From the NCBI GenBank assembly GCA_004519485.1, contig CP038115.1:434001-498000 (forward strand): a DNA stretch of 64,000 nt, read 5' to 3'. The notes below the pieces were generated by a model. That model saw only the letters and a list, made by a program, of their open reading frames with translations, was not told the DNA's origin and did not search any database. Position numbers and translations under genes: made by a program. The first letter of the stretch is position 1; every line of letters begins with the position of its first letter. This document shows, piece after piece, positions 1 to 64,000 of this stretch. Source of the DNA: Nannochloropsis oceanica. Its lineage: Eukaryota; Sar; Eustigmatophyceae; Eustigmatales; Monodopsidaceae.

Positions 1-2867
1 TCTGCCTGCCTGTCGGTGCTAGGACCGTTACTGCAGCATATGCAGACATTTGGCATGTCCCGCCTCCTCGTCTCCCGGCCCTCCCTCCATCCCTTCGTCG
101 TTCCCGCCCTCCACATGACTTTGGATGGAGTCACCCTCCGAGACTTAGAAATCTTCTCGACTCCCTACGGCCTTCCCGGGAGGGAGAAGGGAGATGGGGA
201 GGGCGGGAAGGAGGAAGGGTCATTGTTTTGGTTTTTGAATCAGACGACCACAAACTTTGGGGCCCGGCTGCTGAGGGAGTGGGTGCGGAAGCCATTGTTG
301 AGGAGGGAAGACATCGAGGGGAGGTTGGACACGGTGGACGAGCTGGCCTTCGCCCTCCCTCCCTGCCTGGAGGAGGAGGGAGGGCTGGTGGGGAAATTTT
401 TGAGGAAGGGAAGAAGGAAAGGGGGGAGGGCGGGAGAGAGGGCGGGAGGGAAAGGGTTTCCGGATTTGGGGGCGATGGTGACGGCATTGCACTACCATAA
501 GGTAACACCCAAGAGGCTGCTGCTGCTGCTGCAGACAGTGGAGGCCGTCCTGCTCGCCCTCCCTTCCTCCCGGACAGCGGAAACCGAGATTCATTCATCC
601 TTGCTCCGGGGCCTCTTTCGCTCCCTCCCTCAAACCACCCTCCTACACGATGTGCGGGAATGTTTGTCACTCCTGGACATTTCCGCCACGCAGCAAGAGG
701 ATAAACCCTGCATGTTTACCGATCCGACCTTCTACCCCTCCCTCCATCGGCACCTGGCCCTCTTGCATGACCTGGAGGCGAAGATGAACGAAGAGTTGGG
801 ACGCGCGCAGAGGGAGATGAAAAAGCCCGAGCTAACGTTCCGGACATTACGGACGGGCGTTAGTTCGTGTGTGGAATATTTGATCGAGCTGCCAAGGCGG
901 GAGGCGGGAAGGGTGCCGGGGGAGTGGGTGTTGGTAAGCCAGACGAAGGAGGCGTGCAGGTGAGAAGTCATATTGTTACGATATGGTCTGTTTCCTCACT
1001 GATTTTTCTTGTATATGGTTCATGTGCTTAGTGATTGACAGGTTATTTAATTGGTTGACTGAAATGTTTGTTTATCATGAATAGCAATCGATTCAAGTCT
1101 CACTATTCCATCCTGTCCTTTCCAGCTATGATAATGACAGATTGTGAAGACACTCACCACCCCTCCCTCCTTCCCTCCCTCCCTCCCTTCCTCAGGTACC
1201 ACACTCCCGCGGTGATTTATTTGATGCGTCGGCTCCTCGTGGCCCGGGAGGAGGTTCGGAGGGAGGGCGAGGCGGCTTGGCAGTCGTTTGTGAAGAAGGT
1301 CGATGCGCAATGCGGGGGGGGCATGAAGGAGGTGGTGCAAGTGATGGCCACCCTCGACGCCCTTCTCTCCCTTGCCAGTGTTGCCTCCCGCCCGGGATGG
1401 GTTAGACCGACGTTGGTAGAGGAGGAGGAGGAGGAGGAGGAGGAGGAGGAGGAGGGAAGGAGGGAGGAAGGGAAGGGAGGAGGGATGCCCTTGAAGATTG
1501 ACATTAAGGACGCACGGCATCCAGTGTTGGAGCACTTGCTTCTCAGCACCTCCTCCTCCTCCTCCTCCTCCTCCCCTCCGCCGTCCTTCGTGCCCAACGA
1601 CATCTCTCTCGGGGTGGGGTTGAATGCCCCCGAGACATGTTTGGTAGTGACGGGTCCCAACATGGGTGGAAAGAGCACGTATATTCGCACGGTGGCCCTC
1701 TGTCAACTGCTGGCGCAGATCGGGAGTTATTTGCCGGCGTCGTCGGCGTCGGTGCCGATTTTGAATGGGTGAGGGATTGGGAAGCAAGGAAGCAAGGAGG
1801 GAAGGAGGGAGGGAGGGAGGGAGGGAGGGAGTGAGGGAGGGGGGAGAAAGGGAGGATGTCCAGCTTCAACTTGTCATGTGTGTCAAACTACCCTTTTGTT
1901 AATGTCCCTCTTTCTTGACCGATCATAACAGACCCATTCCCTCCCTCTCTCCCTCCCTCCCTCCCTCAGGATCTACACGCGGATGGGGAGTAATGATGAC
2001 TTGGCTCGAGGCATGTCTACCTTTATGGTGGAGCTCTGGAACGCCGGATTTATATTGAAAAAGGTCCAGGAAGGGGAGAAGGAGGAGGAGGAAGAGGAAG
2101 AAGGGGAGCAGGATATGAAGAAGGAGGGAGGGGCGGTTGGAAGGAGAAGGAGATCGAAGGGAGAATTTGGGATGAGGAGGAGGAGGAGGAGGAGGAGGCA
2201 GAGTTTGGTGATTCTTGATGAGTTGGGAAGGGGAACTGCCACGTATGACGGGATGGCCATCGCAGAGGCCACACTGAAGTATCTTGTCAAGAGGGTGGGC
2301 TGCCCTGTGGTGTTTGTCACGCACTACCCACAGCTGGGGGAGGTAGGGAAGGAGAGAGGAAAGGAAGGGGAGGAGGGGTTGTGGGTGCGAGGAGAGCCCA
2401 AGGTCAAGGCAGGGCATATGGCCTTCGTGCAGGGAGAAGAGGGCGAGAAAGGGGGGGAGGAGGGAGCGGGAAGGAGGATGACGTTTTTGTACAAATTGAC
2501 GGAAGGAGAGGCGGGAAGGAGCTATGGGCTAAATGTGGCGCGAATGGCAGGTATGGACGAGGCGTTGTTAGAGAGGGCGAGGGAGAAGAGTGGTGAATTG
2601 GAGGCACGGTTCGAGGTGATGATGAATAGGGAGGAAGAGGGAGGGAGGGCCGAAAAGGAGGAAAAGGAGGACGAAGAGGAGGAGGACAAAGATGAAGAAG
2701 GGGTGTATGGGCGGTTAGGGGAGGCAGTGAGGACATTAGAGTGGCTGGAGGAGAGTGGGGTGAGTCAGAAGGAGTACGCGAGGAGGCAGAGGGAGGTGCT
2801 GGCGTCCTTGATAGAGCTGCAAGAGGAGGCAAAGAAGGTGGTAATGGGCCAGGATGGAAGGTCGTAG
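1..2867 (+). CDS. MSH3: DNA mismatch repair protein MSH3, C-terminal part (5' end outside window)
   Basis: Exons 1-959, 1196-1768 and 1970-2867 join in frame into about 809 residues ending at TAG 2865-2867. Both introns are GT..AG. The order is the MutS core and lever domains ([25 protein letters not shown], then [11 protein letters not shown], which resembles MSH3 rather than MSH2 or MSH6), the clamp, and the ABC-type ATPase. ATPase motifs are Walker [14 protein letters not shown], the [12 protein letters not shown] segment, Walker [12 protein letters not shown] and the H-loop VTHYPQL. MSH3 pairs with MSH2 as MutSbeta to bind insertion/deletion loops in nuclear DNA. The N-terminal mismatch-binding domain should lie upstream. 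Acidic and arginine-rich low-complexity inserts occur at 2070-2200, between the lever helix and Walker B, and near the C-terminus. Assignment to MSH3 rests on remembered similarity; membership of the MutS family is certain. Confidence 0.9.
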
Positions 2868-3219
2868 AGGAAGATGGGGGTCGGGGGGAGGTTAGGGTGA
2901 GCCAGACGCTCAGGGAAGTATTATTGTCGTTGAAATGAGAGGTGAAAGGGGGTGTGGTGATGGATCCGGAAGATGGTGGCTGTAAAGTAGTAGTAAGAAA
3001 AGTGAGAAGCGCAACGCAAGACAGTAGTGGCAGATTGGAACAAAGAAAGAGTAATATAACCACGAGAACAAGGTGATGAGGGAAAAGAAGACAGTAACAC
3101 AAAAAGAGGACGTAGAAGAAGCTCGTTCAAAGCCCAGTCTGTACGGCCATGCTACAGTATAGAGAGTACAGAGGTATATATATGTAGCGCATCCCCCAAT
3201 CCCATTCCCCCGGCTCCAA
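2868..3219. other. Intergenic, tail to tail
   Basis: This 352-base space separates the MSH3 stop from the stop of the opposite-strand methyltransferase, so it holds both 3' untranslated regions. It is A/G-rich on the + strand and has a short TA-rich stretch at 3173-3184. I see no gene. Confidence 0.6.
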
Positions 3220-4629
3220 TCAAGAGTCGGTTGGCACTTCCTCCCCCCTCTCTCCCTTCCTCCCTTCTCTGCTCCTCCTTGCCCTGATTTCATACACATA
3301 AATTACGCCCGGTGCTCTAAACCCCTCCTCCTGCTCCTCCTCGCCTATCTCCCTCATCACCAACCCCTCCCCTTCGACAGTTGCCCGTAACAGACTGTCC
3401 GTTTGGGAGGAACGGCTTTGGTACGACATGTAGCATACTGGCCCTCGTTCTCCCCCCTTCCCTACGTCTTTTTCTGATCCCACTGCCGCTGCTGATGGCG
3501 ATGATCCCGTCGCCCCCTCCTCGCACACCCCTTCCTCTCTCCCTCCCTCCCCCTCCTCCGCCACCTCCTCCTTCCCCCCTCCCTCCCGCCCACCCTCCTG
3601 CAAAATTACCGCCAAATACTTCACCAACGGCTCGACCAGCTCATTCAACCACACCACATCTGCAGCGACCACCACCTCCACACCCGTTACCTGCGATGAT
3701 GGTGGTGATGGCGCGAACCAATCGCCTTCCTCCACTCGCACGTCACATGCATGCACCTGCCCTCCCTCCCTTCCTCCCTCCCTCCAGACCCTCTCATTCC
3801 TCCTCACGTTCCCTCTCAGGTTGTCCAAGGCGTAGGGCAGATCGGTCAAGATGACTTCTCGTGCCCCCATTGCCGCGCATGCTAGTCCCACCACCCCCGT
3901 GCCTGCGCCCAACTCGACCACCTTCCTACCCTTTATTGCTGTCAATGACACACCCTGGCGTTCCCTTCTTCTTTCTAAAGGTGTAACTCTTCTTCCATAT
4001 ACTCTGCTGCTAGTCCCCTCCCCTTCCTCCCCGTCCTCCTTCTCCTCCTCTTCCCCCTTCTCCTCCCTCTCTTGTCTCCACCTTTTCTCCAAGTACTTCG
4101 CCAACACCACTGCCCCATCCCACGTGGTATGCCCTGTGCCTTGCCCCGAATTTGGCTGCCCGATTACAATCAGCCGTTTATCTAAGATGGGGAAACCTTC
4201 AGCTCGGAGGTCCACCGGAAACCGGCGACCGGGAAGGGCGAGAAGGGGGGAGGAGGAAGAGGAGGAGGAGAAGGAATGTTGTGGGCGGTTCCAACGGAGG
4301 CGCACTAGCGAGGGAAGAGTAGTCAGGTCATTGGGAAGAGGAGAGAAGGTCTCTTTGAGAGGGTCATACCACTCTAGCTCCCGTATGTCCTCCTCCTCGT
4401 CCTCCCTCCCGTCCTCCCTCCCGTCCTCCCTTTTTTCCAACAGAAGGATGGCGTGTTTGATGTCTGCGGCGGTGCTAGCGATTATTTTTAGGCGCCGAAT
4501 GCCATTGCTCCTAGTATTACTACTGCTGCTGTTGCTGCCGCTGCTGTTGTTGTTGTCGTTATCGCCAACGTCTTGGTCGAGGAGTACGCGGAGCTGCCGT
4601 GGGAGTGTCGGAGGGGGGGAGGCCGCCAT
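3220..4629 (-). CDS. METTL21-like protein-lysine methyltransferase (methyltransferase family 16)
   Basis: Single exon of 469 residues. The ATG at 4629-4627 starts MAASPPP; the frame extends three codons further only through a TTG. The fold is a class I S-adenosylmethionine methyltransferase. A family-typical TTWDGAVVLAKYLEKRW segment precedes motif I VVELGAGTGVVGLACAAMGA, followed by motif II VILTDLPYAL and the post-motif VVVAADVVWLNELVEPLVKYL, where METTL21-type enzymes carry the D-x-x-W/Y element. Members methylate lysines on chaperones, elongation factors and similar cytosolic proteins; the substrate here is unknown. Between the WDGA segment and motif I lies an acidic insert. A tetranucleotide tract read as REGGREGG interrupts the loop after motif II. 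It is transcribed divergently from the gene at 4991. Confidence 0.8.
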   Translation of the reverse strand: MAASPPPTLPRQLRVLLDQDVGDNDNNNSSGSNSSSSNTRSNGIRRLKIIASTAADIKHAILLLEKREDGREDGREDEEEDIRELEWYDPLKETFSPLPNDLTTLPSLVRLRWNRPQHSFSSSSSSSPLLALPGRRFPVDLRAEGFPILDKRLIVIGQPNSGQGTGHTTWDGAVVLAKYLEKRWRQEREEKGEEEEKEDGEEGEGTSSRVYGRRVTPLERRRERQGVSLTAIKGRKVVELGAGTGVVGLACAAMGAREVILTDLPYALDNLRGNVRRNERVWREGGREGGQVHACDVRVEEGDWFAPSPPSSQVTGVEVVVAADVVWLNELVEPLVKYLAVILQEGGREGGGKEEVAEEGEGGREEGVCEEGATGSSPSAAAVGSEKDVGKGGERGPVCYMSYQSRSSQTDSLLRATVEGEGLVMREIGEEEQEEGFRAPGVIYVYEIRARRSREGRKGERGEEVPTDS

Positions 4630-4990
4630 GAGTACCAAAAGGAAGAAGGGTGGGAGGAGGAAAAGGAAAAAGGCGATAAGTAGACGGGAAGACGATGGGC
4701 GTGGACGCGGAATGGTTGCTTCGGTTTATGCTGCTCCTATGCTCTTTGTGTTGTGCATATAAGGGTTTTGTAAGTATGGGGAGGGAGTCTCGAGTTGGCG
4801 ATGATGCCTTGAAGGTTGCGGGTACCTTCAATTTGCGGTCCCAGAGTCCGCTTTCACACAAGCACATAGGCATCCTCTGTCTGCCCATGTACATTGGGCA
4901 CCCTGCTAGCGCGCTTTAGTGCTCTATTCAGTACCGCTTGAGCTCCTAACCTCCCCTCCCCTTCCTGCCTCCAATTTACACAGGCAAACC
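4630..4990. promoter_or_regulatory. Divergent intergenic promoter region
   Basis: 361 bases separate the two start codons of divergently transcribed genes, so both promoters and 5' leaders must lie here. The part next to the methyltransferase is purine-rich. I see no unambiguous TATA box. Confidence 0.4.
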
Positions 4991-7249
4991 ATGGCGCCAC
5001 CCCTCCAACCAGCCTCTGGTCCGTCTCTACCACCACCACCACCACTCCCTTCCGAATCAGCAGAAGAGCGGCAAGCAAGGATAGCCTTAATCCAAGCCAA
5101 ATGGGCATCCCATCGGGCTCCGCCACCACAACACGCCGCTCCCTCCTCCCTACCTGCCTTCTCCTCCTCCTCACGTCTGGCCCACCGCCTCACCATAATC
5201 CTGACCACCAGCCCCGTCCGTTCCAATCCCGACACCCTTCTCCTCCGTCGTGTCGTCCACTCCTTCTCCCTGGTCCCCGGCCTGTCTCAGTGTCCTAAAA
5301 TCGTCGTCTGTGATGGCTTTCGACTCGCCTCCCAACAAAGTGGGAGTCGGTACAAAAAGGGAAAGATTCTCCAAGAGGAAGTGAGCAACTACCACGCTTT
5401 TATCGAGAACGTCAAACAGTTGGCAGAGGATGGGGAGGGAGGGTTCAAAGACATGCGCGTGGAAAAGCTAGAGGAGAGGATGGGCTTTGCAGGGGCAGTG
5501 CATAGGGCATGTTGTGCCTGGGTGGAGACACCATTTGTGCTGGTGGTGCAGCATGATCGTTTGTTTATGACCAGGTAAGATAGGGAGGGGGGGAGGGAGG
5601 GAGGGAAGGAGGAAGGGCGTCGCGCCCCTGGAATCGGTTTGAATGCATCCTTCTTGTCGGCTTTCGCCCTCCCTCCCTCCCTCCTTTTCCAGATGCCTCG
5701 AATGCTGTGTGGGCGTGATTGAGGCACTGAGGAAATAGAAGATGAAGGGGGGGACAAACGCTGGCTCATACACTCCTCCTTTCCCCCCTCTTTCCCTCCC
5801 TTCCTCCCTCCTGCCCCTGTCAGCGTGGATCTAGCTGCGGCTCTGGATGTGATGGAGGCCCGGCCCACGCAAGTCCGTTACATCGGCCTTCGCACCGCCA
5901 AGACGAAGCACTACGTGGAGGAGAAGGAGGAGATGCTCGTGCACACATTTAATGGGGAGGACGAGAAAAGGGGGGAGGAGGCTGGAAGTCGTGGCCGCCG
6001 GGGCAACGCCCTCGCTGCGAGCGGACTAGAAAGGGGGGAAGGGAGGACGGGCGACACCTCTCCCAACAGTAGCGGCGGCAGCAGCAGCAGCGGCAGAAGC
6101 AGCGGCAGCAGCAGTAGTAGAACCCCAACTGTACTTCCTCTTTGCGCCTCCAGGAGTACCGACATTAGCACCTCTCCCTCCCCCGCTCCTCCTCCCTCCT
6201 CCTCATCAGAAGTCCGTCTCCGCAAGCTCTGGTTCTGGTATGATACTACCCACCTCTGTCACACTTGCTTCTATCAACAACTTTTCGAAGGCTTCACCTA
6301 CGCGACCTTCCTCCCTTCCTCCCTCCCACCCTCCTTGCCGTATTCGAGGGTGTCGAATCGATTTCGCGTGAATTTTGAGGGGGGGGCTAGGGAAGAAAGA
6401 AGAAGGCGAGGGGGAGGGAGGGGGGGAAGAGGGGGAGGAATTGGTGGTGGTGGAGAGGAGAACGGAAGAGAAGAGGGAGAAAGAGGAGGGGACGAAGCAA
6501 GAGGAGAACGAAGCAAGGCTAAAGAAGAACGGAACCCTGGCCCTCCCTTTATCTCCCCCTCTTCCTCCTCCTTCTCCTTCGATCTGGGCAGCCTTACCGA
6601 CGAGGTTCTGACGTCCCTCACCCGCGGGGCGCTCCTCGGGGAGGAGGCGAAAGAGCGACGACTCTCTCAGTGCATCGTGAAGAAAGGTCATTTCATCGAG
6701 GATACGTTTGGGCAGTTTATGCTGACGCACATCCAAACGGCGATGAGACGGGAAGGGAAAAAGGCCGCAGATGAGGTACACAAATTGTATGGGGCTTGGT
6801 TGCTCGTCACGCCAGCAGCAGCAACACCACCACCCCCACCACCACCACCAGCAGCACCAGCAGCACCAGCACCAGCAGCAATAGTGCCTGCAGGGACAGA
6901 GGAGAGAGACAAGAAAGGAAAGGATGAGGAGGGGGAGGAGGAAGAGGAAGAGGAGGCAGTGGTCGGTCACTTGGACGGAAGGGACTTTCTGACGGAGGAG
7001 CAGTTGGTAGGGATGGGCTTGGAGCCCCGGATGAGGAAGGGGGCTAAAATCTTCGTGAGTGAGAGTCAATTGAGGCGCGATGAGATGGCCTGGAAGGCAC
7101 GGGAAGCGGTGAAGAAAAAAGAGATGACGGTGAACCATGAGTGTATCATGTCGTGGGGCGGAAGAGATGAGGGGATGGAACAGGTGGAGGAGGAGGGAGT
7201 GGAGGAGGAAGGGGGGGTGTTGAGGTGCTTGGGATTGGAGGACGGGTGA
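4991..7249 (+). CDS. Uncharacterised algal protein, glycosyltransferase-like N-terminal half
   Basis: Exons 4991-5574 and 5824-7249 (GTAAGA donor, CCTGTCAG acceptor) give 669 residues. The ATG follows GCAAACC and fits a start context. Exon 1 holds LTIILTTSPVRSNPDT, KIVVCDGFRLA and ETPFVLVVQHDRLFM. These resemble the hydrophobic strand plus late acidic pair of GT-A-type nucleotide-sugar enzymes. Exon 2 continues with VRYIGLRT, LWFWYDTTHLCHTCFYQQLF and KKGHFIEDTFGQFMLTHI, blocks I recall from unannotated algal and diatom proteins. Long serine, glycine/arginine, proline/alanine and glutamate tracts separate the conserved blocks. The enzyme class is a guess from fold-like motifs. An alternative acceptor, TTTTCCAG at about 5686-5693, could give a longer second exon but is not needed to keep the frame. 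Confidence 0.7.
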
Positions 7250-8130
7250 ACGGGAAAAATATATCGAAAAAAAGAAAGTGATGTAAATATTTTGTAAACG
7301 AAATGTAAATGGGGACCGGAAAAGTGTGTTGGCGATGGGAGGGGAGAGCAGAGAATGGATCTCAACCATAGTCACAGACAATTTGTGAGTCCGTAGATCT
7401 TGCTTTTTATATATAACTGTTCTTGTCTCGGTACATGGTTTGACTAGACGCCTGATATCTGCTCGCAGCCCAAACACATTCATTGAACCCTCTCGAGCTT
7501 GGTGACAGGGGCCATATGGGGTCCATGGGTTGTATTGGGAATGTCTTTCTTGTTCGTGTCAGGCCGGCCCTGGCGTTGCAGTGCCCCAAATAGAGGCATC
7601 AACAAACCCCTCCCCTCCTCCTTCGTATCCTTTGAACTCCCTTTGGCGTTCAAGCACGCCCTCGTCGTTGAAGGCTTCCCCACCCCCTTCCTTCCCTCGC
7701 CGCTCATGTTCCAAACGGCTCTCGGATTTATGGTTGTATTTGAATCACTTTTCCGCACCATTTTTTTAAAGGGGGGGCGGGGGTCCCTCGCAAGGACGTT
7801 CAAGTAAATCGACCCCGTTCGCAGGCCTTTTTTGGGTACCAAAGCCCTTTGGTCTTGGTGCTCGGTATTATTATGAATTTGGATTGGATGTGGAGGGAAA
7901 TGGTTTTGCAAGACGGCAGGCCCGTGCTTCCCCAAAAGCACAGCTGAAGGCTTGCTTCCCTCTCGCTGCTTCGGCAACCGAATGTGGCTCATCCACGCGA
8001 GTGCTGTGCCTTCCCCTTCAATAAAATACATGGCTTTCCCCCGTCTCATACATTTTCTTACCCTTCTCTACGACAGCACACACACCCGGCACTCAAACCA
8101 AACCGTCCACAAGCGACACCCTGCCCTAGC
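7250..8130. other. Intergenic region with an unsupported minus-strand open frame
   Basis: This 881-base space follows the gene at 4991 and precedes the membrane protein at 8131. The minus strand carries an ATG-started frame at 8049-7480 (189 codons, not low-complexity). No motif is recognisable and the opposite strand is open over much of the same stretch, so I do not call it. The region 7760-7790 has T and G homopolymers. It probably contains the 3' end of one gene and the promoter of the next. Confidence 0.4.
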
Positions 8131-10625
8131 ATGGCCCAGACGTCCGGGTCACCTGCTTCTGCTGCCTTCGACCGCCGAGCAACAGTCACGGCGGCCTCTA
8201 CGACCGCGACAGCCCACTATGAATCCACCCATCCCCACCACCGCATTGCGAATGTGGCCTTGGGGCAGACGGCAGCAGCAGTGATTGCCTCGTCCTTCGT
8301 TTCCCCCGCCATGACCATTATCGACATGTCCATGTACGTTCTCCTTGTGTGTATGTGGCGCCCCTAGAATTTTCGTAAAGAACGTTCCTGAGACGACCAG
8401 CTTGGACGGGATGGGCTGAAGGGATAGGGAAAAGGGTTTAAGTCTCACGCAGTGGTGAGTAAATAATAGTCCACGAGGGGGAGGTTTGTCGGGAGTGTGC
8501 TTTCCATTGTGGCCCCCAAGCTTTTATCTATCGGGAAAATGCAAATGCTGGCACATGCCTTTGGTGAGGCCGAGACTGGCATGCATTAGGGAGAGATGGG
8601 GGGAGGGAGGGAAGGTTAGGAGAGGGGGAGGGCACTACATTACTGCCTTGCGCCTTGTGGTGTGGGATGACAAGGTCTCCCTTTGGTCTGGTTGCGGACA
8701 AAGGATATGGATGAAAAGGGAGGAAAGTGGGCCGCTAAAGGCAGAAGAAAGCGAGTACGGTAAAGAGAATGCGGGCATTTATGTATATGCAACATGCATT
8801 CCATCCACGGATTTCCACCATATTAATCCATCCTAACCTTCCCTCCCTCCCTCCCTCCCTCCCTCCCTCCCTCCCTCCCTCCCTTCCCTCTCTCCTGCCC
8901 TCCATGCAGCATTCGCGCGCAGTTCAGCAAGTCCTCTATCAGCTCAGCCTTGCGCGGCACCACCGCAGACCTGCTGAGCGGCCGGATGCGATGGAGCCCT
9001 GCTCTGGGGATTATGAGCACTGTGTACACCAGGTGGGGAGTGAGGAACGGAGGGAAGGAGGGAGGGAGGGAGGGACGAGGAAGGGAGGGAGGGATGAGGG
9101 AGGGAGGAAGGGAGGGGCCCGTTGATGACGTCTCTCAACCCCATTTTACTTTCTCTCCCTCCCTCCCTCCCATCCCGTCGATGTACAAATCCAAATCGAA
9201 CTTCTTGTTCACTCACCCCTCCCTCCCTCCCTCCCTCCCTCCCTCAGCACCTACCTGACCGCAAATTACACCACGGCCCTGTGCCACGAGCTGGACATTG
9301 ACTACAAGATACCCACGGCCGTGGCTACGTCCCTGGTCAACATCACGTACGTGGAGGGAGGGAGGGAGGGAGGGAGGGAGGGAGGGAGGGAGGGAGGGAG
9401 GGAGGGAGGGAGATGTATATGCGCGGCGGAGTTACTTCACACAAATGTTGCCTCATAAAGTCTTCCTTATTTCCCTCCCTCCTTCCCTCCCTCCCTCCCT
9501 CCCTCCCTAACCTCCTCCTCAGTGCCATCGCTTACAAGGACAGGGAATTCGCGCGTATGTGCTCTAAGGTACGCTGAGGAAAATAGCAAGAGAATAGGGG
9601 CAGGGAGGGAATGGAGGAGGGAGGGAAATAGGAAACATAAGGGCTCACACCCAACGAGACATTCCGGAAAATCATTTCTCCTTTCAACCCTCCCTCCCTC
9701 CTTCCCTCCCTACAGGCCCCGACCACCTTTCCGTTATCCTCGTACGGCCTCTTCGCCATGCGCGACGGCTTAACGGTCACTTCATCGTTTGTGCTCAAGG
9801 TAGGAGGAAGGAAGGGAGGGAGGGAGGGAGAGAAAGAGGAGGGGAGGGGGGGAGGGAGAAAGAGCAGTATGACAACGATGGGACTGAAGCATCCTCCTTC
9901 TCTGTCTCCCCTCCTCCTTCTCTCCCCACCTCCCTTCTCTCGAGAAATTAAAATACCTTCCAAACCCACCTCATCGACCTCAATGCAACCCCTCCCTCCC
10001 TCCCTCCCTCCCTCCCTCCCTCCCTCCCGCCCTTTCACCCTCAGAACACCGTCAAGGACCACCTCATCGACGAACACAACCTCGAGGCCCATAATGCCGA
10101 CCTGGCCGCCTCCTTCGCCGTGCCCATGCTCGCGCAGCTTTTCTCCACCCCCCTCCATGTACGTTAAAAAACCTTGTGATTCCCTTTAGCCTCGCGCACA
10201 CATCCTCCCTCCCTCCCTCCCTTCCTTCCTTCCTCCCTCCCTCCTTTCCCTCTTTTTATTGCGTGGACAGACCTCGCTTCCTCTACTGCAACTCCCTCGT
10301 CCTCGTTCTTCTCCTCGCCCTCCTCACCCCCTCCTTCCCTCCCTCCCTCCCTCCCTCCCTCCCTCCCTCCCTCCCTCCACCGGTCCTACAGATCCTCTCC
10401 CTGGACATCTACTCGCACCCGCAGTCGCCATTTCGCATGCGAATGAAGGAGGTAATGAAGGGCTATTCGTCCGTATGCTCGGGGAGGGTGATGAGGATCA
10501 TCCCAGCCTTCGGCATAGGGGGCTACCTGAATGATATTGTCAAGGAGGGATTTGAGGAGGAGCAGGTCGGGAGAAGGGATGGAAAGGCTGTGCGTGTGCC
10601 AGCCACGGGAGAGAGGAAGAATTGA
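8131..10625 (+). CDS. Multi-pass membrane protein of an uncharacterised carrier-like family, copy A
   Basis: Seven exons, 8131-8333, 8910-9032, 9248-9346, 9523-9568, 9716-9799, 10045-10158 and 10392-10625, join in frame to 300 residues. Conserved blocks run RIANVALGQTAAAVIASSFV, MTIIDMSI, the DYKIPTAVATSLVNITAIAY segment, PLSSYGLFAMRDGLTVTSSF, AASFAVPMLAQLFSTPLH and GRVMRIIPAFGIGGYLND. They match, block for block, the opposite-strand gene at 15774-17856. I recall similar unnamed proteins in fungi and algae, often noted as mitochondrial or carrier-like; function and compartment are unknown. Repeated small-residue hydrophobic segments ending in charged turns suggest about six membrane passes. 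Several introns carry (GGGA)n after the donor and (CCCT)n before the acceptor. Copy A lacks the roughly 100-residue N-terminal extension of copy B. Confidence 0.8.
8839..8885. repeat. (CCCT)n tract in intron 1 of copy A
   Basis: A nearly perfect CCCT tetranucleotide run lies about 25 bases upstream of the acceptor of exon 2 (8910). It is typical of the tracts before 3' splice sites throughout this window. The G-strand can form tightly stacked G-quadruplexes. Confidence 0.85.
9353..9411. repeat. (GGGA)n tract right after a 5' splice site
   Basis: About 15 uninterrupted GGGA units start a few bases after the GTACGT donor at 9347. The matching CCCT-rich tract of the same intron lies at 9473-9508, before the acceptor at 9521-9522. 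The two are complementary and could pair in the transcript. Confidence 0.85.
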
Positions 10626-10844
10626 GCTCTCACGCATGAGGAGAAGAGAGGCAGGAATGAGGGAGGGAGGGAGGGAATGCCTTGCATCGATTATAGTGAA
10701 AGAAGTAGTTGTAGTTGTTGTAAGAAGTTTAGATCTGGCCCACCGAGAATACAGCGAAGGAGGGAGGAAGGGAGAGTGGGAGGGGGGTAGAGGAGTGGTC
10801 GCCTCTATTGTGATGAAGAGAAAGCACACACCAGCCCAGCACGC

Positions 10845-10910
10845 ATATACATAAATGTATATACATAAACATATATATACATAAACATATATATACATTC
10901 ACGTTCACAT
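10845..10910. repeat. AT-rich tandem repeat, unit about TATACATAAACATA
   Basis: Consecutive near-identical units of ATACATAAAC/ATATATATAC follow each other just downstream of copy A. No open frame or element is associated. Confidence 0.7.
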
Positions 10911-12209
10911 GCACACACCCACACACACTTTGTCATGCCGGAGTCGTTTCGGGAAGGAAGAGGAGGAAGAGAAAGAAACGTGAGGGTTTGCACAAAACGA
11001 GAGAATTTGAGAGCGGGATGATGGACGAACGGCAGATGGAGAGTGTAAAGAGAGAGGGGAAGATGATGGTGATGAGTGCCTACAAAAACGCCCACGGGGG
11101 TGACTTGACCCCCCCCAAAAAAGGTAGAGAAAACAAAGCAGGTCCAAGGTGACTAACAAGAAGCGGTAGTGTATGAGAAGGACGAAGAAACCTTGTGATT
11201 GGGTGCTCGTTGAGGAGAGAAGAAGGGAAGGGAGGAGGGAAGGAAGGAAGGAGGGAGGGTGCAAGCGAAATGATTAAAAATGTAGGTATGGACTGACTGA
11301 TACACATCGTTATTTCTGAGATGATTACATAATACATATATATGTAGGTATATTCAAACAATGGCTTGTACGACAAGTGTGATAACGCGACAAATATAGT
11401 TTCCAACAGTGATGACAGTCGAAAAGAGATTGGAAGAATGAAGCGCGGAGGTGGCGGCGGCAGCGGGAGTGGCCACAGGAAGGGTCTGAAAAAAATAGAA
11501 GAAATGTATACATTGAGAAACAGCAATCACTCAATTGAATCCAGTGCTTCTGTCGGCCATGGCTTCATTATTCACTATCCCCTGTTGACCCCTCTTGAGC
11601 TTCCATGGTATCGTCGAAAGAACCCCAAAAGATGCTTAAAATGCTCATTCAAATTCTGAGCTCCGAGATTAACATGTCAAACTTATTCAATTTTTTTGTA
11701 AAGGTTTGTACACAGCGTGTCTCAAGGTGAAATAAAAATTTTCGGGGAGATAATTAGAGGTATACATATGTAGGCCTGTCGATCTTCGTTTGTTACTTCG
11801 AGGCTGGCCTTCACTTTTTCCCTCTTCCCCCCACTCGCAACGTCATTTCGAAAGGACGAAATGACAAAGGTTTTGCCAACTCTCGATGAGGTTCGTGCGG
11901 TATGCATGCAGAAAATATAAGCGAAGCCCTTCCCTTCTCAAGGTGAATGGTTGTAAGTTGAGAGGTGACAGGGTGAGTGACAGGATGGTAGGATGGAAGG
12001 AACAAAGATTACAGGGAAGGGGAAATATGAAGGCGGCATGGTGGTATGTACATAAATTTAGTGCTTTGTTTCTTTTTATTTAGTATTTATCCTCTACGCT
12101 AAAGGTACCATATTATTGCTATGGATGTGCTCTGGTCAAAGTTCGCATTAGGTCATCGCTGCTCTTTATTTTGAGACATTTACGGATGCTGCGACAGGAT
12201 ATCTGTCGC

Positions 12210-12365
12210 CCATCCCCTCCCTCTCTCCCTCCTTCCCTCTCTCCCTCCCTCTCTCTCTTCCTCCCTCCCTCCCTCTCTCCCTCCCTCCCTCCCTCCCTCC
12301 CTCCCTACCTACCTACCCACCTACCTACCTGCCCACCTACCCACCTGCCTTTCTTTCTTTCTTCC
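12210..12365. repeat. Compound pyrimidine microsatellite
   Basis: CCCT units pass into CTAC and then TTTC units. This succession of related tetranucleotides is typical of slippage. It is intergenic, downstream of the PAQR gene on the opposite strand. Confidence 0.8.
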
Positions 12366-12648
12366 TCGTCCTCCTGTCACTCCTTGGCTACCACTCGCAT
12401 GAATACCACGTTGGGAGGGAGGGAGCGAAGAAAAGCCCAAAGGGCGGCCAGCGAATTACTCGAGGAACGCACCTCGGACCCTCCCTCCCTCCCTCCCTCC
12501 CTCCCTCCTTCCCTCCCTCTTTCCTTTCCTCTTCCGATACTTGGCAGCTTTCGCCACGCCATTCGAAGCACCTGATCCTTTTCTGCTCTCTTCCCTCCCT
12601 CCCTCCCTCCCTCCCTCCCTCCCTCCCTCCCTCCCTCCCTCCCTCCGA

Positions 12649-14539
12649 CTAGGCGTGGCGGCGGGTAAGCATGTGGACAAGGAAGGCGAACTCCGAGAAC
12701 ATGGCCACATTAATCCAGACGTGCATCACAGCGTGGGAATTCCACTGTATATGTATGTGTGTGGATGCGTGTGGAGATTAAAGGAATCAATATGATGTAT
12801 AAGCACGGGTGTGATTTCGATAGGGAGAATATAGTGGTTCATGCACATTTTTTTACATGGAGGAACTGACACGCTGAAGAGAGAGAGGGGGAGGGGATGA
12901 CAACCTATAAACCCCCCCAAAAAAGGAGGGAGGGAGGGGGGGAGGGAGGGAGGGAGGGAGGGAGGGAGGGAGGGAGGGAGGGGAAGGACGCACCCAGACA
13001 TCGAATTTTCCGGGCGCGAAGCATTCGGGGAAATGGAGAGCATACGTCAGGCCCCCCATCACCAAAGATCCCGTCGTCCCAACCGCACATAGCAGGGAGA
13101 TTGGCAAGGAGGGATGGAGGGAGGAAGCCAGGGTGGGCGGGAGGGAGGGCGAGGACGAGGCGCAGTCGAGGTAGGCTTGGTACCACAGAGGAAATTGGTA
13201 GAGGCTTCCGATCTCTAGGAGCATACGTAGGCGGCCAATATGACACACCACGACCTGACGGAGGTGGGCGATCTGAGGACGGGGACGAGGGGGGGGGAGA
13301 AGGAAGCACGGGGGGGGGGGGGACAAGGAAGGAGGGAATGAGGGGGGGGGGGGAGTGCGAGGGGTACTGGTGAGCACCCCTTGGGAAATGTGACGTGTGC
13401 ATGGGAAATGTGACGTGTGTTACGAGAAAGTGGGTGATCCGAGGGAGGGATGGAAAGAGGCAAACACCCGAAATTCGTCATAGATGGTAGGGAAGTGATT
13501 AAAGAAAGTATCTGCATCTTTCCCTCCCTCCCTCCCACAGGCTGCTCACCAGGTAGGCGGTCAGGCTCAGGGCCATGGCCACATTCACGCATGTCGCCCA
13601 CGCGGGGTACACAAATACAGCTTGAGTGAAAGACAGGATCACCGACGCGGAAAAGATGCCCAGGTAATCAATCTCCAAGCACAGCTCGTACACGTGCTGG
13701 GAGATGCCGGCGTTCCCCACCTACACAGAGTAGAGGTCGGTGGTAGAGCGGAGGGAGGAAGGGAGGGAGAGAGAGCGAGAGGGAGAGGAATGAAGACACG
13801 TGCAATAATGGTTCGCATCGATCCTTACACTACCATGCGCGAGTCATCTTGCCCCCTCCCTCCCTCCCTCCCTTCTCCTCACCAAGTGACACACAATGCT
13901 GGCAGGGGCATGCACCCACGCCACGTGCACATAAAATAACCCGAACACAAATGCACTCAACCAATCCTGGTCAAACGCGCCATATCTCCACACAGCCACA
14001 GCCAGCAACACATGAGCGTGGATCCAGGAAAAGCAGCTCGTCCAGGTGTCCAACCAAGAATTATGGTAGTAAAACAAGCCTTGACAACTTTCCCGCAGTG
14101 TTCGGCAGGCACGGTACCCTCCGTGAATGTAAGGGTTACCCACCAGGTAAGAAGGGGCATCGTACCGAGACAAATACATGTAAGCCGGCATCCCTGTCCG
14201 TCGCTGCTGCTTCCCCACCTTCTGCCGCACTCGATCCTCCTCCTCCTCCTCCTGCTGCTGCTGATGGGAAGAAAAGCTGCTGCCATCACCAAATGAAATA
14301 CGCTTCTGGCTACGTGCGCGGGTCCGGCGATAGACGCCGTCACTGCTACGGTCGTTACCAGCTTGGTTTCCGTAGCGGTGGCGGGAAGAAGCAGGGCTGT
14401 TACCCTTACCGGCGCCCGTGGCTAAAGGCGGGGGGTGGTCCCAAGGCACATGCGGCAGAGGAGACAGGATTTTGAGCTGTTTTCGAATGGGATCCTCGTC
14501 GTGAGACGGCGTCTTGTTGGAGGCAGAAGATGGAGCCAT
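12649..14539 (-). CDS. PAQR family seven-helix membrane protein (adiponectin/progestin receptor-like)
   Basis: Exons 14539-13883, 13720-13550, 13254-12994 and 12744-12649, all phase 0, give 394 residues. After a disordered N-terminus with a glutamine/glutamate tract come the family hallmarks. These are NPYIHGGYRACRTLRES, HNSWLDTWTSCFSWIHAHVL, SIVCHLV with YELCLEIDYLGIFSAS, PECFAPGKFDVW and NSHAVMHVWINVAMF. The His in SIVCHL and the two in HAVMH sit where zinc-binding PAQR and hemolysin III proteins have theirs, and the Asp of DYLGI is kept. Such proteins are ceramidase-like membrane receptors or hydrolases; the ligand is unknown. The frame stays open upstream to an ATG at 15016, which would add 159 residues. 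I prefer 14539 because of its AAAATGG context and because the extra part shows no family similarity. Confidence 0.9.
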
Positions 14540-15773
14540 ATTTTCCTTTACTACGTATTTTCTGTGTGTCGATCGTGAGGTGGGAGTTGTGAGGGAGAGC
14601 ATGGAACGTGTCAAAAAGTGCACAACGTCTCGCGGGGCTGACAATCCGACAACGACAAAAAATTGATGCTGGAGCTCGGCAATGCAATCGTGGCAGTAGA
14701 AAGCCACTGTCATATTGCTCTCGTTGCGGCACTTATTGATGTGCGGCCTGGCGGCCCTGAATGTTTGGAAGTGAGGGTCGACTGGAAGGCAGTCGTGAGC
14801 TGTTTGGGGGTTCGCGTCACGTGACGTGCGGCGTGGCGATAAGAAATGAAGCCCAATTTTGGTCCGTTTACCGCGCCCGCTGAAGCTTTTCAAAACCCTG
14901 CCTGTGGTGAAATCATTTTTTTCCATTCCAATGTATAGAGCTGTATATCTTGCCTGGTGAGCGCAGGGAGCATTCGTGGCGAGCATGGCATTTGCATTTC
15001 GCTTGCGTGCCTCCAAAGGGCTGATTTGACGCGTTTGAGGGTCTTTTGGGGGGTGCTTGAGTGGAATTGGTGATCATTCTGTTAGAGTGACACGAGCCAG
15101 CCAAGCTTTACTTGTATTGAAAGAGGATTGAGTTTCGTCAAGTGTGTGTGTATGCCCATTTCAAAGGGGGGGGAGGATATTTTCCGTGCTAAATGTGTGC
15201 CGTTGCTGCGGAGGGAGGGCTACGAGAGCAAGGAGGGAGGGAGTAAGGGAGGGAAGGAGTGAGAGAGGGACGGAGGGATAGGACACTCCCTGCGAGCCAA
15301 CCTCCTCTCTTCCAAAAGCATTGCAAAGTATATACACACAAGCAGCATTTCAACTCTTTCTAATACGATATCTTCTTTCTTACCATCGCCCCCGGTTTCC
15401 TACCTATTACTTTTACTTATGATACAATGTTACATACAAGTAGTCAAAATTCAGACAGAGGCCTTCCTCTCCCGGGCCCACTCTCCCACTCTTCCCCTAA
15501 CCCTTTGCTCTTCCCCTAACCCTTTGCCACCCTTCTTTTTTTCCTTTGGCATCTGTCGGATCCCTTTTGTCCTTGAAAACAAAGAACTAATCAATTCTTT
15601 TCCTCACATGCACTTGTCTCAAATTACTCACGTGAAAAAGTAAATGAAATACATGCATATGTATATATAGCACATCCGGACACTCAATTACCAAAAACCT
15701 CTCTCGTTCCCTTATCTTATTTTTTCCTTCACCCTCTCAACCTTAACCCGAAATATAGATACTTGATCGTTTT
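14540..15773. promoter_or_regulatory. 5' region of the PAQR gene and 3' region of membrane protein copy B
   Basis: Both flanking genes are on the minus strand, so this 1.2 kb holds the PAQR promoter/leader and the copy B 3' end. An open minus-strand frame (15016-14540) continuous with PAQR may be a leader or an N-terminal extension. A 19-base unit is tandemly duplicated at 15489-15526. TATATATAG at 15662-15670 is the only TATA-like string. Confidence 0.4.
15489..15526. repeat. Tandem duplication of a 19-base unit containing CCCTAACCC
   Basis: CTCTTCCCCTAACCCTTTG occurs twice head to tail (15489-15507 and 15508-15526). The core resembles a telomere repeat, but only two copies are present. Confidence 0.8.
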
Positions 15774-17856
15774 TTATGCCGTCTTCCGGTGCGTCGGAGG
15801 CCCGCGGTCCATGTGAAGAAACATGTCTTCTTCGTCGTCCTCGAAGGCCTCCTTCACCATCTGTCAGTAGTAATGAGGAGTCGATGAGGAAGGAGGGGGA
15901 TAGGAAAGAGTGAGTGTGTTGTGTATGTATGTGTGTGTGTTGTGTATGTATGTGTACGTGTGGGATGTTTGTTTAAGTGCTCCTTTGTTTTGTCACAAGT
16001 CTTCCCTCACGTGTCCTTCACCCTATCCTTTTATCTCTGGCACCGATGCTCCTCATCTGTGGGCTCCATACGGTGACAGTGTTCAGCGACACACGCTACC
16101 TCTCCCTCCCTCCCTCCCTCCCTCCCTCCCTCCCACGCACATCGTTCACCACACCGCCCACGCCAAACGCCGGAATGATCCGCATAACACGGCCCGTGAC
16201 CACATTCCTGTACCCTCTAGCAATCTCCGCGACGCGGCTGCCCCAGGTGGCCTCTGAGGGGGAGAGAAGGGAGGAAGGAAAGGAGGAAAGGAGGGAGGGA
16301 GGGTTGTGTGTGTGTGTGTGTGTGTGAAAGAGAGAGAGAAAACAATTAGAGGAAGACAAATTTCTGCCTCACGTGATAAGTGACAGCCGGTTAAATCCCG
16401 CTATCACCATTGAGGCATAGGCACATCCGAAAGAGGGAGGAGGGGGGTAGGGAGATTAAGAGAGTCACACGCAAGAAAAGGCATGAAAATCCCACTCCTT
16501 CCCTCCCTCTCTCCTGCCCTCCCTCCCAACGCCCCCTGCTTACCCTTCCGCAAGTAGAGGTCCATGGACAAGATGTGGAGGGGAGACGAAGGAATTTGCG
16601 CGAGCATAGGCACGGCGAAAGACGCCATGAGGTCGGCCGTGCTGGAGCGCAGGTTGTAGTCTTCCACCAGATGATCACGGACGGTGTTCTGAGGGAGGGA
16701 AGGAGGGAAGGAGGGAAGGAGGGAAGGAGTGTGGTAGGGAAGGAGTGTGGGAGGGAGGGATGGAATGATCAACGGAACGTCCTACAAGCAGGAGTGGCAA
16801 GGAGGGAGGGGAGGGAGGGGAAAGGGGGGCTGATTCTAATCATTATGTAACCTTGAGGACAAACGTGGAGGTGACGGTCAACCCATCGCGCAGTGCAAAC
16901 AGGACGTAGGACGACAAGGGGAAGGAGCTTGGGGCCTTGCTCATCATCCGTGCGAACGCCTGGTCCTTGGCCGCCACGCCGACGATGTTGGTGACCGAAG
17001 TAGCAATGGCGGTGGGAATCTTGTAATCAATTCCATTTTCCTGATGGAGGGGAGGGAGGGGAGGAGGGAGGGAGGGAGGTCTACGTGAGAAGAATGTCCC
17101 AACAGTAAAGGAGAAACGACTTAAATGGTGATTCAGGTGACCTATACCCCAGAACCACCCTCCCTCCCTCCCTCCCTCCCTCCCTCCCTCCCTTACCATG
17201 CACCAGGCCTCCGTGCCATTGGCTGCCATATAGGTACTAAAGTACACCCCTCCCATGATCTTGGTAGCCGGGAACCATTTGGCCCGACCGGCAATTAAAT
17301 CACCCGCGGTCTTTTTGACGGCTTGCCCCACCCCTATTTTTTCTACTTGGCTTTTCATGATGGCAAGATCGATGATTGTGATCATAGGGCTGACGATAGA
17401 GGCAGCCACGATGGCAGAAGTGGTGGCGCCGAGCGCGGCGTTCGCGGGGTGCGAGAGACCTGTCTTAGGGAGGTGCAACTCATGGGGAAGATGGATGCCG
17501 GCGTCGGTGATAACGTGGACGCCGGTGGAAGCCATGGACACCACCGTGTTGTTGCGTTCGAGCACTGTTCGGGTTTCCTCTGCAATGGTCGTCAATTTGC
17601 GAGTGAGTTGGAATTTGGTTTCGTTGGCGTAGAGGGTAATTTTCCGAGCGAGCGAGGGTTGGCTTCCGTTGCCTTGGCGGTGCTCGGTGGCGGTCGCGAC
17701 TTGGCGGGGGTTAGGGATATTTGTGGTGGACGTGGGTGCTTTGGTGTCGGAGATTGTGGAGGGGACAGCATTGCTTTTCGTGGTGGGCGGAGCGGGGACG
17801 GAAGGGGTAGGGGTCGCCGAGGTGGGAGAGGGTGCCTTGGAACCGCCTTGACCCAT
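15774..17856 (-). CDS. Multi-pass membrane protein of the same uncharacterised family, copy B
   Basis: Exons 17856-17197, 17040-16852, 16688-16544, 16253-16141 and 15860-15774 join in frame to 397 residues. Blocks ANAALGATTSAIVAASIVSP, MITIIDLAIM, NGIDYKIPTAIATSVTNIVG, PLSSYVLFALRDGLTVTSTF, MASFAVPMLAQIPSSPLHIL and GRVMRIIPAFGVGGVVND align with copy A (8131-10625) along its whole length. Copy B has a polar N-terminal extension of about 100 residues beginning MGQGGS, a plausible N-myristoylation start. Its C-terminus is acidic (FEDDEEDMF). The intron between PLH and ILS of copy A is absent here. Copy B also has introns after MDLYLRK and after GGVVND where copy A reads on. Function is unknown; the pair is inverted around PAQR. 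Confidence 0.82.
15901..15962. repeat. TG/TA-rich repeat in the last intron of copy B
   Basis: GTGTGTGTTGTGTATGTATG-type units are repeated inside the intron between exons 4 and 5 (15861-16140). Confidence 0.6.
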
Positions 17857-18742
17857 GGTTCAGACAGGTGGGGTTAAAGTGGCGAGGCGAGGTGACGATA
17901 AAGTGGGGGCTTGCTTGCTGTGGTTGCTCCTAGCTGTCGCTGTACGCCTGCGGGACGGCCAGAAAGTAAGTCTATTAGGCTTGCGGAGGCAGCAGAAAGG
18001 CCCAAGGCGTCTTCTGTCTGTGGTGGTGGGGAAAATACAATTGTGCGTGGTGGTGGAAGGAATACAAGTGAAACAAGGAGGAAGGGGGTGAAAAGCTACG
18101 GGTCGTAGAGGGGCCATCGACCAAGCCGTAGCCCTTCCCTGAGCATCTACATGGGTGGGAGTGCACTAACGTGCGAATTCGATCGCAAACGGTCGGAGAA
18201 GGGAAAGAGGAAGGAAAAAGAACGATTTGGGGCAATTACTTCTTTCCATGGACGTTCCCGAAGACCTTTGTCAGGCAGCTTAAACGGAAATAATTCCGGA
18301 GGGCAGCATACCAAAGTATACCATTCACCAAGCATCTATGTCGGGGGACAAGACACGGGGACTTGAATTATTTGGCGAAATGAATATTTGCATTGGCGGG
18401 CAAAACGGGTTGCGACCGAATTTCCGGGTATGGAAGGCTGGTTGGAAGCACACAAACACACAGATAGTAAGATAGATAATTAGATGGATAGATGGGTGTG
18501 TGTATATACACACGCATGCGCGCGCAGAAACCAGTACATCCCAAAATTATTTGTTAGCCCCATTATCGTCTTCTCTACTATCTGCAGTTCTTGTGTCTTC
18601 TTACATTGTGTCTGTTTTTATGCAAGAAACAAGGGGGAACACGAGGGAACAAATTTATAACCGGAAACCTACACATACCTGTGTAAAGTCTTTCTTTTAC
18701 GTCTGACCATCTATACCCCTCCTTCTTCATCCTTCCCCGCTT
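17857..18742. promoter_or_regulatory. Upstream region of membrane protein copy B; 3' side of ELOF1
   Basis: Both flanking genes lie on the minus strand. The region should contain the copy B promoter and the ELOF1 3' untranslated region. A short GATA/TGTG-rich stretch lies at 18465-18530. I see no gene. Confidence 0.4.
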
Positions 18743-19725
18743 CTATACATCCTCCTCCTCCCCCTCATCTCCCTCCACCTTCTCCTGCTCTCCGCTGATG
18801 CGCTCACATTCGTCGATCCACTCACAGTACACATCGATGGGCTTTGACAGATCTGGGAGGGTGGAAGGAGGGAGAAAAGGGTCATTAACATGAATATTGA
18901 ATATTACGGGTATGAGAGCATTGAGAAACTTGACGAGCTGGCTTTGCATGTGATAGGAGACGGCAAGGAGAACGGGAGATGGGAGAGGGGCGAGGTATTT
19001 TTTGTGTTTTCCCCCACCTTCCCTCTTTTTCTTCCATCTCTCTCTCCCTCACGTACAATTGACTGCGCAAATAAAGGAGGCCCCACAGACCCGACACACC
19101 ACCTCGCCCGTGCCTGCTTCTTTTCGTCTAGAGAAGAGAGGAAAAGGAGGGAAGAGGAAAGGTGATGGTCGAGAAGTGGGTGATTAGTGAAACGAGAAAA
19201 ATGAGTGTAGTTATGGAGGGTGGGTTGACAGGGTGGAGGGAGGTGGGAGGGGAAGGAGGGAAAGAAGGGGAGAGATTTGTCTACGCACATGACGCATTCT
19301 ACCACGCCGTCGTTGTTACACTGGACGCATTTGAATACCGAGCGGAGACCCGTGCGCTTCTTCTTGGCTACCTTTTTAGATGCCTTGGAAAGGATGGGAG
19401 GGATGGAAAGGGGGAATGGGGGGAAGGACAGAGGGGGGAGGGACGGAGGGACGGAGAGAGGGCATGAGGGCTTGAGGCTGGTCGAAGTGAGGGTGCGGTG
19501 ACGCTAGAAAGACAGAGGTTTTGTGTGTAGTGGTATGCAGGAGCATCAGCAATAGGAATTGGATCAGTATCAGCAATAGGAATAGGATCAGTACTGTACA
19601 TACCTGAAAGAGGGATTTTTGCTCCTTTCTCTTCTCCTTTTCCTCTTCCTCATCTTCCTCTTACTCTTTCTCTTCCCCGTCCGCATACTCATGTCCACAC
19701 CACGCACCTTCTTGCGGCCCCCCAT
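18743..19725 (-). CDS. ELOF1: Transcription elongation factor 1 homolog (ELOF1/Elf1)
   Basis: Exons 19725-19708 (only 18 bases, MGGRKK), 19383-19289, 19127-19057 and 18852-18743 give 97 residues. The product aligns with ELOF1 almost without gaps: a basic head ending KKKRTG, then FKCVQC and VVCRVC, the two CxxC pairs (C25, C28, C49, C52) that bind one zinc. These are followed by the family's C-terminal signature LSKPIDVYCEWIDECE and an acidic tail. ELOF1 travels with RNA polymerase II, helps elongation through nucleosomes and aids transcription-coupled repair. The splice sites were chosen because only they keep the zinc-ribbon spacing; donors are GTGCGT, GTGCGT and GTACGT. A 24-base unit is duplicated in intron 1. 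Confidence 0.92.
19541..19598. repeat. 24-base direct duplication in ELOF1 intron 1
   Basis: ATCAGCAATAGGAATTGGAT and ATCAGCAATAGGAATAGGAT follow each other with the same CAGTA spacer. Intronic; no function seen. Confidence 0.75.
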
Positions 19726-20631
19726 GACTGCGTCGCTTCTCTTGCTGCCTCGGTCGTTCGCTTATTTGTGCTTGTCGTGGTAGTGGTGGATCGCTTGCCC
19801 CCGCCCGTGTGATCTGATGTGCGCCTCTTTCTCTGGCTTGGTCCTATGCGTGTCTCGTGTGAATGTGTGAGGAGAAAGAAGTCAGGCAAATAAACGAGCA
19901 TCACCTTCAGCTTCACGAAATTTACACAGCTACACAAAATGCAAGCAGGCTGGGGAAATTGACTACCCAATTGAGGCATGATCATCGATTCCATTGGCGA
20001 CTTATGGGGTGGAAGGCAGCAGACAGACAGACCTCTGTCGTGACAAACCTGTCCGCAAACCACACAACCACATCGCAAAACGATGGGAGACAATGATGTG
20101 ATTGTGGAGAGTTTACTTTCCCATTTGCCTCCATTACCTCGCGCTTATCTTCCGCCTTCCCCGTCCCTCACACAGCACAGTTCTGACGCCAAGAAAGGAG
20201 ACGGGAGGGGAGGTTGATTTGGTTGACTGGTCATACATTTGAACACATAATGATTCACAGGAAACTGAAAGATTGCATCCATAATGATGAGTAAGGAGTC
20301 TTTATGACGCGAGTAGTGGCGACCGGAGAGTTTTTTTCTTCATTATTGCCCCTCGTTCTCGTGTAGCGTTCCTCTCCTTCTCCTCTGCCATCTCTTCCTT
20401 ATCTCCTCTTTCCGGTCTGATTATTCCCATGAATCGTAGTTTGCAGTCAGCTCTTCTTCCTGCCACTACCCCTCTCCTGGCGCATTTCCTTCCTTGAAAT
20501 AGTCTTTTTCCCTTCCTCTCACTCTCGGTGTTTCTCGCTCTCCTCTTCCATGCCACGTTCCATGCACCCTTGTCGTTCATTCTTCTCTCATTTTTTGCTT
20601 TTAGTGCTACCGCTGCCACTGCTGCTACTGC

Positions 20632-20671
<40 letters not shown>

Positions 20672-20972
20672 ACAAGTACTGCTGCTACTACTACTGATTA
20701 TGCTACCACTGCTTCTTTTGTCTTTTCCCGCTCTTCAGAGATCATCTTGAATCTCTCTTTCTCTTTTATCACACTCAATCCACTATCGTCTAAAAAAGAT
20801 CCCTCCCTCCATTCTTCTCTCCCTCATTCTCTCTGCCTGCATTCTCAGTAGACCCTTGTATATATCTTCCCGTCCCTTTTCTATGTATATTTATTCAACC
20901 TAATTTTAAAAAAAAAAAAAAAAAAAAAAACACCCATCCTGTTCCCGCTTTTCCTCCCTCTTTTCATTGACT
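19726..20972. other. Intergenic: ELOF1 promoter side and LARP 3' side
   Basis: This 1.25 kb separates two minus-strand genes. It contains a CTG/CTA trinucleotide stretch (20596-20712) and an A21 run at 20909-20929, about 45 bases beyond the LARP stop. A minus-strand frame at 20619-20302 (105 codons, basic) has no recognisable domain and is not called. Confidence 0.45.
20909..20929. repeat. A21 homopolymer next to the LARP 3' end
   Basis: An uninterrupted A run on the + strand reads as T on the strand of the LARP transcript. It is therefore not a copied poly(A) tail of that gene. Confidence 0.7.
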
Positions 20973-21657
20973 CTATAGAGATTTCAACACCTGGGATCCT
21001 GTTGTAGATTCCGAAGCCACCGGGGCGGAAGGAGGGGAGGAGGGCAAGAGAGAGGACGAGGCAGGCTCGTCCTTCTTCAAGAGTACATCGACGAACGACT
21101 TCTTGTTTCCCCACGTAGGGGGAGGTATGACCTTCTGCTGCTGCTGCTGCTGTCTGCCACCACCGCTACGATTTTCATCCTCTTGTTCGGCTCCACGGTG
21201 GGAGGATGAGGAGGACGAGGAAGGACGACGCTCCCCTCCACCCCTCCCTCCTTCCCTCCCTCCTTCCTTCCCTCCTTTCCTCCCTCCTTCCTTCCCCCCT
21301 CGCTCACTGCGTTCGCCCCGATCTCCTCTTCCTGCTTCCCGTCCTCGTCCTCCTCCTCCTCCTCCTCCTCCTCCTCCTCCTCCTCCTCCTCCTCCTCCTC
21401 CTCCTCCTTCCCGTATCTCACGCGCCCCACCTTCCTTCCCGTGGCGCGCTGCGGACGAGGAGGAGGAAGGGAGGGAGGAAGAGGAGGAAGGAGAAGTGGC
21501 TGCAGTAGAAGCAGCGGCTGCTGCAGTGGTAGGAGAAGATACAGCAATAGCGCCTGAGGAGGAGCTGGTGATCTTGCTGTTGCTGCTAGTGCTGTTGCTG
21601 CTACCCCCTCCGCCTCCTCCATGAAGGACAGCAGCAGCCCAAGAGAAGACTTTGGGC

Positions 21658-21698
<41 letters not shown>

Positions 21699-24600
21699 AC
21701 CGCTGGCAGAAGCTTCCGCAGGAGTAGGTGTGTTGCTGTTGCTCATGTTGCTGCTTGTGGTGGTGGTGGTGGAAGGAGTGCTGCTGCTGCTGCTGCTCCT
21801 GCTGGCGGTGGTGGTGATGGTGGGAGCTGCAGAAGCAGATTTTGATATCTCTTCTTCAGTCCTCTCAGACACAGGCGCAGCTGCCGCGTTTGCCGTTGTC
21901 GTTGCTCCCTCAATCCTTCCCTCCTTCCCTCCTTCCTTCACTCCTTCCCCTATCATCGAAGGGCCTCCTTCAGGTGATGTCACACGTCCTTCTCCTTCTC
22001 CGCCTTCTCCTCCTCCTTCTCGCGCTGCGGCGAGTGCTGCTGCTGCTCCCGTCCCTGCACCCCACCCTCCTCCCGCTTCTTTCTCTTCACTACTGGTGGT
22101 CGGAGCCATCCCTCCCTCCCTTCCTCCCTCTTCCTTCCCCCCCTCCTCCTCTTTCCTCGCCACCGCTGTTTTTTCCTCACCCTTTACATGAGGACGTGAC
22201 TTCCCTGCCGTCGATGTCGAGGGTGAGAGGGAGGGAGAGGAAGGCAAGGGGGCTGGACCAGCGTTGCTGCTGCTGCTGCTGCCACTGCTGCCACTGCTGC
22301 CACTGCTGCCACTGTTGCTGCTTCGCGCCAACAAAGCGGCCGCAAAGCTGCTGCTTTCGCCCGCCTTGGTGGTGACGGTGGACGACGCAGTGGAAGCAGC
22401 AGCCGAGGAGGAAACCGCGATCCCTCCCTCTTTTCCTCCCTCCCCACCGGGCAGGGGGGGGAAATGAGCCGCTGTCATAACCGGCGGAACCGGAGGAGGG
22501 GGAGGAGGAGGGGCAGACGCACCACCCTTGTCGCCTCGGTCTTTTTTCCCTCCTCCAGCCATACCGGAAGTCGCCTTTCGATGGTTGCTGCCGCTGCTGC
22601 TGCTGCTGTTGCTGCTGGTGCCCTTCGGCGCTCCTCCTTCCTTTTCCTTCTCAGCGCCACTCTCCTTCTTTCCCTGGCCAGGATACTCCTGCTGGTGCTG
22701 GTGCTGTTGCTGTTGTTCTGATCCCCCCCTCTTCTTTCCTTCTGCTGAGAGGTTGGCCTTAACCGTCCCAACCGCCTTCTCTCCCCCCTCACTTCCACCA
22801 CCACCAGCAACAACACTAGTACTGTTGCTCCTACCACTGCTGCTGCTGCTGCTGTTGCTATTGGTCGTCGTTGTTGTTGCTGCAGAGGCAGCAGCCGGCG
22901 AGGAAAGCATCGCCGGTGCCAGCTCCTCGCCTCCCTCCCTTCTTCCCCCACCACCACCTCCTCCTCCTCCTCCTCCTCCTCCTCCTCCTCCTCCTCCTCC
23001 TCCTCCTCCTCCTCCTCCTCCTCCTCCTCCTCCTCCTTGTAGAGAGACTGGACCACTACCGCCTGGAACAGAAGCAGCGGCGGCTGCAGCAGCCGCCGCA
23101 GCATTATTCTTCTTCTTCTTCTTTTTCTTCGCCGAAGTGGACGTTCCGGAAGCGTTTCCTCCCTCCCCCCCTCCTACTCCGCCTCCTACTCCTGTTGTGG
23201 CTGTAGCGGTGGGAGTAGGCGTCGCGCTACTACTGCTGCTGCTGTTGTTGCCACCGTCCATCTTTTGAGAGCCGTTCGCGCTGCTGCTCATCAAGGGGAA
23301 GGAGGACGACGAGGACAACGAGGAGGGAGAGGTGGTATGCGCCACAGTCGGCGTCAATCCCTGCTGCTGCTGCTGCTGGTGATGATGCTGATGCTGCTGT
23401 TGAGGGTGCTGATGCTGCTGTTGAGGGTGCTGTGGGTGCATATAATACTGCCGCGGGAGCTGCTGTTGCTGTTGCTGGTAGAATCCTCCACCTCCTTGCT
23501 GCTGCTGCTGCTGCTGCTGTAAACCCCCCCCCCCCTTCCCCCCTCCTCCTCCTCCCACTACGATAGGCGGAGGCACCATGCCTCCGTACGCCATATGCAG
23601 AGGTGCCAAATGGCCGGGCCCTGCACCAGCATATCCCCCTTCCTCCCCCCCTCCGCCATTCCCTCCTCCTCCTCTCCCTCCTCGAAACCCCCCTCCTCCT
23701 CCATACCCTCCTCCATATATCCCCCCTCCCCCTCCCCCTCCACTGCCTGACACAGCTACCGGTATTGGACCCGCCCCATGGTGATGCTGCTGCTGCTGTC
23801 CTCCTGCTCCTCTCCCCCCCCCCCCCCCCCCGCTCCTCTGCCTCCCCCTCCTACATATCCGGAATTCATGTACTGAAACACACCTCCGCCCCTTCCTCCG
23901 CCCCTTCCTCCCCCTCTTCCTCCCCCTCCTCCGTAGACGGGGGTCATGCCATTCGGCACCACGTACATCCCTCCTCCACCTCCTCCATTCATATACACAT
24001 AGGGCCCTCCTCCTCCCTCCCTCCCTCCACCTCCCAAGTGGTGAGGGGGGAGGTGTGACGGCTGGAAAGACGAAGAGGATGAGGACGAGGAGGAGGATGG
24101 GGACGGAAAGGACTGACTGCCTTGTGACTGTTGCTGCTGCTGGTGATGGTGGTGGTACTGCTGATAATGATGATGTACCCCTCCATTCATCATCCCTCCC
24201 CCCACACCTCCTCCTCCTCTTGGGCCCCCTCCTCCTCCACCATTCATTATATACCCTACACCTCCTCCACCTCCTCCCCCTCCTCCTCCCCCCCCCCCTC
24301 CTCCGCCGGCAAACCTCCCTCCCTCCCTCCCTCCTCCCTGCCCTCCTCCCCCTCCCGAAAAAAAGGCCTTATTGATCACATTTTCGCTCTTCAGGCGGGC
24401 CTTCACCACCCCTCCCTCCCACAGCATCTCCCTGAGCTTTTCCAGCGCCTTTTTTGCGTCCTTCTCTGTCGCAAACAAGACGAACCACGTGTTCTCCACA
24501 TCCTTCTTCAAAGCCCTCACCTCTGGACACCCATCCCACGAAAACAATTTCTGCTTCAACTCCTCCTCAGGCGTGTTGCTACTCACCTCTCGGAGGATGA

Positions 24601-25468
24601 TAGTCGTTCTTTCGACGTGGATGTTGGGCCGCACGCTGCTTTGGTCCTCGCTCAGGGCAAGGGTGGGATGGTCCATGAGGGCGGCGACAAGGAGGGGGGG
24701 AGAGGGGGGGAGGGAGGCCAGGGAGGGCAGGGAGGAGAGGATGGAGAGCGGGATGAACATTTGCGGATTCATATGTGAGACGAGGAAACCGCCATCTGAT
24801 TGCAGGTAGGAGAGGGAAAGATAGTGCTCAAGGGCTTGACGGGCTGCCGCGATCCGGGCGGGGGTCAAGGCGGAGAAGGACGAGGAGGAGGACGAGGAGG
24901 AGGAAGTGGTGGAGGAGGAACGGGGAAGGGGGGGGGGGGTGGTAATGGAGGAGCTGCGGACATGAGACGGGAGAGGGCTGGTGCTGCGGGTGGCATTCGT
25001 GCCGGTGCTGGGTTTGGTGGATGAGGAGGAGGAGGAAAGCGATGTGGACGAGGACAAGGACGAGGACGAGGGACGAGCAGCGGCGCTACTTGGCTTGCCT
25101 GCTGCCGCTGCTGCTGCTGCTGGTTTTGTTGCCGCTGGTTCTGCTGTCGTTGTCGTTGCCTTCTTGTCTGGTGCAGAGTGCTTGCCATTCTGCTTACAAA
25201 TCTCATTTGATTTGCTGCTGCTGGTGCTGCTGCTGGCATCACAACTAGCCGGCACTGCTGCTCCTTCTGCTACTGCTGCTACAACTGCTGCTACTGCTGC
25301 CGGGGCTGTAGGTGCTATGTCGCTGCTTCCCGTTCCTCCTCCTTCCGCTACTCCGTCTTTATCTCTACTTGGCGGCATGTCTACGTCGTTGCTGCTGCTA
25401 TTGCTGCTTCTGACGCTGCTGCTGCCTTGTGTCTTTTTCTCCGCTGCTGCCGCTGTTTCCACGCTCAT
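20973..25468 (-). CDS. LARP4-like La-motif RNA-binding protein, very long low-complexity C-terminus, frame break in a C18 run
   Basis: Starting at ATG 25468, a serine/alanine-rich head leads to a La motif (about residues 200-255: RQALEHYLSLSYLQSDGGFL, VSHMNPQMFIPLSIL). An RRM-like domain follows (about 290-365: ERTTIILREVSSNTPEEELK, NTWFVLFATEKDAKKAL, VKARLK). This tandem order and sequence match LARP4, which binds poly(A) and poly(A)-binding protein and stabilises cytoplasmic mRNAs. Glycine-, glutamine/histidine- and serine-rich sequence fills the remaining 1,100 or so codons to SQVLKSL at 20973. The frame from the start closes at 23756. The downstream frame is open without interruption from the C18 run at 23814-23831, and its reading there (GGQQQQHHH) suits the protein better than the other frame. 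A one-base sequencing or slippage error in that run is the likely cause; a tiny intron is the alternative. Confidence 0.78.
22957..23036. repeat. (CCT)n coding repeat, polyglycine in LARP4-like protein
   Basis: About 26 CCT units read as glycine codons on the minus strand within the LARP low-complexity tail. A similar but shorter CCT tract lies at 21344-21406. Confidence 0.85.
23814..23831. repeat. C18 homopolymer at the LARP frame switch
   Basis: Eighteen consecutive C bases encode glycine on the minus strand. Both long LARP frames meet exactly here. Confidence 0.85.
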
Positions 25469-26644
25469 AAGCTCACAGCGCTATTGCTGCTCCTACTGCT
25501 ACTGCTACTGTTGTTAATCCGGCTGCTGGTGGCTCGCGAGGAAGGATGAGAATGGAAGAGGATGGATGCTCTGCACTCCTGGCCTCCTCCGCCGCCTCCT
25601 CCAACCTCGATCCTTGCCGTAAGAAGCTGCTTCTCCTGGTGCACCTCTCTTCCAACTCACTGCCGCGGCGACTGATAATGCGCAGAGATGGTGGCGGAAA
25701 GCAGGGATTGCTTAGGGCTGGTTGGGTGCTGTGATAGTGTGGTGGTGGCGTGTATGAGAGGAGGTGTTGAGATGATGCTCGTATCCAGCGCAGTGATGAT
25801 GGGCAAAGGCCCGCGGCCATCACAGCCCTCAAAAGCACTAGAGTACTTGTATTGGCTTTAAGTGAAGACTATACAAACACGTGCTTTGGGTAAAGGTGGC
25901 TTATTGGGAGCTTTCTTGCGAGTGCGGTCGTCTTCATGTTGTGTCCGACGGCAAAGACAAGGGTATGGAGAGAGAACCCGATGTGAGGCTCCCGTGCAGC
26001 CGCCCACGACTCTCAGCACCAATGCATGGTCAAAAGCACATGCCACGCCTTTCCACATCTCTGCCTTTGTTCGTTCTCTATCGTCAGAGTACTCATGATG
26101 CTTGGGGTGCGTGTGTGGGCTCTGCGCGTTCAAATTGGGACTTGCAGAGGACTGGTGAACGGTCTCCGTGTTTGCATCTCTCGCCACACCCTGTGTTCTT
26201 GACTGATGTCCCGAACATACTAGGCCTCCTGCAGCTCGATCTTCATGCACTAGTATGCTGTCTGGCATTGTTGTTGCCACAGCTGTGGAGTTACTGCACT
26301 TCACGTACTGTTTCTTACCGCACAACACACCACAACCACATGAAACGGTGTCGGGGAGGTTTTTGAGTGATGTGGCGTGGCTTGGGTGTGTCCTGTCCTG
26401 TTCTCTCTCCCTCCTCTCTCTTTGGTGTCACGGCCCGGGCCATATTTACTGCTCTTCTCTGGCCCACACGACAGAACATTGCACACCATGCTCCACAGCA
26501 TTAATATGCAGTCTACTCTTATCCCTAACCTTTTGCAATCCCCCACACAGCTTCAGGATATTGCTCTCAAAGTTCGTGAGGAGGTTGGGCTTACCCTTGT
26601 GCCCGGATAGCGCCTTCTCTGCAACGCAGCAAGTCCCCATCACC
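25469..26644. promoter_or_regulatory. Divergent intergenic region between LARP4-like and an acidic-protein gene
   Basis: This 1.18 kb separates start codons on opposite strands, so it should carry both promoters. It is of balanced composition and lacks the CCCT tracts seen elsewhere. Between 25858 and 26366 one frame on each strand stays open (156 and 161 codons) with no recognisable domain. I do not call either. Confidence 0.4.
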
Positions 26645-28090
26645 ATGGCATATGCACAAGAAGCGAAAGGACTAGTTCAGGAGAGAGGCCGGACACCGCA
26701 GCACGCAGCTCCTCGAGATAAAAGCCGCCGCTGGCTTAAGGATTATCACTCCCCCAAGGATGTGCTTCCCTTTGCCGGCCGACGCCACCGGCAAGAAGTG
26801 CAAGAACAGCGAGAAAGACGACAAGGGCAGGCCTCCTCGGGCTCGGGTCGGGGGCAACGACAGACAAGGAGCCGCACGTGGGGACTTTTGGTTGAAGCGG
26901 ATGCAGCACGTGACAGCAGCAGCACCATCAGGACCAGCCGTCGTCGTGAAGGGCAAAAAGAGGGGGCGGTTTCAGAAACATATTTGAGTGAATATCAGGT
27001 GGGCCTTTTTCCCACCTCTCCGTCTGTGTTCCCTTTTCTCCCTCTCTCTATGTCTATGTCTTCTTTTGTAGATCCTGTCATTCGTTCTGTCTGCCGCCGT
27101 CTCTTCAACGTTTCCCGATCATGGCCCTCTACTTTACTGATACATCTGTACTCAAATTAACGCTTGTCTCTCCCTTCTTCTATTTTTCCCGCACAGAGGA
27201 GTTTCCTGTGGCCGGGAGAGCTGGATGATCCCGGGAAGAAACAGGGCGAGGACGAAGGCGGGGTAAAAATGGAAGAGCGCAGCGGAGCAGCCTCCTCCTC
27301 CTCCTCCTCCTCCTCCTCCTCCTCGTTCTCCCCCTCCTCCTCCTCCTCCTCCTCCTCCGCTGTATTTTCCTCCCTCAGCAACGGAACATATGCCAGCGAG
27401 GAGAAGGCGTTTTATATTTCGGACTCTGATCTAAGCGTGGCCTCCTCTCCTTCCCTCCTTTCCTCCATCTTCCACGTCGGTCCTCATGGGGGGAGGGTGG
27501 GAGGGGTTGATGAGTGGGATGAGGAAGAGGGGGAATGGGAGGTGAATGAAGAGGGAGAGGCGGAGGAAGAGGAGAGGGGAGATGAAGAAAGAGAAGCAAG
27601 TAGTGAGGGAGGTGGCCTGGGAGAGTTAACGTGGTGGGAAGTGTTGGGGGAGAGCCCGCCCCAGGAGTCAGAGGAGGAAAGGGAGGGAGGAAAGAAGGAG
27701 ACGAAAGGTAGGAAGATGCCAGTGACGGCACATTACACCCATAGCAGCGTTGGTAGAACTAATAGGAGCTCTTTTTCTTCTAGAAACAACGTGGACCACT
27801 TGTGGGAGATATTCAGCTCTTCGGCGCCACCTCCTCCCCCTCCTTCTTTCTCTCCGCACCCCTCACTCTCCTCAGTCTCGTACGTGTCGTCCGGCATTGC
27901 CGATGAACAGGGATGCAAACGAGGTGGAAGGCGACGCTATGGGGGAAAGGGAAGACAAGCTTGCTTGAGGGATGAAATGTCTCAGATCCTCATCAAAGAG
28001 CGGGATCCAGGAGCGGACATTTGGGATGTACATATGGGATCGAACGGCACGCTTCAACGGCGCCCACGGTGGTGTGTGTATGGATGTTGA
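26645..28090 (+). CDS. Unrecognised acidic, serine-rich protein
   Basis: Exons 26645-26998 and 27197-28090 (donor CAG/GTGGGC, acceptor CGCACAG) give 415 residues. The ATG sits in CATCACCATGG, a strong start context. The first exon is basic and glutamine/arginine-rich. The second has a polyserine stretch, the blocks RSFLWPGELDDPGKK and EEKAFYISDSDLSVASS, a long glutamate tract and LTWWEVLGESPPQ. I recognise no domain. In a different frame, codons at about 26760-26987 also look well composed (KDDKGRPPRARVGGNDR, KGKKRGRFQKH, AT-hook-like basic patches). The true first exon may therefore use that frame. The second exon frame is firmer than the first. Confidence 0.45.
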
Positions 28091-28888
28091 AAGGAGGTTT
28101 AAAAAGACAACGAGCAAGATGCAAAAGGCTCAAAAAAAATGTGAAAAAGACAAGAATCATATCACGCATGCAGGCATAAATAGCACGTAAAACTCATTCC
28201 TCCAAAACACGAATCGTTGCGGACACGGAGGGGGGTCAAGCTGCAGTATTCGGGTGTTTTCTCAAGCTTCGATCTCCAAACAACTGGAAAAATGAACACA
28301 AAGACTCAATACGAAAACAGCGCAGTAAGCGTCTAAACCCAGGCAAGGGTAGTCGAGTATGTCATAGGTTCTTTGGTAAACGTCCGGTACTCCTGACGAA
28401 ATTTTCAAACCAGGCTACCATGCAGTGGAGTGACTGATGATAAGCAATTTTTTCATTGAGGAGATGATACAATAAACGACGGCCCGAATTGTGAAAGTGA
28501 CGGCCCAACTCGCAGATAGACACCCCTTGAATTGGGCCCCGGATTTGGGGCAAACTGAGGCCCAAATTCATCTCTCCGGCCCAAATCTCAAGACAGACAA
28601 TCCCCACTGTGGAAAATAGTCCAGTAACGGCCTCCATCGCGTTTCGACACTCGACCGACTTGAGACTGCCCTTACACAATGCAAAAGATGTGTCTTTAAG
28701 TGATTTATGTACCCTGCTCCCAGAAAAAAAAAATCGCTCACTTACACCACTTTTCTCTCATGTGTTCAGGCCCTGCCAAGCCCTTGCTTGTGTTGCCTCC
28801 ACCTTGCTTCACCTGCGTCATTCCACCAACGAGCCAACCGACCGAAATCTACCACGCACAGCACAAGCGACCGCGCGCCTAGCCCACG
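28091..28888. promoter_or_regulatory. Upstream region of the photolyase/hydrolase gene with a GGCCCA-like cluster
   Basis: This 798-base space follows a + strand gene and precedes another. Between about 28481 and 28587 the string GGCCCA/GGCCCG or its complement TGGGCC appears five times (CGGCCCGAATT, CGGCCCAACTC, TTGGGCCCCGG, AGGCCCAAATT, CGGCCCAAATC). In land plants GGCCCA is a known site-II promoter element; a role here is inference. Confidence 0.4.
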
Positions 28889-31800
28889 ATGATCATCAGG
28901 ACCCTCCCATCCTTCCTCGTGGGCTGCGCTCTCCTTCTCGTCTTTCTTCCGATCGGCATGCAGGCATTCCAGCCCGCCCTCCGCACCTGCGGGAGCCGCC
29001 TTTCTTCAACCTTCTCCTCTTCCTCATCCCTCGCTGCCCTTACTCGCCTCTCTGCTGCCACCGCATCAATTCAACCCCAAGCAGAACGATCCATCGTTTG
29101 GTTTACTTCCGGTGACCTCCGCCTGCACGACAATGAAGCCCTCTCTTCCTCCCTCGCCTCCTCCTCCTCCTGTATCCCGCTCTTCATTTTCGACCCCTCC
29201 TTCCTCTCCACCCTCGCCCCCCATCTCCTCCACCTCTACCTCCTGGCCATTGCCGATCTTCGCAACACCCTCTCCTCCAACCTTATCACGCGCATCGGGC
29301 CCGTCGAACAAATTCTGCCCGCCGTCATGGAGGAAACCTCGGCCTCCTCCCTCTGGGTCTATGAGGACATAACCGAGAACCAACGTGCACTCGTGCACCG
29401 AGGCCTGTCCTCTCTCTCCCCCTCCTCCTCCCCTTCCCTCAAAATCAAGAAATGGACCACCCGTCTCCGTTCATCCATTACCGGTGGCACCGTGGGCAAC
29501 AATTGGGAAAAAGACTACTTGCCCGCCATTAAGGGCAGGCCCATCGACCCCCCCCTTCCCCCTCCCTCACTCCCTCCCAACTCGTTCTCGGATGCCATCA
29601 CCGACAAGGGCCGTCTCCCTTCCTTTGAAGAACTGTTGGAATTGGCCTATGGTCATGAAGAAGATGTCAGCCCTTCCTCCCTCCCTTCCTCCCTTCCGCC
29701 CTCCTCCGCCGCTGCTATCAAGCAAGCCCGGGTGCATGCCGCAAGGGAAGAATACTGGACGCCTACGTACTACCCGCACGAGGCAGGAAACGAGGGTGGG
29801 ATGGAGGGAGGGGGGGGGGAGTCCTTGGCGTTGAAGTGGTTGAAGGAATACATGGAGGTGGGGCCCGTGGTCTTTGGAGAGCGGTATTTGCCGTCGTCAG
29901 GGGAGGGGTTGGAGAGGCAGGTCATGCGAAGGTTGATCGCTGCAAAAGGTGTGTCTAGAGGAGGGAGGGAGGGAGGGAGGGAAGGAAGAGAATAGGATAC
30001 GGGTCTGGTTGATGCCCGCCTCGAGCTCAAGCTGGCCACGACTGACGGCCTCCTCCCTCCCTCCCTCCCTCCACCTCTTTCCTCCTCCCTTCCTCCCTTC
30101 CTCCACCTCTTTCCTCCTCCCTTCCTCCCTTCCTCCCTCTTTCTCTACCAGGCTACGAAGGCCTCTTCGACGGGGAAGTCTTCACACGCGCCTTCTCCCC
30201 CCTTCTTGCCATCGGTGCCATCTCTCCCCGGTACCTCGCCTCCCTCCTCCCCGCCCTCCCCCCCTCCTTCCCCTTCTTCCTCCTGGATAAAGCGACCAAG
30301 AATGCGGCCATGGTAAAGGAGGTGGTAGAGCGGCGAGAGTGGCACCAGATCCTTGCGGAACGGGACGTCGTCCATTTCCCTTTACCCGAGACGGAGGCGC
30401 TCACATTTAAATATTGGCGGTTTCACGGTAACGGCCTGTGGGGGGAAAAAAGGAGGGTAGTAGTGGCTGCTGGGAGGGGAGGGAAAGAAAGAAAGAGTAT
30501 GATGACGCGCGGGAGGTTTGAAAAAGGGAGAGTAGGAGGGAGCAGGAGGTAGGGGAGGGGAGAACGAGGGATCTCTACGTCTTGTTCTCTTTTACTGTCA
30601 GAATGCTCACCGCTTTTTCCCTTTCTCTTTTCCTCTTCCTTCTCCCTCCCTCCCTCCCTCCCTTCCTAGGGCATAATGTCCGCTATGCCGTGTCGCGGGT
30701 CCACGCGCATGGCACTAGCGAGGGAGGGAAGGAGGGCACAGCCGAGGGGAACAAAAGTGGGGGTAATGGTATCAAGGGAGACGGTGATGTGCCGACGTTG
30801 TTGCTAGTGCACGGTTTCGGAGCCAGCTCCGATCAGTGGTCAAAATGCTTCGAGGCTCTCTCGAGCTTGGCCCGGAAAGACCCGGCGACGTTCGGGAAGG
30901 GCTTCAGGATCTTTGCCCTTGACCTCCTTGGGTTTGGACACAGCGAGAAGCCGAGCGTGACGTACACGCAGTATTTGTGGCAAGACCAAGTGCGAGATTT
31001 CGCCCTGGAGGTGGTGCAGAGCCCCTTCTTTATTGCAGGGAACTCGATTGGGGGCTTCACGGCCGCGAGCGTGGCGGCGGACATTGGGCCCATGTGCCAG
31101 GGGTTGATTTTGGTGAATACGGCGGGGAAGGTCGTGTCTCCGGAGGTGAGAGTATTGGGTTGGGAAGGGAGGGAAAGGGGGGAAGGAGGGAGGGGAGCGT
31201 GGAGGGAGAAGCTTGAGCCGTTGCTTGGGGGCTGTTTCATTTGATGGTACTGCAAGTGGAGGAATAGATGAAATCGATGGCATAATTCTTACTATTTGCA
31301 CTACTGAGGGGCTCCAGAAAAGAGAGTGTAGATTCACCTAGAAAACAGGAAACGATTTTTGTCTCATTTCCTAGCCGTTCATCCTCAAATCTCCACGACT
31401 AGGAATACGCCGCCGAGCTCGCCAGTCGCGAAGGACGCACAGTGGAGGAAAGCACGCGATCTCTCTCCCTCCCTTCCTTCTCAGGTCCGCCAAAAGTCGT
31501 GCTGACGGCCTTTTCCGCCGGCCTCTTCTGGTACCTCCAGCCCCGGGTTGAAAAAATCTGCAAAGACCTGTACCGCCATTCCCCGCAGGAAGTGGGTCCT
31601 CGCCTTGTGAACAATATTATTCGGGATAGCTGCGACCCGGGGGCGTTGGGCGTCTTTGCGTCGGGAGGGCGTCTACCGGTCCCTCGACCCACGAACGAGT
31701 TGATGGCCAAATTCGGGTAGGTGCCTCCATGCTGTCTCCCTCCCGCCCTCCCCACCTCCCTCCCACCCTGCGGCCTATGTTTGCGTGTAGGACATTATGA

Positions 31801-32305
31801 TAGATGGCTGTAATCCTGGCTAGTCTGGTCAGTGGACATCGTCGGGAGAATGTCTGCTAGTCCTTTGCTCTACCAAATAAGTGATGGCCAAAATGAGGGT
31901 AGGCACATTCCCTGTGGTCTTCCCTCCTCCCTCCCTCCCTCCCTCATTGCTTGTTTTAGATTTGTACCCCTATCATTTGCATGATTGCTTTTATTCACAC
32001 TAACACACCCTCATTCCCTCCCATACACACATACACGCGCACACAGTGGCCCTATTTTGGTGACGCAAGGGATTCTCGACCCACTCAACGATGCCAAAAA
32101 ACGCGCGAACCTCCTGAAGGCCGCCTGGCGGGACGTGGAAGTCGTCGAGATCGAAGGCGGGCATTGCGTGCACGACGAACGCCCGCAAGAAACGAGCCAA
32201 GCGATCGCACAATTCATTTTGCGGGTGTCGGGCAAGAAGACGCAGGGAGGAGGGAGGGAGAAGGAGGTGGCAGTGCCCGTGTCTGCAACGGTTGGGAGTG
32301 GGTGA
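28889..32305 (+). CDS. Photolyase/cryptochrome-like and alpha/beta hydrolase fusion protein, probably plastid-targeted
   Basis: Exons 28889-29948, 30152-30427, 30670-31145, 31403-31716 and 32047-32305 give 794 residues. A hydrophobic leader (LVGCALLLVFLPIGMQAFQP) ends in an Ala-Phe site like heterokont plastid preproteins. The photolyase alpha/beta domain follows (SIVWFTSGDLRLHDNEAL, NWEKDYLP), then part of the FAD-binding region (ALKWLKEYM, FSPLLAIGAISPRYLAS). The usual late FAD/DNA-binding helices are not seen. From EALTFKYWRFHGHNVRYAV the chain becomes an alpha/beta hydrolase with oxyanion HGFGASSDQW, nucleophile GNSIGG, acid GILDP and base GGHCVHDERP. The complete Ser-Asp-His set predicts an active hydrolase. 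Plants and green algae carry the same fusion (Arabidopsis At4g25290 type); the substrate is unknown and DNA repair activity is doubtful. It ends tail to tail with the next gene. Confidence 0.9.
31884..31910 (+). repeat. Copy of an exon end and 5' splice site inside the following intron
   Basis: GATGGCCAAAATGAGGGTAG inside the last photolyase/hydrolase intron closely repeats the real exon 4 end and donor at 31702-31721 (GATGGCCAAATTCGGGTAG). Each copy is followed by a CTG-containing stretch and a CCCTCC tract. It looks like an ancient tandem duplication of about 180 bases. Confidence 0.5.
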
Positions 32306-32662
32306 AAGGGATGATGGTGTTGCAAGGAATTAAACATGAATAAAGAGCAAGCAATGATGAATCTGTGCATGCACGTTTCCTTGGGCTTCAATTTGTCCTT
32401 CGTCCAAAAAGTTTATTTATCCCTTGATTGCTTCTCTTTCTTCGGATACATTCTCTCTTTTTTTTTAATGTGGCTTCGCTTTCTCCCTACCTACCAATGC
32501 TTTGTTCAGTTCCCTTAGCTGCCGGAGCTGCCATTACTACTGCCGGTGCTACAGTTGCTGCCTCTCGTCATCTTTCTTTTCCTCGGCTTCTTCTTTTTCC
32601 CCTATCTGTACAATGCCCCAAAATCAAATAAATCGAACACGTCCACTATCATCTAATGTAAT
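32306..32662. other. Intergenic, tail to tail
   Basis: 357 bases lie between two facing stop codons. GAATAAAG at 32337-32344 (+) and a nearby AATAAA-like string at 32625-32634 could serve 3' end formation. There is a T-rich stretch at 32457-32467. No gene is seen. Confidence 0.5.
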
Positions 32663-34907
32663 CTACTTCTGACGTCCCCTCCTTACACCCCTTCCTGCCC
32701 CGCCATTCCCCAATTTTTCATTCAGCTCCTTTAAGCGCTGGTCCAATGCATTAAGTTGCTGCTCGATCTGCTTCTCCTCGTCCTCGTCACTCACCATCTC
32801 TCCACTCCCCGCCCCTCCCTCCCTCCCTCCCTCCCCTGTGCCGGTCCTATTCCCGATCTCCAACACCTCCTCCGGGGTCTTCCCTTCTAATCTGGCAGTG
32901 ACTTGCTGAAGTCTTATGTTCACCTCCCTCTGCCTTGATTTTAACTTCTGCTCTGCCGCGTCGGCAAACCGTTTTTCCTTGGCCTCCATTTTCGGGATGA
33001 CGTCTTCTCCCTTGGTGAAGGAGGGCGTGATAGAGGAGAAATCGGCCACGGAGTCCAGAAGGGATGGAGGGAGGGAGGGCATGAGTACCTGTTGGATGTC
33101 GGTGTATTCCTTGACAGGGAGACGGGGAGGAGGAGGAGGAGGGCCGACCGCAGCAGGAGGGACGAAAGGGCGGTTGGTGGTGGCCATGGCATCCTCTATT
33201 GCTTGGACGCAGGCGCCCACGGTCTTCCCAGCAGAGAGCGCAGCTACGAGGGCCTCGAAGGCCTCCGGGTTGTCTTTCAGCACCAACACGGCGCGCAAGG
33301 CGGCCCAGCGGGCTTGCGTCGAGATCCGGTCCACGGGAAAATTCATCAAACTCATTAAGAGAATGATGGCTTGTTCGTCACTGGCCCCCCCTTGCGCATT
33401 TTTGAACTCGAGCGCCTCTGCTGCTATCCCGCCCATGACGATGGTGGTGTAGCGGTCGATGGACGAAGCCGAGATTTTGCTTTTCTCTAGTTGCTCGAAG
33501 AGGGTCTTGTCCAGGAAAATGGTGCCAGCTTCCCCGAATGTGGCGCCTGTTTGGAAGGGGGAAAAGGAGGGAGGGAGGGAAGAGGAGACGGAGGGGAAGA
33601 GGCAAAGGTTAGTTAATGTATTACACGCTGCCTCTCTTAATCGATAGTCATTTGGGAAATGCAAGGCTGACGTAAAAAAATCATTAATATTCAAAAAAAA
33701 TGTAAAAGAAACACTGAATAATTAAATCCCCCTCCCACATGGTATGACACTCACCATTGAACACCGGCCGCAATAAACAATCCTGCACTGGACACCCCAA
33801 TAAATACGCCATCAAGAAGTGCCCCGCCTCGTGCCTGATAATCCTTTCCTTGTACCTCGGCAACAACACCCGAGCAAAGGCATCAAACACGCGTCCCCCC
33901 CCCACGAAACGATCCAAGAAAAACGCCGCAATCGTACCCGGAATCACCGCCCCGGCATCCACCCCATAAAATCGACATATTGCGAGCTCCAACAAACACA
34001 AAGCCACGCCTCCATACGCCCAAAAGTTCTGGGCCTGGCCAGGGGTGAGCGCTGACATGGGCAGTCCCTCGGAGCGGGTTTCGATCATCTCGGCATCCAC
34101 ATTTTTGGGGAGGTAGTTCTCTTGGTAGCCACGGACCTCTTGTATGCATGCGAAAGCCTTCAAGAGACCTCGTTTTTTCAAGACCGAGTAGACGTAGGTG
34201 ATGCTTTCGAGTTGGGCTTGTTGGTATTCCTCCAGATACATAAAGGCACGGCCGGGATTTGCCATGAAACCGTTGTTGTTGTTCTTGTTGTTGTTATTTG
34301 GAAGGAAGAGGGATCCACGCTCGTTGGGGGGGAGAAGTCCACGGGCTCGTCGATCGAGGAGGTTGTCGCGGAAGGTCTGGGTGTGGGAGAGGACGTCGAG
34401 CAGGGAGGTGAGCTGCGTGCGGGAGATAGTGATGGCAGATTCGTGGGCCTTGAGCAAGTCAATGAGTCCCAGGACATCCTTGCCTTCCGTGAGAAAGGTA
34501 TCAAAATCACGTTGCACCTGGCTGTTGTTGCTGCTGCTCGTGATTGTTACGGCAGTTTCACTACCGATGCTGCTGCTGCTGCTGCTGCTGCTGTTCTTTT
34601 TGTCGCAGGCCTCTTCCTTCTTGGCAACATTTTCCTCCTCCTCCTTCTCCTCTGTCCTCTCTTTGGGCTCAGGGATTGGCGACGCCTGAAGACAAACGAG
34701 GGAGGGAGAAAGAGGGAGAGAGAATCGACGTGATCCTGCGGCGGCCCCTGCAGCATGTGAGGCGAACGGCGTCTGCTGTCGACTGAGGCAGGGGCGGTAA
34801 GTGAACAATACTGGGGATGAGGAGGGCAGGAGGAACGCATTGCTGGTGCTGGTGGTGACGCCGGCCAAGACTGTGAGAGTCAGGACTGAGGAGTCGATGC
34901 GAGGCAT
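32663..34907 (-). CDS. FtsH-like (M41) metalloprotease homolog without an AAA domain, probably plastid
   Basis: Exons 34907-33755 and 33546-32663 give 678 residues. The leader (SVLTLTVLAGVTTSTSNAFL) is hydrophobic and ends in Ala-Phe, fitting a heterokont plastid presequence. A hydrophobic stretch at AYGGVALCLLELAICRFYGV precedes KERIIRHEAGHFLMAYLLG, with the zinc-binding HExxH at about residues 359-363. Exon 2 continues the M41 fold (TIVMGGIAAEALEF, GGASDEQAIILLMSLM, STQARWAALRAVLVLKDNP). There is no Walker A or B, so it belongs with the AAA-less FtsH-related proteins known in plant plastids. A coiled-coil-like charged tail (KQIEQQLNALDQRLKELNEK) ends the chain. A possible acceptor at about 34688 (TTTGTCTTCAG) hints that exon 1 could be split, but the frame is open without it. 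Confidence 0.8.
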
Positions 34908-35730
34908 CTTTATTTGAAAAGAGGAGTCTTGAAGTGCTGGGTAGGGGACCCTCTGGAAGGGGCAGGGTCCTGATCCTCTTGTTCTTTGCTTTACTTGGCA
35001 GAGGGCGCAAGACGCGGTGGACTGTGGCAACTTGTAGGTGGGCATGGATGAAGAAGGAGTGTGAGATGGGTATTCGCGTGTCTTGGTGTGATTTAAAAGG
35101 TGTAGGTGGCCTACCACTTCTTTATCGAAGCTGTCAGGACGGGGGGCGGCGTGGGGGGAGGTGTGTTGTTCTCGCAGCGTTTTTTGCCTTTGCAAACATG
35201 CAGCACAAAAGAGGGGCAAGGGTGACTTAATTAAGGGGCTGAAGAGTCATTCATTAGTTTGTGTGAGCAGAGGTACTTGGTTGCGTGAGTGGCGTGGTAA
35301 GTTGCTCTTTCTAATTTCGTCGAGTCAGGCCACGAGCAGGTACAACATGGTCGTCATCACATTGGCGGCTGATGAGCCGTTGGTTGAAGTAAACTTTCTG
35401 CTTCACATTCTCGACGTTCTTGACCGACACTCCACAAGCGATCAATTCAGGGCGAGCTATCACTGTAGGGGTCAGAGGCGGGAGAGGAGGAGGACAGGAA
35501 CAAGGAGGAAGAACTCCTGCCTCTGCATACATGCGCGGAGCTCACGCACGCCTTCTTCACATGACATCATCGCAGGCCCCGGTCAAGTGCATACCCTTCG
35601 ACAGCACACAGAACACATCAACACAGACACGGTAGGTTTGGTGAGAGCCCCTTGTACCGTATCAAGCAGCGTCCCTATACCTCTACGTGACAACCAGGGC
35701 CTTCCAGCAGCAGCACGAGCCACAACAAGC
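34908..35730. promoter_or_regulatory. Divergent promoter region between FtsH-like and galactokinase genes
   Basis: 823 bases separate two start codons on opposite strands. The sequence is of mixed composition without long CCCT tracts; both genes' leaders lie here. The galactokinase frame is open upstream to about 35161, so an earlier start cannot be excluded. Confidence 0.4.
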
Positions 35731-38700
35731 ATGGTCAAACCCCGCGACGACCCGACGCTCCAGCATGCCCTCTCCCTGTTCCAGGACGCTTTTGGGAGCG
35801 AGCCTGACATAGCTGCCTTCGCCCCGGGACGAGTCAATCTCATTGGTGCGTTCATGAGGAGTAGAGAAAGAGAAGAGAATGAGAGATGGAAGAGAGGAAA
35901 GGGGGGAAAAGAGAATGTGGTGGAAAACCAGTTTTCTTGCCATCCCGTTCGTTCTAAACCTCATCTCCCCCTCTCTCCCTCCATTCCTCCCATCTTGCCC
36001 CCGTAGGTGAGCACACCGACTACAACGAAGGTTTCGTCTTTCCTCTTGCTCTGGATTTGCGCACGTTCGTCGTAGGCCGTGGTTCTTTGCTCGTCCGTCC
36101 CCCCAATCAGAAGGTGCCACTGACGCAGTGTCGAGTCACCTCTGAGAGCCATCAGGGCATCGTGTCCTTCGTCGCTGACAAAGTAGGTTACAGAAAGAAG
36201 AAGTCAAAGAGAAAACAGCAGAATCAGAAAAATCAGAAGAAGAAGAAGAGGAATCAGAAGAAGAAAATCTGGAGGGGGGGAGAGGAGGAGAAGAAGGGCA
36301 AGCGCCGGGGGAAGAGGCGGGTAATGCACGCAGGGAAAAAAGGCGCGAAGTGATTGATTGTAACTCGGTCTCGTTGAGACTCAATAGAAGAGAGAGAGAG
36401 AGGATGATGGAACCCGCCACCATCTTCATTCGATTGTCACTCACTTACCCTTCCACATACCTCCGTCACTTCCACCCTTCCCTCCCTTCCTCCCTCCCCA
36501 GGGCCTGGCCCCCGGCGAGCCCAAGTGGGTCAATTACGTCAAGGGCGTCGTGGCCGAGTACCTCAAGGGTAAGGGACGAAGAGAGAGAGGCTAAAAGAAG
36601 AGGCACAAAACATCACAAGATGCCGTCATCGATTTTCATTCCTCCCTCTCGACCCTCCCTTCCTCCCTCCCTCCCTTCCTCCCTCAGACGTGCCGCAGGG
36701 GAAGTACCTGGTGTTCGAAGCCGCAATTGCGTCGAGCGTTCCCCTGGGCTCCGGCCTCTCCTCCTCCGCCTCCTTGGAGGTCTCTGTCGCCACCTTCCTC
36801 GAGCAGGTGCTTGGCACCACCCCCGGGAAGGTCCAGAAAGCCTTGCGATGTCAGGTACCCCCTCCCTCCCTCCCTCCCTCCCTCCCTCCCTCTTTCCTTT
36901 TCTTCTTTTTTTCCTTCCTTCCTCCCTCCCTTTTCTTTTTCGCTTGCTCTCTTCTTTCCCACCGGCCTCCTTTCCCACCGGCCTCCTTCGACATATTCGT
37001 ATACACACGCAACACATCCACACATTCATGCACCTCCCTCCCTCCCTCCCTCCCTTCCTTCCTCCCTCCCTCTTCTCGACAGAGCGCGGAGCATAAATTC
37101 GCCCACGTGCCCTGCGGGATCATGGATCAGTTTGTGTCGGCAATGGGGAGGACGGGCAAGGTGAAGGAGGGAAGAAGGCAGGGAGGGAGGGGAGGAATCC
37201 GATGATGACGATTGAGGAAAGAAGATCGACCGACAGAGTTGGGAAGTGACCCTCCCTCCCCCCCTCCCTCCTCTTCCTTTCTCCCTCCGTCCAGGTGCTC
37301 CTCTTGGACTGTCAGTCTCAGCAAGAGACGCTCGTTCCTTTGGCCGATCCTGACCTAGTCATCCTCGTGACCAACTCCAAGGTGAGGGAGGGAGGGAGGG
37401 AGGGAGGGAGGGAGGGGTCAAAAAAGGGGACGGGTCATGCTGGAGTATTACTTGTTTGTTAAAATTCGTCTGTTTAGACCCCATCTCCGAATCGCCTCCC
37501 GCGTGCATGTCCGGCTCCACCAACCTCCCTCCCTCCCTCCCTCCCTCGCTCCCTCCCTCGCTCAGGTAAAGCACAGTCTTGGCAGCAGCGAGTACCCCGT
37601 GCGTGTGACCCAGTGCAAAGCCGCCGTGGAAGGTCTCAGGAAAAAATACCCGGAAATCAAAAGCTTGCGAGGGGCCTCCATGGAGCAGGTAGGTGTTTCC
37701 CTCCCTCCCTCCCTCCCTCCCTCCCTCCTTTCCTTATTCCTTTCTGAACATGCATGCTTTTTTGTTTGGTCCCTTTCTCCCATCCTTACCCTCCTCACCC
37801 GCCCACCCCCTCCCTCCCTCCCTCCCTCCCTCCCTTCCTCCCTCCCTCCCAGCTGGACTCCATCCGGAACGACCTCCCCGAGCTCGTCTACAAGCGCGCC
37901 CGTCACGTGGTCACGGAGGACATCCGCACTTTGCGCTGTGTCAAGGCCCTCAAGAATAAAGATTACCAAGCAGCCGGACAGGCCATGGTCGAATCTCACG
38001 AGAGCCTTAGGGACGACTATGAGGTAGGAATGCCCCTTCACCCTCCCTCCCTCCCTCCCTCCCTCCCTTCCTTCCTTCCTTTCCTCCCTCCCTCCCTTCC
38101 TCCCTCCCTCCCTTCCTTCCTTCCTTCCTTCCTTCCTTCCGAGCACTGGAGTTCCCATCTTCATTCCTCACTGCTGTCGTCGCGCCCGCCCTCCCTCCCT
38201 CGCTCCCTCCCTCGCTCCCTCCCCCCCTTCCAAGGTCTCATGCGACGAACTGGACTTCTTGGTCGCGGAGGCCATGAAGGTACCCGGAGTGCTGGGCAGC
38301 CGTATGACTGGTGGAGGTTTCGGAGGGTACGTTTCCCCTCCCTCCCCCCCTCCCTCCCTCCCTCCCTCCCACTTTTCCCTTTCTCCTTCCCTCCTTCCCT
38401 CCCTCCCTCCCCCTTCCTTTGTCGCAGGAAGGTCAGCTGGCTATTCTTCCTTCATTCCCCTCTTTTACTCCCTCCCTCCCTCCCTCCCTCCCTCCCTATC
38501 CCTTTCAGGTGCACCGTCACGCTCGTCAGGAAACAAGCGGCGGGGCTGGCAGCGATGAACATTAAAGCAGCCTACAGGGCACGCTTCGGGGTAGAAGCCG
38601 AGACCTTTGTCACCACTCCTTCCACAGGCGCCAGTGTCGTGGACTTGAAGAAGGACGAGGAGGGAGGGAGGGGCGGGGGGAGGAAGGGAGGAAGGGCGGG

Positions 38701-38785
38701 GAAGGTGCGGTATGCGATGGCGGGAGTGGCGGTGCTGGGGGTAGTGGTGGCGATTGCTATGGGCTTGGCCAGGAGGAAGGTGTGA
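35731..38785 (+). CDS. GALK: Galactokinase (GHMP kinase) with a C-terminal membrane segment
   Basis: Ten exons, 35731-35845, 36007-36182, 36502-36568, 36688-36854, 37083-37160, 37295-37381, 37566-37688, 37853-38023, 38235-38326 and 38509-38785, join in frame to 450 residues. The galactokinase signature [15 protein letters not shown] spans the first intron. The ATP-binding GHMP loop is [16 protein letters not shown]; the catalytic segment is [15 protein letters not shown]; motif 3 is [17 protein letters not shown]. The enzyme phosphorylates galactose to galactose-1-phosphate (Leloir pathway). Unusually, after a glycine/lysine linker the chain ends in one hydrophobic helix, [15 protein letters not shown], followed by LARRKV, like a tail anchor; ordinary galactokinases are soluble. 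Almost every intron has a CCCT or GGGA tract. Confidence 0.93.
37384..37417. repeat. (GGGA)n tract after a galactokinase 5' splice site
   Basis: Eight or so GGGA units begin at the donor of exon 6 (37382). Complementary CCCT units lie at 37525-37559, before the acceptor of the same intron. Confidence 0.8.
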
Positions 38786-39474
38786 GGAGGGAGGGAGGGA
38801 GGGAGGGAGGGAGGGAGGGAGAGAGGGAGGGAGAGATGTACTGTGTTACTGTGTGTGGTTCTGTTGTCTGCGTATCGGGATAAAGAGATGAAAGGAAAGT
38901 TGGAAGGAGGGAGGGAGGGAGGGAGGGCGGGAGGGAAGCAAAGGTGGAGGGGGAGATGCCAGGAATGGAAGAAGGAAAAGAAAAGGAGGAAGATGAGGAC
39001 GAGGACGAGGACGAGGACGAGGAGGGGGGGGGGCGCTCAAAGATCTTAGCAAGAACAACAAAATGAAGGATCCCTGCCTCTCTTCTCTCCTTTCTTTTTG
39101 GAGAAGGAAAGAGCCTTATGTCAATACAATTTCTTTTCCTCCATTCTCTCTCATGGGTTCTCTTTTTCCTTTATTCAACACGCTATGACTGTCGTAATAA
39201 TTGCTTCTCTTCTTCTTCTTCGGCTGTTTTTCTATATCCAGCTAATGTTTGCAGTCTTGTTACTCGGTCTCTTCCCCTACCCCATCATTCCTCCCTTCTC
39301 TTGTTTCCCCCTTTCTCTTCCTGCGCTTTCCGCCCCCGCTCGTTCTCTCTTCTCCTTCTCCCCTCGTCGTTACTCTCTCATTTCATCTTTTCCCTCCTCT
39401 TCATTGCACTCAGAACAAGACTACCCAATACACGCTTCCCTCGCTCCCTCCCTCCCTCCCTCCTTCTCTTCCCC
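38786..39474. other. Intergenic, tail to tail
   Basis: Right after the galactokinase stop lies a (GGGA)n run (38787-38834), then further purine-rich repeats to 39029. Pyrimidine-rich sequence follows up to the stop of the opposite-strand gene. I see no gene; both strands' open frames reflect composition. Confidence 0.55.
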
Positions 39475-40660
39475 CTACCAATGACGCTGCCTCTCCTCCG
39501 TCTCCCTCTTCTCCTTGGCGTAGCGCTCCTTAAAAGACTCGGCAGGCACCGTCTGCTCCGAACGCAAGGGCGGCCGGCCTTTAATCATGTCACGAGCTGC
39601 TTGAAACAGATTGCGGGTCTTCTGGGCCTCCTCCTCGGTCATTGAATCAGCCTGCTGTGTGGGTGGGGAAGAAGGAAGATTAATGGAAGGAGAGAGTAAG
39701 TGGCGTGTGGCAATCAATCTTATTCATTTTATTGATTAAGAGAGGGATTTTTGAGTCAAAAGATCTCTCCCTCCCTCCCTTCTTCCCTCCCTCCTTCCCT
39801 CCCTCCCTATGCACCTTGCACGTCTCAAACTCTTCCAACGCATCATCCACGCTCTTGGGAGCCGTCACCAAATTTTCTTCCTCCAGAACAAAGGGTCCAC
39901 CCTCCTCCCTGCTCATCACGCCTCGGTCGCGGATCGTCGTCGTCGTTACCACCCTACGTGAACGAAAAGGCCACCCAAGCACCTCTATGATCCAGCTCAA
40001 CAGCCCTTTGGTTTTTTCCATCCCTTCCTCCACCCCCTCCTCGGCACTGTGCACCAGTTGATTTGCTTGGGCCTTGCCATGCAGGTATTTGTCGTAGCCC
40101 GTCTTCATATCCCCCAAGACCTCGACAGTGTTTCCCACCGCCTTGATTTTGTGCCTGCCCGTCGCCAAGGTGGACTTGGTGCTGTCCACTCCCTCCTTCA
40201 TGCCCTCCGTCGTCTTGCTTGCCACACACTTGGCTTGCGCTTTCACTGTGTCGTACTTGTCGCTCAGCTTGTCCTTCATATTATGCAACGACTCTTTACC
40301 CTGCTCTGACGCCTTAGCGGACTTTTTCTTCGCTGCCTCAGCCTTGGTAGTCACTGCGTCTTTGGTGTCAGACGCCTTATCCTTCGCATACTCCTTTCCC
40401 CAGAACCAAGATTTTTGGGCGTCTTCCTTTGCAAGTTCACCTTTCTCTTCCGTGGATGTCCACCACAGGAAGCCCCCGCCACGCACAGGCGGAACGACCA
40501 GCCCTCCCGTGCTGCTGGTAAGGGTACCGTCCGTCTCTCCGACATTGCGGTCGACGTGGGCAGAGATGCCTTGAGAAAGGTCAGCGAATGGGTTCCAGGC
40601 CCCCGAGACGAGCGAGGCAAAGAGGAGGGAGAGACCCAGGCAGCGAAGCTGGTAAGCCAT
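39475..40660 (-). CDS. Secreted or luminal amphipathic LEA/apolipoprotein-like protein
   Basis: Exons 40660-39815 and 39654-39475 give 341 residues. The start MAYQLRCLGLSLLFASLVSG is a clean signal peptide with cleavage expected near SGA/W. The middle (about residues 75-215) is lysine, alanine and glutamate/aspartate rich without proline, in roughly 11-residue periods (KEYAKDKASDTKDAV, KAEAAKKKSAKASEQGK, MKDKLSDKYDTVKAQAK). This is typical of group-3 LEA or apolipoprotein-like amphipathic helices that coat membranes. A short hydrophobic stretch, LLSWIIEVLGWPF, follows, then a charged tail (SFKERYAKEKRETEERQRHW). The second exon has two in-frame acceptors three bases apart (CAGCAG). Exact family is unknown. 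Confidence 0.7.
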
Positions 40661-41191
40661 GGTGGGCCTGATTTAGGTTGAGATTGGCGGTAAGGAGTAG
40701 GGGGTGAGTTATGTCTGTGTGGAGTGGAAGGTGCGGGAAGGGTGAGGAGATGACTTAGGACAACAATTAAGGACATGCTCTTGCAACAAACGACCCCTAG
40801 AAATGAAATTCTGTGCGCTCGAAATTTCCGAGCTGACGCGTAGGAAAAGGAATATGTTGGGTGTTAAGGCTGGCACACATTTTCTGCTCAGGAACGGTCC
40901 TTGGTCATGTGGAAGATGAGCGGAAGCCTTGACTCGCATAAGGCAGATGAGGGCCAAAAGCTGTGTCTTTTCTTGCTCCTGCCCTAGAAACGATATGCCT
41001 TTGGATTTGTGCGCACCTTTGCATGCGTTTTGTCAAGTCTCGTAGCTCTCAAGCCGCTTGCATTCGTACCCCCCCAGCCGACCTCTCCCTTCTTTCCCGT
41101 CCCACCACAACGCACAGACATACAGAGTTGCAGGTTACAGACTGAAAAAAAAGTTTTCAGCCTCTACAGACTGAGAAGTCAAGTTTTTGAA
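40661..41191. promoter_or_regulatory. Divergent promoter region
   Basis: 531 bases separate two start codons on opposite strands. The sequence is unique and free of CCCT repeats. Both promoters should be here; no clear box is recognised. Confidence 0.4.
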
Positions 41192-41509
41192 ATGCTACGT
41201 CGCCTCATCTTCTTTACAGCCGCCCCACTCGTCCGCGATGTCCGCCCCAGTTACTTGTCTGTCAGAGCACCGCTTGCGCTTTTCTCGACCACCAGTTACT
41301 CTCCCTCCAAGTACATGCAGACGCCGCCACCAGGATGTGTGGCGGTGCCAGGTGAAAGCAGCACTATCAAAAATATCGAAGATAAACGAATGACAGGGGA
41401 TGAGGTGCAGAAAGCTTTCGATCCGCTTGGCAACGATGGACGGTCGGGCGGAGGAGGCTGCCAAAGGCTCGACCAGTACGTGAAAGAAATGCTCATCGAT
41501 CGAGTGTAG
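41192..41509 (+). CDS. Small protein with mitochondrial-type presequence
   Basis: Single exon, 105 residues. The N-terminus MLRRLIFFTAAPLVRDVRPS is arginine-rich, hydrophobic and free of acids for the first fifteen residues, then SVRAPLALFSTTSYSPSKYM. Together these fit a mitochondrial presequence. The rest (GCVAVPGESSTIKNIEDKRM, GDEVQKAFDPLGNDGRSGGG, RLDQYVKEMLIDRV) matches no family I know. The frame is open upstream to 41009, but the AAATG at 41192 is the first start that gives a typical presequence. Confidence 0.45.
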   Translation: MLRRLIFFTAAPLVRDVRPSYLSVRAPLALFSTTSYSPSKYMQTPPPGCVAVPGESSTIKNIEDKRMTGDEVQKAFDPLGNDGRSGGGGCQRLDQYVKEMLIDRV

Positions 41510-43073
41510 ACTATTGTAGCGGCGACCAAAGAGGTTGAGTAACAAGAGAAATAGACGAAAGTGTACAGGAAGTGAGATGTACGCAGAGTTTTATTTGGTA
41601 GTTTGTAGTCAATTAATAAAAAAGGCATGATTGGCAGCCCGGGTTTGTCGGTTGTCTCATCTATACTTCTGAAAAACACGAGGAAGCTAGCAATCCTGAG
41701 TAAATTCATTGTAATTCCATGAAAACAATAGACAAGCCGTATTCATGCACACTCTGTCGTCCGGCGTGTGACCGCCAACTATCAAGACACAACATGCGAA
41801 CCACAGTAACTCACTTCCTTTCCTGCCCTCTTCACAGCATACCAGAGTTTGTCAAAGAGACCAAAATCCATCGACATGGCAGCACAATGCGCCAAAGTGC
41901 AGCTGTAAGGACACGCTTGGGCCCAGGGCAAGGAAGGCGTCAAACCCGTAACCCCGAGAATGGCGCGGAGGGAGGACGGGGAGCGAGGGGGCGAGGGAGG
42001 TGGAGAGAACACGGTAGCGGAAGGTGTGAAGGGGATGGCCCTTGTGCAGACATTCTAGAAGGGGGTAGCGAGACTAACGTGAAAGGTGGCAATAGCGATG
42101 AAATCGATGCGAGGAGGAAAAACAGACGCGAGGAGGGAATGCAGGTAGCGGTGGAAAAGCAGAGCAAAATGGTAATGCAGGATGAGCAGGTGAAGGAGAG
42201 ATGGATGTAAGGAAAGAATGAAGGAGGGCTTGAAATGATCAAGGAATCAAAAAAGCGAGGAGGATATAAATGCATGCGGTGATCCTTTCGGGCTCGCCCG
42301 TGTGACCAAACGCTTCAAGGGAGGGAAGGGGGGGAGAGGAGGGGTAGGATAAGGGGAAGGAGCTGTGATAGAAGTGGAGAGGGCGTGGAGGAAAATGTTG
42401 GGCATGGCACCATCTCCATGGCCGCTGGCGAGGGAAACAAGGGCAGGAATCATGGAAACAATCACCGCAACAACGGCATAATGAAGATAAAAGCAGTCGG
42501 TGGGAAGAAGACTAGACCTGGCTTCTCAACCAACGTTGAGCCTGAAGATACATAGGTCAAGGACCAACATAAGACGCATCGGCAGCACAACACATTTCTT
42601 TGTCGATTCCCCTGAAACCCACGCATCCGCAGTGTGAAACATAGAAGAAAACGAAAACGGGGGGGGGGGGTGAGATACCTCTACTTCAGAAGCAAAAAAG
42701 GAGAGGGAGGGAAGAGAGGAAGAGAGGACGGAAGAAGGAAATCGAGACCGACTTCGGGAGACAGGGGGAAGGGTGCGTCGAACACAACGAAAACATTTAA
42801 AAAAGAATGCATGAAAACTCTCATCCATCCCTCAGCCTTGTATAAACCTCTCCTGTATCGTTCTGAATGGGTTGCCTTATTTCTATGTCTCATCTTTAGG
42901 TGGATAGGAAGTTTTCGCCTTTCTCCTTTCTTCCTTCATTTGCCTACCCCCAGAACCACAGAAGTTCAGCTCCTGTCCATCCGCAAGCTCAGCCTAAGCC
43001 CACCATCGGATAAAGACCCTTCTCACCCATCCTCTCTCCTTCCCTCCTTCCCTCCTTCAGCATGAGGCGATGT
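41510..43073. other. Intergenic region without a supported gene
   Basis: 1.56 kb between a + strand small protein and the stop of minus-strand uS15. A + strand frame at 41719-42210 begins with clustered Cys/His (YSCTLCRPACDRQLSRHN) but turns into charged low complexity. A minus-strand frame around 42490-42247 begins hydrophobic (FYLHYAVVAVIVSMIPALVS). Neither is supported by splice or family evidence. A G10 run lies at 42660-42670. Confidence 0.45.
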
Positions 43074-43722
43074 TTACGCCACCAGAGACGCGGCCGTCGA
43101 AGACTCGTACTTCCAGTTGGGGGTCAGTTTGCGGGTCGTTCGGTAGTAGCGGGCCTGCGGGGAGGGAGGAAAGGAGGGAGAGGGAGGGAGGGAGGGAGGG
43201 AGAGAGAAAGAGAGTAAGTAACAGTGGCGACATCCGACGAAAGCCATGATTCGAATAACACCTTGCATGCTCCGTCGCACACACATGGAATCTAGGCGCA
43301 ACAAAGGTGAGGAGGAAGGAAGGAAGGAATACAGGTGCGCGACGTACCAATCGGTGAATGCGGCTCTCGATGAGAATGAGGCGGAATTTGCTGTCCTTAT
43401 CCTTGCGGTTGCGCTCCAAATGCTTACGCACAGCCACGGCTTTCTTGATCAACATGTACAGATCCTCGGGAATTTCCGGGGCCAGGAGGTTCTTCTTGAG
43501 CAGACGCAAAATCTTAGAGCCGGTCACGGACTTGACCTGCGCAATGCCGTAGGAGTCCCTAAGAATCACACCGATGTTGGAAGGGGTCAGGCCCTTCTTC
43601 GCCAGCTTGCACACGTGCTCCTCCACATCCTTGGCCGTGGCCTTGACCCACGAAGGGGGGGTGCGCTTGTAGGGGATGGCGGAGGAGGCCATGCCCTTGC
43701 CGGAGCTGTGCATGCGACCCAT
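43074..43722 (-). CDS. RPS13: Small-subunit ribosomal protein uS15 (RPS13)
   Basis: Exons 43722-43348 and 43154-43074 give 151 residues, the usual cytosolic uS15 length. The start [20 protein letters not shown] and the core [46 protein letters not shown]-type helix ([20 protein letters not shown]) and [20 protein letters not shown] are conserved from end to end. It binds 18S rRNA in the 40S platform. Directly upstream of the ATG is a pyrimidine tract and CACAG, so a 5' leader intron ends at the start codon. It is divergent with eL21. Confidence 0.97.
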
Positions 43723-44905
43723 CTGTGGATGGAGGGAGGGAAGGAGGGGGGGAGTGAGTGAGTCGAGAGAACGACGACTGGGGCAAAGAGAGGATGACGC
43801 CACTGCAACAAAAGACAGGGAAGAATAGAGGCTGTTGGAAAACAGGAACACAGTGAAGAATAGAGGCTGCAGGGTAACAGGCACATTTATCGCAGAGAGG
43901 CGGGCGGCAGGGGCGATACGTAAAGAGACCCCTAAACTTCTCCGCGTCATCCGTTCACGCTACCTCCTTCCCTCCCTTTACTCCCATTGATCACCAAGGC
44001 AGCGCCCGCAGCCACCAGCAGCCACCGTCCTCAGTGTCACAGCTAGACGCGTCCCCATCAGGCAGCAGACCACCAGAATATGCGCTTTCGCTTCCCATCA
44101 TATCCCTCCCTCCTCCCCTTCTATTCCTCATCATGCATCATTTCTTTCTCCTTGCTGCATGCCCCTCTTCTTACCTTGGCTAAGATCTACCGGAGGAAGA
44201 AGTCTTCAACGATAGATAAATGCCTGTATCGTGATGGTTGTTTGAATGGTGGAAGTGAGCCAGGTATTGAGAACGAGGGGCGCAAGGGTGCGTGGAAGAA
44301 GGCAGGGAGAGGCGAGGCGAAGGAGAAGGGCATGTGGTGGGAACGAAGCCTCCACACCACAGCCACCCATGCTTTTCTCTGTTCGAGTTCCCGGGTTCTA
44401 CTCTCACACACTACACGTGCACAGAAAACATTCACGCACAACAGAGATACAGAGGGATCCGTCGAGATGGTCTACACGTCCTAATGTCCCCTGCTTTCGA
44501 AGCCCAGAGCCATCGCTTTCTGTTTTTATCCATTCGCAACACATCCTGTTCTCGCGACCTCTCCTCTTCCTGGCCACCATCGCTTCTCCGTGCCATGCCC
44601 TGTACATCCTTCCCTCCCTCGTTGTCTACCACACTAATCATGCGCTCTGCAGCAGACACTCGGCTACTATTTGTGTCGTACGGATTGAGGGGAGGGAGGG
44701 GAAGGGAGGCAAGAAGTAAATCGGTGGTCAACAACAGACGCGGTCTCCCCACCCTCCCTCATTCCTTTCCCCTCCTATAATGAGCGAAGAAAGCCATGGA
44801 CACCGAGTCACCCACTCTCCTAATCCACCACCACCAGGGCACTAACGGACTCACGCTCACCAAACTCGGTAACAATATCCACTGCACACAGATACACACG
44901 CAACC
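43723..44905. promoter_or_regulatory. Shared upstream region of uS15 and eL21 genes
   Basis: 1.18 kb between two ribosomal protein genes transcribed away from each other. The uS15 side contains a leader intron (its acceptor touches the ATG) and a direct repeat of about 19 bases beginning GAATAGAGGCTG at 43820-43840 and 43858-43872. Co-regulation of the pair is plausible but not shown. Confidence 0.45.
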
Positions 44906-45925
44906 ATGCCTCACTCGTTTGGGTACCGGGCGCGGACGCGCTCCATGTTCCGCCGGGCCTTTGGTGAGCACGGTGTGAACCCCCTGTCCATCTACATGCG
45001 CAACTACAAGGTACGTTTGGGTTTCTTCGCAGTATTAGGGCGTAGATTGTGGCTGGGAGAGTGAGTATGCGCGGAGAGAGATAACGCTGGGCAGCGGGGA
45101 AAGGCTGGTTTGAAAGGGCTGAGGTGCTGCGTCATAAGATGATGGAGGGAGAAGCTCGGCGTGGTCTTGGCTTTGGTATCTTGTTCGGCAGTATTGATGC
45201 CACAGAGTTCTTGCAAACGTGGAAACTGAGGGATTGATAGAGGGCACAAATCTTTATTGAGCCTTCATAAGCCTTCGTGCCCGGCGTGGTGCCTGACAGG
45301 AGCCTTGTGCTGGCGCTGATGCTTGATGCGGAGCGTGAAGACAACGTTGGGAGCGGGCGGAAGGGGAGGACGGATGGAGGGAGGGAAAGAGAGGGGGGAA
45401 AGGAAACTTGCGAAATCAGTGGAGTATACTTGATTGAGTCAGGAAAATAACGGCTGGATGGGTCTTTCTTGAAGTAATATTCTCATTCCTCAAATTCTCC
45501 CTCTTTCCTTTCCTCCCTCCTTCCTTCTCCTCATTATCCCCTAGGTCGGCGATGTCGTGGACATCAAGGCCAACTCATCCATCCAGAAGGGTATGCCCTT
45601 CAAGGGCTACCACGGCCGCACGGGTGTGGTGTACAACGTGACGAAGCGCGCCCTCGGCGTGGAGGTGAATAAGCTGGTGAATGGCAAGATCATCAAGAAG
45701 AAGATTAATATCCGCGTAGAGCACCTTCGGCCTACGACTTCTCGTAAGGAGTGGATCGAGCGCGTCCGTCAGAATGAGCTGCAGAAGAAGGCACTCAAGG
45801 CAGGGGAGAAGGAATTCAGGCAGTTGAAACGCCTACCGAAGGCGCCCAAGGAGGCCTTTATGCTGAAATACGAGGAGAAGGAGGTGCAGACGATTCAGGC
45901 GATTCCCTTCGTGGACTTGGTCTAA
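44906..45925 (+). CDS. RPL21: Large-subunit ribosomal protein eL21 (RPL21)
   Basis: Exons 44906-45010 and 45545-45925 give 161 residues, the normal eL21 length. The sequence starts MPHSFGYRARTRSMFRRAFG and continues VNPLSIYMRNYK / VGDVVDIKANSSIQKGMPF. YHGRTGVVYNVTKRALGVEV follows, then IKKKINIRVEHLRPTTSRKE. All are diagnostic. Donor AAG/GTACGT and acceptor CCCCTAG are clear. It is a structural protein of the 60S subunit near the central protuberance and 5S rRNA. The gene lies head to head with uS15. Confidence 0.97.
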
Positions 45926-46462
45926 GCTGAGGGAGGGTGGGAGGGAGGGAAAGAGGAAGAGGGTGTGGTGGTTTGGGGTGGTTTTGGTGTGAGTGTATGG
46001 ATGTGCTTGAGATCGCTCTTTTTGCTTTTTCTCCGTCTCTTTTTGCCAGGAAGAGGGAGGGAGGTGGAGGCAGGGGAATAGGAGGGAGGGAGCCTATTGG
46101 GCGGAGGCAGACGTAGTGGGGAACGAACACCACGGCAACAACATGAACAACAAAAAGGAAGAAAAGAAGGAAGAAGACGACGACGAAGAGAACGAAATAT
46201 GACGATGTGGGTACGCTGTCTTTACCCTAACACTTGTTAAGGTGTGGCAGATTTAGGAGTTCAGGTTTTATTATTTTGGGGCTCCATAATTGTGAGTACT
46301 GTCTCATCTACCACGGCGAAATTTGTTGATTCGACAGGGAAAACGGGAGCACTGGATATTGAAATTTACAGCCTGTTTTCACTTCTGCCTTACTCATGCG
46401 GTGTCTTCTTGGTGCCACATTTTTGGGCTTCGACCCTCGTGAGATTCTGATTCGATGGTGTA
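45926..46462. other. Intergenic, tail to tail
   Basis: 537 bases between the eL21 stop and the DNAAF11 stop on the other strand. The eL21 side is GGGA-rich; the rest is unique. No gene is seen. Confidence 0.55.
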
Positions 46463-48241
46463 CTAAATGAGTGGAGGGACGGTATATACGTCCCATCCCT
46501 CATCTTGTGCGTCCCCTTGCTCTTTGTCCTGGACTGCGCTACTCTTTCTGGAGGCCATCGAACCCTCTTTTTCCTTTTCTTTTCCTTCCTCCTCCTCTTC
46601 GTCCTTCTTCAGACGTACTGAAGCCAGCTCCTTGAATAAAAGCCGGCAGTCCACTTTATCTCGCTCTCCTCCTTCTCCCCCACCGCTCTCATCTTCCTCT
46701 TTCTTCCTTGTGACTATGCTCCGGACATCTACGGCTTCCCTGAGAGGCTGCAATCGTGGCGAGGAGAGAGAGTCCGAGGAAGAAGAATATCGCACGCAGT
46801 AGGCGACTTCTTCCCGGGCTGCCAACATCTCTTCAGCCAGCGTATGTCGCGGCATGCCCCTTATCCTTCTGCAGCCGCTGCTGTTGCCACTGATGTTGCT
46901 GCGGCTGCAGTTGCCCTTGCCGTTGCCGCTGCTGCCTTTGCCTGCGGAGGACGACGGCGACAACAAATGTATAGGCGCCGAGAACAAGCAGGAAGTAGCA
47001 GCCTTGTGCCTCCCTCGTCGTTTTATCACTCCTTCTAACTTGGGCATGATAATCATGAGGTCTCCCGTAGTCTTGCTCCTCTTGGCTTTGCTCTCCTCGA
47101 CTCGCACTTCCTTGGGAAGGAGGAGGCGGAGCAGCTTCCCTTTAACTATAACGTTGATATGCATTGGATGGACATCCACGTCGATAAGAGAAGAGTCTAG
47201 GTGCCGTGGGAGGACGAGGTTAAGAGTGATGCTGCCCGGGTGGGAATTAGTGGAGTCGTTGCCGTTGCTGTTGCTGCTTTCGTCGTCTTCGTCTTGGAGG
47301 TTGTAGGTCCATTTCCCCTCATTCTTCTGTCGAACCTTGTGGTTCTCCTCTTTCCTTTCCTGGTATCGCCTTTCTTGCCTCCCTCCCTGCTTTTCCTCCG
47401 CATGTATCGTTGTCACCCTCTGCGCGTGCTCTTGTGTCGCATCCCGCTCTCGGGGCGCAAGGGCCTTCTGTCGCTCGTTCTTCGCTTGCTTCTGTGCGGC
47501 TAACTCTAAATAAATCTCTCGCCGTGTCTCAGGGTCATGGTTGGTGACTTCACCTTCATTTATTGCAGTAGCAGCGGTGGTAATGGAGGGTTGACTTTCT
47601 TGCTCCTTCCGTTTGGCTGCTGCTTTTTCCTCCTTCTCTCGTCGTGCCCTGACCGCCAACACCCGCAACCGCGCCTCTAACTTAGGAAAGTGTCTTGCAG
47701 CCACCAAACGTACACTGCGTGTAATTTCCTGTCCGTCCAAAAACTGTAACTGCGGAATTCGATGCACGACATAGTGAAAGAATGCCTGCTTCTTCTCCTC
47801 CTCCCCTTCTCCCCTCACTTTCTCATCCTCACCCTCGAACCAGGGCTTGGTCTGCGCGGGGTTCCCCAAAAAATACAAATCTCGTAAATGCTGCAAACTA
47901 GCCAAATGATTCACACTAGCTTCCAATGCATCGAAGTCAACGAAATTCATCGTCAAATCCAACTTGCGCAAAAACTCACACGAGCCCAACCCTTCTACAA
48001 TGCAAATGTTGTTCAGAGCCACATTCAAGTACTCCAGGCGCTTCAAATGATGCAACTGCTCGAGGCAAGGCAACAAATTGTTCTGTAAGTACAAAATCTT
48101 GAGCTCTCGACACGTGCGGCCCAAGACATCGTTGATCCCTTCCAGCTCCTCTTGGTGCAAGGTCAGTTCTTCTAAAGTGGTGAGAAGGCCTTCGTTGTGC
48201 TCGGCCCGCTTTCGCAACAAAGCCCGGGTAATGTGCGGCAT
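46463..48241 (-). CDS. DNAAF11: Dynein axonemal assembly factor 11 (LRRC6/TilB/seahorse)
   Basis: Single exon, 592 residues. The start MPHITRALLRKRAEHNEGLL and LEELTLHQEELEGIN are the family's N-terminal hallmark. Leucine-rich repeats follow (about residues 22-130: LKILYLQNNLLPCLEQLHHL, YLNVALNNICIVEGL, LRKLDLTMNFVDFDAL, LRDLYFLGNPAQTKPWF). Next come the LRR cap LPQLQFLDGQEITRS-like block (IPQLQFLDGQEITRS), a long charged helix and a CS/p23-like domain at about 320-410 (ITLNLVLPRHLDSSLIDVDV, MHINVIVKGKLLRLLLPKEV). The protein acts in the cytoplasm, with chaperones, to preassemble the dynein arms of motile cilia. Its presence means the organism, or a recent ancestor, builds motile flagella. 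An acidic insert lies between two conserved segments near residue 140. Confidence 0.93.
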   Translation of the reverse strand: MPHITRALLRKRAEHNEGLLTTLEELTLHQEELEGINDVLGRTCRELKILYLQNNLLPCLEQLHHLKRLEYLNVALNNICIVEGLGSCEFLRKLDLTMNFVDFDALEASVNHLASLQHLRDLYFLGNPAQTKPWFEGEDEKVRGEGEEEKKQAFFHYVVHRIPQLQFLDGQEITRSVRLVAARHFPKLEARLRVLAVRARREKEEKAAAKRKEQESQPSITTAATAINEGEVTNHDPETRREIYLELAAQKQAKNERQKALAPRERDATQEHAQRVTTIHAEEKQGGRQERRYQERKEENHKVRQKNEGKWTYNLQDEDDESSNSNGNDSTNSHPGSITLNLVLPRHLDSSLIDVDVHPMHINVIVKGKLLRLLLPKEVRVEESKAKRSKTTGDLMIIMPKLEGVIKRRGRHKAATSCLFSAPIHLLSPSSSAGKGSSGNGKGNCSRSNISGNSSGCRRIRGMPRHTLAEEMLAAREEVAYCVRYSSSSDSLSSPRLQPLREAVDVRSIVTRKKEEDESGGGEGGERDKVDCRLLFKELASVRLKKDEEEEEGKEKEKEGSMASRKSSAVQDKEQGDAQDEGWDVYTVPPLI

Positions 48242-48537
48242 GGCTTGTAGACTGCCTTTTTCTTGTAGGTAGTAAGTGGTGGTAGATTAAGATCTCAGCG
48301 AACCTTTGCATTTTTTCACCGAGGGCTTCCGATTTGGCGGTGGCATGGGCGCGTAGAAAAGTCGTGTGCCGACGGTCGTGACCATCGGGGGGGAATTTTA
48401 CGTCCCCATCTTGTGAGCCCAGAACACGATTATTTCTACACAAGGCTGTGTCCTGATATTTTTTCTACCACCTACAGGATAACGACAGTGCATTGATTTT
48501 TGATTTTGATTTGATGTTTTTCACTTGCTATTCAACA
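48242..48537. promoter_or_regulatory. Divergent promoter region
   Basis: Only 296 bases separate the DNAAF11 start from the start of a small secreted protein on the other strand, so the two promoters may overlap. The secreted-protein frame could begin at an upstream ATG, 48493. Confidence 0.4.
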
Positions 48538-48924
48538 ATGACTTTGGGCTTGAGCGTTTTGCTCGGTCTGAGCGTCCCCACCACGACGCTCGCAGCTCAC
48601 CTGCGCCGCAACGACTGGAACGCTTCTTCAGTCCTCAACCTGGCCAACGACAACACCATCGAGGACGCCGGTCTTCATACAAGCATCAACAATGCCATCC
48701 ATGATAAGGGACCCCTTGCCAGTCAGGACAAGACTGGTACGCTGGAGTGGGCAGGGCAGGCACAGGCTACCCCCAATGACACTGTCGTCTCGGTGTCGAA
48801 CCCGATGGGAGACCAGGGCGGGGGGCTTACGGATCAGATCCCTGGCATGATGCCATTTGGTACTGGCATTGTGAGTGTCCCGGTTGACAAGGGCGAGGCA
48901 CCTACTGCTGACGAAATGCCGTAA
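48538..48924 (+). CDS. Small secreted protein, unknown family
   Basis: Single exon, 128 residues from ATG 48538. MTLGLSVLLGLSVPTTTLAA is a good signal peptide with an Ala-x-Ala-like end. The mature part is acidic to neutral and asparagine/glycine-rich (RRNDWNASSVLNLANDN, IEDAGLHTSINNAIHDKG, SNPMGDQGGGLTDQIPGMM). It has one N-glycosylation sequon at NAS, another at NDT, and no cysteine. No family is recognised. An ATG at 48493 would add 15 residues and spoil the signal peptide, so I choose 48538. Confidence 0.55.
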   Translation: MTLGLSVLLGLSVPTTTLAAHLRRNDWNASSVLNLANDNTIEDAGLHTSINNAIHDKGPLASQDKTGTLEWAGQAQATPNDTVVSVSNPMGDQGGGLTDQIPGMMPFGTGIVSVPVDKGEAPTADEMP

Positions 48925-49302
48925 TTTGCTTAAGAGAGAGAAGGGAGAGAGATCGATCGTGTGGAGGAAGATGAGGGATGTGCTTGTGTTCATGGTGATC
49001 GTGCGCGAAGCTTGTTTTTTCTCTCTTTATTTTAGCTTATACAAAATGAAATATTCATGGTATGAGGATGGTATAGGGCACAGGAGAGATCTGAGTATTT
49101 CACTGCCGCGTACAGGGCTTTTCGAGCCGCGCACGCCTGCACACGATTAAACACGACACCAGCAACAAAAAGAAAAACCACGTGTGGTCCACCTCATGGC
49201 TCCCGATCACTTGGGCCCACGATTTATGACGCTGCTTTCGCATTCCATTGTTTTTCTGTGCATTATCTTCTAAACACCTGTCTGTCTGTGCCCCACACAG
49301 CC
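48925..49302. other. Intergenic, tandem genes
   Basis: 378 bases between two + strand small-protein genes. They are unique sequence without repeats and should carry the terminator of the first and the promoter of the second. CACACAG directly before ATGCC at 49303 looks like an acceptor, so a leader intron is possible. Confidence 0.45.
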
Positions 49303-49812
49303 ATGCCTCGTTCTTCCGTCGCTGTCTCGCCTCCTTCCTGTCTGTGCACCCTTCTCCTGATCCTCCTCCTCGCTGTCCTCCTTGTAGTGTTTCCTCTGTT
49401 TCCTCACTGGCATGCTGAAGTCAAGCAGCATCTCCCCCTTCGTCGTCATCGTCATCTCGTCGGAGCACTTGAATGGCAAGGAAAAGAAAGAGGAGGCGGA
49501 AGTGGAGGTGGTGAAGAAGGGGGTGGAATAGGAAAAGGAGAAATGGGAGAGGAAGGAGGAGCCGCTCCACAACAACCCCGTCCTCGCCACTGGCTCAACC
49601 AAGTGCCTCTCATTAAAAGCGACGCTCCCTCTCCTCCTCCTCTTCCTCCTCCTCCTTCGTCTTTCCCTCCTTCTTCCTTCTACCGGCCTGCACTATCAGC
49701 AAACAAAAAGGGTGACATTCCCTTTCTTGCGGCTCAAAATACGCCGAGCATCAACCCCATGGACACCTCCCTCCAAGTATTAATGGATGTGGTACCCAGC
49801 TCCGTGCGTTGA
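49303..49812 (+). CDS. Small protein with N-terminal membrane anchor or signal peptide
   Basis: Single exon, 169 residues. The leader MPRSSVAVSPPSCLCTLLLI continues into a very hydrophobic LLLAVLLVVFPLFPHW, a type II anchor or uncleaved signal. The rest is glycine/glutamate-rich, then proline-rich, and ends in PSINPMDTSLQVLMDVVPSS. No family is recognised. The upstream ATG at 49258 is possible, but 49303 starts the hydrophobic leader directly. Confidence 0.4.
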   Translation: MPRSSVAVSPPSCLCTLLLILLLAVLLVVFPLFPHWHAEVKQHLPLRRHRHLVGALEWQGKERGGGSGGGEEGGGIGKGEMGEEGGAAPQQPRPRHWLNQVPLIKSDAPSPPPLPPPPSSFPPSSFYRPALSANKKGDIPFLAAQNTPSINPMDTSLQVLMDVVPSSVR

Positions 49813-50095
49813 AATCCCGGATTGAATCGAAATCGATTAAATGGCATCAACACCTCCTCTTGTACATTACTCCTCCCCAGCTTCCCTCCTCCTGCTGCTT
49901 CACTTAATTCCAATAAAGAAGGAAGAAGAAGAAGCGAAGCAAACAAGACCATCATCTCTTCTCCACTTCCTGCCCAGTATTTCAATGGGTCATGTTATAT
50001 TTTTCTTTGGTTCACGACCCGCCTGCCTTCCCCCGCATTAGCCTAAAATTTCTCTTTATACACCCTACCCCTTTTGCCCTCCCTCCCTCCCTCTC
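49813..50095. other. Intergenic, tail to tail
   Basis: 283 bases with the 3' ends of a + strand small protein and the minus-strand carrier. AATAAAGA at 49911-49918 is a candidate poly(A) signal for the + strand gene. Confidence 0.45.
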
Positions 50096-53252
<3,157 letters not shown>

Positions 53253-53799
53253 GGGCGTAGGAAGAGAATGAGACAAGTACAACGGCAGGCTATTAGAATT
53301 AGCCGCCCAGAAGCGTCGGCCGCCTGCATACAGATGAGGAATGGGACTGAAGGAGCGATGGACGACGCAAGCAGCAACGCCTCGCTTTGACCTCCCCCAG
53401 TGCCAGCATCTCGCTCACTCTTGCCCTACATCTCTGCGGACCATGTATATGTGTGCAAGTTCATGAGGCATATGGTAAGATGTGGGTGGTGTGGCCGCAC
53501 GTAGCAAAGGAGGAAGCAGCATCGCATCAAAAGGTTGCCTCCTGCTATGGCTCGTTGTCTCCCATATAAAGCACGCGTTGTTCTGCTTCCTGTGTGTCTA
53601 AACGTTACAAAATGGCCTAACAGAAGGAAGGACGCAGACATTGTGATGTACCGAAACAAGTCATGGCAACCACGCTAGCTAAAAAGCAAGAGAAACATCA
53701 TGTCCTAACACCACACTGACCCTCAACGTTGTCTCACTCCCACAGGCCAGCCTTTGAGCAGCAACCCAGGGCCTACAACCCAGCCCCTGCGGCACCGGC
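53253..53799. promoter_or_regulatory. Divergent promoter region
   Basis: 547 bases separate the carrier and VTT-protein start codons, on opposite strands. Unique sequence; no gene seen. Confidence 0.4.
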
Positions 53800-54975
53800 A
53801 TGTTTGTCCGCACCAGCACCGTCCCCGCCTCCACCTCCTTCGTACCTCCGCCCTCACCTTCTGAAGAAACACCGCTAGCGCAACCTCCAGCCATACAGAT
53901 TACGTCGCGTCAACCATGCGGTTCTGACTCTAACGCCGCTGCCATAACGGACGACTCTTACCCACCCCACCATCGCCACCACCTTCACCGTCGGCGGCGG
54001 CGTGTCCGAGCTGGGGTGTTGCTCCTCTGGTCTATAGTCATTATCGCCGTTGTGGTTGATTATTCAAATGTCGGACACCACCACGTGGCACACACCCTCT
54101 CCTCTTTCCTCGCGTGGGTGGGCCGTCATCCCGCAGAGGGAGCAATGGCTTTCGCGGGCGTTTACGCGCTTTGCGTCATTTTCTTTGTGCCTGGTGCGGC
54201 CCTCACGTTAGGGGGTGGGTTTTTGTTCGGCCATGCGTTAGGGGTAGGGATAGGGACCTTGGCTGCTTCGATTGCTGTGTTTGTAGGCGCTAGCATAGGG
54301 GCATTGATAAGCTTTGGGTTGGGGAGGTGTTTGTTGAGAGACGTAGCGCAGAGTGTGTTGGGTAGATACCCTTTGCTGAGGGCGTTGGATGCTTCGTTGA
54401 GGAGTGGTGAGGAAGAGGGAGGGAGGGGGGGTGGTGGGGGTGCCACGCTAAACTCCTCTGCTTCGGAGCAGGGTGGAGGAGAAGGAGGAGGAGCGGTGGG
54501 AGGAGGAAAGAGAAGGGGGCTGAAAGTGATGCTGCTTCTTCGTCTTTCTCCTCTCGTGCCTTTTTCGGCGTTGAATTACCTGATGAGTGTCACGTCCATC
54601 GCCAGTGAAGACTACGCCGTGGGGTTGGTGGGGATGCTCCCAGCAGTGGTTGCCTATTCCTTCCTGGGAACGACAGCAGGGGCGATAAGCCGGGAGGCCG
54701 CTGAAGGAGGGGAGGAGGAGGGAGGGGGGGAGAGAAAGTTGGAGAGGGTAGTGAGAATTGTCATGTATGTGCTCGGGGGGGTGAGCCTGGTGGTGGCGGT
54801 GGGATTGATGAGTCGATATGCACGGAAGGAGTTGAGGAGGATGGAGGAGGAGAGGGAGGAGGAGGGGGAGGAGAGAGAAGAGGGGAGAGAAAATGAGGAG
54901 AGAGAAGAGGAGCGGGAGGAGGGTCTTGGCAGGGAACGGAAGGGTGGGTTTTCTCGAAGCCGAGAAACATCATAG
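53800..54975 (+). CDS. VTT-domain (SNARE-associated/DedA, TMEM64/TVP38-like) membrane protein
   Basis: Single exon, 391 residues. After a polar, histidine/arginine-rich N-terminus comes a first helix (GVLLLWSIVIIAVVVDYSNV). The VTT core follows: GVYALCVIFFVPGAALTLGG, GFLFGHALGVGIGTLAASIA, VFVGASIGALISFGLGRCLL. A glycine-rich insert lies between this half and the second (LLLRLSPLVPFSALNYLMSV, AVGLVGMLPAVVAYSFLGTT). A further helix (IVMYVLGGVSLVVAVGLMSR) precedes a highly acidic/basic charged tail. VTT proteins in the ER and Golgi are phospholipid scramblases acting in autophagy and vesicle transport; the role here is inferred from the family. Confidence 0.88.
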   Translation: MFVRTSTVPASTSFVPPPSPSEETPLAQPPAIQITSRQPCGSDSNAAAITDDSYPPHHRHHLHRRRRRVRAGVLLLWSIVIIAVVVDYSNVGHHHVAHTLSSFLAWVGRHPAEGAMAFAGVYALCVIFFVPGAALTLGGGFLFGHALGVGIGTLAASIAVFVGASIGALISFGLGRCLLRDVAQSVLGRYPLLRALDASLRSGEEEGGRGGGGGATLNSSASEQGGGEGGGAVGGGKRRGLKVMLLLRLSPLVPFSALNYLMSVTSIASEDYAVGLVGMLPAVVAYSFLGTTAGAISREAAEGGEEEGGGERKLERVVRIVMYVLGGVSLVVAVGLMSRYARKELRRMEEEREEEGEEREEGRENEEREEEREEGLGRERKGGFSRSRETS

Positions 54976-55440
54976 AGCATATGGGAGGGGAAGGAAGAAA
55001 AGAGGGAGAGGGTGGTCTGGTGTAGGCGGAAGAGAATTAGAACTGCCTAGCAAGGTATTTGTGCGGAACCCAGCTATGCCTTTCCATGAGTGGGCTCGAG
55101 GAAGGGAGGGAGGGAGGGGCGGGGGTATTGCAGGAGCATTTCGGGATACGGGAGACGCGCCACAGCTGCTGCTCCTTCCCTGCCCCCCCCTCCCCCCCTC
55201 CCCCCCTCCTCGTCCTGGCAACGCCAAGCCCGTCCTTTTGTGTGGGCCAGGGCGACTAAATCAGTGGCAGGAACAAGGCAAAGCGTCAGGGGACTAAACA
55301 ATTGCAGGAATAAGGCAAAGCGACCACAACAAACAACCACTACCCACCCACCCCTCTCCTCCACCACCACAGGTTCTCCCTCCCGCCCTCCCTCCCTCCC
55401 TTGCTCCTTCCCGCCCTCCCCCTTCCCCTTCCCCTCCACC
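54976..55440. other. Intergenic, tandem genes
   Basis: 465 bases between two + strand genes. A unit of about 35 bases containing GCAGGAACAAGGCAAAGCG is imperfectly duplicated at 55255-55325, in the probable leader of the next gene. CCCTCC tracts directly precede the ATG at 55441. Confidence 0.5.
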
Positions 55441-57700
55441 ATGTGCCGTTTCTGCGAGCGAGCCAAAGTTCAACTATCCGGAGAGCCCTTCACCCCGTCC
55501 ACCTCCACCTCCACCTCTTCCTCCTCCTCCGCCTCCTCCTCCTCCTCCTCCTCCGCTCCCTATGCTACCTACTCATACGCGGGTCTCTCTATAGCCGAGC
55601 GGCTGGAGATCGAGGCCTGTGCCCTCCTTCAAAACAAGCGCCTCCCTGTCACACGTACGTCCCCTCCATCCATTCATCTATCCCTCCCTCTCTTCCTTCC
55701 TCTCTGCAGCCTAATACGCAACACACATTTTCCCATACCCTACGTGCCTTCCTCCTTCCCTCCCTCCCTTCCTTCCTCCCTCCCTTATGCTCTATGATTT
55801 TCCTCGGCCCTGAAAGCCCTCCCCCTCTCAATCACTTCCCTCGTTCCCTCCCACCCATGGCAAGTCATCTTCGAGACCCTACCTCCCTCCCTCCCTCCCT
55901 CCCTCCCTCCCTTCCTCAGTGCTGTGTGGATATCTCGGCTCCGGGAAAACCACCCTCCTCAACCACATTCTCCGATCCGCTCACGGCAAGCGCCTGGCCG
56001 TCATCGAAAACGAATTCGGCTCCGTCAGCATCGACGACGCCCTCCTTCCCTCCTTCCCTCCCTCCCTCCCTTCCTCCTCCACCTCCTCGAGCTTGCGAAG
56101 GGAGGCGAGGAAGGAGGCGGAGATAGTATTGATGCCCAACGGCTGTCTGTGCTGCCGAGCCCGTCAGGACCTTGTAACGGCTTTTATGGATATATTGGAG
56201 GCAAACACTCACCAACAGAAAGGTAAGTCACGCTCTCCCTTCCTCCTTCCCTCCCTCCCTCCTTCCCTCCCTCCCTCCCTCCCTCCCTCGCTCCCTTCCC
56301 TCCGTCTCGCAAAGTCCTACCCTTTTTCCTATTCACTTCAACTACCCATCCGCCCGCCCTCCCGCCCTCCCTCCCTCCCTCCAGGCCTGCCTACTCTATC
56401 TCTTGATGGTCTTATTCTCGAGCTCTCAGGTCTCGCAGATGTGGGCCCTGTCGTACAGACTTTCTTTTCGGATCCTCAGGTAAACCCTCCCACCCTCCCT
56501 CCTCCCTCCTTTTTCCCTCTACTCCGATTTACTCTCCCCTCCTTACCTCCTCCCTCCTTTCTTCCATTCACTTCACTCTCCACTGATCCCTCACCGCTCC
56601 CTCCTCCCTCCTTTCCTCCCTCCCTTCAGGTCCAAGCGCAGCTGCGTCTCGATGCCATCATTTGCGTCGTTGATGCGCACGCGCTTTCAAGGGCCTTGGT
56701 TCTGCAGGGAGGGAGGGAGGGAGGGAGGGAGGGAGGGAGGGAGGGAGGTGTAGAGGTAGCGTCGTTGGAGCTTATTGCCGAGCAGCTGGCTCTGGCAGAT
56801 CGGGTGCTTCTGAACAAGATGGACTTGTTGGAGGGGGAGGGAGGGAGGGAGGGAGGGAGGGAGGGACTGAGGGAGTATGTGGGGGAGATGGCTCCGGGGG
56901 CTGTGCTACTGGAGTGTGTGAAGGGCGAGGTGGAGATAGAGCAGCTCTTGGGCCTAGAGGCATTTTCACTGGCCAAGACGACGATGGGGAGGGAGGAAGG
57001 AGAAGGAGGGGGGAATCGTCATGGTCGTCATGATGAGGAGGGAGGAGGAGGGAAGGGGCACCAGCATACGCATGCTCAAGACGGGAAGGAGGGAGGGAGG
57101 GAGGGACGGAGGGAGGGACATGTTCATAAACGGTTGGGTTTCACCTCCATCGGGATTGAGGTTACTGACGGGCCGTTGGAGTGGGCGGCGTTTGAACAGT
57201 GGCTCGGAACGCTCTTGACAAAATCGACGCAGCCTGTGGTGGCTGCTCCTGGAGAGACTGCATCTCCCTCCCTCGCTCCTTCGGCCTCTCTATCGATCGA
57301 TGAAGTGGCTGCTCCTATTCCTACCACTGCCGCCTCCACCTCTGCTCCTGCGCCTGGTGAGGACCCTTCGACCGTCCCTCCCTCGACACAGCAGCAACGG
57401 CAGCAACGACAGCAGCAGGAACAGGTGATTGTCCGTCTGAAGGGTATAGTGTATGTGACCAAGAAGACTCCTTACCGTCGCGCCACAATTGTTCAGAAAC
57501 GCGTCGTACTCCAAGGCATCTACGGCCACCTCGAAATGGACGAGGCAGAAATCCCTCCCTCCCTCCCTTCCTCGCCCTCCCCCCCACCGTGCTCCAAGCT
57601 CGTGGTGATCGGGCGATTCGGGGATGCAGGGGCGCTGAAGAAGGAGATGGAGAGGGGGCTGTTGGAGTGCTTGGCCCCGGGGTGGTATTCAAAGAGGTAG
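55441..57700 (+). CDS. CobW/COG0523 zinc metallochaperone GTPase (ZNG1/CBWD-like)
   Basis: Exons 55441-55654, 55920-56222, 56385-56479 and 56630-57700 join in frame to 560 residues. The P-loop GYLGSGKTTLLNHIL, ENEFGSVSIDD, the metal-binding NGCLCCRARQDL (CxCC), LILELSGLADVGPVVQTFF, DAIICVVDAHAL and the guanine motif LLNKMDLL are all present. A histidine cluster (HGRHDEEG, KGHQHTHAQDG, GHVHK) lies before the C-terminal CobW_C domain (GIVYVTKKTPYRRATIVQKR, VVLQGIYGHLEM). Such GTPases deliver zinc to client metalloproteins. Unlike ordinary family members it has an N-terminal cysteine (MCRFCERAK) and serine-rich extension. In-frame GGGA tracts at 56704-56748 and 56836-56868 are translated as GREG repeats. 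Confidence 0.9.
56704..56748. repeat. (GGGA)n tract translated inside the CobW-like gene
   Basis: About eleven GGGA units are read as repeated Gly-Arg-Glu-Gly after RALVLQ. There is no GT..AG pair that would remove them, so they are coding. Confidence 0.75.
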
Positions 57701-58396
57701 GGATGAGACTTCCTTCCTTCCCTCCCTTCCACCCTCCGTCTCCCCATCCATCCCCCAAAAAATGGGGCGGGGAAGAGGGAGAATATGAAGAGAGGAGGAG
57801 GGGGAATGAGGGATAGCTTTAGGATTAGTCATGGTTAGCTTACGTAGTAATGTTAAAAAAAAGAATGAACAGCCTCTAGTCGACATGTCGTTGGTTGACG
57901 TCTTCGGATACACCGTCTTTTCCTTATGTGTGTTTTGGTGCTAGTCATGGAGTAATGTGTCAAATGGCGAGAATCACCCGTTCACACAAAAAGCGATGGG
58001 TAGGTAGATAGCGCTCTGACTCAAGGCAGAGACTGACCACCACGTAATGTTATGTGACACAGTAAGGGGGATTGGTTTGCCAATTCAGCGTTAATAATCT
58101 TTAATTTTCCTGTGTCCTCATAGCTTTTAGGGTCACCTTGAAATCCAGGAGAATAAGAGGGCTGTAATGAGCCCTTCCAAAGTACGTCTTTCCAAAATTT
58201 CTCCACCCTCTTCTTCCCCTTCTCCACCGTCAGCTCCCTCTCCTACTTCTACTCCTCTCATTCCTGAAACAGTCCATCGCCTAGATATAAATACTCATTA
58301 CAATATTTACACACCAACTCAAGAACGACCGTGCGCACTTCCCACTTAATGCCACCCTCCTTCCCTCCCTCCTTCCCGCCTTTCCTCCCACCCTCT
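57701..58396. other. Intergenic, tail to tail
   Basis: 696 bases between the CobW-like stop and the stop of the PDZ gene on the other strand. They are mostly unique, AT-rich between 57820 and 58200, with no supported gene. Confidence 0.5.
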
Positions 58397-61300
58397 CTAC
58401 GGCCTCCAGGCCATCATCCTCGTCCACACCTCCATATTCCTTACCATCACCGAGCAAGGCAACGTCGTCCTTCGCACCCTCTCCACCACCCCTCCCTCGG
58501 TCACTCCCTCCAGCACATCCTCCTCGTTAATTTGCAGCAACACCATCCCTGTTTTGATCTTCCCACTGCGTTGCGCCGGGCCGGGCAATCGTTGGAAAGC
58601 TCGTACCACGGGCCAGACCTCCCTCCCTCCCCCCCTCCCTCCCTGCCTCCCTCCTCCCAGCTCCTCTTTTCCTGCCTCTTCGTTCTCCTTTTTCTCCTCC
58701 TCCTCCGTCGGTGGAGAAGGGCCAAAAACGACGCCCCATCTCGTCAAAGGAGGATTCTGAATCACCAGATCAAACACTGCCTTCCCTCCCTCCCTCCCTC
58801 CCTCCCTCCCTCGTTCAAATGACAACGTGACTGGAAAATCAGCCGGCTTCAACCTACCAATCATTTCAACCCCCCTCCTGAACCCTTCCTCCCCCCTCCC
58901 TTGCTGCCCTCCTTCCCTCCCTGCCGTCTTCACCCCCCTCACCGCCACCAGTCTGTCTCCTTCTTTCACTTTTCCTGATGCCTCCAGGGGCCCTTGGGCT
59001 GTGAGACGAAAGCCTGTCACTATGCACAGCATGGAGGAGGAGGAAGAAGGGGAGGAGGAGAAGGTCGAGGGAGGGGCACGGAACAATGCCACGTCCAAGT
59101 CGAGAAAGGGAGAGTCCAGGGAGGAAGAGAGGGCGGGAGGAAGGGCGAGCTCTACGAGGGTGTCAGGGCTGGCCTTGCCGAGGGTGAGGGTCATTGGTCG
59201 AGAGGGATCGCGTAGGAGGGAGGTGGTGTGGGGGAGGGAGAGAGGGAGGGTGGAGACGCCGTTGATCGCCAGCAGCACGTCACCAACGGAAACCTTTCCA
59301 GAAGCTTCCGCAGGGGAGAGGGAGGGGGGAGAGGAGGGGGCGAGAAAGCCAGAGACGAGGAGGACATTGCCTCGTTGCAAGGTGGGCCAGGCCCGAAAGC
59401 GAATGCCAGCAGATGACCCGGAGAATGTAAAGGTGGTGGCTGGGTAAGGGGGAGGCGTTGCCCCTCCCTCCCTCCCTCCCTCCTCCCCTTCCTCTTTCCC
59501 TCCCGCCTCCTGGACGTCTGCTTCGTGCAAGGACAAGGCAGTGAGGGAGGGAGGGAGGGAGGGAGGAGTGGGACGGATGGATGGAGGGAGGGAGGGAGGG
59601 AGGCGGAGATGGAGGGTGAAGGGTCGAGGGAGGCGTCGGACATAAGGTATCACATTGATAATGGTGACATGACGAAGAGATTTGCCGTTAAGTCCGATCC
59701 AGGTAGCGCCTTGCAAGTCTCGAGGGGTGGGGAGGGAGGGAGAGAGGGAGGGAGGGAGGGAGGGAAGGGCACGGGCGACTGCTCCGTCGGAGGAGACGCT
59801 CCGGATGACAATGAGGCCGTAGCAGAGCGGGTTGGGAGGGGGGGAAGACGAGGAGGAGGAAGAGGAGGAGGGGTGGGGGGGCGGGGCAAAAGCAAGGGAG
59901 GGAGGGAAGGAGGGCGGTAAGGGAGGGGAATTATCTTCCTTCGTGCTTTCGTCTTTGTAGATGTCCACGTGCAAACCCAATGGGCCGGGGTCCTTGATCT
60001 CAAGGGCAATGATATGCCCCTCCTTCCTTTCCTCCGTCCGTCCGTCCCTCCCTCCCTCCTCCTTCTCCACAGGCAAGGCCCGGGCGAGCTGCGTCTCAGG
60101 GGGCTGGCGGAGGGCAGCGAGTCGAGCAGCAGCAGCAACAGCAGCAGCATCAGCAGCCGTGTAGGGGGGGAGGGAGGCGAGCTTGAGCCCCGTAAGACGG
60201 GATAGGAGGGGCCAAGATGTCCTGAGGGAGGGAGGGAGGGAAGGAGGGAGGGAGGAAGAGAAGGAGGGCTGAGTGGGAGCGAGAACAATGGCAACAGCTG
60301 CAACTAGAGAATTAGGAGGGTGGAAACGACCAAGGGAGGGAGGAAGCGAGGGAGGGAGGGCGCGCACCTAACCGCCTCATTAAGCATCCCTAGCAAGTCG
60401 CTCATGTGGTCCATCAGCACGTCTGTGAGCTTCGCGACAACGCCGTCCTTGATGGTTGATGCCGCTAGTGTGACGAGGAGGTTGTAGAGCCAGGCTAAGC
60501 CTCCCCCTACCTCCCCGCACTGAATGTCCAGCTTCTCGATACTGACGAGGCAGGAGGAGAGGACTATGATGGGCTCTACCTCNNNNNNNNNNNNNNNNNN
60601 NNNNNNNNNNNNNNNNNNNNNNNNNNNNNNNNNNNNNNNNNNNNNNNNNNNNNNNNNNNNNNNNNNNNNNNNNNNNNNNNNNGAGGGAGGGGGGAGGGAG
60701 GGAGGGGGAGGGAGAAGGAGAAGGAAACATAAATACTTCAAGAGATGACAAATGTTGGCGACAAAGAGCCTCGCTCCCTCCCTCCCTCCCTCCCTCCCTC
60801 CCTACCCTTGGACGCCGGCACTGCCTCCGGGTGCATGAAACGAGAAAGGATAGAGACACCCCTCTCTTTAAGGAAGGCGAATTCAGGCGCCGATGCCAGG
60901 CCGTCGTAGCGATCGCGGAGGCGGGTCAGGCCTGCGGACGGGGAGGGAGGGAAGGGGAGTGGATAATGAAGAACAAGTAAACAGATTTATCGGTTAGGGG
61001 GCCATGGATGAGAAAGAGAGAGGGAAGGAGGAAGAGAGGGAGGGAGGGAGGGAGGGAGGGTGGCTCACCATGGAAAAGACGTTGCATTATTCTGGTTCGA
61101 CGGAAGCGGCTTTGGATCTGAGCAAGCACCCGCCACTCCCGACGCACCTACATGTATAAGATACATAAATATATATATATATATGTGTGTGTGTAAGTGT
61201 GTGTGTGTGTAAGAGTGTGTGTAATTGTGTATAAATGCATCATTACATACATATGGGTGTGTGTGGGGGTGTGCATGGTGTATGCAACGGTAAGACCACC

Positions 61301-63150
61301 GTGTGAGTCAGCTGCATTTCCTACCACTACCACCCCTCCCTCCCTCCCTCCCTCTCTCCCTCCCGCCTTCCTTCCCTCCTTTCCTCACGGTCCTCCTTCC
61401 ATCTTTGATCTCCCATCCTCCTTCTTTCCCTCCCTCCTTCCTTCCTCCCCTCCCTCCCTTTTCACCTCTGCCAGTATATCTCCAAGAACTGCGTCTTTCT
61501 CTGCCCGGCACAGCAAAGCTGTCCACACCGAGGGAGGGGGGGAGGGCGAGGGCGAGGGCGAGGGCGAGGGCGAGGGCGAGGAGAGCCGGAAGGAGTAAGG
61601 GATGGTGGTAGTGGAGGAGGCAGACATTAGCTCGTGGACACGGGGCCAGCCTAGAGGGAGGGACAGAGGGAGGGATGGAGGGAGGGAGGGAGGAAGCGGA
61701 GGGGTTGTAAAAGCCAAATGTACACGACAACTATCATGTGCCAAGCATCTTTCCCTCTCTTCCTCCCTCCCTCCTACCCCCCCTCCCTCCCTTCCTCCTA
61801 TCTCCCTCCCTCCCCACCTACCTCCATCCCCGGCCATCCCGAGCAAGGCCGGCAATTCCCACAACGCTGACGACGCTGCCGCCTCTGCACCAGTCGCCAC
61901 CCCTCCCTCCCTCCCTCCCTCCCCCTCGCCCTTGTCCAAATCCACCGCGCCCACCGCCTCTCCCATCGCCCACACGCCCCCCCTCCTACCCCTCCCTCCC
62001 TCCCTCCCTCCTCCTTTCCTCCACACGGCAAACACGGGGGTCAGGAGATGTTCGAGCACGGGCTGTGTCCTCGCTTTAGGGGAAACCAGCTCCTCGGCTC
62101 TCAGCAAACGGATCACCTTCCTTCCCACCTTCTTTCCTTCCCTCCCGCCTCCGCCTCCTCCTCCTACTCCTCCATTCCTTTTTCCTTCTAGTCCGTCCTC
62201 TTCTCCCCTAACCTCTCCTTCCCTTCCTCCCTCCTCACACAGCACGTGGTACACCCGCTCCCGTGGGTCATACCGCAAACAAACTCCCTTCCTCCGTCCC
62301 GCCCTTCTTCCCTCCCCCTCTTTCTTCTCCCTCCTCTCGAGTAGCTCTACTTCAAGGGCAGGGGAAGCGGCCAGGCGGCGGAGGAGGGCACTGGGGTGAA
62401 AGTAGGCGAGGGCCTGAAGGAGGGAGGGAGGGAGGGAGGGAGGGAGAGGTGTTATTGTTTTCACTCGGCCAAGGACTAGATGGAAGAAATTGACACAAAT
62501 TATATAAATCCATTTATGAAGATTGCTAGTAGCGCTGTTACAGGGGGGGGATATAAAAACATAGGATGTAAGGCGGATATAAGGGTGGGAGGGAAGGAGG
62601 GAGGGAGGGGGGGATGAAGAGAGGGATCTCCGTACCGTCCCATCGCAGCCAAACCGATTCCACAGCCGCACGATGTGCACATTTCCTTTCTTACGAAAAT
62701 CTACCAGAACCCCCACGCCGGCTGTCGTAAGGACGCAAGCACCAAGAGGGGCGGCTGATCTGAGGAAGGGAAGGAGGGAGGGAAGGAAGGAGGAAAAGAG
62801 GGAGGGAACGACAAGAGGATTCGCAGGCAAGGATCTCCGGGAAAACTATAGAAATGTATCGCAATAAGCACGCACCTGTCCAATACATCCGTTAACCGAA
62901 TGTAACAAACAGCGTTCCATTCTAACCGGATCTCAAGCATGCCATCCTCAGCCCTGAAGCTCCGGAGAGTGCCCCACCCATAAGGGGTCAAGACCACCAA
63001 CCATCGCTCCCATACACATGGCGCTGACGACGCAAGGAGAATATGGCTGTTTAAGTCGATGGCGAGGTCCCTGTCCGAAGGCAGGGGTGCTGGAAGTACT
63101 GCCACAGCAGCGGGGGCGGCAGCGGTGCTAGCTTTAGCCTCCCCTCCCAT
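58397..63150 (-). CDS. Large multi-PDZ protein of unknown function, one exon cut by an assembly gap
   Basis: Exons 63150-62876, 62759-62636, 62413-61822, 61650-61466, 61147-61069, 60931-60806, from inside the gap to 60368, and 60221-58397 keep one frame through all visible junctions. The N-terminal half has two related segments (WLVVLTPYGWGTLRSFRAED, GMLEIRLEWNAVCYI and ACVLTTAGVGVLVDFRKKGN) of a barrel-like G-x-G-x-L module. A basic IQ-like helix (AQIQSRFRRTRIMQRLF) and helical sequence follow. The C-terminal exon has four PDZ-like domains: GPLGLHVDIYKDE to RPFTLHL; SAGIRFRAWPTLQRGNVLLV with SVGDVLLAINGVS; SGKVKEGDRLVAVRGVKTAG; and RWGVVFGPSPP with SGKIKTGMVLLQINEEDVLE. This suggests a scaffold. 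The family name is unknown; exons upstream of 63150 are possible. Confidence 0.72.
60583..60682. other. Assembly gap of 100 N
   Basis: One hundred N bases interrupt the sequence, flanked on the right by GGGA repeats. The 5' end of a PDZ-gene exon and its 3' splice site lie inside. Confidence 1.
61151..61275. repeat. TA/TG microsatellite cluster in a PDZ-gene intron
   Basis: ATATATATATATGTGTGTG and later TGTGTGTG/TGTGTGGGGG units lie in the intron between 61148 and 61465. Confidence 0.7.
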
Positions 63151-64000
63151 GCCTGAATTGCTCCTGGCGGAATAAAATTGGATAGACGCCACGCAGCTCC
63201 TCAAGGCAGGCCTGGCTGTGGTAAGAAAATATGCCTGCTGTCTGTATTGAATGGGAAGGCATTTTAGACGTAAATTGAGTTAAACACGAGCTCGGTCTCC
63301 CTCCCTTCCAATTCCAAGAAGGCTACAACTACTCCGTTCCTGCTTGCTTCACTTTGGCGAGAGCGGCGATGAGCGTCATAGGGCCGCGACAATTTACTAG
63401 TCACAAAGCCACAAGACACACAAGACAAGACACAAGCACACAGAACACACTGCACACAGCCTGTCCCTCATATGTCGACCTCCCCAGTGACCCTCGAAAT
63501 CACTGCAATGAACTATACCTGCGTTGCCTTCGCTTCATTGCCCGGGCTTTGACGGCCCCAACCTCTTGCCGAGCCGGCCGCATCCCTTCCCCGTAGCTCC
63601 GGCCACACCTCACACGCCACACAGGACTGAGCCGCTCAACAGGCAGGTAGCATGCTCCGCCTCTCTCTCGGCGTGATTTCCTTGATGACATTCGCTCCAT
63701 GCCAACCTCATCTGCATGCAGCACATGCAGGGGAGCAGCAGCGCCACCACCACAACCACCTGCACGACCCATTTGCGCATCTCTTGCTCTCCTTGTCATT
63801 AAGTGATACCTGCTGCCAGCAACCTTGCCGTTATTCCCAATATCCAGTCAAGATGCTCAATCACCTTTATTATCCCCAATCCCCCCAGCCGCGCCAAACA
63901 ATACCATAGCCAACGCGCTCCTCTCCTCGCTTCTTCTATTTCCTGGCCTTCCTCGCACCAAGCCCAGGAAGCAGGGGACAAAAGAAGACTGGCCAACAAC
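63151..64000. promoter_or_regulatory. Upstream region of the PDZ gene, no gene recognised
   Basis: 850 bases of unique sequence run to the window end. The PDZ frame continues open to 63204 without another ATG. Open frames beyond 63500 on both strands show no recognisable motif. It should contain the PDZ gene promoter and possibly leader exons. Confidence 0.4.

What the first reader, a model, noticed from the sequence alone, without database searches (positions are those of the whole stretch)
9033..10044. Complementary GGGA and CCCT tracts bracket the same introns
Many introns start with (GGGA)n just after the donor and end with (CCCT)n just before the acceptor. Examples are 1769-1969, 5575-5823, 9033-9247, 9347-9522, 9569-9715, 9800-10044, 16254-16543, 17041-17196, 29949-30151, 37382-37565 and 61651-61821. 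The two tracts are reverse complements, so in pre-mRNA they can pair over tens of bases and bring the splice sites together. The G tract can also fold as a G-quadruplex. Other introns have only the 3' CCCT tract, or have CCCT after the donor, so the pairing is not universal. This may be a genome-wide splice-definition device or simply spread of one microsatellite into intron edges.
Basis: partly seen in the sequence, partly recalled or inferred. Interest (0 to 1): 0.78.

Follow-up and report, generated by a model that had tools for sequence, protein, structure and literature searches.

The report
Repeat tracts flanking an alga's exons
In a small oil-producing alga, one four-letter DNA repeat often lies beside the coding pieces of genes, as CCCT before them and GGGA after them; this looks like a strand-specific sequence preference rather than a hairpin that ties the two ends of an intron together.

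Summary
The window is Nannochloropsis oceanica nuclear DNA (longest contig has the same length as in the published assembly). In detail: all 11 examples are GT..AG, and 10 of 11 match an independent gene model exactly. In 176 supported introns, GGGA tracts cluster after donors (55) and CCCT tracts before acceptors (84); the mirror cases number 22 and 4. Pairing as the organising principle is not supported. GGGA..CCCT is in excess (36 vs 26 expected), but so is CCCT..CCCT, which cannot pair (18 vs 10.5); ends of neighbouring introns match as often as own ends; swapped ends fold equally well; CCCT..GGGA, which could pair, is 0 of 176. A small own-intron length correlation remains (r 0.19). GGGA also follows stop codons, where nothing is spliced: 25 of 82 gene models, CCCT 3. 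Best reading: coding segments have strand-polar flanks, C-rich before and G-rich after, filled by the genome's main microsatellite. CCCT probably serves as polypyrimidine tract and GGGA as a G-run element. No RNA data were available; function is untested.

The parts
9033..9247 (+). intron, 5'GGGA and 3'CCCT tracts
   Evidence: gene model and tract counts 39/29 bp
9347..9522 (+). intron, 5'GGGA (15 perfect units at 9353-9412) and 3'CCCT
   Evidence: not in the filtered set because of the 46-nt downstream exon
9569..9715 (+). intron, 5'GGGA and 3'CCCT
   Evidence: not in the filtered set because of the 46-nt upstream exon
9800..10044 (+). intron, 5'GGGA and 3'CCCT; same position (FVLK|NTV, phase 0) as the minus-strand intron 16689-16851 of the paralogue
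10159..10391 (+). next intron of the same gene, CCCT at both ends
1769..1969 (+). intron, 5'GGGA and 3'CCCT
5575..5823 (+). intron, 5'GGGA and 3'CCCT
16254..16543 (-). intron of the paralogue, 5'GGGA and 3'CCCT
16689..16851 (-). intron of the paralogue, CCCT at both ends; homologous in position to 9800-10044
17041..17196 (-). intron of the paralogue, 5'GGGA and 3'CCCT
29949..30151 (+). intron, 5'GGGA and short 3'CCCT
36855..37082 (+). galactokinase-gene intron, CCCT at both ends
37161..37294 (+). galactokinase-gene intron, 5'GGGA and 3'CCCT
37382..37565 (+). galactokinase-gene intron, 5'GGGA and 3'CCCT
37689..37852 (+). galactokinase-gene intron, CCCT at both ends
38024..38234 (+). galactokinase-gene intron, CCCT at both ends
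38327..38508 (+). galactokinase-gene intron, CCCT at both ends
38786..38835 (+). 50 nt after the galactokinase-gene stop codon, with a sense GGGA tract
45926..45975 (+). 50 nt after the stop codon of ribosomal protein eL21, with a sense GGGA tract
   Evidence: C-terminus checked

Best explanation
The two tracts are not one device. Shown here: in this alga the noncoding sequence touching a coding segment is strand-polar, C/pyrimidine-rich on the sense strand before it (strongly at acceptors, weakly at start codons) and G/purine-rich after it (at donors and at stop codons). The genome's dominant microsatellite, (GGGA)n/(CCCT)n, sits in those flanks in the matching orientation, and the two ends of an intron carry it nearly independently apart from clustering by gene. 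Inferred: before acceptors the CCCT array is the polypyrimidine tract, read by the U2AF large-subunit homologue that the genome appears to encode and perhaps by C-binding proteins. After donors the GGGA array acts as a G-run splicing enhancer. After stop codons the same G-rich element acts on 3'-end formation or polymerase pausing, or reflects a strand bias. Slippage lengthens the arrays. Complementarity of the two intron ends is a by-product; hairpins may form, but link wrong ends as readily as right ones.
For: Polarity in 176 introns: 5'GGGA 55, 3'CCCT 84, 5'CCCT 22, 3'GGGA 4; CCCT..GGGA 0. CCCT..CCCT association OR 6.0 vs 2.9 for GGGA..CCCT; own ends match no more often than neighbours' ends. 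Own vs swapped duplex energy alike. GGGA after stops 25/82 vs CCCT 3/82; 13/42 vs 1/42 when models with a weak last exon or a possible donor near the stop are removed; C-termini of three such genes (eL21, NIP7, fibrillarin) reach the ends of solved homologues to within a few residues. Tract-free flanks keep the polarity: after stops GGG 35.7 vs CCC 3.8 per kb (54 of 82 flanks), before ATG 11.0 vs 33.7 (76 of 82). Of 107 introns (of 176) with a pyrimidine run of 12 or more in the last 60 nt, 78 contain a CCCT 8-mer. U2AF large-subunit-like match at C23:436221-437264, 302.5 bits. The one intron position shared by the two window paralogues keeps 3'CCCT but not 5'GGGA. Precedent: GGG and CCC elements as separate enhancers in a GC-rich human intron with a weak pyrimidine tract, where a G:C stem was considered and a mutant spoke against it (PMC2481429, passages).
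Against: A within-gene correlation of 5'GGGA and own 3'CCCT length remains in three nested sets (r 0.19, 0.19, 0.20; p 0.021, 0.011, 0.011); correlations between different introns are of like size but not the same ones in each set. Over all introns own ends pair better than ends swapped genome-wide (-29.7 vs -27.3; sd of the swapped means 0.95), though not better than ends swapped within genes (p 0.15). C-rich pyrimidine runs are unlikely U2AF65 sites by published work (PMC2481429 passage). The U2AF match is below the family cut-off of 310.3 bits as read in one frame. Introns with 5'GGGA do not have weaker donors. Pattern counts over the whole genome depend on donor type: AGGTACG is followed by CCCT more often than by GGGA (199 vs 69 forward-strand sites), and for AGGTRAGT GGGA is commoner upstream (47) than downstream (25), perhaps because that donor word arises inside purine tracts. 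No transcript data; my models hold 379 introns in 90 genes, against 2.87 exons per gene in print.
Confidence: 0.6

Rival explanations
1. Pairing device: GGGA and CCCT arms of the same intron form a stem that brings donor and acceptor together and defines the intron, as complementary repeats are reported to do in fish.
For: Raw same-intron excess (36 vs 26.2); within-gene length correlation of own arms r about 0.19; very stable predicted duplexes, mean -67 kcal/mol for 36 introns; published precedent (passage in PMC7404189).
Against: CCCT..CCCT equally or more enriched; neighbours' ends match as often; CCCT..GGGA absent; own ends fold no better than swapped; in the showcase gene intron 4's GGGA pairs 0.96 with intron 3's CCCT across a 46-nt exon and intron 3's GGGA 0.70 with intron 6's CCCT, and only intron 5 mostly with its own; paired introns are not longer; GGGA after stop codons.
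Confidence: 0.12
2. Neutral microsatellite with a filter: arrays arise anywhere by slippage; coding sequence removes them, purines are not tolerated before acceptors, and sense CCCT is removed elsewhere in transcripts because it makes cryptic acceptors. No array has a function.
For: The repeat is everywhere: 14,296 forward and 14,400 reverse overlapping matches of (GGGA)5 in 29.26 Mb; simple and low-complexity repeats are 8.7% of another N. oceanica assembly (PMC3499364 passage); perfect arrays point to ongoing slippage; 3'GGGA is below the mid-intron level (2/145 vs 4/77).
Against: A filter alone cannot raise GGGA next to donors and stops to 51/145 and 25/82 against 4/77 mid-intron, or CCCT before acceptors to 77/145 against 10/77; the enrichment fades within about 60 nt; tract-free flanks show the same polarity.
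Confidence: 0.2
3. Transcription-linked mark: sense GGGA after coding segments forms quadruplexes or R-loops that slow the polymerase at exon ends and gene ends; splicing and 3'-end formation profit from the pause.
For: Same tract, orientation and decay after donors and stops; sense G4 motif 43/176 at 5' ends vs 3/176 at 3' ends; G-rich pause sites with R-loops beyond poly(A) signals in human cells (PMC3145960 passages).
Against: Known pause sites lie beyond the poly(A) signal, these within about 50 nt of the stop; no data on pausing, R-loops or poly(A) sites in this alga.
Confidence: 0.06
4. Introner-like mobile element with GGGA/TCCC terminal repeats that created the introns.
For: The two window paralogues share one intron position out of six and four in the models compared, so introns were gained or lost.
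Against: One 17-bp match among 344 introns once purine and pyrimidine runs were masked; ends occur in other combinations.
Confidence: 0.02

Closest known systems
[quoted passage not shown] PMC2481429, passages read)
   Same: GGG and C-rich runs near splice sites, each working as its own element; a G:C stem considered and spoken against by a mutant
   Different: There upstream of the pyrimidine tract; here long arrays of one tetranucleotide just inside donor and acceptor, and GGGA also after stop codons; no functional test here
Intron-bridging complementary AC/GT repeats in fish and lamprey (Lin et al.; known here only from the passage in PMC7404189)
   Same: Complementary simple repeats able to form a stable stem across an intron
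   Different: Here no clear same-intron preference beyond gene-level clustering, a non-pairing combination equally associated, mirror order absent, tracts also outside introns
Yeast intron stems shortening the branch point distance (RPS17B; PMC2536676, abstract and outline read)
   Same: Complementary segments near both ends of an intron
   Different: There tested with mutants; here short introns (median about 185 nt) and paired introns not longer
Motif pairs flanking human exons (PMC2945786, abstract, outline and one passage read)
   Same: Intronic motifs on both sides of exons within 100 nt; those authors found no complementarity between them
   Different: There many motifs and a co-occurrence statistic across exons; here one repeat with strand polarity
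G-rich pause and termination elements (MAZ, beta-actin; PMC3145960, passages read)
   Same: G-rich sense sequence near gene ends
   Different: There beyond the poly(A) signal; here close to the stop codon and after donors

Membership tests
Intron-bridging complementary repeats | complementary repeats at opposite ends of the same intron beyond independent expectation | tested here: inconclusive
   36 vs 26.2, but likewise for the non-pairing combination and for neighbours; within-gene shuffles of counts p 0.10-0.15; within-gene length correlation r 0.19, p 0.02
Intron-bridging complementary repeats | own ends pair better than swapped ends | tested here: not met
   36 introns p 0.24; same-gene swap of 158 introns p 0.15; better only than genome-wide swaps
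Intron-bridging complementary repeats | mirror order (CCCT..GGGA), equally able to pair, also used | tested here: not met
   0 of 176, 0 of 58 in the window; my own criterion, not one taken from a paper
Intron-bridging complementary repeats | splicing depends on the stem | not testable with these tools
   no RNA data or constructs
Polypyrimidine tract | sense pyrimidine run just upstream of the acceptor | tested here: met
   run of 12 or more in the last 60 nt in 107/176 introns, 78 with a CCCT 8-mer; tract end a median 13 nt from the acceptor; branch points not mapped
Polypyrimidine tract | bound by the U2AF large subunit | not testable with these tools
   a homologue-like match exists (302.5 bits, cut-off 310.3); binding to CCCU arrays unknown
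G-run intronic splicing enhancer | G runs enriched just inside the donor | tested here: met
   GGGA 51/145 in the first 60 nt vs 4/77 mid-intron
G-run intronic splicing enhancer | compensates weak donors | tested here: not met
   U1 score 16.4 with vs 16.2 without a 5' tract, p 0.49; leaving out +6, 15.9 vs 15.0, p 0.02 in the other direction
G-run intronic splicing enhancer | raises splicing when present | not testable with these tools
   no RNA data; note GGGA also after stop codons, 25/82
Introner element | introns share internal sequence | tested here: not met
   one 17-bp match among 344 masked introns
Tetranucleotide microsatellite | perfect head-to-tail arrays | tested here: met
   15 perfect units at 9353-9412; up to 14 and 11 units in the intron halves sampled

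The most novel reading that the evidence does not exclude
In this alga coding-segment boundaries of different kinds carry the same strand mark made from one microsatellite: CCCT on the sense strand before the segment and GGGA after it, whether the boundary is a splice site or a stop codon. The mark could be read while the gene is transcribed (G-run binding, quadruplex or R-loop pausing), so that exon ends and gene ends share one signal and a slippage-prone repeat has become a general coding-end signal. A small contribution of own-intron pairing on top of it is not excluded.
Probability: 0.2. Interest if true: 0.75.

Novelty: new variant of a known kind. Interest (0 to 1): 0.42.

Why it matters
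If the polarity is functional, one slippage-prone tetranucleotide supplies most long pyrimidine tracts and the G-run elements of a whole genome, so splice signals would gain and lose length at microsatellite rates; that can be tested by comparing strains. The same G-rich mark after donors and after stop codons raises the question whether exon ends and gene ends are read by one factor. N. oceanica is a workhorse for lipid engineering, and the result says which intron features a designer should keep. It also shows that complementarity between repeat-rich intron ends can arise from two independent strand preferences and must be tested against non-pairing combinations, neighbours and swapped ends.

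Tried and rejected
Weak donors compensated by GGGA: not seen (that script stopped with an error in its last print-outs, after the figures used). Introner origin: rejected (an earlier search with the standard low-complexity filter gave 1738 hits, which I read as low-complexity matches). Whole-genome donor patterns: AGGTRAGT is a poor probe because it arises inside purine tracts and is only 7 of 176 donors; AGGTACG shows CCCT downstream enriched (199 vs 22 upstream) and GGGA less so (69 vs 28); I took forward counts (donor first) or reverse counts (tract first) as one per donor, as the full list shows; the lists are capped. A first strict intron set of 59 was too small for the association tests. 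Longer paired introns, as a distance-shortening stem would suggest: medians 181.5 both, 179 neither. In one search the first paralogue was translated one base early and its printed protein is out of frame; the shared junction was read. Annotated tRNAs and Rfam families: none in the window at the default thresholds.

Full report
What the window is. The window's genome holds 29,264,788 bases in 32 contigs, the first of 1,670,642 bases. The published Nannochloropsis oceanica assembly has 29,303,273 bases in 32 pseudochromosomes, the longest of 1,670,642 bases (PMC6610115, passages). I take it to be that assembly; the total differs by 38 kb. The (GGGA)5 word occurs 14,296 times forward and 14,400 times reverse, overlaps counted, so the repeat is common and balanced between strands as a whole.

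Gene models. A self-trained hidden Markov gene finder, with purine and pyrimidine runs of 14 or more neutral in the coding score and with splice-site models that end at position +6 and at -5, gave 90 genes and 379 introns. Checks: the model of the gene at 15774-17856 shows the same 397 residues as NocV09_01500670, and the gene at about 8131-10626 is 85% identical to an N. salina protein; the gene at 35731-38785 aligns with human galactokinase. My models contain more introns per gene than the published annotation and sometimes fuse neighbouring genes (for example 4776-11489). I therefore used a filtered set of 176 of the 379 introns, in 58 genes: coding log-odds above 4 on both sides, donor and acceptor score thresholds, 60-600 nt.

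The observation. All 11 named introns are as described. In the filtered set GGGA 8-mers cover 16-17% of positions 10-30 after the donor and CCCT 8-mers 24% of positions 10-30 before the acceptor, falling to a few per cent beyond 60-70 nt; other tetranucleotides tested (GGGT, CCCA, GGGC, GGAA) stay at 3% or less in every bin. With a threshold of 8 bp in the outer 70 nt, the counts are 5'GGGA 55, 3'CCCT 84, 5'CCCT 22, 3'GGGA 4.

Is it pairing? Same-intron GGGA..CCCT is more frequent than independent expectation (36 vs 26.2, p 0.002). But CCCT..CCCT is too (18 vs 10.5, p 0.001), and 3'CCCT follows a lone 5'CCCT in 17/21 introns and a lone 5'GGGA in 35/54. The order CCCT..GGGA, which is just as complementary, occurs in none of 176. 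Tract-bearing introns cluster in genes (same-gene pairs 67 vs 38.7 expected for 5'GGGA, 167 vs 90.5 for 3'CCCT, 23 vs 6.0 for 5'CCCT). In 118 pairs of neighbouring filtered introns of one gene, 5'GGGA of one and 3'CCCT of the other coincide 29 and 33 times, own ends 32 and 31 times; within-gene shuffles give p 0.10-0.15 at three thresholds. Duplex energies of own and swapped ends agree. Against this, the correlation of own tract lengths within genes is small but present in three nested sets (r 0.19, 0.19, 0.20; p 0.021, 0.011, 0.011). Correlations between different introns reach the same size, but across the exon in one set (r 0.26, p 0.007) and with the next intron in the other two (r 0.19 and 0.24). 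I read this as patchiness below the gene level, but a weak own-intron effect is not excluded.

Folding. In the model of 8840-10420 the GGGA arm of intron 2 (9033-9247) pairs 0.58 with the CCCT of intron 1 and 0.40 with its own. The arm of intron 3 (9347-9522) pairs 0.70 with intron 6 and 0.01 with its own; that of intron 4 (9569-9715) 0.96 with intron 3, across the 46-nt exon; that of intron 5 (9800-10044) 0.62 with its own and 0.33 with intron 4. In strictly adjacent introns, CCCT before and GGGA after an exon occur in 25 pairs with a median exon of 134 nt, shorter than the median own-pair intron of 181.5 nt. If such stems formed freely they would loop out exons as easily as introns. The two window paralogues share one intron position. 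There the plus-strand copy (9800-10044) has GGGA and CCCT, the minus-strand copy (16689-16851) CCCT at both ends: the 3' tract is kept, the complementary pair is not.

Beyond introns. The same GGGA tract, in the same orientation and with the same fade-out over about 50 nt, follows stop codons: 25 of 82 complete gene models against 3 with CCCT (p 3e-5). It is 19/59 against 3/59 with strong last exons, and 13/42 against 1/42 when a possible donor near the stop is also excluded. Single-exon genes show it too, 4/12 against 1/12. Three such proteins, eL21, NIP7 and fibrillarin, align with solved homologues to within a few residues of their predicted C-termini, so these stops are not missed donors. 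Before start codons CCCT leads 5/82 to 1/82, a small count. Flanks without any tract keep the polarity (GGG 35.7 vs CCC 3.8 per kb after 54 stops; 11.0 vs 33.7 before 76 starts). The tracts therefore follow a general rule of this genome, pyrimidine/C before and purine/G after coding segments, and are not a feature of introns alone.

Mechanism. Before acceptors I take the CCCT array to be the polypyrimidine tract: 78 of the 107 introns with a long pyrimidine run near the acceptor have it, and a U2AF large-subunit-like gene is present. C-rich runs are unlikely U2AF65 sites in human work, and there GGG and CCC elements help such introns as separate enhancers; a predicted G:C stem was spoken against by a mutant that removes it and splices normally (PMC2481429, passages). 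This is the closest match for the GGGA arrays after donors. It does not explain the arrays after stops, for which G-rich pause or 3'-end elements are a lead (PMC3145960, passages). Which of these steps is real is not shown here.

Known or new. I found no account of this polarity in Nannochloropsis in the listings or in the passages read of PMC6610115, PMC3499364, PMC12702839 and PMC8570151; these are limited searches of one library.

Noticed in passing
window 38786-38835 and 45926-45975; L001-L028: Sense GGGA tracts directly after stop codons, 25 of 82 gene models against 3 with CCCT.
   Followed up: yes
window 8131-10626 (+) and 15774-17856 (-): Two diverged paralogues on opposite strands, six and four introns in the models, one shared position; further related pieces lie at C4:1299435-1300398 of the genome. 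Intron gain or loss between them could be dated.
   Followed up: partly
window 54145-57700 and other predicted proteins: Predicted proteins carry [10 protein letters not shown] and PSLPPSLPP stretches, the in-frame translation of the same repeat. Some may be misread introns, others real coding arrays; 204 and 116 of 2743 predicted coding 60-mers hold a GGGA or CCCT tract.
   Followed up: no
whole genome, donor word AGGTACG: Donors with C at +4 are followed by CCCT more often than GGGA (199 vs 69 forward sites); in the filtered introns C at +4 is 64% with 5'CCCT and 18% with 5'GGGA. Donor sequence and flanking tract are correlated; unexplained.
   Followed up: partly
upstream of start codons in L001-L028 and window: The 60 nt before ATG are C-rich. 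Sister eustigmatophytes use spliced-leader trans-splicing (PMC8570151, abstract and passages), so some of these stretches may be trans-splice acceptors; not tested.
   Followed up: no
window 20588-25468 (-): Predicted 1401-residue protein made largely of long Ser, Gly, Gln and Ala runs coded by trinucleotide repeats.
   Followed up: no
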